Positions 1-51,046 of a stretch of 51,046 bases of DNA are shown here, one piece after another (the stretch's first letter is position 1; each line of letters begins with the position of its first letter). The DNA lies in NCBI RefSeq assembly GCF_023336905.1, contig NZ_JAMBLS010000024.1:1-51046 (forward strand), in the 5' to 3' direction. Both the position numbers and the translations under genes were made by a program. The notes under the pieces were generated by a model, which saw nothing but the letters and a program-made list of their open reading frames with translations, did no database searches and was not told where the DNA came from. The DNA is from Bacteroides sp. ET71. Lineage in GTDB: Bacteria; Bacteroidota; Bacteroidia; Bacteroidales; Bacteroidaceae.

Positions 1-60
1 TTCCTTATTTAACACCTCATCGGGCACTGCTTGATTCTTTTCTTTCATGAGCTTCTTCAT
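1..60 (-). CDS. N-terminal fragment of an unidentified protein, cut by window edge
   Basis: On the minus strand an ATG at 58-60 opens a frame of 20 codons (beginning MKKLMKEKNQ) that runs off the window without a stop. A TACATTTG match to the Bacteroides -7 box lies only a few bases upstream of this ATG, so the transcript would have almost no leader. The piece is too short to assign to a family. It could be chance, but start plus promoter-like box favours a real gene. Confidence 0.35.
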   Translation of the reverse strand, partial: MKKLMKEKNQAVPDEVLNKE

Positions 61-375
61 TTTGCAAATGTATAAAATAAAAATACGAGACTCTAACTTG
101 AATCCCGTATTTCCATTTACACAAAATATTTTATAGTGCCTTTGTAAAAAAAAACTTCCAACAAAATTGAGGCACTCTAAATGCCTAAAAAACGCCGATA
201 ATATGAAAAGGTACATTTTCTTATTTAGCCGTTTGGAACGCAACTCTCATGAACAATGGGAAGTAACTGCGCTGCGTATTATAAAGTTGTTTAGTTCCTT
301 TTTTACCGTAAACTTTGCCGTTTATTGCTCTATCATACGTTAAACAAAGAAAGGAACATCTTTCACAGACATTCC

Positions 376-406
376 TTTCGTGGCTCGTTCATTTTTCATA
401 CCTTTG
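376..406 (+). promoter_or_regulatory. Possible Bacteroides-type promoter
   Basis: TACCTTTG at 399-406 fits the -7 consensus TAnnTTTG, with a TTTC about 19 bases upstream as a weak -33 element. It would drive only the truncated 14-codon frame at 478, so it may be the surviving promoter of a lost gene. Confidence 0.35.
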
Positions 407-971
407 CAATCGCAGAACCACCAATTTTGCAATCGTAAATGCCATCGTATTTTAATCAACTTAAAAACAAAGCGAATATGAAACAGAACGATTTGCAAGA
501 ACTGTCTTTACAGCATCTTTGAATAACCTTATAACTACTACTTTTAATTCAATCTTACTGGTATAGTCCAAGAAGATGACAAAAAACAGTATTATGTCCA
601 TTTAGCCAAAGAAGCAAGGATATGGAACAAATACTTTGCCATACTTCGGCATCACTATTCCTAATTTTGTTATGCTCAGGCATATTTATTTGAATTTTAG
701 AGCCACGCCCACCGTTATCCTTATCACTTGAATACATAATCCATGCCCCGAAAAAAGCGTGGCATACCCAAACTCCGTCACGTAACTACTTCAGAGGAGG
801 AAAGGTTTGCTGTGGCAAAATTTAGGGATTGTCGTATATAATCACCTAAAATTTTTATTAGTTACTGGTGGGCAAAGATAATGATTTAATGTTTTCGAAA
901 AAAATCGCAGCTTCTTTCGGATGTAAATAAAGTTTTTCTCGGAAATATGTGTAGGTTCATAGATATTTTCC

Positions 972-979
972 TAACTTTG
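972..979 (+). promoter_or_regulatory. -7 box of the ROK regulator gene
   Basis: TAACTTTG matches TAnnTTTG exactly and ends 23 bases before the ATG at 1003. No convincing -33 TTTG is seen. Confidence 0.55.
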
Positions 980-1002
980 TACAATATAACAAAACAGGAT
1001 TT

Positions 1003-2214
1003 ATGGCGCATGATTTTTTAAAGGAAATAGGACAAGGTGGCAAAAATGCTATTTTGAAGAAAAAAATCCTCACATATTATATTTATAATGGAGGCTCGAC
1101 CATTGTAGATTTATCTAAAGTATTGAACCTGAGTGTGCCTACCGTTGCTAAATTTATTAATGAAATGTGTGCGGCCGGCTATATAAAAGACTATGGGAAG
1201 TTAGAGACAGATGGTGGACGTCACCCCATTTTATATGGCCTGAATCCAGAATCGGGATATTTTGTAGGTGTGGATATCAAGAAGTTTAGTGTTGACATAG
1301 GGCTTATCAATTTTAAAGGTGATATGGTTGATTTGAAAATGAGTCAGCCTTATAAGTTCGAAAATACACCAGAAGCTCTTGAGGCTTTGTGTGATTTGGT
1401 GAAGAACTTTATCCATCAAGTTAACTCGGAGGATGCAGAAAAAATCTTGAATATCTGTGTAAATATATCAGGTCGTGTAAATCCTGAGTCTGGTTATAGC
1501 TATAGTATCTTTAATTTTTCAGAAGAACCTTTGGCCGATGTCTTGAGTCGCAAGATTGGTTATCCGGTTTGCATTGATAATGATACAAGGGCTATGGCTT
1601 ATGGAGAATACTTGCAGGGATGTGGCAAGGGTGAAAAAGATGTGTTGTTTATTAATCTTAGTTGGGGGCTTGGACTTGGCATTATTATTAATGGAAAGAT
1701 GTATACAGGAAAATCAGGCTTTTCTGGTGAATTTGGGCACGTTAATGCTTTTGATAACGAGGTGATTTGTCATTGCGGTAAGAAAGGGTGTTTGGAGACA
1801 GAGGCATCTGGTTCTGCTTTACATCGAATCTTGATTGAACGTATTCGTCGCGGTGAACGCTCTATTCTTTCTGACCGAGTATTGAATGTGAAAAATCCTC
1901 TGACGTTGAATGAGATTATTGAAGCTGTCAATAAAGAAGATTTGTTGTGTATTGATATTTTAGAGGAAATAGGCCTTAAATTGGGGAAACATATTGCTGG
2001 ATTAATCAATTTGTTTAATCCAGAATTAGTAATCATAGGAGGTACGTTGGCTCAGACTGATGAGTATATTTTGCAGCCTATTAAAATTTCAGTGCGGAAA
2101 TATTCTCTCAATTTAGTTAGCAAAGATTCTATTATTGTTTTATCTAAGTTAAAAGGAAAAGCAGGTGTGATGGGGGCTTGCATGCTGGCTCGAAGTCACG
2201 TATTAGAGGGTTGA
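1003..2214 (+). CDS. ROK family transcriptional regulator (NagC/XylR type)
   Basis: 403-residue repressor/sugar-kinase-like protein. An N-terminal winged helix-turn-helix (about residues 15-70) is followed by a ROK domain. The ROK zinc motif CxCGxxGCxE is present at residues 256-265 (C256, C258, C263, E265), just after a GHV segment. ROK regulators bind a sugar or amino-sugar ligand and release operator DNA. The gene stands directly upstream of a sialic acid catabolic operon on the same strand, with its own promoter and a strong terminator between. It is therefore the likely local regulator, sensing for example N-acetylmannosamine or a 6-phosphate; that role is inferred. The HTH argues against a plain ROK kinase. 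Confidence 0.88.
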   Translation: MAHDFLKEIGQGGKNAILKKKILTYYIYNGGSTIVDLSKVLNLSVPTVAKFINEMCAAGYIKDYGKLETDGGRHPILYGLNPESGYFVGVDIKKFSVDIGLINFKGDMVDLKMSQPYKFENTPEALEALCDLVKNFIHQVNSEDAEKILNICVNISGRVNPESGYSYSIFNFSEEPLADVLSRKIGYPVCIDNDTRAMAYGEYLQGCGKGEKDVLFINLSWGLGLGIIINGKMYTGKSGFSGEFGHVNAFDNEVICHCGKKGCLETEASGSALHRILIERIRRGERSILSDRVLNVKNPLTLNEIIEAVNKEDLLCIDILEEIGLKLGKHIAGLINLFNPELVIIGGTLAQTDEYILQPIKISVRKYSLNLVSKDSIIVLSKLKGKAGVMGACMLARSHVLEG

Positions 2215-2245
2215 TAGCAGCACTATTATATTATTTGTTTTAATA

Positions 2246-2289
2246 AAAGCGGGGAATCCATGTTAGAAGATGGATTCCCCGCTTTTTTT
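2246..2289 (+). terminator. Rho-independent terminator after the ROK gene
   Basis: Perfect 13-bp stem (GCGGGGAATCCAT at 2249-2261 pairing with 2270-2282), 8-base loop, then seven T residues. It separates the regulator transcript from the nan operon. Confidence 0.9.
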
Positions 2290-2473
2290 GTTCATTAATG
2301 TGAATCAGAAAAATATATTAATAATACATGATTCATAAGTATGTGATTTATTTCAAGTATACGATAAAGAATTAACATGGATGTTTGCTTTATAAATGAT
2401 AGTATATAGTTACTCTTTTTGTTATCATAGCCTTATTTTGCAAGAAATATTTTATTATTTGAATTATAAAACA

Positions 2474-2491
2474 TAAATAATTTATTATTTA
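2474..2491. promoter_or_regulatory. AT-rich inverted repeat, possible operator
   Basis: TAAATAA (2474-2480) and TTATTTA (2485-2491) form a 7-bp dyad with a 4-base centre, just upstream of the nan operon -33 region. The position suits a repressor such as the ROK protein. The sequence is very AT-rich, so chance is a real possibility. Confidence 0.25.
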
Positions 2492-2523
2492 TTTGTTTGT
2501 TATTAAAATATAGAATATATTTG
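2492..2523 (+). promoter_or_regulatory. Promoter of the nan operon
   Basis: TTTG at 2492-2495 (-33 element), 20-base spacer, then TATATTTG at 2516-2523 (-7 element): a full Bacteroides-type promoter 36 bases before the ATG at 2560. The remainder of 2290-2491 is AT-rich and shows no gene. Confidence 0.7.
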
Positions 2524-2559
2524 TGCCCATAAATGTATTACTTATAAAAATATGTAGAG

Positions 2560-3006
2560 ATGGTAATTTCTGATTTGCTAAACAGTCAGCGGATAGAGTC
2601 ACTTCATCCGTTATTTAAGGTCTTGTTTGACTATGTGAAGTCTCATGATTTGCTTCATATGGAACTTGGACGTGTGGTAATTGACGGGGATGACCTGTAT
2701 GTGAACAATGTAGAGGCTGAAGGAGTAGATGCTGTTCGCCAGCCTTTGGAGGTACATCGGCAATATATTGATGTGCATATACTGTTGGAGGGTAAAGAGC
2801 GTATAGGCTGGAAAGCTTTGGAAGATGTAACAAATGAGACAAAGGCTTATGATGCTGAATCTGATTGCGCACTCTATGCCGAAATGGCTGATGTTTATGT
2901 AGATTTGAAGCCGGGCCAGTTTGTGATAGTTTATCCAGAAGATCCGCATGCACCGCTCATTGGACAAGGAAAAATTCGTAAACTGATAGCTAAGGTAAAA
3001 TTGTAA
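2560..3006 (+). CDS. YhcH/YjgK/YiaL family protein, NanQ-like sialic acid anomerase
   Basis: 148 residues, the usual size of the YhcH/YjgK/YiaL (DUF386) family, a cupin-like fold. Family hallmarks are visible: a REVHRQYIDVHIL-type segment (here LEVHRQYIDVHILLEG, about 65-80), an acidic middle, and a C-terminal FVIVYPEDPHAP stretch (about 122-133) whose histidine and acidic residues resemble the metal site. In E. coli NanQ (YhcH) speeds conversion of alpha- to beta-N-acetylneuraminate or related anomers. First gene of the nan operon, 20 bases before the MFS gene. Codons are A/T-ending, unlike the later genes of the operon. The exact substrate is inferred from context. Confidence 0.8.
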   Translation: MVISDLLNSQRIESLHPLFKVLFDYVKSHDLLHMELGRVVIDGDDLYVNNVEAEGVDAVRQPLEVHRQYIDVHILLEGKERIGWKALEDVTNETKAYDAESDCALYAEMADVYVDLKPGQFVIVYPEDPHAPLIGQGKIRKLIAKVKL

Positions 3007-3026
3007 CGTTTTATAAAATATACATC

Positions 3027-4265
3027 ATGAAAAACAGCAAGTTTTATCCTTGGGTTGTGGTGGGCCTTCTTTGGGTTGTGGCCCTATTGAATTACATGGA
3101 TCGTCAAATGCTTTCTACCATGCAGGAGGCGATGAAAGCTGACATTGTCGAATTGAACAAGGCTGAGGCGTTTGGCGCGCTGATGGCCGTCTTTCTTTGG
3201 ATTTACGGCTTCCTTAGTCCTGTGGCGGGTATGGTGGCCGATCGTATGAGCCGTAAGTGGCTTGTGGTGGGTAGTTTGTTCGTATGGTCATTTGTCACGT
3301 GGATGATGGGTTATGCCGATACCTTTCACCAACTCTATTGGCTTCGTGCCGTTATGGGGGTGAGCGAAGCTCTTTATATACCTTCTGCTCTTTCTTTAAT
3401 TGCCGACTGGCATCCAGGTAAGTCCCGTTCACTGGCTATCGGTATCCATATGACCGGGCTTTATGTGGGGCAAGCGGTTGGCGGTTTTGGTGCAACAATT
3501 GCGGCCATGTTCTCCTGGCACTCCACCTTCCACTGGTTTGGTATTATTGGTGTGGTCTATTCATTGGTGTTGATGTTATTACTGCACGAGAATCCTAACC
3601 ACGGCATCCGGGCTGAGAAACTGGCTGAAGGACCGAAAGAGAAGAAACCCTCGCTCTTTGCCGGTCTAGGCGTGTTGTTCTCCACGTGGGCTTTCTGGAT
3701 AATCCTCTTTTACTTTGCCGCACCGAGTCTGCCAGGTTGGGCCATCAAAAACTGGTCGCCTACGTTGTTCTCCGAAAGCTTGGGTATTCCAATGTCACAA
3801 GCCGGTCCCATCTCTACGATTACCATTGCTGTATCTTCATTCATTGGTGTCATTATCGGCGGTATCATGAGCGACCGCTGGGTGCAGCGCAACTTGCGCG
3901 GTCGTGTCTACACGGGTGCCATTGGCTTAGGATTAATGATTCCCGCCCTGTTGTTGCTGGGTTTCGGTCATAGCTTGATAGCTGTGGTAGGCTCGGGCCT
4001 GCTGTTTGGCATCGGTTATGGCATGTTCGACACGAATAATATGCCTATCCTTTGCCAGTTTGTTTCAGCCAAATATCGTGGCACGGCCTATGGATTGATG
4101 AACATGACCGGGGTTTTTGCTGGCGCAGCGGTGACCCAGGTGCTGGGCAAATGGACCGACGGTGGCAATCTGGGCTTGGGTTTCGCCATGCTGAGCATCT
4201 TTGTGCTGGTGGCTGTGAGCTTGCAACTCTATTTCCTGCGGCCGAAAACAGATAATATGGTATAA
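3027..4265 (+). CDS. nanT: MFS transporter, NanT-like sialic acid permease
   Basis: 412-residue major facilitator with about 12 hydrophobic segments. MFS signature regions are present: an ADRMSRKW loop after helix 2 (about 72-79) and a YGMFDTNN segment in the C-terminal half. Overall it resembles the hexuronate/sialate-type transporters of Bacteroides nanLET operons rather than E. coli NanT. It would move free N-acetylneuraminate across the inner membrane. It sits between the anomerase and lyase genes (39 bases to the latter). Third codon positions shift towards G and C along the gene. The substrate rests on context, since MFS specificity cannot be read from sequence alone. Confidence 0.82.
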   Translation: MKNSKFYPWVVVGLLWVVALLNYMDRQMLSTMQEAMKADIVELNKAEAFGALMAVFLWIYGFLSPVAGMVADRMSRKWLVVGSLFVWSFVTWMMGYADTFHQLYWLRAVMGVSEALYIPSALSLIADWHPGKSRSLAIGIHMTGLYVGQAVGGFGATIAAMFSWHSTFHWFGIIGVVYSLVLMLLLHENPNHGIRAEKLAEGPKEKKPSLFAGLGVLFSTWAFWIILFYFAAPSLPGWAIKNWSPTLFSESLGIPMSQAGPISTITIAVSSFIGVIIGGIMSDRWVQRNLRGRVYTGAIGLGLMIPALLLLGFGHSLIAVVGSGLLFGIGYGMFDTNNMPILCQFVSAKYRGTAYGLMNMTGVFAGAAVTQVLGKWTDGGNLGLGFAMLSIFVLVAVSLQLYFLRPKTDNMV

Positions 4266-4304
4266 TACCAAATTTTAATAATTTACCTTTAAAAACAACT
4301 GATT

Positions 4305-5222
4305 ATGGAAAAGATTCTTGGATTGATTGATGCGCCGTTCACCCCGTTTTACGAGAATGGCGAAGTGAATTATGAGCCTATCGAGGCCTATGCGAAAATG
4401 CTTCAGAAGAATGGTCTGAAGGGCGTTTTTATTAATGGTTCATCCGGCGAGGGCTACATGTTGACTGAAGAAGAGCGCATGAAGCTGGTCGAACGTTGGC
4501 TGGAGGTAGCTCCGGAAGGCTTCAAGGTTATTGTACATGTGGGTAGCTGCTGCGTGAAGTCCAGTCGCCTGCTGGCCGAACATGCCCAGAAGATGGGTGC
4601 CTGGGGTGTGGGTGCCATGGCTCCCCCTTTCCCGAAGATTGGCCGCATCGAGGAGTTGGTGAAGTACATCGAAGAGATTGCTGCCGGTGCTCCCGACTTA
4701 CCTTTCTACTACTACCACATCCCCGCCTTCAACGGTGCCTATCTGTCGATGGTGAAGTTGCTTGAAGCTGTGGACGGACGTGTACCAAACTTCGCCGGCA
4801 TCAAATATACCTTCGAAAGCATGTACGAGTACAATCAATGTCGCCTCTACAAGAATGGCAAGTATGATATGCTGCACGGTCAGGACGAGACTATCCTCCC
4901 CTGCCTGGCCATGGGCGGCGCACAAGGTGGTATCGGCGGCACGACCAATTATAATGGCCGTGAGCTGGTGGGTATCATCGAAGCTTGGAAGAGCGGCAAC
5001 CTCGACCTGGCCCGCGAACGTCAGAACTTCTCGCAAGAGGTCATCAACGTCATCTGCAATTACCGCGGCAACATCGTCGCCGGCAAGCGTATCATGAAGC
5101 TCATCGGCCTGGACCTCGGCAAGAACCGCACGCCTTTCCAGAACATGACCGACGAAGAAGAGGCCTGCATGAAGGCGCAGCTCGATGCCATTGGCTTCTT
5201 CGACCGCTGCAATCGGTTCTGA
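4305..5222 (+). CDS. nanA: N-acetylneuraminate lyase
   Basis: 305-residue class I aldolase of the DHDPS/NAL family. It cleaves N-acetylneuraminate to pyruvate and N-acetylmannosamine in the cytoplasm. The GSSGEG carboxylate-binding motif lies near residues 46-51. Tyr137, in FYYYHIP, matches the catalytic Tyr137 of E. coli NanA. The Schiff-base lysine is Lys167 in GIKYT, the NAL-type context. Bacteroides fragilis calls the equivalent gene nanL. The neighbours (transporter upstream, epimerase downstream) give a complete nanLET-type set. A 159-base gap with a long inverted repeat separates it from the epimerase gene. DHDPS is unlikely because the context is sugar catabolism. Confidence 0.93.
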   Translation: MEKILGLIDAPFTPFYENGEVNYEPIEAYAKMLQKNGLKGVFINGSSGEGYMLTEEERMKLVERWLEVAPEGFKVIVHVGSCCVKSSRLLAEHAQKMGAWGVGAMAPPFPKIGRIEELVKYIEEIAAGAPDLPFYYYHIPAFNGAYLSMVKLLEAVDGRVPNFAGIKYTFESMYEYNQCRLYKNGKYDMLHGQDETILPCLAMGGAQGGIGGTTNYNGRELVGIIEAWKSGNLDLARERQNFSQEVINVICNYRGNIVAGKRIMKLIGLDLGKNRTPFQNMTDEEEACMKAQLDAIGFFDRCNRF

Positions 5223-5240
5223 GTATGAAAATGGGAGTTT

Positions 5241-5350
5241 AGTTGACGAGGAAACAAGTTAACGAGGCTACAAGAACAGAACTTATCCCTAGTCAATTTG
5301 TCAACCATAACGAAGCCTTGTTGACTTGTTAACTCGTTCCCTTGTCAACT
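5241..5350. repeat. Long imperfect inverted repeat between nanA and the epimerase gene
   Basis: Two 34-base arms (5241-5274 and 5317-5350) pair with few mismatches around a 42-base loop. The arms consist of variants of a short unit close to GTTGACGAG / GTTAACAAG. The layout suggests a dispersed REP-like element. In RNA it would form a large hairpin inside the operon, with no T-tract, so it is more likely to affect mRNA stability or polarity than to terminate. Confidence 0.7.
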
Positions 5351-5381
5351 ATTAAATTATCAATTATAAATTCTACCCCTT

Positions 5382-6563
5382 ATGGATATAAAGAATTACC
5401 TGCAAACCTGGGCCGCTTCCTACCGCGACGATCTGACCCGCAACATCCTGCCTTTCTGGATGGAGCATGGCTTGGACCGCGAGCATGGGGGAGTCTACAC
5501 CTGTGTCAATCGCGACGGCAGCCTGATGGACGGCACCAAGTCCGTCTGGTTCCAAGGGCGCTTCGGCTTCATCGCCGCATACGCTTACAATCATATCGAG
5601 CGCAACCCCGAGTGGCTGGCCGCTTCGAAGAGTTGCATCGACTTCATCAAGCAGCACTGCACGGACACCGACGGGCGCATGTACTTCGAGGTCAGTGCCG
5701 AGGGCACGCCTCTGCGCAAGCGCCGCTACGTATTCTCCGAGACCTTCGCCGCCATCGCCATGTCCGAGTATGCCATCGCCTCGGGCGACAAGTCGTATGC
5801 CGAGAAGGCTTTGGACCTTTTCCGCAACATCCGCCGTTGGGTAGCCACGCCCGGCGTGCTGGAGCCCAAGTACCTGCCCGCAGTGCAGACCCGTGGACAC
5901 TCGCTTACGATGATTCTCATTAACACCGCCTCACGCATCCGTGCCGCCATCTCCGATCCCGAGCTGGACGAGCAGATTGACCAGTCCATCCACGACCTGC
6001 GGACCTATCACGTACATCCCGAGTTCAAGGCTCTGCTGGAGACGGTAGGTGCCAACGGCGAGTTCATCGACACCTGCAACGGCCGCCTCATCAATCCCGG
6101 CCACTGCATCGAGACGTCATGGTTTCTGCTTGAAGAAGCCCGCTACCGGAACTGGGACAAGGACCTGACCGACCTGGCCCTCCAAATCCTCGATTGGTCG
6201 TGGGACTGGGGTTGGGACAAAGCCTACGGCGGCCTCATCAACTTCCGCGACTGTCGCAACCTGCCCGTGCAGGACTACTCGCAGGACATGAAGTTCTGGT
6301 GGCCCCAGTGCGAAGCCATCATTGCCTCCCTCTACGCCTACCTGGCCACGCGGGACGAGAAGTACATCCTCATGCACCGGATGGCCAGCGATTGGACCTA
6401 CAGCCATTTCCCCGACCCGGACTATGGCGAATGGTACGGTTACCTACATCGCGACGGCACCGTGGCTCAACCGGCCAAGGGCAACCTCTTCAAAGGACCG
6501 TTCCATATCCCGCGGATGATGATGTACGGCTATGAACTTTGCCAAAAGATATGTTCTATTTAA
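5382..6563 (+). CDS. nanE: N-acylglucosamine 2-epimerase (AGE/RnBP family), NanE function
   Basis: 393 residues, normal for the AGE family, an (alpha/alpha)6 barrel. It interconverts N-acetylmannosamine and N-acetylglucosamine without phosphorylation, the route used by Bacteroides nanLET. Conserved stretches: RGHSLTMILINTASRIR (about 173-189), NPGHCIETSWF (about 233-243), WDWGWDKAYGG (about 273-283) and KFWWPQCEAI (about 304-313), carrying the catalytic-type histidines. Codons are strongly C-ending, in contrast to nanQ and to susC, which starts only 24 bases downstream. The start is the ATG preceded by an A/T-rich leader. This is not the NanE 6-phosphate epimerase of enterics, which is a shorter TIM-barrel protein. 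Confidence 0.9.
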   Translation: MDIKNYLQTWAASYRDDLTRNILPFWMEHGLDREHGGVYTCVNRDGSLMDGTKSVWFQGRFGFIAAYAYNHIERNPEWLAASKSCIDFIKQHCTDTDGRMYFEVSAEGTPLRKRRYVFSETFAAIAMSEYAIASGDKSYAEKALDLFRNIRRWVATPGVLEPKYLPAVQTRGHSLTMILINTASRIRAAISDPELDEQIDQSIHDLRTYHVHPEFKALLETVGANGEFIDTCNGRLINPGHCIETSWFLLEEARYRNWDKDLTDLALQILDWSWDWGWDKAYGGLINFRDCRNLPVQDYSQDMKFWWPQCEAIIASLYAYLATRDEKYILMHRMASDWTYSHFPDPDYGEWYGYLHRDGTVAQPAKGNLFKGPFHIPRMMMYGYELCQKICSI

Positions 6564-6587
6564 TTATTCACTCAAATCTTTTTTATC

Positions 6588-9575
6588 ATGAAAAAGTATC
6601 TATTAATTATCTGTTGCCTTTGTACCTACATGCTGGCCTTTGCGCAACAACGGACTGTGACCGGAACAGTGGTCGATGATCTCGGCCAGCCATTGATTGG
6701 CGTTTCCATTCTTGAGAAGGGCACCACCAACGGTGTCATCACTGATATGGATGGCAATTTTAGCCTGAAGTTAACTTCCGAAAATCCTACGCTTGTGTTC
6801 AGTTACATTGGCTATAAAACGCAAGAAGTGTCTGTGGGCGGCAAAACTACTCTAAACGTTACAATGTCAGAAGACGCCGAACAGTTGGATGAAGTGGTTG
6901 TCGTAGGTTATGGTGTACAGAAAAAGTCTAGTATGACGGCTTCCGTATCATCGGTATCCAGTAAAGAAATCGTCAAGACCATGTCGTCTAATGTCGCTTC
7001 TACTTTGCAGGGCCGTATGCCAGGCGTAGATATTGTTCAACAAGCAGGTGTAGCTGGCGCTGATGTTAATATATTGGTGCGTGGTGCAGCTTCCTTTGGT
7101 GCAACAGAACCTTTGTATGTGATAGACGGTGCTTTCAGTAACAATGGGCTGACTTCTATCAATCCTAACGATATTGAATCGATTGAAATTTTGAAAGACG
7201 GTGCCGCTGCTGCTATTTATGGTTCTCGTGCAGCCAATGGTGTAGTGCTGATCACTACCAAGCGTGGTAAATCAGGGAAACCGGTAGTTGAGATAAATGG
7301 CTCGTTTGCTGTCCAGACTCCAACCAATATTCCTGATTTTCTGAATGCCAGTCAGTGGAGAGAGTTTGCCAATATGGTGGCAGACAATAGTGGTATGGCT
7401 CATGCACCGGAAAATGACAATCCTACTTATCCAAATGTAGACACAGATTGGGCTGATGAATGGCTCCAATTTGCTCCCATGTGGAATTTGAACGCTAGTA
7501 TTTCAGGTGGTGGTGAAAATTCTACTTTCAGCACAAGTATTGGCTATTTGGATCAAACAGGTATGACTGTTTATTCAGATTACAAGCGTTATAACTTCCG
7601 TCTGAATTCTTCTTATAAGAAAGGTATATTTTCGTTGTCGGAGAACGTGGCTATTTCGCACAGAGACCAGACGCCTACAACAGCCTTCAACATCAAACTG
7701 CCTACTTTACCTATTTATGATAATGAAGGTCGATTGGTGTCCGGTGGACCGGATTACTATATAAATCCAGAAGATGGACAATCTAAAAACCCGTTTGCTT
7801 CATTGGAATATTCGGACAGATATAATAAAGTGACGGAAATCATCGGAGCATTGAATGCCGAACTTGATATCTGGAAGGGATTGAAATATAAATTGTCAGT
7901 TAGTGGCAATTATAGCGCAGGACATAATTATACACATACTCCGCAGTATGATACGAGATGGTTTGAAGATGGAACTGTGGATATAGATTATAGTAATACA
8001 GAGAACAGTGTTTCTGAATCAAGAAGTGAAGAATTTACCTATACTATTGATAACTTGTTGACTTACAATCAGACGTTTAACGGCCATCATGTGGATGCTC
8101 TGTTGGGTACAAGCTGGATGCGCGAATACAGCCGTAATATGTCTATTGCTACTATTGATGATTTGGGTGCAACAAACATTACTGGGTTTCAGGATATTGA
8201 CGGACGCATATCGGCTGGCGATTCTAATGCCGCATTGTTGTCATTCTTCGCTCGTTTGAACTATGATTATGAAGGTAAATACCTGTTGTCTGCCAGTATC
8301 CGTCGCGATGAATCCTCTAAGTTCTACAAAGATAATCGTGTAGGTTATTTCCCCTCTATTTCGGCAGGCTGGAACTTGCATCAAGAAGAATGGTTCGAGA
8401 ATCCGGTGATAAGCAAACTGAAGATACGTGGTAGTTATGGAGAGTTGGGAGCCAACTTCTTGGACCCGTACAACTTCGACCCCATAGCCTTCGGTCCTAT
8501 CCCTTATACGTTGGGTGGAAACCGTTATGTGGATGGACGTGCTGCTTATCTAAAATCTCGCGATTTGACTTGGGAAACGGCTAAGACGACGGACATCGGT
8601 ATTGAATTGGGCTTTTTGAATAATGACCTCACGGTGCAGGTGGATTACTTCATCAAGAAGAATGTAGACCTGTTGGCACAGATAGATTTGAATCTGTCTT
8701 CAGGCCAGGTATTTGAAATCAACAGTTCCAGTGAGAAACCTTATGTGAACTCGGCTTCGGTGAAGAATACTGGTTGGGAGTTCTTGATGAATTATCGCAA
8801 GCAACTGACGCGTGACTTCAGCATTGATGCTTCGTTCAACTTTTCTACTTTGAAGAACAAGGTGCTGGCTTTGGGTGATAATGTTCAGCCGATTACTTCG
8901 GGTGCTATGTCCAGCTATTTTAATGATTCTCCGTCTATTACCATGCCGGGGCATCCGATAGGCTCGTTCTATGGTTATCGTATCGACGGGTTCGATGCGA
9001 ACGGTGACTTTATTTTCTCAGATACAGATAACAATGGCATTGTGAATGCAGAAGACAAGGTCATTTTGGGTAATCCTATTCCGGACTTCAGCTATGGATT
9101 GAACATCAACATGACATACAAGGATTTTGACCTGACAATGTTCTTCCAAGGAGTGGCAGGCAATGAAATCTTCAATCAAATGAAGTACACGTATTACTTC
9201 GACTACTCCAACAACTGCGTGACGGACGTGTTGAACGCTTGGAGCGAGACGAACAAAAATACGAACATTCCTATCATGAAAACTGAGAATACTAATGGAG
9301 GCAACTCTCTGCCGAGTGAGTTCTATATTGAGAACGGTGCTTATTTCCGTTGTAAGAACTTCCAGATTGGTTATACGTTGCCAAAGAAATGCCTGGACAA
9401 GATGGGCTTCAACAACCTCCGTTTCTATGTGGGTGTGCAGAACCTCTTTACGATTACGGATTACTCTGGATACGATCCTGAAGTTAGTTCGAACGTATTG
9501 TTCTCTCGCGGTATCGATAATTCGTCTTATCCGAACGCCCGCACTTATACCTTTGGTTTCAATGCTTCCTTCTAA
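6588..9575 (+). CDS. SusC/RagA family TonB-dependent outer membrane transporter
   Basis: 995 residues. Signal peptide about 1-19 (ends AFAQ). CarboxypepD_reg-like N-terminal domain about 22-105 with the VVDDLGQPLIGVSI start. DEVVVVGYG TonB-box region about 105-113. Plug domain about 118-230 with GRMPGVDI, then LYVIDGAF, then EILKDGAAAAIYGSRAANGVVLITTKRG-type SusC signature. A 22-stranded barrel fills the rest, ending in an aromatic GFNASF. It imports oligosaccharide or free sugar with energy from TonB. It follows the epimerase gene by 24 bases and precedes susD by 10, so co-transcription is likely. A role like Tannerella NanO (sialic acid) is inferred from context only. Confidence 0.95.
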   Translation: MKKYLLIICCLCTYMLAFAQQRTVTGTVVDDLGQPLIGVSILEKGTTNGVITDMDGNFSLKLTSENPTLVFSYIGYKTQEVSVGGKTTLNVTMSEDAEQLDEVVVVGYGVQKKSSMTASVSSVSSKEIVKTMSSNVASTLQGRMPGVDIVQQAGVAGADVNILVRGAASFGATEPLYVIDGAFSNNGLTSINPNDIESIEILKDGAAAAIYGSRAANGVVLITTKRGKSGKPVVEINGSFAVQTPTNIPDFLNASQWREFANMVADNSGMAHAPENDNPTYPNVDTDWADEWLQFAPMWNLNASISGGGENSTFSTSIGYLDQTGMTVYSDYKRYNFRLNSSYKKGIFSLSENVAISHRDQTPTTAFNIKLPTLPIYDNEGRLVSGGPDYYINPEDGQSKNPFASLEYSDRYNKVTEIIGALNAELDIWKGLKYKLSVSGNYSAGHNYTHTPQYDTRWFEDGTVDIDYSNTENSVSESRSEEFTYTIDNLLTYNQTFNGHHVDALLGTSWMREYSRNMSIATIDDLGATNITGFQDIDGRISAGDSNAALLSFFARLNYDYEGKYLLSASIRRDESSKFYKDNRVGYFPSISAGWNLHQEEWFENPVISKLKIRGSYGELGANFLDPYNFDPIAFGPIPYTLGGNRYVDGRAAYLKSRDLTWETAKTTDIGIELGFLNNDLTVQVDYFIKKNVDLLAQIDLNLSSGQVFEINSSSEKPYVNSASVKNTGWEFLMNYRKQLTRDFSIDASFNFSTLKNKVLALGDNVQPITSGAMSSYFNDSPSITMPGHPIGSFYGYRIDGFDANGDFIFSDTDNNGIVNAEDKVILGNPIPDFSYGLNINMTYKDFDLTMFFQGVAGNEIFNQMKYTYYFDYSNNCVTDVLNAWSETNKNTNIPIMKTENTNGGNSLPSEFYIENGAYFRCKNFQIGYTLPKKCLDKMGFNNLRFYVGVQNLFTITDYSGYDPEVSSNVLFSRGIDNSSYPNARTYTFGFNASF

Positions 9576-9585
9576 TTAAAACACC

Positions 9586-11337
9586 ATGATTATGAAAAAT
9601 ATGACAAGATTAGCCGCTATTCTCCTGATTGGAGGAGGCATGGCGATGTCGAGCTGTGATGGCATTTTTGAAGATCTGGCCATCAATCCCAACCAGCCCA
9701 GTATGGATGCGTATTTTACGACGCCTGAGGCTGTAAACGATGCCGTGATGACATTATACGGCTACATTTCTACTCAACGTTGTCTGGGAGCTTCTGGTTC
9801 TAAGACTCAGATTATCCGTGGAGACGAGGCTTCATCCAACAGTGATTATGGAAAGCCCGGTATGTATGGCAGCGACCTTAATGCCAGTTATTATACCATC
9901 GAACAACCTTTTACGTTGATGTACACGACAGCATCACAAGCGTCATACGTTATTGAGACGATTGGAAACGTGGATTTCACGGGAGAGGAAGAATTGCGTG
10001 ACGCTTATTTGGGTGAAGCCTATTTCTGGCGTGCTTTTGCCCACTACTACTTGCTGATTAACTTCCGTCAGGTATGTCCGATTCGTCAGATGCCGCGTAA
10101 TTCTGCGGATTACGTGCGTGCACCGGAGGCACCTGAGGCTGTGTGGGACTTTATCCAAGAGGATTTGGCGAATGCCAAGACCTACTTGCCTAATAAGGGC
10201 TATTGGACAGGAGACCAAGCCGGACGCGTGACTCGCGGAGCTGCCGCTGCCCTTTCGGGCCTGTGCTACTTGTACCGCAGCGGCATTGAGACGCATTACG
10301 GCACGGATAAGACCACGTTCTACAATGAAGCCGTGCAAGAGTTCGATGAGATTATCAAGGGCACGTATGGTACTTATGATTTGGCAGATGACTATAGTGA
10401 TAATTTCGACATTGCGCATGAGAACAACAACGATGAATCCATCTTGGAGATACAGTTCTTAGGTGATGTGGAGAACAATACGTTCAATCCCGGTACGGCT
10501 ACTTCCGGCTTGGCTTTCGACAGCCGTGGTCTGATGTTCCCGGGTGCCGGTGTCGGTTACGAAGGAGTGGTTCATGACTGGCTGTACGAAGAGTTCGTCA
10601 ACTCGATTGACAAGGACGGCTGCACGGATATCCGCATGTTCTCTACGCTGATGTTCGATGACCAGAAAGAGGAGATTCATCTGCATCAGGATGCCAACGG
10701 CGATCCTATCCGCCTGGAAGGCCCCGGAGGCTGGCACTGGGAAGATATGTATCCGCCGACGGATGAGGCCGAAGGTTTCGCTACGGTAGCCAATCAATTG
10801 GCACACCCCTTCAAGGCCGGTATCAAGAAAGGTCTGGATTTGTCCATGCCTACGCTGACCAACGGCGACGGCTCGCCCCGTATGACAGGTGTGGGTGCCG
10901 GTACTCAGGAATATGTCTACAATCAGCCGCGTGCCCATGGCGTCAACTGGCGTTACTTACGTTTTGCCGATGTGCTGCTGATGTATGCCGAGGCTGTGCT
11001 GAGCGGCGGACAACAGGGTTCGTTGACACCGACGCAAGCTGTCAATCGTGTGCGCGGAAGAGCGAACATGCCGGATCTGGATAATGTAACGATGGACGAC
11101 GTGAAGCATGAGCGCATACTCGAGCTGTCGTTGGAAGGGCACCGTTTCTATGACCTGCTGCGTTGGGGTGAACTGGCCACACGCTTCCAGACGTTGACGC
11201 GTGAAGACCCGAATTTCAAGAAGTTCATTTCGGCCACGGACTACGAAGGCTTCACGACGAACAAGCATGAGTGGTTGCCCATTCCTATCAACGAAATCAA
11301 TTCTAACCCGAATATCAAGCAAAATCCCGGTTATTAA
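9586..11337 (+). CDS. SusD/RagB family surface glycan-binding lipoprotein
   Basis: 583 residues. Lipobox MSSC puts the lipidated Cys at residue 24; ATG at 9592 is an equally good start. SusD signatures: NPNQPS-type N-terminus after the lipobox, the DAYLGEAYFWRAFAHYYLLINF helix (about 142-163), RYLRFADVLLMYAEAVL (about 457-473) and the C-terminal RILELSLEGHRFYDLLRWGEL (about 507-527). It caps the SusC barrel and captures ligand at the cell surface. The start lies 10 bases after susC. Codons become G-ending towards the 3' end. Comparable in role to Tannerella NanU if the locus handles sialic acid; the ligand is unproven. Confidence 0.95.
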   Translation: MIMKNMTRLAAILLIGGGMAMSSCDGIFEDLAINPNQPSMDAYFTTPEAVNDAVMTLYGYISTQRCLGASGSKTQIIRGDEASSNSDYGKPGMYGSDLNASYYTIEQPFTLMYTTASQASYVIETIGNVDFTGEEELRDAYLGEAYFWRAFAHYYLLINFRQVCPIRQMPRNSADYVRAPEAPEAVWDFIQEDLANAKTYLPNKGYWTGDQAGRVTRGAAAALSGLCYLYRSGIETHYGTDKTTFYNEAVQEFDEIIKGTYGTYDLADDYSDNFDIAHENNNDESILEIQFLGDVENNTFNPGTATSGLAFDSRGLMFPGAGVGYEGVVHDWLYEEFVNSIDKDGCTDIRMFSTLMFDDQKEEIHLHQDANGDPIRLEGPGGWHWEDMYPPTDEAEGFATVANQLAHPFKAGIKKGLDLSMPTLTNGDGSPRMTGVGAGTQEYVYNQPRAHGVNWRYLRFADVLLMYAEAVLSGGQQGSLTPTQAVNRVRGRANMPDLDNVTMDDVKHERILELSLEGHRFYDLLRWGELATRFQTLTREDPNFKKFISATDYEGFTTNKHEWLPIPINEINSNPNIKQNPGY

Positions 11338-11351
11338 TCTTTATTGTTTGA

Positions 11352-13034
11352 ATGAATATGAAACGATTGATATATGCTTTAGCTTGCCTGCTGGCATTTC
11401 CGTTGGGAATGACGGCCCAGACTACGTTGAGCAACGGTATCGAACTGCCTGCCCAGTGGCCGCCGCGCTACGAGGTACCGGCAGAGCGGAAAGAGATGCC
11501 CGTCCCTTATTTGCAGCAGAAACCTGAGGTGATTCCCGTCAACACGGGGCGGCAGTTGTTTGTGGACAGTTTTCTGATTGAGGAGACGACATTGGTGCCG
11601 GTCTATCACAAACCTAACTTCTATGCGGGCAATCCGGTGCTGGAGCCGACGGAGAAGTGGGAGGAGACGACCGAGGGAGCTCCGTATGCTTCGCCCTTCA
11701 GCGACGGTATCTGGTATGACGACCAGACGGGCAAGTTCCGTATGTGGTATCTGGCCGGGGCCGGGACGATTCACAAGCAATCGAACCAGACGTTCTACAC
11801 TTGCTATGCCGAGTCGGAAGACGGGAAGCACTGGACGAAGCCTACGCTGGACTTGGTGCCGGGCACGAACATTGTGGATACGTGCAACCGCGACGCGGCC
11901 ACTGTATGGCTGGACCGGATGGAGAAGGACCCTGCCAAGCGCTGGAAGTTCTTCAACGTAGAACGTCGTCCGCTGGACAGCCGCTGGTCGTGCATCTTGA
12001 AGTATAGCGCCGATGGCATCCATTGGTCGGAAGGCGTGGCGCAGAGCGGCGACTTGTATGACCGCACGTCGGCCTTCTACAATCCTTTCACCGGGAAGTG
12101 GGCGTTGAGCATGAGGTACAGTACGCCGGTGTCTTACCGCAGCCGTGCTTACCTGGAACACAGCGACCCGGAGATGCTGGTCAGCCTGGCGCACCGTATG
12201 CGTCGCGACGTGCCCGACAAGTTCGTGCACTTCTGGTTTACGCCGGACGACAAGGAGCTGCGTCACCCGAAGTATCCGGAGGTGGAGCCGGGCATCTATA
12301 ACTTCGATGCCATTGCTTACGAGAGCATCATGTTGGGATTGTACAGCGCGTGGTGTGGCCCGGAGAATGACATCTGCAAGCGCGACGGCATCCAGAAGCG
12401 CAATGTGGTGTCGTTGGGTTACAGCCGCGACGGTTTCCACTTCTCGCGCCCCACGCACGAGGCGTTTATGGACGTGAACGAGACGGAGGGTGCGTGGAAC
12501 TGGGGTAACATGCAGTCCATCAACGGTGTGCCCCTCATCGTGGGCGATTCGCTCTACTTTTACAGCAGCGGCCGGAGGTTGAACAAGATTATGTGGGACA
12601 GTTATACGTCTACCGGATTGGCTACGTTGCGCCGCGATGGTTTCGTGTCGATGCGTGCCGGACGGGAAGAGGGGACGCTGACCACGGAGAAGTTGTCGTT
12701 CGACGGCAAGTATTTCTTTGTCAATGCCGACGTGAAGGCGAAGAAGGCGCAGTTGGCCGTGGAGTTGCTGGACGAGCAGGGCACGCCTATCCCCGGATTT
12801 ACGAAGAAGGATTGTGTGGTGATGAAGAAGGCCGACAGCACGAAGCAACTGGTGACGTGGAAGAACAACGCTGACCTCTCGTCGTTGAAGGGCAAGGTCA
12901 TCCGCGCGAAGTTCTACCTGACGAACGGTGACTTGTATGCTTTCTGGATTTCGCCCTGGCAGTCGGGCGAGAGCCGTGGCTATACTGCCGGCGGAGGCCC
13001 GGGGCTGAATGCCTGCGGGGTAGACCGTCCGTGA
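11352..13034 (+). CDS. P1: secreted propeller-like putative glycoside hydrolase (family unassigned)
   Basis: 560 residues with a signal peptide (about 1-22, ends MTAQ). Shared N-terminal motif NGI-LP-QWPPR at 28-39 and GRQLFVDSFLIE at 66-77, then PFSDGIWYDDQTGKFRMWY (115-133). Three SxDGxxW-type turns occur at 155-161, 219-225 and 358-364 (the last ends in F), as in five-bladed propellers related to GH32/GH43/GH130. Also seen: GPENDIC (336-342), WNWGNMQS and a C-terminal sandwich-like part ending in GYTAGGGPGL (543-552). Paralogous to P2 (14471) and P3 (18153). It starts 14 bases after susD, so it belongs to the PUL operon. A glycan-active enzyme is inferred; the reaction is unknown. Codons are strongly G-ending. 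Confidence 0.75.
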   Translation: MNMKRLIYALACLLAFPLGMTAQTTLSNGIELPAQWPPRYEVPAERKEMPVPYLQQKPEVIPVNTGRQLFVDSFLIEETTLVPVYHKPNFYAGNPVLEPTEKWEETTEGAPYASPFSDGIWYDDQTGKFRMWYLAGAGTIHKQSNQTFYTCYAESEDGKHWTKPTLDLVPGTNIVDTCNRDAATVWLDRMEKDPAKRWKFFNVERRPLDSRWSCILKYSADGIHWSEGVAQSGDLYDRTSAFYNPFTGKWALSMRYSTPVSYRSRAYLEHSDPEMLVSLAHRMRRDVPDKFVHFWFTPDDKELRHPKYPEVEPGIYNFDAIAYESIMLGLYSAWCGPENDICKRDGIQKRNVVSLGYSRDGFHFSRPTHEAFMDVNETEGAWNWGNMQSINGVPLIVGDSLYFYSSGRRLNKIMWDSYTSTGLATLRRDGFVSMRAGREEGTLTTEKLSFDGKYFFVNADVKAKKAQLAVELLDEQGTPIPGFTKKDCVVMKKADSTKQLVTWKNNADLSSLKGKVIRAKFYLTNGDLYAFWISPWQSGESRGYTAGGGPGLNACGVDRP

Positions 13035-13048
13035 GAAAAGGTACAGGG

Positions 13049-13133
13049 CGGGGACGCAGCACTAAATTTAAGTGATGGTTTCAAAACAGGTTATATTTGC
13101 CATGATATATCTCTGAAGTTTGCACCCCGCCCG
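13049..13133. repeat. GGGCGGGG...CCCCGCCC inverted repeat after P1
   Basis: An 8-bp perfect dyad about 70 bases apart, followed by CTTTTAT. It may end the SusCD-P1 transcript, but the loop is long and a promoter-like box lies inside it. Confidence 0.4.
13067..13099 (+). promoter_or_regulatory. Possible promoter of the HU/DUF4469 gene
   Basis: TATATTTG at 13092-13099 fits the -7 consensus, with TTTA about 21 bases upstream. Transcription from here would give a leader of roughly 175 bases, rich in GC hairpins, before the ATG at 13282. Confidence 0.45.
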
Positions 13134-13143
13134 CTTTTATAAC

Positions 13144-13262
13144 AGCCCTTCCCAAGCCTCTCCCTAACCTTCCCCGGTGGGGAGGAAAGTGGGCATCGGA
13201 AGGGGAAGATTGAAATAATGTATGTACGCGTCCCCTCCCTCACGGGGGGAGGAGGGAGGGGG
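13144..13262. repeat. GC-rich palindromic repeat region before the HU gene
   Basis: Contains CTTCCCCGGTGGGGAG near 13169-13184 and a perfect 10-bp hairpin, CCCCTCCCTC at 13232-13241 with GAGGGAGGGG at 13252-13261, ending 20 bases before the HU start codon and followed by a short T run. The mix of CCCTCCC and GGGGAGG blocks looks like a dispersed intergenic element. It could fold over or mask the start region. Confidence 0.55.
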
Positions 13263-13281
13263 CTTTTAAAATTTAATAGCT

Positions 13282-14136
13282 ATGTCAACCAAAGAACCAA
13301 CTCAAAAAGCGAAGTTCCTGTTGAAAGCTCTGGAGCTGTCGCTGACCACCGATGTGAAAGACGACTACTACCTGCAGCCGAAGTTGCAGAAGTGCCTCTC
13401 GCTGGACGACCTGGCCGCCGAAGTGGCCGCGCTGAGCGCCCGCCAGGAAGATGCCGAAGACATTGCCCGCACGGGCCGCGACCTGATGAAGCGCATGATG
13501 TGGTTCCTCTCGGCCGGTTACAGCGTGAGCACCCCGCTGGGTTATTTCCGCCCCACGGCGCAGGGCGTGTTCATGGAGTCGGAGCTGAACGAAGCCATCG
13601 ACCGTTCGCGCCTGACGCTGGGTGTGAAATATTCGATGAGCGACGAGATGCGCCAGGCCCTGGCCGACGCCGAGATTGACGTCGAGGTGCAGAAAGCGAC
13701 TGCCGGGCCGCAGCTCTACGCCGTGGTCAGCGCGCACGATGCCGACCACCCCGACGCCGTCACCCGCGGCGAAGGCGTGCCCGTCAGCGCGGGCCAGGTC
13801 TGCGTCATCAAGGGTCGCAACATCAAGGTGGGCGGCGACGGGGCCGACATCGGCGTCACCATCACCCGCGTGGACGGTAGCGAGGGGACGACGTATTTCT
13901 TCCCCGTGAAGAAGCTCTATCCCAACACATCGGCACGTGTGGGTTTTGTGATGCCGTCTGATGCACCCGATGGCAGCGTGTGGAGCGTGAAACTGTGCAC
14001 GCAATTGGGGAACAGCGGTAACCTGCTGAAAGTATCGCGTACGGTGACGATGGACGAGAATTTTGTCATTGGTGAAACAGGCACCTCTATTCCGGGTGAA
14101 GACGATGACGATTCCGGACAAGGAACCTTTGGATAA
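13282..14136 (+). CDS. HU-like DNA-binding protein with DUF4469 domain
   Basis: 284 residues, no signal peptide. The N-terminal part (about 1-125) resembles the HU-like DNA-binding domain of Bacteroidales, with GYSVSTPLGYFRPTAQG in place of the usual HU beta-arm lead (about 79-95). The C-terminal part (about 140-255) resembles the Ig-like DUF4469 domain, with GQVCVIKGRNIKVGG. The acidic tail is rich in Asp. Function: presumably nucleoid or structured-DNA binding; not characterised as far as I know. It interrupts the PUL between P1 and P2 and is flanked on both sides by palindromic repeats. Codons are markedly C-ending, whereas P1 just upstream is G-ending. Confidence 0.8.
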   Translation: MSTKEPTQKAKFLLKALELSLTTDVKDDYYLQPKLQKCLSLDDLAAEVAALSARQEDAEDIARTGRDLMKRMMWFLSAGYSVSTPLGYFRPTAQGVFMESELNEAIDRSRLTLGVKYSMSDEMRQALADAEIDVEVQKATAGPQLYAVVSAHDADHPDAVTRGEGVPVSAGQVCVIKGRNIKVGGDGADIGVTITRVDGSEGTTYFFPVKKLYPNTSARVGFVMPSDAPDGSVWSVKLCTQLGNSGNLLKVSRTVTMDENFVIGETGTSIPGEDDDDSGQGTFG

Positions 14137-14137
14137 A

Positions 14138-14261
14138 TAATCTGAAGCAATCTCAGATAGTAATCTGAAGTAACCTCAGATAGTAATCTGAAGTAACCTC
14201 AGATAGTAATCTGAAGTAATCTCAGATAGTAATCTGAAGTAATCTCAGATAGTAATCTGAA
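14138..14261. repeat. Tandem array, five 23-bp palindromic units
   Basis: Units start at 14138, 14161, 14184, 14207 and 14230, with a partial sixth at 14253. Each carries the dyad ATCTGA / TCAGAT around a 7-base centre. The dyad arms are invariant, and differences are single C/T changes in the centre. It begins 1 base after the HU stop codon. There are no spacers, so it is not CRISPR. Confidence 0.9.
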
Positions 14262-14300
14262 ACACCCCTCGACAGTAATATTGACGTATTTGTAATGTAT

Positions 14301-14438
14301 CTGTCATGTTGAGCGTTGTTCTCCCCCGATAACGGGGGAGTAAAGAGGGGGTGCGCAGCGGAGTCGAAACATCTCCTTCCGGCCCAGTCACAAGGACAAA
14401 GCCATAGAGAGATATCTCGACAGCGTTCAGAATGACAG
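14301..14438. repeat. Long inverted repeat element, copy 1 (CTGTCAT...ATGACAG)
   Basis: Starts CTGTCATGTTGAGCG and ends CAGCGTTCAGAATGACAG. Internal GGAGTCGAAACATCTCC is shared with copy 2 at 43667-43773. A perfect 7-bp hairpin (CTCCCCC GATAAC GGGGGAG, 14321-14340) is nested inside the left arm. It resembles dispersed REP-like elements with TGTCATTCTGAGC ends seen in many genomes. Its last bases supply an in-frame ATG at 14432 that is not the start of P2. Confidence 0.8.
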
Positions 14439-14470
14439 ATAGAAAAGAAAACTCTAAAACAGCGAATAAT

Positions 14471-16192
14471 ATGAAGAAACTTTGGATTTTTTCGATAGCC
14501 TCGTTGCTCTTCCTGCTTCCCGCCGGATGCAGCGACGACAACCCGGGCGGCTCCGGACCCACACCCGACCCGGACCCCGAGGTGCCCGTGACGCCCGAAG
14601 ATCCGAACACGCTGTACAACGGCATCAAGCTGCCCGACCAGTGGCCGCCCCGCCGTTCGTACTCCTCGGACATACGCGCCGGCATGACACCCTACTACCT
14701 GACCACCTCCAAGCCAGCCGTGGTCAACATCGCCGTGGGTCGCCAGCTCTTCGTCGACGACTTCCTCGTCGAGAGCACCACGCTCGAACGCAAGTTCCAC
14801 TACGCCACCTATTACGCCGGCAACCCCATCCTCGAACCCGACCAAGACTGGGAACGCATGGGCACCTCCGGGGCAGCCTTTGCAGCCCCCTTCAGCGACG
14901 GCGTGTGGTATGACGAAACCGACAGCAAGTACAAAATGTGGTACATGGCCGGCGGAGGCGACGACGGAGAAGGCGCCACCTGCTACGCCGAATCCACCGA
15001 CGGCATCACCTGGACGAAACCCACGCTGAACGTCGTGGACGGCACCAACATCGTCGACCAGAACGACACCCAGCGCGACGCCACCGTCATCTGGCTGGAC
15101 AAACAGGAAACCAACTCCTCGCGACGCTACAAGATGTTCCAAGTGGCCGGCGGCGCAGGCAACTGGCAGTACCACTACAAGACATCGGCCGACGGAAAGA
15201 TATGGCGCGACATGTCGGCACCCTCCGGGTCCATCGCCGACCGTTCCACCGTCTACAAAAACCCCTTCCGCGACGTCTGGGTATGGTCCATGCGCCACAA
15301 CGTACGCCTGAACCAGAGCGACCCCTACACCATCCGCGCACGCGACTACTACGAAGCCGCCGACCCGCTGTCCAACCGCAACGTCGAGGCCGACCTCCAA
15401 TACTTCTGGTTCGGCCCCTGGCCGGATGAGCAGACGCACCCCTACTACCACAACAACGACGGCTCGCCCGGCATCTACAACCTCGACGCCACACCCTACG
15501 AAAGCATCATGCTCGGACTCTTCTCCGTATGGCAAGGCCCCGAGAACGATGTCTGCGCAGCGGACAACGTCATCAAACGCAACCAAATCATGCTCGGCTA
15601 CAGCCGCGACGGTTACAGTTGGCTGCGCGAAGACATGAACCCCTTCCTGCCCGTCGACGAAAATCGCTCGGCCTGGAACAACGGAAACCTCCAGTCCGTC
15701 GTCGGCTCACCCCTCATCGTAGGCGACGAACTATACTTCTACCTCAGCGGCCGGCGCCTGCAAGGCACCCAGGAAATCACCACCACCGGACTGGCCACGC
15801 TCCGTCGCGACGGATTCGCCTCGATGAGCGGTTCGGGTGAACTGACCACCCCCGTGCTGAAATTCGACGGAGAATACTTCTTCGTCAACGCCGACCTGAC
15901 GGGCGAACTGCGCGTCGAACTCCTGGACGAAGACGGCAACGTCCTCTCCGGATTCTCGAAAGACGACTGCACCCCCCTCACGGGCGACGGCACAATGCTG
16001 CCCGTCCGCTGGGCCGCCAACACCACGCTGGCCTCCCTGCAAGGGCAGAACATCAAAGTCCGCTTCTACCTGGAAGGGGGCGACCTCTACGCTTTCTGGA
16101 TTTCGCCCGATGCCGACGGAGCCAGCCACGGCTACACCGGCGGCGGAGGCCCCGGCCTGGACGCATCCGGATTAGACATCAGCAACAATTAA
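14471..16192 (+). CDS. P2: lipoprotein paralogue of P1, propeller-like putative glycoside hydrolase
   Basis: 573 residues from the ATG at 14471, chosen because it opens a clean lipoprotein signal (MKKLWIFSIA...LLPAGC, Cys20). The upstream ATG at 14432 lies in the repeat. A Pro/Asp-rich linker (about 23-45) would tether it at the surface. Same architecture as P1: NGIKLPDQWPPR (50-61), RQLFVDDFLVE (91-101), PFSDGVWYDE, three SxDGxxW turns at 175-181, 239-245 and 378-384, GPENDVC (356-362), WNNGNLQS, C-terminal GYTGGGGPGL (554-563). Followed after 21 bases by the PKD/PQQ gene. Function unknown; a surface glycan-degrading role is inferred. Codons are C-ending, unlike P1. Confidence 0.75.
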   Translation: MKKLWIFSIASLLFLLPAGCSDDNPGGSGPTPDPDPEVPVTPEDPNTLYNGIKLPDQWPPRRSYSSDIRAGMTPYYLTTSKPAVVNIAVGRQLFVDDFLVESTTLERKFHYATYYAGNPILEPDQDWERMGTSGAAFAAPFSDGVWYDETDSKYKMWYMAGGGDDGEGATCYAESTDGITWTKPTLNVVDGTNIVDQNDTQRDATVIWLDKQETNSSRRYKMFQVAGGAGNWQYHYKTSADGKIWRDMSAPSGSIADRSTVYKNPFRDVWVWSMRHNVRLNQSDPYTIRARDYYEAADPLSNRNVEADLQYFWFGPWPDEQTHPYYHNNDGSPGIYNLDATPYESIMLGLFSVWQGPENDVCAADNVIKRNQIMLGYSRDGYSWLREDMNPFLPVDENRSAWNNGNLQSVVGSPLIVGDELYFYLSGRRLQGTQEITTTGLATLRRDGFASMSGSGELTTPVLKFDGEYFFVNADLTGELRVELLDEDGNVLSGFSKDDCTPLTGDGTMLPVRWAANTTLASLQGQNIKVRFYLEGGDLYAFWISPDADGASHGYTGGGGPGLDASGLDISNN

Positions 16193-16213
16193 TCATTTTA
16201 AAATCTAACGAAT

Positions 16214-18046
16214 ATGAGAACTCTGACATTCCTCCTGTTAGCCCTCGCGCTAACCTTCGTCACCTCCTGCAAGGACGATGACACCGTCTACAACACAGCC
16301 GCCGATGCCGGCTTCAGCGTAGGCAACGAATACGAAGTGGGCGAACCCATCACCTTCACCGACAACACCGTGCCCGAAGAAGGCACCACCATTGTCTCCT
16401 GGCTCTGGAAGTTCGGCGACGAAGCAGGCTCCACCTCCAACGAGCAGAACCCCACCTTCACCTACATGAAAGACGGCAACTACACCGTGAGCCTGACCGT
16501 GACCGACAGCAACGGCCTCAAGGCCCGCCACGAACAGGTGGTGACCATCATCAACCCCACCACACCCGACTTTACGACCGATAAAGAAGAGTACGAGATG
16601 GGAGAGACCGTGCAATTCACCGACGCCACCACGACGAAAGCAGGCACGACCATCACCGCCTGGCATTGGTCCTTCGGCGATGCCGACGGCAACACGTCCG
16701 ACGAGCAGAACCCCGTCTTCGTCTATACCGAACCCGGCTCGTACGCCGTCACGCTGACCGTGACCGACAGCTACGACCTGGAAGCATCTGTCACCAAGAA
16801 CATCACCGTCTACGACCCCGCCGCTGCCGCTTCCCTGGAATGGAGCGCCCTGCTGGGCGGCAAAGTGCAGGCCGGCTCTTCTGCCGCCCTCTCGCCCGAC
16901 GGCTCCACCGTCTACATGATGCGTAGCCTCAGTGGCAGCGATGTGGCAGCCCTCGTAGCCTATGATGCCGCTAGCGGCAGCCAGAAATGGATGGTAGACC
17001 TCAGTGTTGCCATGTCAGGTGTGTCGTCCACGGCCCAGGCCAAAGACATCTTCAGCAGCCCATCGGTAGACGACAACGGCAATGTTTACATGATTGTCCG
17101 CGACCTCCAGTCGGAAAACGACCGCAACCTGTATACCATCAGCGTTGCCTCCGACGGCAGCCTGCGCTGGGCAGTTCCCGTGGCTACCCCGAGTTCTAAC
17201 CTCTACGCCACGACTCCCGCCATCGCTGCAGACGGCAACATCTTCGTCGCACACCGCGACGGCAAGGTAGTCAGCCTGACGCCCGACGGCCAGTACACGG
17301 AATACGCCTCTACCGGATTGAGCAACATCACCAGCGGCGTAGCTATCTCCCGCAGCGGAATGGTTTACGTGACCGGCGGCAACTCACTCGGCCTGTTCGG
17401 CTATAACCCCTCTACCGATGCTTCGTGGACATACAACACGAACTTCGGCGGAGCCAGCAGCGCACTGATTGGCGCACTGAAGAGCACCACGGTAGCTATT
17501 GGCACCGACGGCACCGTTTATTCCGTGTCCGACGCTGCTGACGGCACAGGCATCATCTTCGCCGTAGACGGCACTACCGGCACCGAGAAATGGGCATACA
17601 GCACGGTGAGCGCCATTCCCGACGGTGGTGTGGCATTGGGCGCCGACGGCACCATCTATGCATCGGGCGGCGAACACCTGGCCAGCACGTCATCGGCCGG
17701 CATCTATGCCCTCAATCCCGACGGAACGTTGAAGTGGCACTATCCTTCCGGCGCATCTGTACAGACTTCACCCGTGGTCGACAGCCGTGGCTACATCCAC
17801 TTCGTCGATGCAGAAGCCACCTATTATGTACTGACAGCCGAAGGCGAATTGTACTCATCCATTTCTCTGGGTGATGCTTGCGCCTCTTCGCCGGTGATGG
17901 ACGCTCAAGGCAACCTCTATGTGGCAGTAAATGCCAATGGCCAGTATCAGGTTGTCTGCGCTTCGTCGAAAGGCGACAGCTATGCAACGGATTCTCCGTG
18001 GCCCATGCGAGGCGGTAATCCTCAGCGTACCGGATTGCAAAAGTAA
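16214..18046 (+). CDS. Surface lipoprotein with two PKD domains and a PQQ-like propeller
   Basis: 610 residues. Lipobox VTSC gives lipid Cys19. Two PKD-like domains (about 31-115 and 117-203) carry the WxFGD core (WLWKFGD and WHWSFGD) and the YTVSLTVTD / YAVTLTVTD strand. From about 205 a propeller of PQQ/BamB-like blades follows, with repeated DGTVYSV, DGTIYAS and GTEKWAYS, ending in the WPMRGGNPQRTG signature. No catalytic residues are recognised. It is likely exposed at the surface and binds glycan or protein, in the place a surface glycan-binding protein often takes in PULs. It lies 21 bases after P2 and is closed by a strong terminator. Confidence 0.8.
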   Translation: MRTLTFLLLALALTFVTSCKDDDTVYNTAADAGFSVGNEYEVGEPITFTDNTVPEEGTTIVSWLWKFGDEAGSTSNEQNPTFTYMKDGNYTVSLTVTDSNGLKARHEQVVTIINPTTPDFTTDKEEYEMGETVQFTDATTTKAGTTITAWHWSFGDADGNTSDEQNPVFVYTEPGSYAVTLTVTDSYDLEASVTKNITVYDPAAAASLEWSALLGGKVQAGSSAALSPDGSTVYMMRSLSGSDVAALVAYDAASGSQKWMVDLSVAMSGVSSTAQAKDIFSSPSVDDNGNVYMIVRDLQSENDRNLYTISVASDGSLRWAVPVATPSSNLYATTPAIAADGNIFVAHRDGKVVSLTPDGQYTEYASTGLSNITSGVAISRSGMVYVTGGNSLGLFGYNPSTDASWTYNTNFGGASSALIGALKSTTVAIGTDGTVYSVSDAADGTGIIFAVDGTTGTEKWAYSTVSAIPDGGVALGADGTIYASGGEHLASTSSAGIYALNPDGTLKWHYPSGASVQTSPVVDSRGYIHFVDAEATYYVLTAEGELYSSISLGDACASSPVMDAQGNLYVAVNANGQYQVVCASSKGDSYATDSPWPMRGGNPQRTGLQK

Positions 18047-18072
18047 AAGTATGTTGAAGAGTAGATAGATAG

Positions 18073-18126
18073 GCTTCCTGTATTATGATGCTTATTTTAA
18101 GGCGTTGTAATACAGGAAGCTTTTTT
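18073..18126 (+). terminator. Rho-independent terminator after the PKD/PQQ gene
   Basis: Perfect 13-bp stem GCTTCCTGTATTA (18073-18085) with 18108-18120, 22-base loop, then TTTTTT. It leaves P3 with only 26 bases of leader, so P3 depends on read-through or a promoter I cannot see. Confidence 0.88.
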
Positions 18127-18152
18127 ATAGATTTTAGCCTGTTTGTATGCTT

Positions 18153-19736
18153 ATGAAAAAGAAAAAAATAGCTGTTATCTTGCTTTCCTTTATCTTGTGT
18201 GGCAGCGGCGGACAACTGTTTGCTCAAAGGACAGAACCGGCAGCCACCCTCTTACCCGGCCGGCAATTGATGGCCGACACCACTTGGGTAGCTGAAACCT
18301 CGGGACTGGAATCTGTCTTCCACGTCCCAACCTATTATCCTTGTAATCCCGTCGTCAAGGCTGACCGCCCGTGGGAACTCAATGTAAACGGCGATCCCTA
18401 TGCCGCCCCTTTCAGTGGTGGTGTGTGGTTCGATGAGACGGACGGAAAGTACAAAATGTGGTATTCCGCCGGCGGTGGTAAACGGCTGGGATTGATTACG
18501 TGTTATGCAGAATCTGAGGATGGGAAATCATGGCTGAAGCCTGTACTGGACGTTGTGCCCGGCACGAATATTGTCGATACCTTGGAGCATGACTGTATGT
18601 CCGTCCTGCTGGACAAACACGAGACTGATGCTTCGAAGCGTTTCAAGATGTTCATCGTGGAGTTCAACAGCCGGTTCACTGTCAGTATGAAGTTGAAGTA
18701 TTCGCCCGACGGCATCCATTGGAGCGGTCCGCAGGCTTTGTCCGGCGAACTCTACGACCGTTGTGCGGCTTATTATGACCCTTTCCGGGGAAAATACGTG
18801 CTATCGCTGAAAACGATTGACGGGCCATATGGACGTGCGCGTAATTACTTGGCGCACCAAGATCCCGAGATGCTGGTCAGTCTGGCCCATCGTGTGTATG
18901 ATAACCAGGCCGATAAGTTCATCCGTTATTGGTTTCATGCTGATGAAGATGACCCGCGTAACCCGCACTTTCCTGCTATTCGTCCACAGATATATAATCA
19001 TGAAGCCATGCCTTATGAGAACCTGATGTTGGGCTACTTTACTGTCTGGCAAGGTCCTGAGAACGATGCTTGCGATAGCTTGATGGTGCAGAAGCGTAAC
19101 GAAGTGCTTGTCGGCTTCAGTCGCGACGGCTTCCATTGGGACAGAAGGTTCAAACAACCTTTCTTGCCGGTCTGCGAGGACTTTCATGCCTGGAACGCAG
19201 GCAATGTACAGTCGGTGGCCGGTTGTCCGTTGATAGTGGGCGATTCGCTTTATTTCTACATGAGCGGGCGTTACAACAGCAAGCCGAAGCATGATTCCAA
19301 TTTCGCCACCGGCCTGGCCATGCTCCGCAAGGACGGATTCGTGTCTGTTCGTGCTGGGCAGGAGGAAGGCACGTTGTTGACGAAGCCTTTTCGGCTAGAC
19401 GGTGCTTATCTCTTTGTCAATGCCGACGTGTGCGGCAAGAAGAGCTCACTTCGCGTGGAACTGTTGGACGAATCAGGACAGCCAGTCCCCGGTTTCACCC
19501 GCCGGGACTGTGTGGTGATGAAGAAAGTGGACAGCACGAAATTCTTAATCACCTGGAAAGGTCATTCGGATGTATCTTCTTTAAAGGGAAAAACTGTCCG
19601 GGTGAAATTCTATCTGAAGGAAGCAGATTTGTACTCCTTTTGGTTTTCTCCGTGGAAGACGGGCGAAAGCAATGGATATACCGCCGGAGGAGGGCCCGGG
19701 CTGAGCCGAACAGGAAGGGATACTCTTGTTCGGTAG
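18153..19736 (+). CDS. P3: secreted paralogue of P1/P2, propeller-like putative glycoside hydrolase
   Basis: 527 residues from ATG 18153 (18147 also possible). Signal peptide about 1-25 (ends LFAQ), no lipobox. It lacks the N-terminal NGI-LP-QWPPR motif. FVDxFLIE is changed to LMADTTWVAE (39-48), so that region has diverged. The rest is conserved: PFSGGVWFDETDGKYKMWY (86-104), SxDGxxW turns at 121-127, 184-190 and 323-329, GPENDAC (301-307), WNAGNVQS, and C-terminal GYTAGGGPGL. Codons are mixed. Function unknown; the divergence suggests a related but different substrate or linkage from P1 and P2. Confidence 0.72.
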   Translation: MKKKKIAVILLSFILCGSGGQLFAQRTEPAATLLPGRQLMADTTWVAETSGLESVFHVPTYYPCNPVVKADRPWELNVNGDPYAAPFSGGVWFDETDGKYKMWYSAGGGKRLGLITCYAESEDGKSWLKPVLDVVPGTNIVDTLEHDCMSVLLDKHETDASKRFKMFIVEFNSRFTVSMKLKYSPDGIHWSGPQALSGELYDRCAAYYDPFRGKYVLSLKTIDGPYGRARNYLAHQDPEMLVSLAHRVYDNQADKFIRYWFHADEDDPRNPHFPAIRPQIYNHEAMPYENLMLGYFTVWQGPENDACDSLMVQKRNEVLVGFSRDGFHWDRRFKQPFLPVCEDFHAWNAGNVQSVAGCPLIVGDSLYFYMSGRYNSKPKHDSNFATGLAMLRKDGFVSVRAGQEEGTLLTKPFRLDGAYLFVNADVCGKKSSLRVELLDESGQPVPGFTRRDCVVMKKVDSTKFLITWKGHSDVSSLKGKTVRVKFYLKEADLYSFWFSPWKTGESNGYTAGGGPGLSRTGRDTLVR

Positions 19737-19755
19737 AGGCATTGTTCCTGTTCGG
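19706..19755. terminator. Inverted repeat between convergent genes
   Basis: Perfect 11-bp arms, CCGAACAGGAA (19706-19716) and TTCCTGTTCGG (19745-19755). They overlap the 3' end of P3 and lie between it and the convergent ygiQ gene. Probably a two-way terminator, although no strong T-tract is seen. Confidence 0.55.
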
Positions 19756-19784
19756 ATGAGGTATTGGTGTGCTTCTGTCCCACT

Positions 19785-21620
19785 TTAGCGTTTCCCTTTT
19801 CCGTATAGCTTGTCTATCAGGTCGGGACGTTTTAAGCGGCGCAACTCGTTGATGATGTTGCGTCGCTCTTCTGTTTTGTACCAGAAGAAGAACTGGCGTT
19901 GGGCCAGTTTCTCGCGTTGTGTTTTGGCACTGAACACCGGTTCCAATGTATAAGGGTGAAATCCGGTGTACCACGTTTCCGTAGACACAGTCATAGGGGT
20001 GGGGGTGAAGTCTTGCACTTGTTCGAGGTGGAAATCCAACTGTTTGGTAATGGCTGCCAGCTCGGCCATGTCTTCTTCATGGCATCCCGGGTGGCTGGAG
20101 ATGAAATAAGGGATGAGTTGCTGATTCAGGCCAGATTCACGATTGATACGGTCGAATATGTTCTTGAAAGACTTGAACAGACTGAACGACGGCTTGCGCA
20201 TGATGTGAAGCACGCGTTCGGAAGTATGCTCTGGGGCGACTTTCAGACGGCCGCTTACGTGGTTGACAATAAGCTGCCTGGTATATTCTTGGGCTGCTTT
20301 ATTGATTTGCTCATCCTTACTGTGATGGAGCAACAGGTCGTATCGTACGCCGCTTCCTATGAACGATTTCTTGATGCCCGGCAATGCGTCTACGGAGCGG
20401 TAGATATCCAGCAGCGCACGGTGGTCTGTATTCAGGTTGGGGCATATGGCAGGATGGATGCACGAAGGACGTTTGCACTTCTTACACAAATCGGTGCGAT
20501 AACCTTTCATGCGATACATATTGGCGCTGGGGCCTCCGAGGTCACTCAGATATCCTTTGAAGTCGGGCAGTTCCATAATGGCTTTTACTTCCCGTAAGAT
20601 GCTTTCTTTCGAGCGGCTGACTATGAACTTGCCTTGGTGGGCGGAGATGGTACAGAATGCGCATCCACCGAAGCAGCCCCGGTGGATGTTGACGGAGAAC
20701 TTAATCATGTCATAGGCAGGGATGCGCTTGCCTTTGTATTTGGGATGGGGCAGCCGGGTGTAAGGCAGGTCATATGAGTAGTCCAGTTCTTCTTCAGTCA
20801 TGGGAGGATAAGGCGGGTTGACAACTACTGTCCGTTCGCCCGTTTGCTGCAGTATCCGGCAAGCAGCGTATTTGTTGCTCTCTTCCTCGATGTGGCGGAA
20901 ATTTGAAGCCTGTTTCTTCTTGTCTTGCAGGCACTCTTCGTGGGAATAGAGCCAAATGTCATCTTGGAGAGGCTGGGTATGATGAGACAAATAAGCGACC
21001 TGAGGCACATCAGCTATCCGGGGTAACAGGTTGGAAGCGGATGTGCCGGGGGCGATTCTTCGGGCTAATTCTATGATAGGCTTTTCTCCCATTCCATATA
21101 CCAAGATATCTGCGCCGCTGTCTACCAATATGCTGGGGCGCAAGCGGTCTTGCCAATAATCATAATGAGTCAGGCGTCGCATACTTGCTTCAATGCCCCC
21201 CAATATGACCGGTACGTCCGGGAAAAGCTGTTTCAGTATTTGTGTGTAGATGATGGATGGATATTCCGGACGCATGTCCGTCCGCCCGTCAGGAGTATAA
21301 GCATCGTTGCTGCGCAGGCGTTTGTTGGCAGTGTATCGGTTGACCATTGAATCCATGCAACCGGCAGTGATGCCGAAGAAAAGTCTCGGGCGTCCCAACT
21401 TCTTGAAATCGCGTAAGTCATCGCGCCAGTTTGGTTGGGGCACTAAGGCGATTCGCAGGCCTTCTGCTTCGAGGATGCGTCCGATGACTGCCGCCCCGAA
21501 GGAGGGGTGGTCGACGTAAGCATCGCCGCTGAATAAGATAACGTCCAGTTCTTCCCATCCACGCAATTCTATTTCTTTCTTGGTCGTGGGTAACCAATCG
21601 GTCAATTTGTACTGTTTCAT
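19785..21620 (-). CDS. ygiQ: YgiQ family radical SAM protein
   Basis: 611 residues. The iron-sulfur cluster motif CFGGCAFC (CxxxCxxC) is at Cys316, Cys320 and Cys323, inside RGCFGGCAFCTISAHQG. The N-terminal part has B12-binding-like features (SGDAYVDHPSFGAAVIGRIL, about 31-50), and a Cys-rich CKKCKRPSC lies further on. All are typical of the UPF0313/YgiQ family. The substrate is unknown, so the family name is as far as one can go. It is convergent with P3 and divergent from the araC gene, and appears unrelated to the PUL. Confidence 0.92.
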   Translation of the reverse strand: MKQYKLTDWLPTTKKEIELRGWEELDVILFSGDAYVDHPSFGAAVIGRILEAEGLRIALVPQPNWRDDLRDFKKLGRPRLFFGITAGCMDSMVNRYTANKRLRSNDAYTPDGRTDMRPEYPSIIYTQILKQLFPDVPVILGGIEASMRRLTHYDYWQDRLRPSILVDSGADILVYGMGEKPIIELARRIAPGTSASNLLPRIADVPQVAYLSHHTQPLQDDIWLYSHEECLQDKKKQASNFRHIEEESNKYAACRILQQTGERTVVVNPPYPPMTEEELDYSYDLPYTRLPHPKYKGKRIPAYDMIKFSVNIHRGCFGGCAFCTISAHQGKFIVSRSKESILREVKAIMELPDFKGYLSDLGGPSANMYRMKGYRTDLCKKCKRPSCIHPAICPNLNTDHRALLDIYRSVDALPGIKKSFIGSGVRYDLLLHHSKDEQINKAAQEYTRQLIVNHVSGRLKVAPEHTSERVLHIMRKPSFSLFKSFKNIFDRINRESGLNQQLIPYFISSHPGCHEEDMAELAAITKQLDFHLEQVQDFTPTPMTVSTETWYTGFHPYTLEPVFSAKTQREKLAQRQFFFWYKTEERRNIINELRRLKRPDLIDKLYGKGKR

Positions 21621-21624
21621 GTCG

Positions 21625-21632
21625 CAAACTTA
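21625..21632 (-). promoter_or_regulatory. -7 box of ygiQ
   Basis: Read on the minus strand this is TAAGTTTG, an exact TAnnTTTG match ending only 4 bases before the ATG, so the mRNA would be leaderless or nearly so. Confidence 0.5.
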
Positions 21633-21804
21633 TGGAAAAACTATGAGATATTGGTAAGGAATGGGTAGATTTTCGCTTTTCATTGCTTTCCCGACAATTA
21701 AAGTATGATTCGGATGCTGTACTGTTTCTATACTTGCCATGTGGCAGTATCTTCCGAGGCTTTGCGTATTCTTGTGTAGAGTGGGGTTGTTTATATCCTT
21801 TATA

Positions 21805-21824
21805 TTTGAGCTTTATGGCAAATT
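21805..21824 (+). promoter_or_regulatory. AraC-type half-site upstream of the broken regulator
   Basis: TTTGAGCTTTATGGCAAATT agrees with the first tandem site at 22709-22730 at 17 of 20 positions. It covers the -33 region of the araC promoter, whose -7 box starts 19 bases later, so the regulator probably controlled its own gene. Confidence 0.6.
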
Positions 21825-21843
21825 GATTATCGGCATTTATGTG

Positions 21844-21851
21844 TAACTTTG
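21844..21851 (+). promoter_or_regulatory. -7 box of the araC pseudogene
   Basis: TAACTTTG, an exact TAnnTTTG match, 16 bases before the ATG at 21868. Confidence 0.6.
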
Positions 21852-21867
21852 CTCGTAAAAATAGTGA

Positions 21868-22704
21868 ATGATGGAAACTGATAGTTTAAAAGGTATCAAC
21901 ACACTGCGTTATTCGGATATTTTTTTGGCGATGTATTTTGATAATGGGAAAAGTTGCTTGCACCGCAACCATTCGCATGTGCTGGCCTACATGTATTCTG
22001 GGGAACTGGAAATAAAGGAAAATGAGAAAATTACCAAACTGCATAAGGGGGATTGTGCTTTTATCCGCAAAGATTTCAGTGTACAATTAATCAAACAAGG
22101 GTATAATGGAGAACAATTCAAGGCTATATTCTTGATGTTTACCGGTAAATTCCTGCGTGAGTTTTATGGCAGATTGGACAAGGAGGGATTGCCAGCAAAC
22201 GCTCGCCGTAGTAAAGCCAGTTTATACAAACTACCTTCAAAGCGCCCGGATATCGTAAGTCTGTTTGAATCGATGACTCCTTATTTCAAATCCGGTATCC
22301 AGCCCACAAAGGAATTATAGACTTTGAAAATGACCGAAGGCTTATATGTGCTCTTGAATACAGATAAAAGCCTTTATGCTTCGTTGTTTGATTTTACCGA
22401 TCCTTGGAAGATAGATATTTTGAACTTTATGGAACAGAACTACATGAACGACCTTACGCTGGAAGAAATGGCAAATTATACAGGAAGAAGTCTTGCTACT
22501 TTCAAACGTGACTTTAGCAAGATAAGTGACTTGTCTCCGCAGAAGTGGGTAGTACGTCGTAGGTTGGAAGCCGCACATGCGCTTATACAGTCTGGTAAAC
22601 AGAAAGTGACCGATGTTTGCTTTCGTGTGGGATTTAAGAACCTCTCTCATTTTTCAAAAGCATACAAAAGGTTGTATGGTTGTTCTCCCATTCACAGCAT
22701 TTGA
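21868..22704 (+). pseudogene. AraC family regulator interrupted by an in-frame amber codon
   Basis: Codons 1-150 (21868-22317) encode a cupin-like sensor domain (HRNHSHVLAYMYSGELEI, about 31-48). TAG at 22318-22320 stops the frame. The same frame then continues without shift to 22704 and encodes the rest of the sensor plus a typical AraC C-terminus with both helix-turn-helix units (LTLEEMANYTGRSLATFKRDF and VTDVCFRVGFKNLSHFSKAYKRLYG). Joined, the product is 278 residues, normal for the family. So one nonsense change splits an otherwise intact gene. The 3' half has an ATG at 22330 and could still yield a free DNA-binding domain. Read-through or a sequencing error are alternatives. The sites around the SDR promoter suggest its targets. 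Confidence 0.85.
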
Positions 22705-22708
22705 TGTA

Positions 22709-22753
22709 TTTTGAGCTTTCAGACAAATTCTTTTGAGCTGTCAGGCAAAATTC
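22709..22753 (+). promoter_or_regulatory. Tandem AraC-type binding sites upstream of the SDR gene
   Basis: Two direct repeats, 22709-22730 and 22731-22753, share the core TTTTGAGCT-TCAG-CAAA. They end 17 bases before the -7 box at 22771, which places them in and just above the -33 region, as for class II activation by AraC proteins. A third copy lies before the araC gene itself. Confidence 0.7.
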
Positions 22754-22770
22754 TCCCCGATAATATCTGT

Positions 22771-22778
22771 TACCTTTG
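22771..22778 (+). promoter_or_regulatory. -7 box of the SDR operon
   Basis: TACCTTTG, an exact TAnnTTTG match, 30 bases before the SDR start. No good -33 TTTG is present, which fits dependence on an activator bound at the tandem sites. Confidence 0.65.
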
Positions 22779-22808
22779 CGACAAAATCTTAAATAAACAG
22801 TTTGTACA

Positions 22809-23555
22809 ATGACAGTACAGAAAATAGCATTGGTAACAGGTGCTGGAATGGGCATCGGACTGGCATGTGCCGAAGCATTTGCACGTGCCGGATATATGAC
22901 GGTATTGGCAGATATCAACGAACCCAAAGAGCAGGTAGCAAAGATAGTGGCAGGAGGGTATCGTGCAGTGGCTTATCGGATAGATGTAGCAGATACGCAG
23001 GCTGTGAACGAAATGATAGCATGGATTGTATCGACCTACGGACGTTTGGATGCCGCCCATAACAATGCGGGCATACAGACACCGCAACGTCCAATGGCAG
23101 AGATTACTGACGATGAGTTTGAACGTACCGTAGCAGTTGACTTGAAAGGAGTCTGGAATTGTATGCGTTATGAGATACTTCAGATGCAGAAGCAAGGTTA
23201 TGGAGCAATCGTTAATACTTCGTCTGCTGGAGGAGTGGTGGGATTTCCTGGACAGGCTGCTTATATTGCTTGCAAGCATGTCATCCTTGGCTTGACAAAG
23301 ACGGCTGCCATAGATTACGCTGCACAAGGTATTCGTATCAATGCAGTATGCCCGGGTGTTATCCGCACACCAATGGCTGAAGAGCTGATACGTCGTAATC
23401 CACAATTGGAGGAGATGTTCACAAAAGAGATTCCTGCTGGACGCTTGGGTAAATCCGAAGAAATTGCTGATGCCGTATTGTGGCTGTGCAGTCCACAAGC
23501 GTCCTATATAAACGGGCATGCTTTGGTAGTGGACGGTGGCATTACCATTAAATAA
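22809..23555 (+). CDS. Short-chain dehydrogenase/reductase (classical SDR)
   Basis: 248 residues, normal for classical SDRs. The nucleotide-binding TGAGMGIG is at 10-17, NNAG at 85-88, catalytic Ser139 in NTSSAGG, and YxxxK as Tyr152 and Lys156. C-terminal VVDGGITIK is typical of the 3-oxoacyl-ACP reductase/glucose dehydrogenase branch. Asp35 after the second strand suggests NAD(H) rather than NADP(H). The substrate cannot be read. It pairs with an O-acetyltransferase 38 bases downstream and lies under the putative AraC sites, a layout common in Bacteroides regulator/oxidoreductase cassettes. Confidence 0.9.
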   Translation: MTVQKIALVTGAGMGIGLACAEAFARAGYMTVLADINEPKEQVAKIVAGGYRAVAYRIDVADTQAVNEMIAWIVSTYGRLDAAHNNAGIQTPQRPMAEITDDEFERTVAVDLKGVWNCMRYEILQMQKQGYGAIVNTSSAGGVVGFPGQAAYIACKHVILGLTKTAAIDYAAQGIRINAVCPGVIRTPMAEELIRRNPQLEEMFTKEIPAGRLGKSEEIADAVLWLCSPQASYINGHALVVDGGITIK

Positions 23556-23593
23556 GTGATGATTAATTGACGATTGAATTAAACGATAATACA

Positions 23594-24169
23594 ATGGAAG
23601 ATATTTTTAAGAAAGATCTGTCGGGTGCAATGGTATCGCCTGACGAACCTGGCCACGACCAATTGATTAACTCTATTTTCGATACCATGAAATTGGCTTA
23701 TGAATTGAACGAGGGTTACCATACACCCGGTGAGGTGCGTGACTATTTGTCACGTATCACCGGGCAAGAAATTGATCCTTCTGTCACTTTATTGCCACCT
23801 TTTTATGTGGACTTCGGTAAAAACATTCGCATGGGCAAACGCTGTTGGATTCAACAAGGCTGCACGTTCTTCGATCGTGGTGGCATTACGTTGGGTAACG
23901 ATGTATTTATTGCTCCGAAAGTGAACCTTATCACTATCAATCACGACCCGAGTCCCGATAACCGTAGTGCAACGTATGGGCGTCCTATTATCATTGAAGA
24001 TAAAGTATGGATTGGCATAGGTTCAACCATATTGCCTGGTGTGCGGATAGGTTACGGTGCGATAGTGGGAGCCAACAGTGTGGTGACGCACGATGTGCCA
24101 CCCATGACGATAGTAGGGGGCAATCCGGCGAGGATTATCAAAAAAATTGAGGCTAAAGAAAAAAAGTAA
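23594..24169 (+). CDS. Maa/LacA-type sugar O-acetyltransferase (left-handed beta-helix)
   Basis: 191 residues from ATG 23594 (a TTG at 23567 is in frame but less likely). The N-terminal helical part resembles the maltose/galactoside acetyltransferase cap. Hexapeptide repeats follow (FGKNIRMGKRCWIQQGC, GITLGNDVFIAPKV, VWIGIGSTILPGVRIGYGAIVGANSVVTHDVP). His117 in TINHD is the catalytic histidine of the family. It would transfer acetyl from acetyl-CoA to a sugar hydroxyl or a similar acceptor. Together with the SDR it probably forms a two-gene operon. Confidence 0.87.
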   Translation: MEDIFKKDLSGAMVSPDEPGHDQLINSIFDTMKLAYELNEGYHTPGEVRDYLSRITGQEIDPSVTLLPPFYVDFGKNIRMGKRCWIQQGCTFFDRGGITLGNDVFIAPKVNLITINHDPSPDNRSATYGRPIIIEDKVWIGIGSTILPGVRIGYGAIVGANSVVTHDVPPMTIVGGNPARIIKKIEAKEKK

Positions 24170-24258
24170 CCGGTATATTCATAAGATTTAAATGGATATT
24201 TTTGCCGGTGATTACACAGATTAACACACTAAACTGTGTATCCTGTAATAAAAACACT

Positions 24259-24266
24259 TATCTTTG
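24259..24266 (+). promoter_or_regulatory. -7 box of the small gene pair
   Basis: TATCTTTG, an exact TAnnTTTG match, 29 bases before the ATG at 24296. The 126-base gap from the acetyltransferase stop shows nothing else. Confidence 0.6.
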
Positions 24267-24295
24267 CTTTAGACAATTGTAATTTTTATATTCAA

Positions 24296-24631
24296 ATGAA
24301 AACATATACCATACAAGCAAATTTAAGTGGTACGCGCCGCATTACGGTGTCAGAAACAAATCTGGTGACTATTGAAAAATATGGTTTGTTCCGCCATCTG
24401 ATTGATAGTAACGGTATTGTGGATGAGTCTGTGTTGGATAAACTAAAACTGAACGTCCGTTCTCTGATTGCTTCGAAAGAAGAGGATACCAAGGATTTGT
24501 TAGATTTATGTATTGATGTAGTCTATCATAAGAATATGAAGGCTTTTGGGCTGCAACAACTTATCCGGCTTTATTTGGAATGGTTGTCCCAAGAGGATGA
24601 TGATGACGAGACCGAGGAGGGACCATCATGA
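24296..24631 (+). CDS. Small protein of unknown function (111 aa), translationally coupled
   Basis: Starts MKTYTIQANL. An earlier in-frame ATG at 24236 lies upstream of the promoter box, so it is rejected. The protein is soluble and mostly helical by composition, with a strongly acidic tail (QEDDDDETEEGPS). No family recognised. It overlaps the next gene by four bases (ATGA at 24628-24631), so the two products are probably made in fixed ratio and may act together. Confidence 0.75.
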   Translation: MKTYTIQANLSGTRRITVSETNLVTIEKYGLFRHLIDSNGIVDESVLDKLKLNVRSLIASKEEDTKDLLDLCIDVVYHKNMKAFGLQQLIRLYLEWLSQEDDDDETEEGPS

Positions 24632-24846
24632 AGACAATCGATACGACATGTAACGGAAGGCGACGATACAGCCCTTTGATTCCAGCCATTCAGGCTTTTT
24701 GCGATTCACATGAGGGGGAACAAATGGAAATCGTATTGGACGATGTGTGGGCATTTAATGAATTGAAGGAGTTTTTGATAGAACAGGGAATCGGCTTTCG
24801 TGAAATATATGATGGAGATAAAATGGTGCTGCAATTCACTCGGTGA
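24628..24846 (+). CDS. Small protein (72 aa), possibly TusA-like fold
   Basis: Overlaps the upstream small gene at ATGA. Length, the PLIPAIQAF start, and the alternation MEIVLDDVWAFNELKEFLIEQGIGFREI recall the beta-alpha-beta-alpha-beta-beta TusA/SirA fold, but the catalytic CPxP cysteine is missing. That resemblance is a guess from pattern only. The stop codon sits inside a strong hairpin (24822-24863). Confidence 0.7.
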   Translation: MKTIDTTCNGRRRYSPLIPAIQAFCDSHEGEQMEIVLDDVWAFNELKEFLIEQGIGFREIYDGDKMVLQFTR

Positions 24847-24863
24847 GTGGTTGCAGCACCATT
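24822..24863 (+). terminator. Hairpin overlapping the stop codon of the 72-aa gene
   Basis: 13-bp stem AATGGTGCTGCAA (24822-24834) with TTGCAGCACCATT (24851-24863), and a nested CACTC/GAGTG inside. It is followed by CATTTATT, a weak T-tract. The left arm is coding sequence. Confidence 0.6.
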
Positions 24864-24900
24864 CATTTATTGGCAATTTCTAAATAGGCATTTCAAACGT

Positions 24901-24938
24901 CTAAAGAGGGATTTTAGAAAGCTAAAATCCCTCTTTAG
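24901..24938. terminator. Bidirectional terminator between convergent genes
   Basis: Perfect 17-bp stem CTAAAGAGGGATTTTAG (24901-24917) with 24922-24938 and a 4-base loop, between the + strand small genes and the minus-strand NagB-like gene. Confidence 0.8.
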
Positions 24939-24961
24939 TGTGTTCAACTTGCTACATTATT

Positions 24962-26953
24962 TTACAAGGGAATGTATTCAACAAAAGCTTCCATAGCTTC
25001 GTAAGAAGCCAATCCTAAGCTGTCATACAAGACTGCTGTCGCACGGTTACGGTCCTCACTGCGTTGCCAGAACAAGCGCTCGTCATTGCCAAGGAAAGGT
25101 GCGCTTTCCATCTGGCTTTGATGCTTCAAAATGGCGTTGCGCTTAGCACGCAATTCTTCAGGACTGATGGGCACGGCCATTTCGATATTCTCTATTTCCC
25201 ATTCTGCCCATGCTCCGCGGTACATCCAGATACGGCAATCTTTCAACCATTCTGCACCTTCTTCTTTCTCCAAATCAATAGCTGCCAATACGGCATCCGT
25301 ACAAACTCTGTGTGTGCCGTGCGGGTCGGCCAAATCACCTGCTACGAAAATCTGATGAGGCTGGACTTCACGTAACAAGTTGCGTATGATTTCGACGTCT
25401 GCTTCTCCTAACGGGTTCTTTTGGATTTTTCCTGTTTCATAGAAGGGTAAGTCCAAGAAGTGGCAATGATCTAATGGGATATTATTGTATGTACATGCTG
25501 TCCGTGCTTCTCCGCGTCGGATAAGGCCTTTGATAGTCAGGATGTCGCGAGTGTCCATGTCTCCATCTTTCTTTTCACGCAGGTATTTGCGGATTTCGGC
25601 ATACTTTTGGTTAATGGTCTGGTCTTCGCTGTTATTGAACAGTTGGTTGAAGCCATTTATGAAATGGAGGAAACGGACTACTTCTTCATCGCCGACAGCG
25701 ATGTTGCCAGATGTTTCATATGCGATATGTACATCATGTTTCTGCTCGACCAAACGGCGAATGGTACCACCCATGGAAATTACATCGTCGTCCGGATGCG
25801 GTGAGAAGACAATGACTCGTTTGGGATATGGTTTTGCACGTTCTGGACGGTACGTGTCATCTGCATTTGGCTTGCCGCCCGGCCATCCGGTGATGGTGTG
25901 TTGTAAATCATTAAATATTTTGATGTTTACGTTGTAAGCTGAACCATAGAGAGCTAATAGTTCGCTTAAGCCGTTTTCATTATAATCCTTGTTGGTTAAC
26001 TTCAGAATCGGTTTCCCCGTCAGTTGGCATAGCCATACGATGGCACTGCGGATAAGTTTATCGTTCCATTCGCAAGAAGTGACAAGCCATGGACGTTGGA
26101 TGCGCGTCAGGTTGGAAGCTGCAGACAGGTCAGTGACTACGTGTGTATTGTTGTGGGTTTGCAAATAAGATGCAGGGATTGTATCTGTCACCGGGCCTTC
26201 TACGCACTCTTTGATTTTGGCAGCTTTTTCTTCTCCCCAAGCAATCAGGTATACTTTTCTGGCTGACAGGATCGTCGAAACGCCCATGGTGATGGCACTG
26301 ATAGGTGTGTTGTCTAAAGTGCCGAAGATTTTGGCAGCTTCATTGCGTGAATCATTGTCCATCAGAATCAGGCGGGTTGTTGAGTTCAGGCGAGAACCTG
26401 GTTCGTTGAATCCGATGTTTCCCACGCGTCCGATGCCGACTAATGCAAAGTCGAGGCCGCCGAAACTTTCTATGCGTTGTTCGTACAAACGGCAATATTC
26501 AAAGATGGTGTCTTTGGCGATGGTGCTGTCCGGGCTGAAGATATTCTGCTTGTCGATGTCTATATGGTCCAGCAGCATTTCCTTGAGTGCATTGAGGTTG
26601 CTGGTTACGGCGTCCGGAGCCAAGGGATAATACTCATATAGGTTGAAGATGACTACGTTGCGGAAGCTCAGTCCTTCTTCCTTGTGCATGCGTACCAGGG
26701 AAGCATATACATTGCGGGGTGAGTTCCCGCCGGCCAATGCCAACACGCAGAAGCGTCCGGCTTTTTGTTTCTCACGAATCAGTTGTGCTATCTCGAGGGC
26801 TATATAGTTGGCACCCTCTTCGGCTGTTTCATAGATGTCTGTCGGGATTTTCTCCAGACGGGTGAGCACTGAACGTTCAAACGCGTTCTCTGGACGGTAA
26901 TACCGGGTTGATACACGGTTAAGTGTAATTTGAGAACTTAAGTTGGTTTTCAT
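24962..26953 (-). CDS. NagB-like domain fused to PIG-L/LmbE deacetylase domain
   Basis: 663 residues, the length of the Bacteroides protein known as BT_0258-like (glucosamine-6-phosphate deaminase-like). The N-terminal NagB fold (about 20-290) keeps LAGGNSPRNVY (73-83) and FNEPGS, but the active-site residues are changed: NMDEY becomes NLYEY (Tyr106 for Asp72 of E. coli NagB), and GxDGHIAFNEP becomes GRVGNIGFNEP (Val177 for Asp141, Asn179 for His143). The deaminase is thus probably inactive. The C-terminal part (about 375-663) has an intact PIG-L zinc motif HPDDDVISMGG (386-396) and a later DPHGTH. It likely acts in amino-sugar metabolism as an N-deacetylase with a sugar-phosphate-sensing domain; that is inferred. 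Confidence 0.88.
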   Translation of the reverse strand: MKTNLSSQITLNRVSTRYYRPENAFERSVLTRLEKIPTDIYETAEEGANYIALEIAQLIREKQKAGRFCVLALAGGNSPRNVYASLVRMHKEEGLSFRNVVIFNLYEYYPLAPDAVTSNLNALKEMLLDHIDIDKQNIFSPDSTIAKDTIFEYCRLYEQRIESFGGLDFALVGIGRVGNIGFNEPGSRLNSTTRLILMDNDSRNEAAKIFGTLDNTPISAITMGVSTILSARKVYLIAWGEEKAAKIKECVEGPVTDTIPASYLQTHNNTHVVTDLSAASNLTRIQRPWLVTSCEWNDKLIRSAIVWLCQLTGKPILKLTNKDYNENGLSELLALYGSAYNVNIKIFNDLQHTITGWPGGKPNADDTYRPERAKPYPKRVIVFSPHPDDDVISMGGTIRRLVEQKHDVHIAYETSGNIAVGDEEVVRFLHFINGFNQLFNNSEDQTINQKYAEIRKYLREKKDGDMDTRDILTIKGLIRRGEARTACTYNNIPLDHCHFLDLPFYETGKIQKNPLGEADVEIIRNLLREVQPHQIFVAGDLADPHGTHRVCTDAVLAAIDLEKEEGAEWLKDCRIWMYRGAWAEWEIENIEMAVPISPEELRAKRNAILKHQSQMESAPFLGNDERLFWQRSEDRNRATAVLYDSLGLASYEAMEAFVEYIPL

Positions 26954-27004
26954 AATGAAAGGTATTAATGTATATATATAATAAGGAATTTTATTCTTAT
27001 GTCA

Positions 27005-27012
27005 CAAATGTA
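27005..27012 (-). promoter_or_regulatory. -7 box of the NagB-like/PIG-L gene
   Basis: On the minus strand TACATTTG, an exact TAnnTTTG match, about 50 bases before the ATG at 26953. Confidence 0.6.
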
Positions 27013-27151
27013 CTAACTTTTTTGCCAATAAACCTATTTCATGGCAGATATTTTTCATAAAAACATAAAAACAGGGATATTCCTGTGATGAATGTCCGCC
27101 GGAAGGGATGTTCTTCCCCAGGTTCAGCCTTGTCACATCCGGAGATGATTG

Positions 27152-27239
27152 AGGCATCATGCACGATGATGGTAGGAATCATGTACGATGATGGTAGGCA
27201 TCATATACGATGATGGGAGGAATCATGCATGATGATGGC
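27152..27239. repeat. Tandem array, four 22-bp palindromic units
   Basis: Units start at 27152, 27174, 27196 and 27218, with a degenerate tail to about 27250. Each carries ATCAT...ATGATG, a near-perfect dyad. The fourth base alternates C, A, C, A between units, so there is also a two-unit period. It lies in the 363-base gap between the NagB-like gene and pbpC, where I see nothing else apart from the promoter box. Confidence 0.85.
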
Positions 27240-27316
27240 ATGATGATGCAACGCATGTGTGCAATCAGGGTACGGGAAGAGCAAGGTTATTCCAGGCTTT
27301 GGTTGCAGGCGGATGG

Positions 27317-29647
27317 TTATGGTTCTACGTAGAAGGTGACGGAAACGCTGTTGCCTTCTCCGTCCACGGCCGTCAGCGAATGTTTGCCGGCAGAAGGGCG
27401 CAGGGAGATTTTATGAAAGTCTTGTGTTGCGGTCAGATAATCGCTGTCCAGATGCCAATAGACAGTGCTTTGCGGATGGCTGTGCGCCAGTTCTGCCGTG
27501 ACGAAGCCCAAGTCTCCGTTCATTTGGCGGGGGAGGGTGATGTGGGCATTCATGGTAGGATAAATGAACTGCAAAGGCTGCAGACCGCTTTCATCGTAAC
27601 CTGATTTGAATGGAGGGAGTGGTTTATATTCAGGATGATACTGTTTGTAATACCATTCCCATACGGGTGGAAGTGTGAACCAAGACTTCCGGATGGTTTC
27701 TTCCCTGTTCCTGCCGCTTTGATAAACGCGGTAACGTTCATCGGCGGTCAGGAGGACAGAGTGGTGGTAAGGGCAAACTTCAGTCCTACGCCCGGCGGGC
27801 AGGATAAGAACCGTATCTGTTTCATCGCAAAAACGGTTCTTCAAATGGCCGGATTTCCGGCATATTTCTGCATCTACAAAAATCCCTTTGGGGGAGGCGA
27901 ACCAATGGGGACTGGCAGGAAGCAGACTGAGGACTTCAAATAATACCGGGCCAGCCGTGCGGGCACCTACCAGGCCCGGAGCTCCTTCGCCTGTGGCATT
28001 GCCTACCCATACGCCTACGGCATAATAAGGAGTGACCCCTACGGCCCATGCGTCTCGGAAGCCATAGCTGGTGCCGGTTTTCCAGGCTACCGGGTGCATG
28101 GATGGGATGGAACGCCAATCAATCTCTTCAGGACGATTTACTTGGGTAAGGGCATTGAATATTTGCCAAACACCGCCGGGATGAAAAGAACTTATCGTCC
28201 GGGACTGTTCCGGGGAGAGGCATAATGTACTTTCTGTTTGAGGAAGATTTAATAAACTGCGCCCCATCATGGCATACAGGGCAGTGACATCCCAAAGCGT
28301 GGCCTCTGCTCCTCCAAGGATAAGTGATAGTCCATAGTATGAGGCCGGCCGGCTGAGTGTGCTTATACCAGATTCACGGAGCAGGTTGTAAAATTTGGGT
28401 ACACCATAGCGTTGCAGCAGGTTGACGGCCGGAATATTAAGTGAACAGGCTAAGGCTTCATCAGCAGGTACAGCTCCTTCAAATCGGTGGTCAAAATTTT
28501 GTGGGGCAAAACCGTTGATGTTGATTGGAACATCAGGCAATAGCGTATGTGGAAGTATCAGTCCTTCCTCAAGGGCAGCATAATAGAGCACCGGTTTCAG
28601 TATGCTTCCTGTACTGCGGGGGGATGTGATGACGTCTACTTGGTTGCCACTGACCTTTCCACCGAAATCTATATTACCGCAATAAGCAACAACCTGGTTA
28701 CTACGAAGGTCTATGACAAGAATGGCAAGGTTTCGGATATTGCTTTGCTGAAAATCTTTGCTCCGGCGTTCGGCAAGATGTTCGATTTGCTGTTGCAAAT
28801 CTTTATCTATGGTTGAGACAATTCGTTGTCCGGTGTTTTCTTGGGAAAAATGATCTACCAGATGTGGAGCAATAGAGGGTAGGGGACGTGGTGCTTCTGG
28901 TAAAGGCTCATCTAAAGCGAGTTGATAAGATACGCTGTCTATGTCTCCTCGTTTCAGAAGATGTTGCAGTACACGGTTGCGTTTACGGCGCAATGCCTCC
29001 CGTCCTTTACCGGGATAGATAGAAGACGGTGCGTTAGGCAAAACAGCTAAGGTAGCAGCTTCGGCCCATGATAATTCTGAAGCTGGATGTGAAAAATACC
29101 TCCATGCGGCAGCATCCAATCCTATAACATTGCCTCCAAATGGAGCATGTGAGGCATAGAGGGTTAATATTTCATTTTTTGAATAACGTAGTTCTAAACG
29201 AGTTGCTAAAATAATTTCCAGAATCTTTTCGTAGACCGTACGTGGGCGATTGCGAGACAAACGGATGGTTTGCATGGTGAGCGTACTTCCTCCACTTACT
29301 ATGCGGCCACTGGAAATGTTTTGCCATGTGGCTCTTAAGATTGCCAGCGGGTTAACGCCCGGATGGTAATAAAAATATTGGTCTTCAAAAGCTAAAAGGC
29401 AACGGGCGAATTTAACAGGTATGGTATCACACAAAGGAAAACGCCATTGTCCGTCTGCCGCAATGCGGGCTCCCAGCAATTCTCCATGACGGTCGGTTAC
29501 TATGGTGGAATAGGGCACGCGAAATAAGGTTTTAGGCAAACAACAACTATATGCTATTAAAAGAATGATGATACATGATAGCCCGGCTTTCTTAAGAAGA
29601 GAAAGCTGGGCTATGTATCGTTTGATAGAGGAGAATAGGTGTACCAT
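27317..29647 (-). CDS. pbpC: Penicillin-binding protein 1C
   Basis: 776 residues. One N-terminal membrane anchor (about 20-40). GT51 transglycosylase about 50-225 with catalytic Glu88 in AFEDQYFYYHPG and SGGSTLTMQ (118-126). Transpeptidase domain about 290-560 with the GSILKP SxxK motif, SLN, and KTGTS. C-terminal BiPBP_C domain about 690-776. It polymerises and cross-links peptidoglycan at the periplasmic face. It is downstream of the alpha-2-macroglobulin gene by 37 bases, the same pairing as yfhM-pbpC in E. coli. Last gene of the minus-strand operon that starts at 36868. Confidence 0.93.
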   Translation of the reverse strand: MVHLFSSIKRYIAQLSLLKKAGLSCIIILLIAYSCCLPKTLFRVPYSTIVTDRHGELLGARIAADGQWRFPLCDTIPVKFARCLLAFEDQYFYYHPGVNPLAILRATWQNISSGRIVSGGSTLTMQTIRLSRNRPRTVYEKILEIILATRLELRYSKNEILTLYASHAPFGGNVIGLDAAAWRYFSHPASELSWAEAATLAVLPNAPSSIYPGKGREALRRKRNRVLQHLLKRGDIDSVSYQLALDEPLPEAPRPLPSIAPHLVDHFSQENTGQRIVSTIDKDLQQQIEHLAERRSKDFQQSNIRNLAILVIDLRSNQVVAYCGNIDFGGKVSGNQVDVITSPRSTGSILKPVLYYAALEEGLILPHTLLPDVPININGFAPQNFDHRFEGAVPADEALACSLNIPAVNLLQRYGVPKFYNLLRESGISTLSRPASYYGLSLILGGAEATLWDVTALYAMMGRSLLNLPQTESTLCLSPEQSRTISSFHPGGVWQIFNALTQVNRPEEIDWRSIPSMHPVAWKTGTSYGFRDAWAVGVTPYYAVGVWVGNATGEGAPGLVGARTAGPVLFEVLSLLPASPHWFASPKGIFVDAEICRKSGHLKNRFCDETDTVLILPAGRRTEVCPYHHSVLLTADERYRVYQSGRNREETIRKSWFTLPPVWEWYYKQYHPEYKPLPPFKSGYDESGLQPLQFIYPTMNAHITLPRQMNGDLGFVTAELAHSHPQSTVYWHLDSDYLTATQDFHKISLRPSAGKHSLTAVDGEGNSVSVTFYVEP

Positions 29648-29684
29648 TCGCTTGATTGAAAAACGGCCTCTTATGTAACCGTTT

Positions 29685-32600
29685 TTACTGTCGGTTTACT
29701 ATAACTTTTCCAGCATGAGTTCGTGCCTGTATGTGAGTGTCATACATGGCCTCACATTGTATGGCTGGTAAAATGAAATGCCCTGCATAGGTAGCTTGCA
29801 GACGAACATTGAATTGTTTACGTTCGCCTTTTTTCAAGTTGAAATAAGTTAAAATACGGTCATCACGCAAATCTTGATACGTGTAGCTTTCGGCTGTTGG
29901 CTTGGCATTTAACCGCTCGTTAAAGATTTCCCAACCCGAAGGAAGTATATGCGTTAAAGCCAAGTTCACTATATCTGACGTACTGACATTTGCCACGGTA
30001 ACAACTGCTATAAAATCTGTGCCTTGCTGAAGATTAGTGACAGATAAAGGCTTACCGTTCATATCAGTATAAGTTACGTTAAGTTGCAATCCGTTAGCTT
30101 GTGCCGGTTGGTTGTCCTCGATAGGTTGCAAACGAGTAACTAATTCCACTCCCAATGCACCATCTCCTTGGTTTTTCACACGGATACTTCCTTTATCGGT
30201 TGTGGGGAGGGCATGTAAATATACGGCTTTGGCAGAATTAACTTCAGGCTGAGTTTTCCCATTCAAGCTCCAAGTATAATGCAACGAACCAGAAACTTCT
30301 TCTGCCAATTTCCCCATTGCCATTAAGGCAAAAGCAGTAGATTGGGTACTAAAGGAAGTTTCATTACGCAAGGCCTCTGATATGCGGCGAGCCTGTTGCA
30401 TAGCTTGTTCTTTTCGGTGCGTAAGCAAGAGTGTTTCTAATACGAGAGCCTCGTCACGTAAAGGTGAACCGTAGACTGTGCTCCATGTGGTATTTGTAGA
30501 GGTTATGGTCGGGAGGTTGAATATCAATTCTCCTGCAGCCTCCTCTTTTCCTGACAGAGCGTAGGCAGCGGCTAATGTCCAACGAGCTTGTATTGGCAGG
30601 TCGTTTTGTTCTTTCAGGCGATTCATGGCTCCCAATTCGGCTGTTCCGGCCAATGCTAGCGTATAAAGGCGAAAAGCTTGTTGAATACTAGAGGCTACAT
30701 TCAGATTGGTGGAAGTATAGTCGTTTTGTCGCCAATTTTGTGCGTTAGAACGTTGGAAGCGTTTCCATTTTTCTAACGTACTTTGATTTACGGCATATCC
30801 TTTTTCTGTGGCGAGAGTGAGAAACATTCCAGCATAAGAAGTTATCCATTCATCGGCCGTAGCATTTCCTGGCCAATAGGCAAAACCACCGTTAGGCAAT
30901 TGGCGGGCATAGAGTTGCCTAATGCTTTCTTGCACGTTCGTTTGTATACGTGTAGTTTCTGTTTTGTCTATCGTTTTAAATAAATTGATGAATAATAATG
31001 GTAGAGCCTTTGACGTAATTTGTTCTGTACACAAGTGCGTATAACTATATAGAAAATCGAGTCGGCGGGTTAGATCTGGTAAAGGAATACGTGACGTCTC
31101 GAGATAGGCAGTTGCATTTTCACCCACAGGATTATAACTTATCTCGGTTTCTTGTCCGGGAGCTATCCAACGGGTTTCATGTTGAGTAATAGAAGGATTG
31201 GGGTTGCGTACATCGATTTCGATGCTTTCTTGTGTTTTGTGTGCACCTCCGATAGCTGTAAAATGAAGATTAACCTTACCTGTTTGTTTGCCGGTCTTGA
31301 TAGTGAAATAAGCCAATTGATCACCCGGTTCTTTAAAATGGAGAACCTGTTGATTCATTCCTTGCAGGCTGATATTTGTTCCTTTTTCTGTTTGAAGAGA
31401 AAGCGTTACATCTTTTACATCTTTTTCCATTGCAAAGACATTAACAGGTATGGAGATTTCTTCACCTGTGGAAAGTACTCTGGGTAAGCTAGGAAGTAGC
31501 ATTAGTGGGGTACGAACAGGAACCGTTTTTTCTGTGCATCCATAAGCCGTACCTTCTCTGGCCACTACCATTACACGTACTGATCCTACATATTGAGGTA
31601 AGTGTAGTGTGTGGACTTTTTTTGCTCCTTTGTTAATATAGAAAGGGCCGATAAATCTTACTACTGGCTTAAAACGGTTAGCTTTAGCATCGGCAGGCTT
31701 TAGCATTTCATCACCTCCAGTACTAAAAATAGCTGCATATTGGCCAGCATATGCTCCCAATATATTATCGTAGATATCCCACGTTGAAATGCCTAAAGCT
31801 TCGCGTGCATAAAACTCGTTCCAAGGATCGGGAGTCTTGAAGTTTGTTAGATCTAATAATCCTTCATCTACGATAGCTAAAATATAAGTCATTGGCTTAT
31901 CATTCTTTTCACTTATAGTGATGTGGAAATCTGTTTCGGGACGTAACGAGGATACCATTTCTATTTGTGGGTGTAATACAGTAGTCGGATCTGTAACCAT
32001 TACCGGTGTGACACCATACATACGGATAGGTAAGTCGTTTACCGTTTGTGCATGAGGTTGCAGAAGAGTGATGTGCAGATAGGCGTTGGGAGCCATTTCT
32101 GGTGTGATATCGAAGGTGTATTTGGTGTCCTCTTTATCACTTATGGCTATCCATTCCCGTTTCAGCACGGTAGAACCGTTTTCAATGGCTACTAAGGCAC
32201 GTCCGCCTGCGGCAACAGGGATGAATGCTGTGGCTTTATCTCCTGGTTTATAGCTTTTTTTATCTAAAGAGAATGTTAGCATCTTCAGGTTACTAGGATC
32301 TGCTTTTGTGGAACGGCCTCGCCATTCCGGCCAGTCTATATAGACGGTGCCGCCAGTAGCGTGTCCGCTTTCCTTGTCTTTAACATAAACTAAATAGCGT
32401 CCCCATTCAGGATAGTTGACACGGAATGTAAAACTTGCTTTACCATCATGAGTCTGTAAGTTCCCGCTGGATATGGGAGTAATCGTGCTGTTATTCACGT
32501 ATGTACCAAAAGATTCTTGGCGATTCTCCCACCACCAACTCCAGTCTATACGATATATTCTGTATTCAATATCTTTCCGGTCAATGGGTTTACCCTCTGG

Positions 32601-35234
32601 AGTCAATGTGACGATGTCGAAGCGGTGTTCTTTATCTGTCTCTATGCATTTATTTTCTGATTGATTTAAGTTGAGGCCCACATAAGCAGTAAAAGGTGAA
32701 AAGGGGAGTGTTTGTGTATAAATGCTGGCATCTCCTCCCGGTTCATAAACACGTGTGACAAGGGTTGCATTCAGCATACCTGGAGCTGTTGATGCGTCTG
32801 GTAGTTTGAGCGTAAAGGATGTTTTGCCATTTGCATCCAGTTGACCATCGAATACGTCTATTTTTTGTGTAGTAAATTCGGTAGCTGGGTTATTAAAGAT
32901 ATAGTGCTCGTATCGCGAGAACTGAGTTTTCACTTTCGAAAGACTCATTTCCATTTTTGCTTTTAGATAAGAAGCCGTTGCACCAGTCAGCCAAGCTGAG
33001 GTTAGAGTGACGGGAGTTTGTTGGGAGGCACTTTGCAGAATGTTTTGAGGCATTTTGACATTAATTTTAAGCCGGTTTGGCTTAACTGTTTCAATGCGTA
33101 GGCTTTTGTGGAAGGTACTGCCTCCTATTTTTACATAAGCATTCCATAGACCTGTTGGGTCGTCAGAATGGGTGGCTACGGCAAATGTATAGAAACCGTT
33201 GAGACCCTGGGTAGAAACTTGTTTACTGTGGAATTGACCACGTGGATTGTACATTTCTAAAGTAACGGGATGTGTGTCTGGAATCCGTTTGGCTTTATCT
33301 TCCAATATAAACGATAAGTGTAAAGTATCTCCCGGACGCCATACTCCTCTTTCTCCAAAGACAAAGCCCTTAAGTCCTTTTTCTATTTTTTTGCCTCCTG
33401 TGTCGAAACGGCTGGTTGACTGATTTTCTCCAGCTACCACACGGAGATAGGCATTTTCGTTGTTTTTGCTGGCTTTGACTATGAAAGGCACACCATTCGG
33501 GTTGATTTCGGCAAATCCGTCTTTATTGCTTTGACTTGTACCGATTACTTGCAGTTGGAAATTGTAGACGGTTATGTCTGCTCCTTCTATGGGTTGGGTG
33601 GTCAGTATGTTGTTTACGGTTATCCATAATTTGTTCATTGAATTGCCTTTGACAATCAATCCCAGATTGGAAGCAAAAACATTGCAGGCTGCCACCAAGC
33701 TACTGTTCATGTAATAGGACGGGTGGCATGGATTTTCTCGTTGCTTCCAATCGTAGAGATTCCAATCGTATTCAGTTCCACCATTGTAATAGAAATAGCT
33801 TTGCGGAATGTCCCATTCTGAATTGTCTGATTCACTCACTTGGTTTTCCGTTAATTTTGTCAGTTCAAAAGACGGATGTGGTGTTTCGCCTCCACACGGA
33901 TAGGCGGAATATTCTTCTTTGAACGAAAGATAAATACGGTAGATGGCTCCTGGTTCTTGCTTAATTAGTTTGCTTAGGTCGACAGAATAACTGTTCCATT
34001 TGTGAATGTCTTTCGAACCATCTTGATTCAGATGAAGGGTTTTCTTGTAGACTAAACGCCCAGCTCGTCGTAATTCGTTGGACGATTCCAATGTATTGTT
34101 CTGTAAAAAGGTGAGTATGTTGTTTTCGAAGATACGTATCACACTCAGCTCTACGGCATAGAGGTTGACTGCGCGGAAGGGGATAAGCAAGTTTTTTGAA
34201 TCAGGTAGAATTGCTGCTTCTGTAAGTAATTCTACTTGTGGCTTGATGTTTAATTCTCCGAAAGAAAGTGACTGTGATGCTTCCAATTGTTTGCCTTTTA
34301 TATCTTTCAGGCCTTTGTGTACGTTCAGGGTCAGTTTTTCATTGAATTGCCCGGATGTATTTTCATCAAAATAGGCATATATTTTATTCTTTTTTATTTG
34401 AAATACAGTCGATGGCACTTCTTTTATTTCTACCAATCCTGTCAGCTCTTGGGTAATGTCCAACGGAGAGGAAAATGCAATTTCGATGCCGTTCTCTGGT
34501 TGGTCGATACGTTTGGCTGAGAGGAGACGGAATTCATTTAAAGCGGGAACAGTGATTTCTATATTTTCTTCTTGGTTGATGTCGACATCTTTACCTTGGA
34601 TTTTGATTGTTGCTTGATAGTCTTGTTCTTTGCGAGGAACACTGTCTAATGCGAAGAAGTAATGTAAGACATTATCGGTAGGTATGATGCGGATATTCTG
34701 TTTTTCTGTGCCGCTGACAGAAAATATTTCTTTTACTTTATCCGGCTCGATAATATTACTGAAATATATTGTTCCTTCTATGGATAAATAGGTCGTATCT
34801 ACAAGTGGGGTGCTTGTTTGTATGGAATAATTGTCCGGTTGTACGCGGAATGAAAATTCGAATGTTTCCAGTTCCTTTTTTACTTTTATGAAGTCTCCCA
34901 ATCGGAAGGTTGCATTGTACAATGTACCAGGACGAAGTTCGTCTTTGTTTGGCACGAACTCAATGGTGTTGTTGTTAATCCAATGTGATTTTCCGTTTAG
35001 GGAAGGAGAAAACTTGAATGGATTATCTTTTAAATCATTCAGGTCTACCAGAGGCAAGTCTTGTGCCAGCTCGATACGGATAACACTTTGGTTGGAAATG
35101 ACCCCGCCCGTGTAGGCTTTGATGTATGAAGAAAACTCGGCAGAAGGAGTGATGTCTTTGCGTTGGGCACAAGCGTTCAGCAACACGATGGCCAATAGGG
35201 AAAAGAATACTTTGAGGGCTGTTCCTTGTTTCAT
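29685..35234 (-). CDS. Bacterial alpha-2-macroglobulin lipoprotein, thioester type
   Basis: 1849 residues, normal for large bacterial A2Ms. Lipobox LLNAC (Cys22). N-terminal macroglobulin domains, MG2 about 570-680 (the GVWRPGDTLHLSF segment is typical), the A2M core with the RFIGPFYI region, and a helical thioester domain. The thioester motif CTEQ is intact at Cys1402 (codon at 31029-31031), so the protein can trap proteases covalently, as proposed for colonisation-type A2Ms. It acts in the periplasm, beside PBP1C, which could repair cell wall after an attack. Stop codon 37 bases before pbpC; start 27 bases after the nitrilase gene. Confidence 0.93.
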   Translation of the reverse strand: MKQGTALKVFFSLLAIVLLNACAQRKDITPSAEFSSYIKAYTGGVISNQSVIRIELAQDLPLVDLNDLKDNPFKFSPSLNGKSHWINNNTIEFVPNKDELRPGTLYNATFRLGDFIKVKKELETFEFSFRVQPDNYSIQTSTPLVDTTYLSIEGTIYFSNIIEPDKVKEIFSVSGTEKQNIRIIPTDNVLHYFFALDSVPRKEQDYQATIKIQGKDVDINQEENIEITVPALNEFRLLSAKRIDQPENGIEIAFSSPLDITQELTGLVEIKEVPSTVFQIKKNKIYAYFDENTSGQFNEKLTLNVHKGLKDIKGKQLEASQSLSFGELNIKPQVELLTEAAILPDSKNLLIPFRAVNLYAVELSVIRIFENNILTFLQNNTLESSNELRRAGRLVYKKTLHLNQDGSKDIHKWNSYSVDLSKLIKQEPGAIYRIYLSFKEEYSAYPCGGETPHPSFELTKLTENQVSESDNSEWDIPQSYFYYNGGTEYDWNLYDWKQRENPCHPSYYMNSSLVAACNVFASNLGLIVKGNSMNKLWITVNNILTTQPIEGADITVYNFQLQVIGTSQSNKDGFAEINPNGVPFIVKASKNNENAYLRVVAGENQSTSRFDTGGKKIEKGLKGFVFGERGVWRPGDTLHLSFILEDKAKRIPDTHPVTLEMYNPRGQFHSKQVSTQGLNGFYTFAVATHSDDPTGLWNAYVKIGGSTFHKSLRIETVKPNRLKINVKMPQNILQSASQQTPVTLTSAWLTGATASYLKAKMEMSLSKVKTQFSRYEHYIFNNPATEFTTQKIDVFDGQLDANGKTSFTLKLPDASTAPGMLNATLVTRVYEPGGDASIYTQTLPFSPFTAYVGLNLNQSENKCIETDKEHRFDIVTLTPEGKPIDRKDIEYRIYRIDWSWWWENRQESFGTYVNNSTITPISSGNLQTHDGKASFTFRVNYPEWGRYLVYVKDKESGHATGGTVYIDWPEWRGRSTKADPSNLKMLTFSLDKKSYKPGDKATAFIPVAAGGRALVAIENGSTVLKREWIAISDKEDTKYTFDITPEMAPNAYLHITLLQPHAQTVNDLPIRMYGVTPVMVTDPTTVLHPQIEMVSSLRPETDFHITISEKNDKPMTYILAIVDEGLLDLTNFKTPDPWNEFYAREALGISTWDIYDNILGAYAGQYAAIFSTGGDEMLKPADAKANRFKPVVRFIGPFYINKGAKKVHTLHLPQYVGSVRVMVVAREGTAYGCTEKTVPVRTPLMLLPSLPRVLSTGEEISIPVNVFAMEKDVKDVTLSLQTEKGTNISLQGMNQQVLHFKEPGDQLAYFTIKTGKQTGKVNLHFTAIGGAHKTQESIEIDVRNPNPSITQHETRWIAPGQETEISYNPVGENATAYLETSRIPLPDLTRRLDFLYSYTHLCTEQITSKALPLLFINLFKTIDKTETTRIQTNVQESIRQLYARQLPNGGFAYWPGNATADEWITSYAGMFLTLATEKGYAVNQSTLEKWKRFQRSNAQNWRQNDYTSTNLNVASSIQQAFRLYTLALAGTAELGAMNRLKEQNDLPIQARWTLAAAYALSGKEEAAGELIFNLPTITSTNTTWSTVYGSPLRDEALVLETLLLTHRKEQAMQQARRISEALRNETSFSTQSTAFALMAMGKLAEEVSGSLHYTWSLNGKTQPEVNSAKAVYLHALPTTDKGSIRVKNQGDGALGVELVTRLQPIEDNQPAQANGLQLNVTYTDMNGKPLSVTNLQQGTDFIAVVTVANVSTSDIVNLALTHILPSGWEIFNERLNAKPTAESYTYQDLRDDRILTYFNLKKGERKQFNVRLQATYAGHFILPAIQCEAMYDTHIQARTHAGKVIVNRQ

Positions 35235-35261
35235 AACAACAACGTATTTAAGGATTTATAT

Positions 35262-36047
35262 TCAAAGTTTGATGGAAAAATCATCCGCATCTTTCCAAAC
35301 GGGGAATTTCTGACGAAATTCTTGCAGAAGGTTGTAGTCCAATGTTACTGTGGCTATGCCTTCGGTATTGTCCGGCACAAGCGCCAGTTGTGTACCTTTA
35401 TATGAATAAACGGCACTTCCTCCGTCGTGGGCGATGTCCTGGGGAGTTTTTCCTATACGATTAACACCGCAGACATAAGAAATGTTTTCCAGAGCACGGG
35501 CTTGTAACAACGTGTCCCATACTTTTCGTCGTGCAGCAGGCCAGTTGGCTACATAGATCAGCAGATCATATTCATTGTTTCGGTTGCGGCTCCATACAGG
35601 AAAACGAAGGTCGTAACATATTAGAAGCAGGATGTTCCATCCACGAAAGTTGATGATTGGACGTTCGTTGCCGGGAGAGTAGTGCTCTGTTTCGTGTCCT
35701 ATTCGGAAAAGGTGATGTTTGTCATAGTAATGAGCTTCTCCTTCCGGTGTCAGGAAAAATGCTCGATTGCAGTGCTCTGAAGAAGGAGTGCAGGCTATGT
35801 AGCTTCCGGCTAAGGCAATGCCGTATGTGCTGGCCCATTGTTTCAAGGTACTGATGGTTTCTCCGTCGATAGGTTCGGCTACTGAAGCCGGGTTCATGCT
35901 GAAACCGGTGGTAAAGGTTTCTGGCAAGATGGCAAGCTCTGTCTTTCCGCGTAATGTCTCAAGCATTTCGCGAAGCCGGCAAAGGTTCTTGGGCTTTTCT
36001 TCCCAAGCGATGTCGGTCTGCAACAGGCTGATGCGTAAGGGGGTCAT
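35262..36047 (-). CDS. Nitrilase family amidohydrolase, omega-amidase (YafV) type
   Basis: 261 residues. The Glu-Lys-Cys triad is complete: Glu43 in LPETFTTGF, Lys110 in YYDKHHLFR, Cys144 in LLICYDLRFPVW. The KHHLFR and CYDLRFP contexts are those of omega-amidase/YafV, which hydrolyses 2-oxoglutaramate or 2-oxosuccinamate and thus repairs transamination by-products. Cytoplasmic, no signal peptide. It overlaps the upstream acyltransferase gene by four bases. Its operon with cell-envelope genes gives no clear functional hint. Confidence 0.9.
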   Translation of the reverse strand: MTPLRISLLQTDIAWEEKPKNLCRLREMLETLRGKTELAILPETFTTGFSMNPASVAEPIDGETISTLKQWASTYGIALAGSYIACTPSSEHCNRAFFLTPEGEAHYYDKHHLFRIGHETEHYSPGNERPIINFRGWNILLLICYDLRFPVWSRNRNNEYDLLIYVANWPAARRKVWDTLLQARALENISYVCGVNRIGKTPQDIAHDGGSAVYSYKGTQLALVPDNTEGIATVTLDYNLLQEFRQKFPVWKDADDFSIKL

Positions 36048-36589
36048 ATCGCAAAGTTTTGAGGTTTTTTACCTCTGAAATGTATGAAATATTGTTTGAT
36101 TTTCTGTATGTCTTGGTCATAATTACCGCTGGGCATGATGCTTTGCGTACATGCAATGGTTTTGGTCGGGTAATCGATGCCAATCAGCAAAATGGGTACT
36201 TTTGCTTTGAGTGCAATGTAGTAAAAACCCTTTTTCCAGTCTGGGTTAGGACGGCGGGTCGCTTCTGGGGTGATGGCCAGGTGGAGAGTGTGGCTTCGGG
36301 AAAAACGTGTAGCCAATTGGTCTGTCAGTGAAGTCTTTCGCGAGCGGTCTACCGGGATACCTCCCATGAGCTTGAACAGAGGGCCGAGAGGGAAAAAGAA
36401 CCATTCTTTTTTCATCAGAAAATTGACTTTGCGGTTCAATGTCCCATAGAACAGCTTACCAAACAGCAGGTCCCAGTTGGAAGTATGGGGGGCGCCGACG
36501 ATGACGCATTTGTCATATTCCGGCACCTCCCATTGAGTCTTCCAGCCCAGCAGGCGGTGGTATATGAATTTATACAAGCCTTGCTTCAT
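36044..36589 (-). CDS. Lysophospholipid/1-acylglycerol-3-phosphate acyltransferase-like protein
   Basis: 181 residues, a short PlsC-like protein. The HX4D motif is His35-Asp40 in GAPHTSNWD. The second conserved block GGIPVDRS (about 76-83) and the EATRR block (about 109-113) are also present. It would acylate a lysophospholipid or related acceptor at the inner membrane. It lies 9 bases after the 89-aa gene and overlaps the nitrilase start (ATGA). The short form without an N-terminal anchor is common in Bacteroidetes; the acceptor is unknown. Confidence 0.85.
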   Translation of the reverse strand: MKQGLYKFIYHRLLGWKTQWEVPEYDKCVIVGAPHTSNWDLLFGKLFYGTLNRKVNFLMKKEWFFFPLGPLFKLMGGIPVDRSRKTSLTDQLATRFSRSHTLHLAITPEATRRPNPDWKKGFYYIALKAKVPILLIGIDYPTKTIACTQSIMPSGNYDQDIQKIKQYFIHFRGKKPQNFAI

Positions 36590-36598
36590 GTTTACGTC

Positions 36599-36868
36599 TT
36601 ATTTCAGTTGGCCGATGGCTGTGACGATTCCATCTACTTGAGTGCTGAAATCTTCGCGTAGTTTTTTGTAGAAACCTTTTACATTGCCGGGTTCGGTGTG
36701 ACTGATGCGGCTGATGAATTCGTTCTGCATATTCAGGATGTCCGTCATGACCTTGTCTGCTTTCTGTTTTCCTTCTTCCGAGAGGTTCAAACTGCAGATG
36801 ATACATTCGGTAAATAATTCGCCAGCAATATAATTGATTGCTTTCTTCAGGTCTTTTCTATTAGCCAT
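36599..36868 (-). CDS. Small conserved-looking protein of unknown function (89 aa)
   Basis: First gene of the minus-strand operon. Soluble, helix-rich, with one CIIC pair (residues 22-25). I recognise no domain. The well-formed start, promoter-like box and 9-base spacing to the acyltransferase support a real gene. Confidence 0.75.
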   Translation of the reverse strand: MANRKDLKKAINYIAGELFTECIICSLNLSEEGKQKADKVMTDILNMQNEFISRISHTEPGNVKGFYKKLREDFSTQVDGIVTAIGQLK

Positions 36869-36908
36869 AATCTTTACTTTTGGGGTGAATAAATTATAAT
36901 TGTCTCCG

Positions 36909-36916
36909 TAAAGATA
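36909..36916 (-). promoter_or_regulatory. Probable -7 box of the five-gene minus-strand operon
   Basis: On the minus strand TATCTTTA, one base off TAnnTTTG, about 40 bases before the ATG at 36868. Confidence 0.45.
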
Positions 36917-37607
36917 ATGCTAATTCTGTAGTCTTCATCCTCAATCTGTAACTTTTTTTGCAATGTCGTAAGAATTTCTATCTTTTTGTAGAAAGAATGA
37001 ACTGACGTTTCGTTATCCAATTCTTGCGATATAAGAACAAAAAGTTTGGAAAAGAAAGAATTTACTGACGATGCATTTCTCGTAAATCTGGAAAGTAGCC
37101 GAGCCTTTGCGAATGTTTTGCATAAATATGTGTATCTTTACTGAAAGATAATCATTGTTTTGCATGATTATACATTCTATTTTGCTTCTCAGATGTCGGT
37201 TTACAGAACAATGGGGCTGTTTCTTCCGAAGTGTAGCCTCGTTTGAAGCACGTCATAAGCTTTTGTCTTCCAAAAGAGAAGCCCTAAGGTAGTTCAGAGC
37301 AGAATTTTTTCTTCTTCTTTTTTCTCTTTTATTTGTCTTCTTTTTTGTATTTATCTGTTGTGCAGTGATATGGCTTCTTTCTCTTGGCCTCTTTACTTTT
37401 CTTCTATTGTTTGCTTGGAAACAAACGATTCTCAGTAGGTCTGGCATGCAATATGTCAAAATGAAAACCGATGATGATGTGGAATTTTTCTACAACTTGT
37501 GGCGCATTTCTACATTTTCAGGGAGTATCCAGATGCTTGATGAAGTCTTTCCGCAGCTTTGGGGTTGGAAATCTGGGCACTTGTGGCTGAATCTCGGAAA
37601 TTGGCAT
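36917..37607. other. Intergenic region between divergent operons
   Basis: About 690 bases with no convincing gene on either strand. The short frames here are A/T-driven or low-complexity (a pyrimidine-rich run near 37309-37350). No strong hairpin or repeat was seen. It may hold regulatory sites for the efflux operon, or a small RNA that I cannot recognise. Confidence 0.5.
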
Positions 37608-37615
37608 TATCTTTG
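37608..37615 (+). promoter_or_regulatory. -7 box of the RND efflux operon
   Basis: TATCTTTG, an exact TAnnTTTG match, 39 bases before the ATG at 37655. Confidence 0.6.
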
Positions 37616-37654
37616 CACATAAGATTGGGTATAACTAATAACAACAAACATAAC

Positions 37655-38857
37655 ATGAAGCTGTTTTTTACAAAAAAAGAATTACATTTGCGCAGAAAGA
37701 GGCTCATCATCATGGTGGCTTGTCTGCTAGTGTTATTGCTCGTTTATCTTATCTTGACATGGCCTAAAAAAGTAGAACCGGAAGCACCATTGGTGATTGT
37801 AGAGCCGGTGGGGGTAGAAGATGTTGAAATCTATGGAGAATACGTAGGACGTATCCGCGCACAGCAATTTGTAGAAGTCCGTGCACGTGTAGAGGGCTTT
37901 CTTGAGAGCATGGAGTTTGAGGAAGGTACATACGTGAACAAGAATCAAGTGCTTTTCTTGATTGACCAGCGCCAGTACCGTGCCAAAGCCGACAAAGCCC
38001 GTGCACAACTTCGCAAAGACTCGGCCAACGTATTGAAGACACAGCGTGACCTGAATCGTATCCGCCCTTTGTATGAACAAAATGCCGCCAGCCAGTTGGA
38101 CCTGGACAATGCTATTGCTGCTTACGAAACCGCCGTGGCCAGCATGGGTATGAGCCAGGCTGATTTGGATCAGGCCGAACAGGAGTTGGGATACACCATG
38201 GTGCGTTCTCCGCTTTCGGGCTACATTAGCGAACGTTATGTCGATTTAGGAGCTTTGGTCGGACCGGGCGGGCAGTCGTTGCTGGCAACGGTGGTCAAGA
38301 GTGATACGGTGCTGGTGGATTACAGCATGACTGCCCTCGATTATTTGAAGAGCCGCGAGCGGAATGTCGTTATCGGACAGAAAGATTCCACCCGTTCCTG
38401 GCAGCCCTATGTGACCATTACGCTGGCTGATAACAGTGAATATCCCTATAAAGGAATCGTCGACTTTGCCGATCCGCAAGTAGATCCGAAGACCGGAACA
38501 TTCTCTGTACGTGCTGAGATGCCTAACCCCGATCGTGTGTTGCTTCCGGGACAGTTTACCAAAGTGAAAGCCTTGCTTGATGTTCGTGAACACGCTACTG
38601 TAGTGCCTCAAAAAGCCTTGATTATAGAGAAAGGTGGAGCTTATGTCTTTATTATGCGCCGTGACTCGATAGCCGAGCGCCGTTTCATCGAACTTGGTCC
38701 GGAGTTTGGCAATAACGTGGTGGTAGAACGCGGCCTTATTCCCGGCGAGATGATTGTGACCGAAGGTTATCATAAACTGACACCGGGCATCAAGATGCGT
38801 GTGGCTGATAAGAAAAAAGATGAAGATGAATCTCAACCTTCAACGACAAAAGAATGA
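37655..38857 (+). CDS. RND efflux periplasmic adaptor (membrane fusion protein)
   Basis: 400 residues from ATG 37655, just after the promoter box; an in-frame ATG at 37559 is upstream of that box and rejected. N-terminal membrane anchor (about 18-38). Barrel-sandwich/lipoyl half with VRARVEGFLESMEFEEGTYV, an alpha-hairpin about 105-170, then the second lipoyl half (YTMVRSPLSGYISERYVDLGALV), beta-barrel and membrane-proximal domains. The C-terminus is highly charged. It links the inner-membrane pump to the outer-membrane channel. Overlaps the pump gene by four bases (ATGA). Confidence 0.92.
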   Translation: MKLFFTKKELHLRRKRLIIMVACLLVLLLVYLILTWPKKVEPEAPLVIVEPVGVEDVEIYGEYVGRIRAQQFVEVRARVEGFLESMEFEEGTYVNKNQVLFLIDQRQYRAKADKARAQLRKDSANVLKTQRDLNRIRPLYEQNAASQLDLDNAIAAYETAVASMGMSQADLDQAEQELGYTMVRSPLSGYISERYVDLGALVGPGGQSLLATVVKSDTVLVDYSMTALDYLKSRERNVVIGQKDSTRSWQPYVTITLADNSEYPYKGIVDFADPQVDPKTGTFSVRAEMPNPDRVLLPGQFTKVKALLDVREHATVVPQKALIIEKGGAYVFIMRRDSIAERRFIELGPEFGNNVVVERGLIPGEMIVTEGYHKLTPGIKMRVADKKKDEDESQPSTTKE

Positions 38858-41800
38858 AAGTTAGCTTTTTTATAGACAGGCCGGTCTTTTCGGCTGTCAT
38901 ATCCATATTGATAGTCATCGTGGGGCTTATCGGTTTGACGATGCTGCCCATTGACCAGTATCCTCAGATAACGCCGCCGGTAGTAAAAATCAGTGCTTCC
39001 TATCCGGGAGCCAGTGCGCTGACAGTGTCGCAGGCTGTGGCCACTCCTATTGAACAAGAATTGAACGGTACGCCGGGTATGCTTTATATGGAGTCCAACA
39101 GCTCCAACTCGGGCGGTTTCTCGGCTACCATCACTTTCGATATTTCTTCTGACCCCGATTTGTCGGCTGTGGAGATACAAAACCGTGTGAAGTTGGCCGA
39201 ATCGCGACTGCCGGCAGAAGTGGTGCAGAATGGTATCGAGATAGAAAAACAGGCAGCCAGCCAGTTGATGACTATCTGCTTGACGTCGAATGACCCTAAG
39301 TTCGACGAAATCTATCTGAGTAACTTTGCTACGCTGAACGTGTTGGACTTGCTGCGACGTATCCCCGGTGTGGGGCGTGTGTCTAACATCGGCAGCCGTT
39401 ATTATGCCATGCAGATTTGGGTAGACCCTGCCCGTTTGGCCAACTATGGTTTGACGGTTCAAGACGTGCAAAACGCTTTGAAGGATCAGAACCGTGAGTC
39501 GGCGGCAGGTGTGCTGGGGCAGCAACCTGTGACGGGCTTGGACTTTACTATCCCCATCACGGCGCAAGGGCGTTTGTCCAGTGCGGCCGAGTTTGAGGAA
39601 ATCGTCTTGCGTGCCAATGCCGACGGTTCGATGATTCGGATGCGTGATGTGGCTCGTGTTTCGTTGGAAGCTCAGTCTTATAATACCGAGAGTGGCATTA
39701 ACAGTGGAAATGCTGCTATCTTGGGCATTTACCTGTTGCCGGGTGCCAATGCCATGGAAGTGGCCGAAAGTGTGAAGGCTGCCATGGAGGAAATCAGTCG
39801 TACTTTCCCCGAAGGAATGAAGTACGAGATTCCTTTCGATATGACCACTTACATTTCAGAATCCATCCACGAGGTGTATAAGACGTTGTTCGAAGCTCTG
39901 TTTCTGGTGATTGTTGTGGTGTTCCTTTTCTTGCAAAGTTGGCGTGCCACGCTCATCCCTTTGGTGGCTGTGCCTATTTCGTTGATAGGCACCTTTGGCT
40001 TCATGTTGATATTCGGCTTCTCGCTCAATATCCTGACTTTGTTGGGATTGGTGTTGGCCATTGGCTTGGTGGTGGATGATGCCATTGTAGTGGTGGAAAA
40101 TGTGGAACGTATTATGGAAGAAGAGCATCTCAGTGCCTACGAAGCCACGAAAAAGGCAATGAATGGTTTGACCGGTGCCCTGGTGGCTACCTCGATGGTA
40201 TTGGCGGCTGTGTTCGTGCCGGTGAGCTTCCTGTCCGGCATCACGGGACAACTGTACCGGCAGTTCAGTGTGACGATTGCCATATCGGTGTTGCTTTCTA
40301 CGGTGGTGGCTCTGACATTGAGCCCGGTGATGTGTTCGCTCATTCTGAAACCCGTCAACCCGAACAAGCCCAAGAACCGTGTGTTCCGTGTCATCAATCG
40401 CTGGCTGGATTTCGGCAATAGTAAGTATTTGAGTGGCATTAAGTCGGTTATCAAGCATCCGAAACGGGTGGGAGTGGGCTTTAGCATGGTGTTGATTGCC
40501 ATCTTTGTCTTGTACCGGTTGATTCCGACCAGCTTCCTTCCGACGGAAGACCAAGGTTACTTCACCGTGGAGCTGGAGATGCCCGAAGGGACAACGTTGG
40601 AGCGTACGCGTGCAGTGACCAATCGGGCTATTGCTTTCTTGATGGAAGACCCGTCGGTGGAGTATGTGCAAAATGTCACTGGTACCAGTCCCCGTGTGGG
40701 TACCAGTCAGGCCCGGTCGCAACTGACGGTCATCCTGAAAGAGTGGAAGGAGCGGGACGATACGACCATCGACGAAATCATGGCCAACGTGAGCCGTGAA
40801 CTGACGGAGTATCCTGAATGTAAGTTCTACCTGTCCACGCCGCCTGTCATTCCCGGTCTGGGTACGTCGGGTGGATTTGAGATGCAGTTGGAGGCGCGCG
40901 GAGATGCCACTTACGAGAACTTGGTGCAGGCAGCGGACACGCTGATGCACTATGCCGCGCAATGCAAGGAGCTGAGCAACCTGTCGTCGTCGTTGCAGGC
41001 GGAGATACCGCAGTTGTATTTCGATGTGGACCGCGACAAGGTGAAGATGCTGGGCGTGCCGATGGCCGATGTGTTCAATACGATGAAAGCCTATACGGGT
41101 TCGGTCTATGTGAATGACTTCAACATGTTCAACCGCATCTACCGTGTCTACCTGCAGGCCGAGGCTCCTTACCGCGAGCACCGGGATAATATCAGCCTTT
41201 TCTTTGTGCGCGGGGCGGACGGAGCCATGATTCCGCTGACGGCATTGGGTAACACGGAGTACACCACGGGGCCGGGCAGTATCAAGCGCTTCAATATGTT
41301 CAACACGGCGGTCATCCGTGGAGAGGCGGCGCAGGGTTACAGCTCGGGCCAGGCGATGGAGGTCATTGAGCGGGTGGCACGCACGCACTTGCCTGACAAC
41401 ATCGGCGTGGAATGGAGTGGCTTGTCGTATCAGGAGAAGCAGGCCGGCGGGCAGACGGGCGTCATCCTGGCGCTGGTGTTCCTGTTCGTGTTCTTGTTCC
41501 TGGCGGCGTTGTACGAGAGTTGGAGCATACCGGTGGCCGTGCTGCTGTCGTTGCCCGTGGCGGCGCTGGGGGCGTACATAGGTATCTCGTTGTGCGGACT
41601 GGAGAATGATACGTATTTCCAGATTGGCCTGGTGACGCTGATGGGGCTGGCGGCCAAGAATGCCATCCTCATCGTGGAGTTTGCCAAGGACGAGGCCGAC
41701 CGGGGGGAGAATGTGTTCAAGGCGGCGCTTCATGCGGCGCATCTGCGTTTCCGACCCATCCTGATGACGTCGCTGGCGTTCATCCTGGGCATCTTGCCGA

Positions 41801-41964
41801 TGGTGATTGCCAGCGGGCCGGGTGCTGCCAGCCGTCAGTCTATCGGCACGGGGTTGTTCTTCGGCATGATTATGGCGGTGGTGGTGGGCATTGTGCTCAT
41901 ACCCTTCTTCTTTGTGATGATATATAAGGTGCAGACTAAATTTCAGAGTAAGAGAGTGAGATGA
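38854..41964 (+). CDS. RND multidrug efflux pump, HAE1/AcrB family
   Basis: 1036 residues, the normal AcrB length. Starts with FFIDRPVFSAVISILIVIVG (TM1). The TM4 proton-relay region GLVLAIGLVVDDAIVVVENVERIMEE carries the paired Asp (about 408-409). Porter domains lie in both halves, and the repeated fold includes GLAAKNAILIVEFAKDE in the second half. It exports hydrophobic drugs, bile salts or similar compounds with the proton gradient. Overlaps both neighbours by four bases. Base composition rises strongly in GC from 5' to 3' within this one gene, with G-ending codons at the end. Confidence 0.95.
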   Translation: MKVSFFIDRPVFSAVISILIVIVGLIGLTMLPIDQYPQITPPVVKISASYPGASALTVSQAVATPIEQELNGTPGMLYMESNSSNSGGFSATITFDISSDPDLSAVEIQNRVKLAESRLPAEVVQNGIEIEKQAASQLMTICLTSNDPKFDEIYLSNFATLNVLDLLRRIPGVGRVSNIGSRYYAMQIWVDPARLANYGLTVQDVQNALKDQNRESAAGVLGQQPVTGLDFTIPITAQGRLSSAAEFEEIVLRANADGSMIRMRDVARVSLEAQSYNTESGINSGNAAILGIYLLPGANAMEVAESVKAAMEEISRTFPEGMKYEIPFDMTTYISESIHEVYKTLFEALFLVIVVVFLFLQSWRATLIPLVAVPISLIGTFGFMLIFGFSLNILTLLGLVLAIGLVVDDAIVVVENVERIMEEEHLSAYEATKKAMNGLTGALVATSMVLAAVFVPVSFLSGITGQLYRQFSVTIAISVLLSTVVALTLSPVMCSLILKPVNPNKPKNRVFRVINRWLDFGNSKYLSGIKSVIKHPKRVGVGFSMVLIAIFVLYRLIPTSFLPTEDQGYFTVELEMPEGTTLERTRAVTNRAIAFLMEDPSVEYVQNVTGTSPRVGTSQARSQLTVILKEWKERDDTTIDEIMANVSRELTEYPECKFYLSTPPVIPGLGTSGGFEMQLEARGDATYENLVQAADTLMHYAAQCKELSNLSSSLQAEIPQLYFDVDRDKVKMLGVPMADVFNTMKAYTGSVYVNDFNMFNRIYRVYLQAEAPYREHRDNISLFFVRGADGAMIPLTALGNTEYTTGPGSIKRFNMFNTAVIRGEAAQGYSSGQAMEVIERVARTHLPDNIGVEWSGLSYQEKQAGGQTGVILALVFLFVFLFLAALYESWSIPVAVLLSLPVAALGAYIGISLCGLENDTYFQIGLVTLMGLAAKNAILIVEFAKDEADRGENVFKAALHAAHLRFRPILMTSLAFILGILPMVIASGPGAASRQSIGTGLFFGMIMAVVVGIVLIPFFFVMIYKVQTKFQSKRVR

Positions 41965-43379
41965 ACAAGAGTGACATGACAGTAATGATGAGATATGTAT
42001 GCCGCCCGGCCTTGTGTTTGTGTGCTGCGGCGGTGCTGCTGAGCGGGTGCAAGATTGGGAAGCATTACACGCGGCCCGACCTGGAGCTGCCGCAGACGCT
42101 GACGATGGACGGTATGGTGGAAGATTCGGCTTCGATGGCCGATTATCCTTGGGAGCGGATTTATCCGGACACGCTCCTGCAGGGGCTTATCCGCCAGATG
42201 TTGGACTATAACAAGGATTTACTGATGGCCGATGCCACGGTGAGGGAGCAGGCGGCGTTGAAGCGCATCGACCTGGCCAACTTGTTGCCGCAGATTGGCC
42301 TGCGTGTGTATGCCGAGCGCGAGCGCGAGAATTATGGGGGCGATAGTTATAGCAACAGCGACCAGTTCGACCTGAAGGGCACGGTGCAGTGGGAGCTGGA
42401 CTTGTGGGGCAAGCTGCGTTGGGCGCGCGAGGCGAGCCTGGCCGACTTCCTGGGTTCGGTGGAGAATCGCCGGGCGTTGCAGATGAGCTTGGTGGCGCAG
42501 GTGGCGCAGACGTATTTCGAGCTGGTGGCGCTGGACAACGAGCTGAACATCGTGCGCCAGACGGTGGACGCGCGGCGTGAGAGCCTGCGGCTGGCGCGCC
42601 TGAGGAACGAGGGCGGGCTGACGTCGGAGGTGCCCGTGCGCCAGGCACAGGTGGAGCTGGCGCGCACGGAGACGCTGGTGCCCGACCTGGAACGGCAGAT
42701 TACGCTGAAGGAGAATGACCTGGCACTGCTGACGGGCGGCTATCCGCACCACATCCGCCGGGCCAAGCTGCCGCAGGAGGTCGACTTCCCCGCCGCGCTG
42801 CCCGTGGGCCTGCCCAGCAAGCTGCTGGAGCGCCGCCCCGATGTCCGCCAGGCCGAGCAGGCGCTCATCGCCGCCAATGCCGAGGCGGGCGTGGCGCTGA
42901 CCAGCCTGTTTCCGAGCCTGACGCTGAACGCGCAGGTGGGGGCGGAGAGTGACCTGCTGAGCGAGCTGCTCAAGTCGCCCTACCACTTGTTGCAGGCCAC
43001 GGTCATCCAGCCCATCTTCGGGTGGGGACGGAACCATGCGCGGCTGAAGGCCCGGCGTGCGGCGTTGGAGCGGGCGGGCCACGCCTACGAGAAGGCGGTG
43101 CTGACGGCCTTCCGCGACGCCTACAACGCCATCGCCACGTTCAACAAGATGAAGGACGTCTACCAGACCCGCCTGCAGTTGGAACGCTCCTCGCGCTCGT
43201 CGCTCGAACTGTCGCAGGCACAGTACGTGCAGGGCACCATCGGCTACATGGACCTGCTCGACGCGCAGCGTACGTACCTGTCGGCGCAAATCAGCCTGAG
43301 CAACGCCCTGCGCGACCGCCAGTTGGCGCTGGTCAACGTCTACAAGGCACTGGGCGGGGGCTGGAGCGACGAGCGATGA
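41961..43379 (+). CDS. Outer membrane efflux channel lipoprotein, OprM/NodT family
   Basis: 472 residues. Signal with lipobox LLSGC (Cys30), then KHYTRP, typical of OprM-like factors. Two outer-membrane-efflux repeats; the KLLERRPDVRQAEQAL segment (about 286-301) is the family hallmark. It forms the trimeric exit duct for the RND pump. Overlaps the pump gene at ATGA and is followed by a strong terminator. Third positions are almost all G in the first two thirds and shift to C in the last third. Confidence 0.93.
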   Translation: MNKSDMTVMMRYVCRPALCLCAAAVLLSGCKIGKHYTRPDLELPQTLTMDGMVEDSASMADYPWERIYPDTLLQGLIRQMLDYNKDLLMADATVREQAALKRIDLANLLPQIGLRVYAERERENYGGDSYSNSDQFDLKGTVQWELDLWGKLRWAREASLADFLGSVENRRALQMSLVAQVAQTYFELVALDNELNIVRQTVDARRESLRLARLRNEGGLTSEVPVRQAQVELARTETLVPDLERQITLKENDLALLTGGYPHHIRRAKLPQEVDFPAALPVGLPSKLLERRPDVRQAEQALIAANAEAGVALTSLFPSLTLNAQVGAESDLLSELLKSPYHLLQATVIQPIFGWGRNHARLKARRAALERAGHAYEKAVLTAFRDAYNAIATFNKMKDVYQTRLQLERSSRSSLELSQAQYVQGTIGYMDLLDAQRTYLSAQISLSNALRDRQLALVNVYKALGGGWSDER

Positions 43380-43414
43380 CGCGGCACGCCCCACCCGGCC
43401 CGGAGAAAAATATT

Positions 43415-43459
43415 CCTTCCCATCGGCAAGAAACCTTGCACGGATGGGGAGGATTTTTT
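43415..43459 (+). terminator. Terminator of the efflux operon
   Basis: Stem CCTTCCCATC (43415-43424) with GATGGGGAGG (43443-43452), one wobble pair, plus an inner GGCAAG/CTTGC stem, then TTTTTT at 43454-43459. The T-tract runs directly into a promoter-like -7 box. Confidence 0.8.
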
Positions 43460-43466
43460 ATATTTG
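43436..43466 (+). promoter_or_regulatory. Promoter-like site overlapping the terminator
   Basis: TTG at 43436-43438 and TATATTTG at 43459-43466 with a 20-base spacer make a good Bacteroides-type promoter. Its -33 element sits in the terminator stem. It would transcribe the palindromic array, the long inverted repeat and the HU-like gene, with a leader near 340 bases. Confidence 0.5.
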
Positions 43467-43482
43467 CACCGGTGAAGAGTTT

Positions 43483-43565
43483 ATATCACGCCGTGCGATA
43501 AATATATCACGGCGTGCGATGAATATATCACGCCGTGCGATGAATATAGCGCGGCGTGATATAAA
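43483..43565. repeat. Tandem array, four 21-bp palindromic units
   Basis: Units start at 43483, 43504, 43525 and 43546 (the last is 20 bases and diverged). The core CACGCCGTG is a palindrome apart from its central base, and the centre alternates C, G, C, G between units, so neighbours are near reverse complements. The first and last units together also form an ATATCACGCCG...CGGCGTGATAT inverted repeat. Confidence 0.88.
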
Positions 43566-43666
43566 AATCGAACAGGCTGCCTGTTAAGTCTTTTCCCCGA
43601 TAAACAGTAATTTCCTGCACTGTCGGCAACAGACTTCCGGCATCGCTCTTTGGCGAACCTCTTCAC

Positions 43667-43773
43667 CTGTCATGTTGAGCGGAACGCAGTGGAGTCGAAA
43701 CATCTCCCTAACCCCTCGTCACATTCTCATAGGGAGATTCTTCGATTCCGCTTCGCTCCACTCAGAATGACAG
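43667..43773. repeat. Long inverted repeat element, copy 2 (CTGTCAT...ATGACAG)
   Basis: Arms of about 46 bases pair with a minority of mismatches. It begins CTGTCATGTTGAGCG like copy 1 (14301-14438), shares GGAGTCGAAACATCTCC with it, and ends CACTCAGAATGACAG. It lies 35 bases before the HU-like start codon. Confidence 0.85.
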
Positions 43774-43808
43774 TTACCCGGCATTTTCATCTTTTAAACG
43801 ATACCGAT

Positions 43809-44456
43809 ATGGCAGAATATGACATGCAAGAAACCACCCTCGCCCAAGGCACCGGCGAAATGACCGTCCGTTACCCCCGTATGCGCCTCTACGGCCGCCT
43901 GGACACCGACGCCTTCCTGCGCCAGGTCGCCAGCCACACCACCTTCAGCCCCGCCGAACTGCGCGCGGCCGTCCAACTGCTGGCCTCCGGGCTGGCCGAC
44001 ACCCTTGCCCAAGGCTACTCCGTCCACCTCGACGGCCTCGGCTCGTTCACCCCCACACTCGGCCTCCGCCCCGGTGCCGAACCCGAGACCGGAACGCCCG
44101 GCGAGACACGCCGCAACGCCACAAGCATCTGCGTGGACGGCATCGCCTTCAAGCCCGACAGGCAACTGGTGCGCCTCACCGACGCATCCTGCCGCCTGAA
44201 ACGCACCGCCGTCAAGGCACGCCGCAGCAGCACCCGCTACACCCCCGACCAACGCCTCCAACTGGCCCGCCAATACCTGGCCCAGCACGCCGAAATGTCA
44301 CTCATCTGCTATTGCGCCCTCACCGGACTGCTGAAAGACAAAGCCTCGCGCGAGCTGCGCCGCTGGGAACAATCCCCCCACGAGACCGGCATCCGAGCCC
44401 TCGGACGCGGGCCCGCCAAACGCTGGACCGCCGCCGACATCCACACCGAAGGCTAA
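43809..44456 (+). CDS. HU-like histone-related DNA-binding protein
   Basis: 215 residues from ATG 43809. The frame is open further upstream, but only through the repeat element, so earlier starts are rejected. The N-terminal half (about 1-115) has the fold pattern of the Bacteroidales HU-related family: YPRMRLYGRLDTDAFLRQVASHT, then a helix, then GYSVHLDGLGSFTPTLGLRPG (about 62-82). The C-terminal part (about 140-215) looks like a small helical DNA-binding module ending in KRWTA. Very rich in C-ending codons. Presumably a nucleoid or structured-DNA binding protein; target unknown. It stands alone between the efflux operon and pfp. Confidence 0.82.
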   Translation: MAEYDMQETTLAQGTGEMTVRYPRMRLYGRLDTDAFLRQVASHTTFSPAELRAAVQLLASGLADTLAQGYSVHLDGLGSFTPTLGLRPGAEPETGTPGETRRNATSICVDGIAFKPDRQLVRLTDASCRLKRTAVKARRSSTRYTPDQRLQLARQYLAQHAEMSLICYCALTGLLKDKASRELRRWEQSPHETGIRALGRGPAKRWTAADIHTEG

Positions 44457-44473
44457 AAATATCCCTTCCCCCC

Positions 44474-44504
44474 TTGCATTTCTCTCGGAAAAGAGCGAAA
44501 TTTG
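44474..44504 (+). promoter_or_regulatory. Likely promoter of pfp
   Basis: TTGC at 44474-44477 and GAAATTTG at 44497-44504 (one base off TAnnTTTG) about 20 bases apart, about 50 bases before the ATG at 44554. Confidence 0.45.
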
Positions 44505-44553
44505 CAACGCTTTAGCGAGCAACTTTCTAATCACCTTTAAATAATAAAGACAA

Positions 44554-46200
44554 ATGACCAAGAGTGCATTGCAAATCGCAAGGGCTGCCTACCAGCCCAA
44601 ACTTCCGAAAGCGCTGAAAGGCAACGTACGTGCCGGCGAAGGCGCACCCACACAATCCGTGGCCGACCAGGAAGAAATCAAACGACTGTTCCCCAACACC
44701 TACGGCATGCCCCTCATCCGCTTCGAAGCGGCCGACCAGGCAGCACAGTTCCCCGCCATGAACGTAGGCGTCATCCTCTCCGGCGGACAAGCACCCGGCG
44801 GACACAACGTCATCTCCGGACTCTTCGACGGCATCAAACGCATCCACCCCGAAAGCAAGCTCTACGGCTTCCTCATGGGACCCGGCGGACTCGTTGACCA
44901 CAACTACATCGAACTCACCGCCGACATCATCGACGAATACCGCAACACCGGAGGCTTCGACATCATTGGCTCCGGACGCACCAAGCTGGAGAAAGAAGAC
45001 CAGTTTGAAAAAGGCTACGAGATACTGAAGCAGCTCGGCATCAAAGCCCTCGTCATCATCGGCGGCGACGACTCCAACACCAACGCCTGCGTCCTGGCCG
45101 AATACTACGCTGCGAAGAACTACGGCATCCAAGTCATCGGCTGCCCCAAGACCATCGACGGCGACCTGAAGAACGACATGATTGAAACCTCCTTCGGCTT
45201 CGACACCGCCGTGAAGACCTACGCCGAAGTCATCGGCAACATCGAGCGTGACTGTAACTCTGCCCGCAAGTATTGGCACTTCATCAAGCTGATGGGCCGC
45301 TCGGCTTCGCACATCGCCTTGGAATGTGCCCTCCAGACGCAGCCTAATGTCTGCATTGTCTCCGAGGAGGTGGAAGCCAAGGACCAGTCACTGGATGACA
45401 TTGTCACCTACATCGCACAGGTAGTGGCCGACCGCGCCGCAGCAGGCAACAACTTCGGCACCGTGCTCATCCCCGAAGGCCTGATTGAATTCATCCCTGC
45501 GATGAAGCGCCTGATTGCCGAACTGAACGACTTCCTTGCTGCCAACGCCGAGGAGTTCGCCCAGGTGGACAAGGCCGAACAGCGTCAGTATATCATCAGC
45601 CGCCTCACGCCCGAGAACGCCGCCATCTACGCCAGCCTGCCCGAAGGCGTGGCACGTCAGCTCTCCCTCGACCGCGACCCGCACGGCAATGTGCAGGTAT
45701 CTCTCATCGAAACGGAGAAACTGTTGTCCGAGATGGTAGGTAACAAGCTGGCCCAGTGGAAGAAGGAAGGCAAGTACGTGGGTAAATTTGCCGCACAGCA
45801 CCACTTCTTCGGTTACGAAGGCCGCTGCGCCGCTCCGTCCAACTTCGACGCTGACTACTGCTACTCCCTCGGCTTTGCCGCCGCCGCCCTGATAGCCAAC
45901 GGCAAGACGGGATACATGTCCTCCATCCGTAACCTGACGGCTCCCGCCGAGGAGTGGATTGCCGGCGGTGTGCCTATCACGATGATGATGAACATGGAGC
46001 GTCGCCACGGTGAGATGAAGCCCGTTATCCAGAAAGCGCTCGTTCGTCTGGACGGCGCGCCTTTCCAGGCCTTTGCCGCACAACGCGAGCAGTGGGCCAA
46101 GGAGACGGCTTACGTCTATCCCGGCCCCATCCAGTACTTCGGGCCTACGGAAGTCTGCGACCAGCCGACCAAGACCTTGCAGTTGGAACACCAGAAGTGA
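44554..46200 (+). CDS. pfp: Diphosphate--fructose-6-phosphate 1-phosphotransferase (PPi-PFK)
   Basis: 548 residues, the size of long-form PPi-dependent phosphofructokinases. It phosphorylates fructose 6-phosphate reversibly using pyrophosphate, in glycolysis. GGDDSNTNA at 170-178 has Asp173 where ATP-dependent enzymes have Gly. [10 protein letters not shown] at 198-207 has the Lys199 typical of PPi use and the catalytic Asp in [16 protein letters not shown] (75-85) forms the phosphate-binding start. Codons are C-ending in the first half and become mixed later. It has its own promoter-like site and a terminator after it. Confidence 0.94.
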
Positions 46201-46242
46201 TAAGTTGCTGACCGCAATGTTTATATGTGATAAATAAAGAGA

Positions 46243-46273
46243 GAAAGGGCGGAGTGAATCTGCCCTTTCTTTT
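46243..46273 (+). terminator. Rho-independent terminator after pfp
   Basis: GAAAGGGC (46243-46250) with GCCCTTTC (46262-46269), 11-base loop, then TTTT. Confidence 0.75.
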
Positions 46274-46306
46274 GCCCTTTTACCCCCCCTTTTCATACCC
46301 AGCTTT

Positions 46307-47167
46307 ATGCCTGCTCGAACAGCCAGACCCTCTCGTGGTAAAACACCTGCCCGCCGTTCCTCTTCGAAAAAAACACGGCGGAAGAAAGGCACTGCACCGG
46401 AACGTGCGATGCCCGTTTGGTTGCGCAATGTCCTGGCCGTGGGGTTAGCCCTGGTCTTATGTGCCGGGTTCTATTGGTTCTTCATCCGCCCATATGCCTA
46501 CCGCTGGAAACCCTGTTACGGCCTGAAAGGCTACGGAGTCTGCCTGCCTTGCCGTTATGACGTGCATGGCATCGACATCTCGCATTACCAGGGCGACATC
46601 GACTGGTCTTTGCTGGCTCGACAACGGGCCGGAGAGTTTCCCCTCCGTTTCGTCTTCATGAAAGCCACCGAGGGCGGCGACCACGGCGACGAAGCGTTTG
46701 CCCGCAACTTCGATGCAGCCCGTCGGCACGGCTTCATTCGCGGTGCCTATCACTATTTCATTCCCCGCACCGATGCCCGCCGCCAGGCCGATTTCTTCAT
46801 CCGCACAGCTCCGCTCGATTCGGGTGACTTGCCCCCCGTGCTCGACGTGGAGACGGCCTCGGGCAAGAACAAAAAAGAACTGCAAAGGGCTGTTAAGGCC
46901 TGGCTGGATAGGGTAGAGCAGCACTATGGCGTGAAGCCTATCCTTTATACTTCTTACAAATTCAAATTGCGTTATCTGAACGATTCTCTCTTCAATACTT
47001 ATCCTTATTGGATTGCACACTATTACGTAGATTCCGTACGCTATGACGGGCGTTGGGATTTCTGGCAACATACGGATGCCGGCATCGTACCGGGCATTGA
47101 AGGCAATGTGGACCTGAACGTGTTCAATGGCACCCCGGAAGCCTTGGATTCGTTACTCCTGAAATGA
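46307..47167 (+). CDS. GH25 lysozyme-like protein, membrane anchored
   Basis: 286 residues. A very basic N-terminus (about 1-40, many Arg, Lys and Ser) precedes one membrane segment (about 40-60), so it is probably a signal anchor with the enzyme in the periplasm. GH25 domain about 85-280: Asp90 in HGIDISHYQG, the LDVET motif with Asp180 and Glu182, and the late YWIAHY and WQHTD segments. It would cleave peptidoglycan between MurNAc and GlcNAc. It lies between the pfp terminator and a convergent araC gene; no promoter box recognised. Confidence 0.88.
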   Translation: MPARTARPSRGKTPARRSSSKKTRRKKGTAPERAMPVWLRNVLAVGLALVLCAGFYWFFIRPYAYRWKPCYGLKGYGVCLPCRYDVHGIDISHYQGDIDWSLLARQRAGEFPLRFVFMKATEGGDHGDEAFARNFDAARRHGFIRGAYHYFIPRTDARRQADFFIRTAPLDSGDLPPVLDVETASGKNKKELQRAVKAWLDRVEQHYGVKPILYTSYKFKLRYLNDSLFNTYPYWIAHYYVDSVRYDGRWDFWQHTDAGIVPGIEGNVDLNVFNGTPEALDSLLLK

Positions 47168-47170
47168 CAC

Positions 47171-48070
47171 TTACACTTGCGTCTTCCGATATTCATTAGG
47201 CGTGCAGCCTACGTTTTTCTTGAACATGCGGTTGAAATGCTGCGAATATTGGAATCCCAGTTCAAAGGCTATTTGGCTGACAGTCTTGTTGGTTCCCAGT
47301 ATCATTTCCTTAGCTATGTCTATCAGTTTGTGTTGAATATATTCTTGGGCACTCTTGCCTGTCTCTTTCTTGATTAAATCCCCGAAATAATTGGGTGACA
47401 AGCAGACCTTATCCGCAAAATATTTGACGGTCGGCAGTCCTTCAAGTTGCGGTTGTTCCCCATGAAAATAATCGTCGAGCAATCCTTCAAATCGGGTCAG
47501 GATGTCTTTATTAACGACCGAACGGGTTGTGAATTGCCGTTCGTAAAACCGCATGCAGTAGTCTAACAGCAGTTCAATGTTGCGAGATATCAACCGCTTG
47601 CTATGCTTGTCAATAGGATGTTGCAACTCTGCTTGAGTCTTTTCCAAGCAATTCAGGAAGATTCCTTTTTCTTCGTCAGACAGATGCAGAGCTTCGTTGG
47701 AAGCATAGGAAAAGAAAGAGTATTGCTTGATGTCTTTTCCGAGCGATGTTCCTTTAATGAGGTCGGGATGGAATAATATGCCTTGGGCGGTAGGCCGTGC
47801 GTTATCTTTCATGGTTACTTCGGCCACTTGTCCTGGAGCAAAGCTGGTGACGGTCCCCTCTTGATAATCATAAATTTGCTTCCCATAGCGAATGTCTCCA
47901 CAGAGCGTTTGCTTCAGAAATAAAGCATACACGCCATAGTTGATGGTGAAATGCCTGGGAACTTGTGTCGCTTGTTTGAGGTCTATGACGCTTACCATAG
48001 GATGTAAGGTCTCTAATCCAAAAAGCTGGTTGTATTGCTCTACATTGTTGATTTTAATGATGTCTTCCAT
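47171..48070 (-). CDS. AraC family transcriptional regulator
   Basis: 299 residues from the ATG at 48070, which follows a -7 box; a frame extending to 48169 would start upstream of the promoter. The N-terminal cupin-like sensor (about 1-130, with TSFAPGQVAEV) is followed by a helical linker and a C-terminal double HTH (about 195-297: VKYFADKVCLSPNYFGDLIKKETGKSAQEYI and VSQIAFELGFQYSQHFNRMFKK). Many Bacteroides relatives of this type sit near oxidoreductase genes. Here the neighbour on the same strand is GH3, separated by a terminator. Target unknown. Confidence 0.9.
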   Translation of the reverse strand: MEDIIKINNVEQYNQLFGLETLHPMVSVIDLKQATQVPRHFTINYGVYALFLKQTLCGDIRYGKQIYDYQEGTVTSFAPGQVAEVTMKDNARPTAQGILFHPDLIKGTSLGKDIKQYSFFSYASNEALHLSDEEKGIFLNCLEKTQAELQHPIDKHSKRLISRNIELLLDYCMRFYERQFTTRSVVNKDILTRFEGLLDDYFHGEQPQLEGLPTVKYFADKVCLSPNYFGDLIKKETGKSAQEYIQHKLIDIAKEMILGTNKTVSQIAFELGFQYSQHFNRMFKKNVGCTPNEYRKTQV

Positions 48071-48092
48071 ATTCCATATTTTTACCGGAAGG

Positions 48093-48100
48093 CAAAAATA
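48093..48100 (-). promoter_or_regulatory. -7 box of the araC gene at 48070
   Basis: On the minus strand TATTTTTG, an exact TAnnTTTG match, 22 bases before the ATG. Confidence 0.55.
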
Positions 48101-48180
48101 TGGATAATTTAGCAGATTTTCTTTGTAAGTGAATGAAAACTTTTTGTTTTGTACGAGAATCTGTAACAAGATGCTCTGAA

Positions 48181-48226
48181 AACAAAAATCCGCAAGTGCA
48201 AATGATAGTTTGACAAACTTGCGGAT
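48181..48226 (-). terminator. Terminator of the GH3 gene
   Basis: Perfect 10-bp arms ATCCGCAAGT (48188-48197) and ACTTGCGGAT (48217-48226). On the minus strand the stem is followed by TTTTTGTTTTC, a good T-tract. Confidence 0.8.
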
Positions 48227-48249
48227 GAGAATGCTAATGATATTAGAAA

Positions 48250-50847
48250 CTAAATTAATTTTATCTGGATGGATTTAAGCTTTCGGGCATCTGAGGTACC
48301 TCCATATAATATTTCGTATTCTCCTTTTAAGGGGTGCATAGTGTTTGTTTCTGTATCAAACCATTCAAAGCTTTCTCCACTCAGTTGGAAGCTAACTTGT
48401 CGGGTTTCCCCTTGCTTTAATGCAATGCGTTTGAAGGCGCGGAGGGTATGATGTGGCCCTTCTTTGTCTGTAGGACGGCGTAAGTATATTTGAATGACTT
48501 CTTCTCCATCCCGGTTCCCGGTATTGGTAACAGGGATGGTGAGTGTGCAACTTTCTTCACTTTTCATTTCATTGGTAGACAGTTTTGCATTGCCATAGTC
48601 AAAGGTTGTATAGCTCAAACCGTGACCGAATGGGAACAGAGGTTTTTCTGTCATATAACGGTAGGTACGTCCTTTCATATCGTAGTCCTCAAAATCAGGC
48701 AATTGTTCGGTACTTTTATAAAAAGTGACTGGCAATCGTCCTGCCGGATTGTAATCGCCAAATAATACGGATGTAATAGCGTCTCCTCCTGCCTGCCCTG
48801 GATACCAAGCTTGTATAATGGCATCACATAATTGTGCTTCACGGGTTAAAGCTATGGCTGAACCTGAGAAGTTAACAAATACAATTTGCTTGCCTGCTTT
48901 TTTCAATTCCTTTAGTAAGTCCGTTTGTACAGCAGGTAACTCAATATTTTCACGATCTCCTCCTCGGAATCCTGGTATTTTGACCGGCATTTCTTCCCCT
49001 TCTAATCCTGGAGAAATGCCGCCTGCAAAAATCACAACATCGGCATCTTTTACACGTTCCACAGATTTTTTCAAATCAAGAGGAACTTCACGGCCAAAGT
49101 CGAAATTTAGGGTTGCGCAATCGCCTTCAGTAGCAGCAAACGTTACTTTTAGATTATACGATTTCCCTTTTTCTGCCTTTAATGTATAAACTCGGTTGCT
49201 TTTCATGTTGGCTGCCGATGCTACTTGTTTTCCGTCTATCAGCAAATGTGCACTTCCTTGCGTATGGAAACTGAATACTATATCTTCGCTTTTTTGAGGA
49301 TGAAAAGTCGTTTCATATACAGCGTAGAATCCTCCCAATGGTACACCTGGTGCAAATACCGTGGCACCAGTCGTTGTGAAGTGAAAAGGATTGGGAACTT
49401 GTGTTACGATGTCCGGTTCACCTTCGGCTTCCATCGTATTCCAATATGAAGCTTTAAATCCTTTTTGTCCGTCTTCAGTGGTACAGTTGCCGAAAAGACT
49501 TTGCAATGCTACTGCTGCAGTGTGATCGCAACCATGTTCATATATCAGTTGTGAGGCCGGCAATTGTTTTTGCAAACTTTCTAATAAAGTCGTAGTATGT
49601 GACGGGAACCCATTGTAATTTCCCCATTGCATGATACTATCGTTGGCATTAGGACCTATTAAGGCGATTTTTAAGCCTTCTTTTTTCAAGGGAAGCAAGC
49701 TGTTTTTATTTTGTAATAGAACAATGCTTTCTTGTGCCATTCTTAAGGCTAATTTACGATGCTCTTTGCTATCTACTACATCGTAAGGTATTTGATGCCA
49801 AGGCACATTCTCATCCAATTCTCCGAGTTCGATACGTGCTTTTAATAATCGGTGTAGAGATGTATCTACAGTTGCTTCGTCAATCAATCCTTGTTGTACA
49901 GCTTCCACTAATGAGCCGTAACTTTCGCCACATTCTAGATCGGTACCACTTGATACTGCTTTGGCAGTGGCATGTGGTATATCAGGTTCTGTATGATGAT
50001 GCCCTTCGGTGAAGAAATCATTGATGGCCCAACAGTCAGATACTACAATACCTTGATAACCCCATTCGTCTCGCAATATCTGATGGAGTAGGCGATTGCT
50101 TCCGCAGCAAGGTTCTCCTTCATAACGATTGTAAGCACACATGACTTCTTTTACATTTGCTTGCTGCACTAATGCTTTGAAAGCAGGGAGGTAGGTCTCC
50201 CACAAATCGCGTGGAGCGATGTTTTCTGCATTAAATATGTGGCGGTTCCATTCCGGACCAGAATGAACAGCGAAATGTTTGGCGCAAGCATGTAGCTTAT
50301 CATATTTTTCATTCTCTGGCCCTTGCAATCCCCGTACTACATTGATACCCATTTGTGCAGTTAAATAGGGATCTTCTCCATAGGTCTCTTGCCCTCTTCC
50401 CCATCTTGGATCACGGAAAATATTGACATTAGGAGTCCAGAATGTTAAGCCCTGGTAGCGTTTTAAACCTTCTTGAGTTCTGGCAAACTCATTGCTTTTA
50501 GCTCGAGCTTCATCGCTTACTGCTGTAAATACCTCAAATAGTAAACTGTCATTGAATGATGCAGCCATGCCTATGCATTGTGGGAAAACAGTGGCCACAC
50601 CAGCACGTCCAACTCCATGTAATGCTTCGTTCCACCAATCATATTCCTTAATGCCTAGTCGGGGAATGGCAGGTGATGTGTTTTGCATAAGAGATACTTT
50701 TTCTTCTAAGGTTAACCGCTTTACCAAATCCATAGCTCGTTCATCGGCTGATAAGGTGGGGTCTTCATACGGTAATTTAGAATTGCATGATAGTAGACAG
50801 GATCCAATAATGCTTGTTCCTATCAGAAGCTTCCATACATTTTTCAT
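48250..50847 (-). CDS. GH3 family beta-glycosidase with PA14 insert, lipoprotein
   Basis: 865 residues. Lipobox LLSC (Cys21), so outer-membrane or periplasmic lipoprotein. GH3 N-terminal barrel about 30-330 with nucleophile Asp271 in GIVVSDCWA and KHFAVHSGPEWNRH (190-203). GH3 C-terminal domain from about 365, interrupted by a PA14-like domain (about 455-590, KASYWNTMEAEGEPD onwards), then the rest and a fibronectin III-like end (about 745-860). Architecture and the KHFAVHSGPEWNRH context match plant/bacterial beta-xylosidase or beta-glucosidase types. The specificity is not readable. Monocistronic, with its own promoter and terminator. Confidence 0.92.
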   Translation of the reverse strand: MKNVWKLLIGTSIIGSCLLSCNSKLPYEDPTLSADERAMDLVKRLTLEEKVSLMQNTSPAIPRLGIKEYDWWNEALHGVGRAGVATVFPQCIGMAASFNDSLLFEVFTAVSDEARAKSNEFARTQEGLKRYQGLTFWTPNVNIFRDPRWGRGQETYGEDPYLTAQMGINVVRGLQGPENEKYDKLHACAKHFAVHSGPEWNRHIFNAENIAPRDLWETYLPAFKALVQQANVKEVMCAYNRYEGEPCCGSNRLLHQILRDEWGYQGIVVSDCWAINDFFTEGHHHTEPDIPHATAKAVSSGTDLECGESYGSLVEAVQQGLIDEATVDTSLHRLLKARIELGELDENVPWHQIPYDVVDSKEHRKLALRMAQESIVLLQNKNSLLPLKKEGLKIALIGPNANDSIMQWGNYNGFPSHTTTLLESLQKQLPASQLIYEHGCDHTAAVALQSLFGNCTTEDGQKGFKASYWNTMEAEGEPDIVTQVPNPFHFTTTGATVFAPGVPLGGFYAVYETTFHPQKSEDIVFSFHTQGSAHLLIDGKQVASAANMKSNRVYTLKAEKGKSYNLKVTFAATEGDCATLNFDFGREVPLDLKKSVERVKDADVVIFAGGISPGLEGEEMPVKIPGFRGGDRENIELPAVQTDLLKELKKAGKQIVFVNFSGSAIALTREAQLCDAIIQAWYPGQAGGDAITSVLFGDYNPAGRLPVTFYKSTEQLPDFEDYDMKGRTYRYMTEKPLFPFGHGLSYTTFDYGNAKLSTNEMKSEESCTLTIPVTNTGNRDGEEVIQIYLRRPTDKEGPHHTLRAFKRIALKQGETRQVSFQLSGESFEWFDTETNTMHPLKGEYEILYGGTSDARKLKSIQIKLI

Positions 50848-50882
50848 ATTCGATGAGATTTTAATTAATAAATTGGTGTGTG

Positions 50883-50890
50883 CAAAGATA
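50883..50890 (-). promoter_or_regulatory. -7 box of the GH3 gene
   Basis: On the minus strand TATCTTTG, an exact TAnnTTTG match, about 35 bases before the ATG at 50847. The remaining bases to 51046 show no gene. Confidence 0.6.
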
Positions 50891-51046
50891 AGAATTTTTT
50901 ATTTAGATTACATGTTGTGGTAGTGGCAAAATTGTAAAGATTTTCTATTGATTACCACTGCTGTCCACTAAAAAATGGACAAGGTTTAAGAATTAAATAA
51001 AGGGGATTATACGCATTAGTACCTAGCAAAACTTTGGCGGGAAAAC

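Follow-up and report, generated by a model that had tools for sequence, protein, structure and literature searches.

Three paralogous propeller-like proteins of a Bacteroides sialic acid cluster: a candidate glycosidase family

The gut bacterium Bacteroides sp. ET71 has a cluster for the utilization of sialic acid, a host sugar, that encodes three paralogous propeller-like proteins, designated P1, P2 and P3. They are probably enzymes that release sialic acid, or a close relative of this sugar, from glycans. In its fuller form, to which we assign a probability of about 0.5, our reading is that they belong to an unassigned glycosidase family built on a GH130/GH32-like propeller, whose Bacteroidota and Bacillota branch strips glycans of sialic acid or of a closely related nonulosonic acid; P1-P3 might represent an unrecognized sialidase family. 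We infer the fold class, catalysis, substrate, compartments and division of labor of the three proteins from sequence comparisons and gene neighborhoods.

The genes lie in a window of 51,046 nucleotides (the whole stretch of DNA that was analyzed) together with a NanA-type lyase, an epimerase and a transporter (Table 1), the combination by which we recognized a sialic acid utilization cluster. Several of these assignments are accompanied by NCBIfam matches below cut-off, namely to NF040884 for the YhcH-like protein, to the NanA models for the lyase, to NF052547 for the epimerase, and to the ACS-type model 2A0114, the nearest one, for the MFS transporter. In B. fragilis and T. forsythia, the NanLET and NanOU clusters combine a lyase with an AGE-type epimerase, an MFS transporter and paired SusC and SusD proteins (PMC3969230, PMC10017367, PMC13114119). 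The cluster in the window shares all of these, and differs in that P1-P3 occupy the place in which NanH would be expected. No entry named NanU was among the 19 PDB matches of the SusD protein at E 1e-10.

Table 1. Genes of the sialic acid cluster in the window
Feature	Coordinates	Strand	Description
ROK-family regulator (NagC-like), probable nan regulator	1003..2214	+	Pfam ROK 2.3e-58, N-terminal HTH
YhcH/NanM-type sialic acid anomerase-like protein	2560..3006	+	match to TIGR00022 above cut-off (110.7 bits)
MFS transporter, probably for uptake across the inner membrane	3027..4265	+	PF07690 1e-56
NanA-type N-acetylneuraminate lyase	4305..5222	+	best PDB match 6arh, E 7.9e-57
AGE-type N-acylglucosamine 2-epimerase	5382..6563	+	PDB 8bry, E 4.7e-126
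SusC-type outer membrane transporter	6588..9575	+	sequence reading
SusD-type binding lipoprotein	9586..11337	+	PDB SusD matches, 3jq1 E 2.2e-28
P1	11352..13034	+	propeller-like protein, unassigned; signal peptide
P2	14471..16192	+	P1 paralog; lipoprotein, acidic residues after cysteine
Lipoprotein, two PKD domains and PQQ-type propeller	16214..18046	+	PKD_4 8.8e-30, PQQ_2 3.8e-14
P3	18153..19736	+	P1 paralog; signal peptide, short N-terminus

An initial sequence-only reading had remarked on the lack of a visible sialidase. For the cluster and the window this holds: neither GH33 nor an acetylesterase was found among the scanned cluster genes (all but SusC and SusD) or among 20 further open reading frames of the window, in which the only other glycosidases are a GH25 (46307-47167) and a GH3 (48250-50847). 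It does not hold for the genome, which encodes one GH33-type sialidase (a BNR_2 protein) on a different contig.

All three open reading frames are intact, with alternative in-frame ATG codons at 14432 for P2 and 18147 for P3. The paralogy proposed from the sequence is borne out, P2 and P3 being 52% and 54% identical to P1, and the motifs GPENDxC, WNxGNxQS, LIVGDxLYFY and GYTxGGGPGL are common to all three. SxDGxxW turns are likewise found in each, the third turn of P1 ending in F, and P3 departs from the others at D118 and R180. The N-termini, read by eye, are signal-peptide-like in P1 and P3 and carry the lipobox LPAGC in P2, in agreement with the export signals first described; a simple script called P1 a lipoprotein and P2 not, and was overruled by this reading. 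Measured against the related locus L006, dN/dS was 0.085 for P1, 0.101 for P2 and 0.042 for P3, with dS exceeding 1 for all three and near saturation for P3. P1, P2 and P3 are under purifying selection.

The family was left unnamed in the sequence-only reading, and no name emerged here: scans of P1-P3 against Pfam and NCBIfam returned no family above the curated cut-off, a PDB sequence search likewise supplied none, and searches of open-licence PMC papers turned up none whose title or abstract deals with the family. An alignment of 76 members contains 42 invariant columns, including five arginines and a Tyr-Glu pair. GH33 (NanH) of Bacteroides resembles P1-P3 in comprising secreted propellers in or near sialic acid loci with sialic acid as the expected product, and is a six-bladed propeller with an arginine triad and Tyr/Glu (PMC6811678, PMC12018670). 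However, the BNR-type sialidase models PF13088 and PF13859 did not match P1-P3, BNR_2 matched one of the 76 members below cut-off (E 0.058), and hhalign of the P1 family against GH33 gave 1.3%, with nothing shared beyond one SxD-type turn. GH143 (BT1020, a Dha hydrolase), a propeller of five blades that acts with a Tyr-Glu pair on a sugar resembling sialic acid (PMC6811678), shares that pair with the P1 family, but the match of PF24067 to P1 fell under cut-off (E 0.21) and hhalign gave 14% over 35 columns.

The best profile matches were to the five-bladed GH130/GH32-like superfamily, and they too stay below family level. Searching PDB sequences with the profile of the family returned GH130 entries only (E 0.0025 and 0.0047), and hhalign against GH130 gave 55% over 85 columns, a distant likeness over blades 1-2; the Pfam GH130 model (PF04041) matched none of the 76 members at E 0.1, and that of GH32 (PF00251) matched two (best E 0.0039; hhalign 2.5%). 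Profile comparison, which the sequence-only reading had proposed for GH33, GH130 and GH32 among others, assigned the family to none of these three, nor to GH143. Self-comparison of the profile related blade 1 to blade 2 (55%) and blade 4 weakly (at most 8%), and five blades were counted by eye. These weak profile signals hint at a propeller of the GH130/GH32-like superfamily rather than GH33. A PADLOC match of P3 to Csx19 (E 0.0003, no stretch passing alone) was dismissed as chance.

A survey of gene neighborhoods showed the link to NanA and AGE recurring across many genera, but in only half of 50 Bacteroidota and Bacillota loci and in none of 24 from other phyla. Homologs of both NanA and AGE were present in 20 of the 50 and a NanA-type aldolase in 5 more; the other 25 had no NanA or AGE within the stretch examined, some stretches ending at contig ends, and none of the 24 had a NanA/AGE homolog at ≥40% identity, the wider P1 family being located away from sialic acid genes. 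SusC homologs precede P1, and the PKD/PQQ-propeller lipoprotein is kept next to P2, in many loci. P2 and P3 each form a clade of their own, with 14 of 18 rows nan-linked in the P2 clade and 9 of 12 in the P3 clade. Two Bacillota loci place a P1 relative, lacking a signal peptide according to the simple script, amid genes for NanE, a NanA-like lyase, a ROK kinase and an ABC importer, a sialic acid operon different from the Bacteroidota type. NanA (≥65% identity) occurs in 33 of 44 P1-positive genomes and in 36 of 119 sampled Bacteroidaceae (lyase at E 1e-60, two P1-positive genomes left out; Fisher p 3.5e-7), a statistic that carries little weight because the compared sets differ in taxa and threshold. 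One P1-positive genome (G109) has no lyase at E 1e-60. Locus L037, from a Bacillota MAG in which its contig measures 3.3 kb, is probably misbinned, since its protein groups with rows from Parabacteroides and P. vulgatus and the simple script gives it a lipoprotein signal; it is included in the 50 loci, in the 44 genomes, and in the nine genomes without BNR matches discussed below.

In the Bacteroidota and Bacillota branch we regard the sialic acid link as strong. The unlinked loci, both the 25 and the 24, would nonetheless be expected of a general family of glycosidases that differ in substrate, in which the nan neighborhood of some Bacteroidota was accessory and the tie to sialic acid not fixed, and the nan label does require at least 16 changes on the starred branches of the family tree. 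Yet the link reappears in the company of a second, distinct route of catabolism and transport, and the clustering of the label exceeds all 500 shuffles, near-copies contributing to that excess, so that we find such a family distinctly improbable as the explanation.

The suggestion that P1-P3 stand in for a sialidase survives in part. Neither BNR_2 (E 1e-10) nor BNR_3 (E 0.001) was matched in 9 of the 44 P1-positive genomes, six of which, all Bacteroidota, encode NanA at 76-90%, and the two Bacillota genomes with a P1 relative in a sialic acid operon have no GH33-type match. On the other hand, BNR_2 matches occur in 34 of the 44, and GH33-type genes adjoin P1 in at least 3 of the 50 loci (L025, L030 and L048). 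Given these neighbors and the GH33 in the ET71 genome itself, we rejected outright replacement of GH33 by P1. The same two observations, and the fact that the best profile match is GH130, would suit proteins that cut another bond of the same sialoglycans, such as that of a capping sugar or of the sugar beneath sialic acid, with release of the acid itself left to GH33. This is unlikely in our estimation, as P1 and lyase genes occur without a GH33-type match in Bacillota clusters and several Bacteroidota genomes.

It was also conceivable that the substrate of P1-P3 is sialic acid in its free state or in a rearranged one (an anhydro form, lactone or anomer), or that they only bind it, as other propellers of sialic acid clusters do, for example the NANM present in L009 and L048; the cytoplasmic Bacillota form does adjoin the lyase. 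However, a surface lipoprotein and two more secreted paralogs behind a SusCD pair suit glycan cleavage better, and the cluster already has YhcH, leaving this proposal a poor prospect.

If our preferred reading of P1-P3 as glycan-cleaving enzymes is correct, each would adopt a GH130/GH32-like propeller, probably of five blades, followed by a C-terminal beta-sandwich. P2 and the PKD-propeller lipoprotein, the latter probably a surface glycan binder, would act at the cell surface. Sialylated oligosaccharides would then enter through SusCD and be relieved of sialic acid by periplasmic P1 and P3, and the freed acid would be taken up by the MFS protein and converted to GlcNAc by YhcH, NanA and AGE. 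The three paralogs would cover linkages or modified acids beyond the reach of the genome's single GH33, which is encoded outside the cluster. In favor of this reading are the nan linkage, the Bacillota operons, the GH33-negative carriers, the 42 invariant columns and purifying selection; against it are the GH33 of the same genome, the frequency of BNR_2, the GH33-type neighbors, the unlinked half of the loci, G109, the location of the wider family, and the negative GH33 profile comparison. More tentatively, and with less confidence than in the reading as a whole, we propose a new sialidase family, five-bladed and without sequence kinship to GH33, comprising a cytoplasmic Bacillota form and an old three-member Bacteroidota set at the surface and in the periplasm; this set would open sialoglycans to gut bacteria that lack GH33.

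The question is directly testable, because named isolates (B. gallinarum, B. propionicigenes and a Bacillus) carry the family without a GH33-type match. A 2023 review assigns gut microbial sialidases to GH33 and notes many uncharacterized susCD genes in the sialic acid clusters of Bacteroidetes (PMC10017367). Were our reading true, a second enzyme family would mean that counts of GH33 miss part of sialic acid release in the gut.

The cluster reads, in order, ROK regulator, YhcH, MFS transporter, N-acetylneuraminate lyase (NanA)-type lyase, N-acylglucosamine 2-epimerase (AGE), SusC, SusD and P1, followed by an HU-like gene, P2, a PKD-PQQ propeller lipoprotein and P3. The solved structures nearest to the lyase are N-acetylneuraminate lyases (6arh, E 7.9e-57) and that nearest to the epimerase is 8bry (E 4.7e-126). 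Searches of the same genome gave one match to the lyase (threshold E 1e-60) and three to P1, namely P1-P3 themselves.

Features of the window and of loci of P1 relatives (L numbers)
Feature	Location	Remark
Gene cluster	1003-19736	plus strand
P1	11352-13034	plus strand
HU-like DNA-binding domain + DUF4469 gene	13282-14136	between P1 and P2; homologues in same position in L005, L006, L008
P2	14471-16192	plus strand
Strong terminator-like hairpin	18073-18120	between PKD protein and P3; 20 pairs, then T run
P3	18153-19736	plus strand
Glucosamine-6-phosphate isomerase domain fused to PIG-L domain	24962-26953	may act further along in amino sugar utilisation
PBP1C-like transglycosylase/transpeptidase adjoining bacterial alpha-2-macroglobulin gene	27317-35234	pairing met elsewhere too
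HU-HIG gene	43650-44456	resembles HU-like gene
Second, distant propeller relative, ~480 aa	L035:15207-16649; L065:9206-10645	no Pfam match
Second secreted protein, propeller-like repeats, 840-923 aa	L006:16541-19075; L028:6488-9007; L007:12179-14947	near P1 or P3; followed by ~310 aa protein in L006, L028

Identity to P1 is 52% for P2 and 54% for P3, and each of the three has a propeller-like part with the SxDGxxW turn and a C-terminal part that we read as a beta-sandwich; none was named by Pfam or NCBIfam. P1 and P3 look secreted, and P2 (CSDD) and the PKD protein (CKDDD) are lipoproteins; in Bacteroidota, a cysteine followed by acidic residues is the mark of a surface lipoprotein. Against L006, dN/dS was 0.085 (P1), 0.101 (P2) and 0.042 (P3), with high dS. 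In all six P3 members compared G replaces D118 and H replaces R180, and P3 may therefore differ in specificity or mechanism. The hairpin ahead of P3 suggests that it may be transcribed separately, though shuffled sequence yields a comparable number of sites in scans of this kind.

A search of genome contigs gave 248 relatives, the best 80 of which were retained as 74 loci. The alignment of 76 sequences (three from the window, 73 from the loci) has 42 invariant columns, including R67, E104, D123, D181, D237, R265, Y316, Y323, E324, K349, R366, R408 and R427; five arginines and a YE pair are thus invariant. Aligned with itself, the family profile matched blade 1 to blade 2 (55%) and saw blade 4 weakly; by eye we infer five blades, with inner strands beginning near S117, D181, D237, Y323-E324 and N386-Q388.

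The sequence-only reading had suggested a perhaps new family of sialidases or other nonulosonic acid glycosidases. Sequence tests for GH33, GH143, GH130 and GH32 all failed; the nearest signal was to GH130 and not GH33: against comparison profiles built within the analysis, the family scored 55% over 85 columns with GH130, 14% with GH143, 2.5% with GH32 and 1.3% with GH33, and its only two matches among PDB sequences (E up to 1) were GH130-type phosphorylases (E 0.0025 and 0.0047). The family may already hold a CAZy number. GH143 is an example of a five-bladed propeller that uses a Tyr-Glu pair to cut a sugar resembling sialic acid (PMC6811678). The present family has its invariant YE pair and five arginines, which may or may not share one pocket. 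The likeliest reading, to which we give a probability of about 0.5, is that P1-P3 are glycosidases releasing sialic or another nonulosonic acid.

The expected linkage to sialic acid genes recurred in Bacteroidota and Bacillota (25 of 50 loci) but was absent from all 24 loci of other phyla. Homologues of both NanA and AGE occur in 20 of the 50 (L006-L010, L012, L014, L018-L021, L025-L027, L030-L032, L034, L048, L070), five have a NanA-type aldolase only (L017, L035, L043, L047, L065), and 25 show neither within the stretch covered, several being on contigs ending close by. In the other phyla no NanA or AGE homologue reached 40% identity, the weak ones being in L061 (24%) and L071 (27%); in a set of 75 ORFs flanking the relatives at 19 of these loci, the 25 commonest of 97 Pfam families included no sialic acid gene, and sulfatase and GH109-type domains occurred twice each. 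P2 and P3 each fell, on a 103-row tree, in a starred clade of its own (18 and 12 rows, respectively, from Bacteroidaceae, Muribaculaceae, Porphyromonadaceae, Rikenellaceae and Prolixibacteraceae), of which 14 and 9 rows are nan-linked. The nan label required 20 changes (at least 16 being forced) versus 34 in shuffles, none of 500 being as low. Among 121 sampled Bacteroidaceae genomes the lyase was common (37, E 1e-60) and P1 relatives rare (two, counting the present genome); the other carrier, 88% complete, gave no lyase at E 1e-60.

The cluster had been described as having no visible sialidase; the genome does have one BNR_2 match, our stand-in for GH33-type sialidases, though on another contig. 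BNR_2 (E 1e-10) was matched in 34 of the 44 P1-positive genomes behind the 50 loci, and BNR_3 in one of the other ten (L031). Both were absent from nine, those of L007, L012 (B. gallinarum), L015, L020, L028 (B. propionicigenes), L032, L035, L037 and L065, several being perhaps incomplete MAGs and the search covering BNR-type sialidases; NanA is present, at 76-90% identity, in six of these genomes. A GH33-type gene lies by P1 in at least three of the 50 loci, chosen neighbours having been scanned: a BNR_assoc_N/BNR_2 sialidase directly follows P1 in L025 and L030, and L048 has a BNR_2 protein. Downstream in L007 is a GDSL/SASA esterase.

SusC, SusD and the P1 relative stand in direct succession in P. 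gordonii (L036), P. goldsteinii (L038) and P. vulgatus ATCC 8482 (L039), where neither NanA nor AGE was found within the stretch and NanA lies elsewhere in the genome (85-87%). In L036 an ECF sigma factor gene and a FecR gene come before it, and ORFs similar in size, judged by size alone, hold this position in L038 and L039. This arrangement fits a small regulated uptake system with P1 as its enzyme, and does not itself indicate the substrate. The 840-923 aa proteins gave no Pfam match (E 1e-4) in L006 and L028 and only a sorting tail in L007, and that of L006 had no PDB match; they are possibly another unnamed enzyme family.

The Bacillota clusters differ from that of Bacteroides in route, lyase subtype and transporter. 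The relatives in Bacillus sp. FJAT-50079 (L035, 66% identity) and a Caccovicinus MAG (L065, 61%), in which a crude hydropathy scan found no signal peptide, stand beside NanE (308 and 289 bits, cut-off 189), a NanA-like lyase (239 and 234 bits, both under the cut-off of 281), a ROK-family kinase and ABC importer genes (two permeases and a binding protein), with YhcH in L065. The cluster of the window is a variation on sialic acid loci already known; its P1-P3 enzymes may be new.
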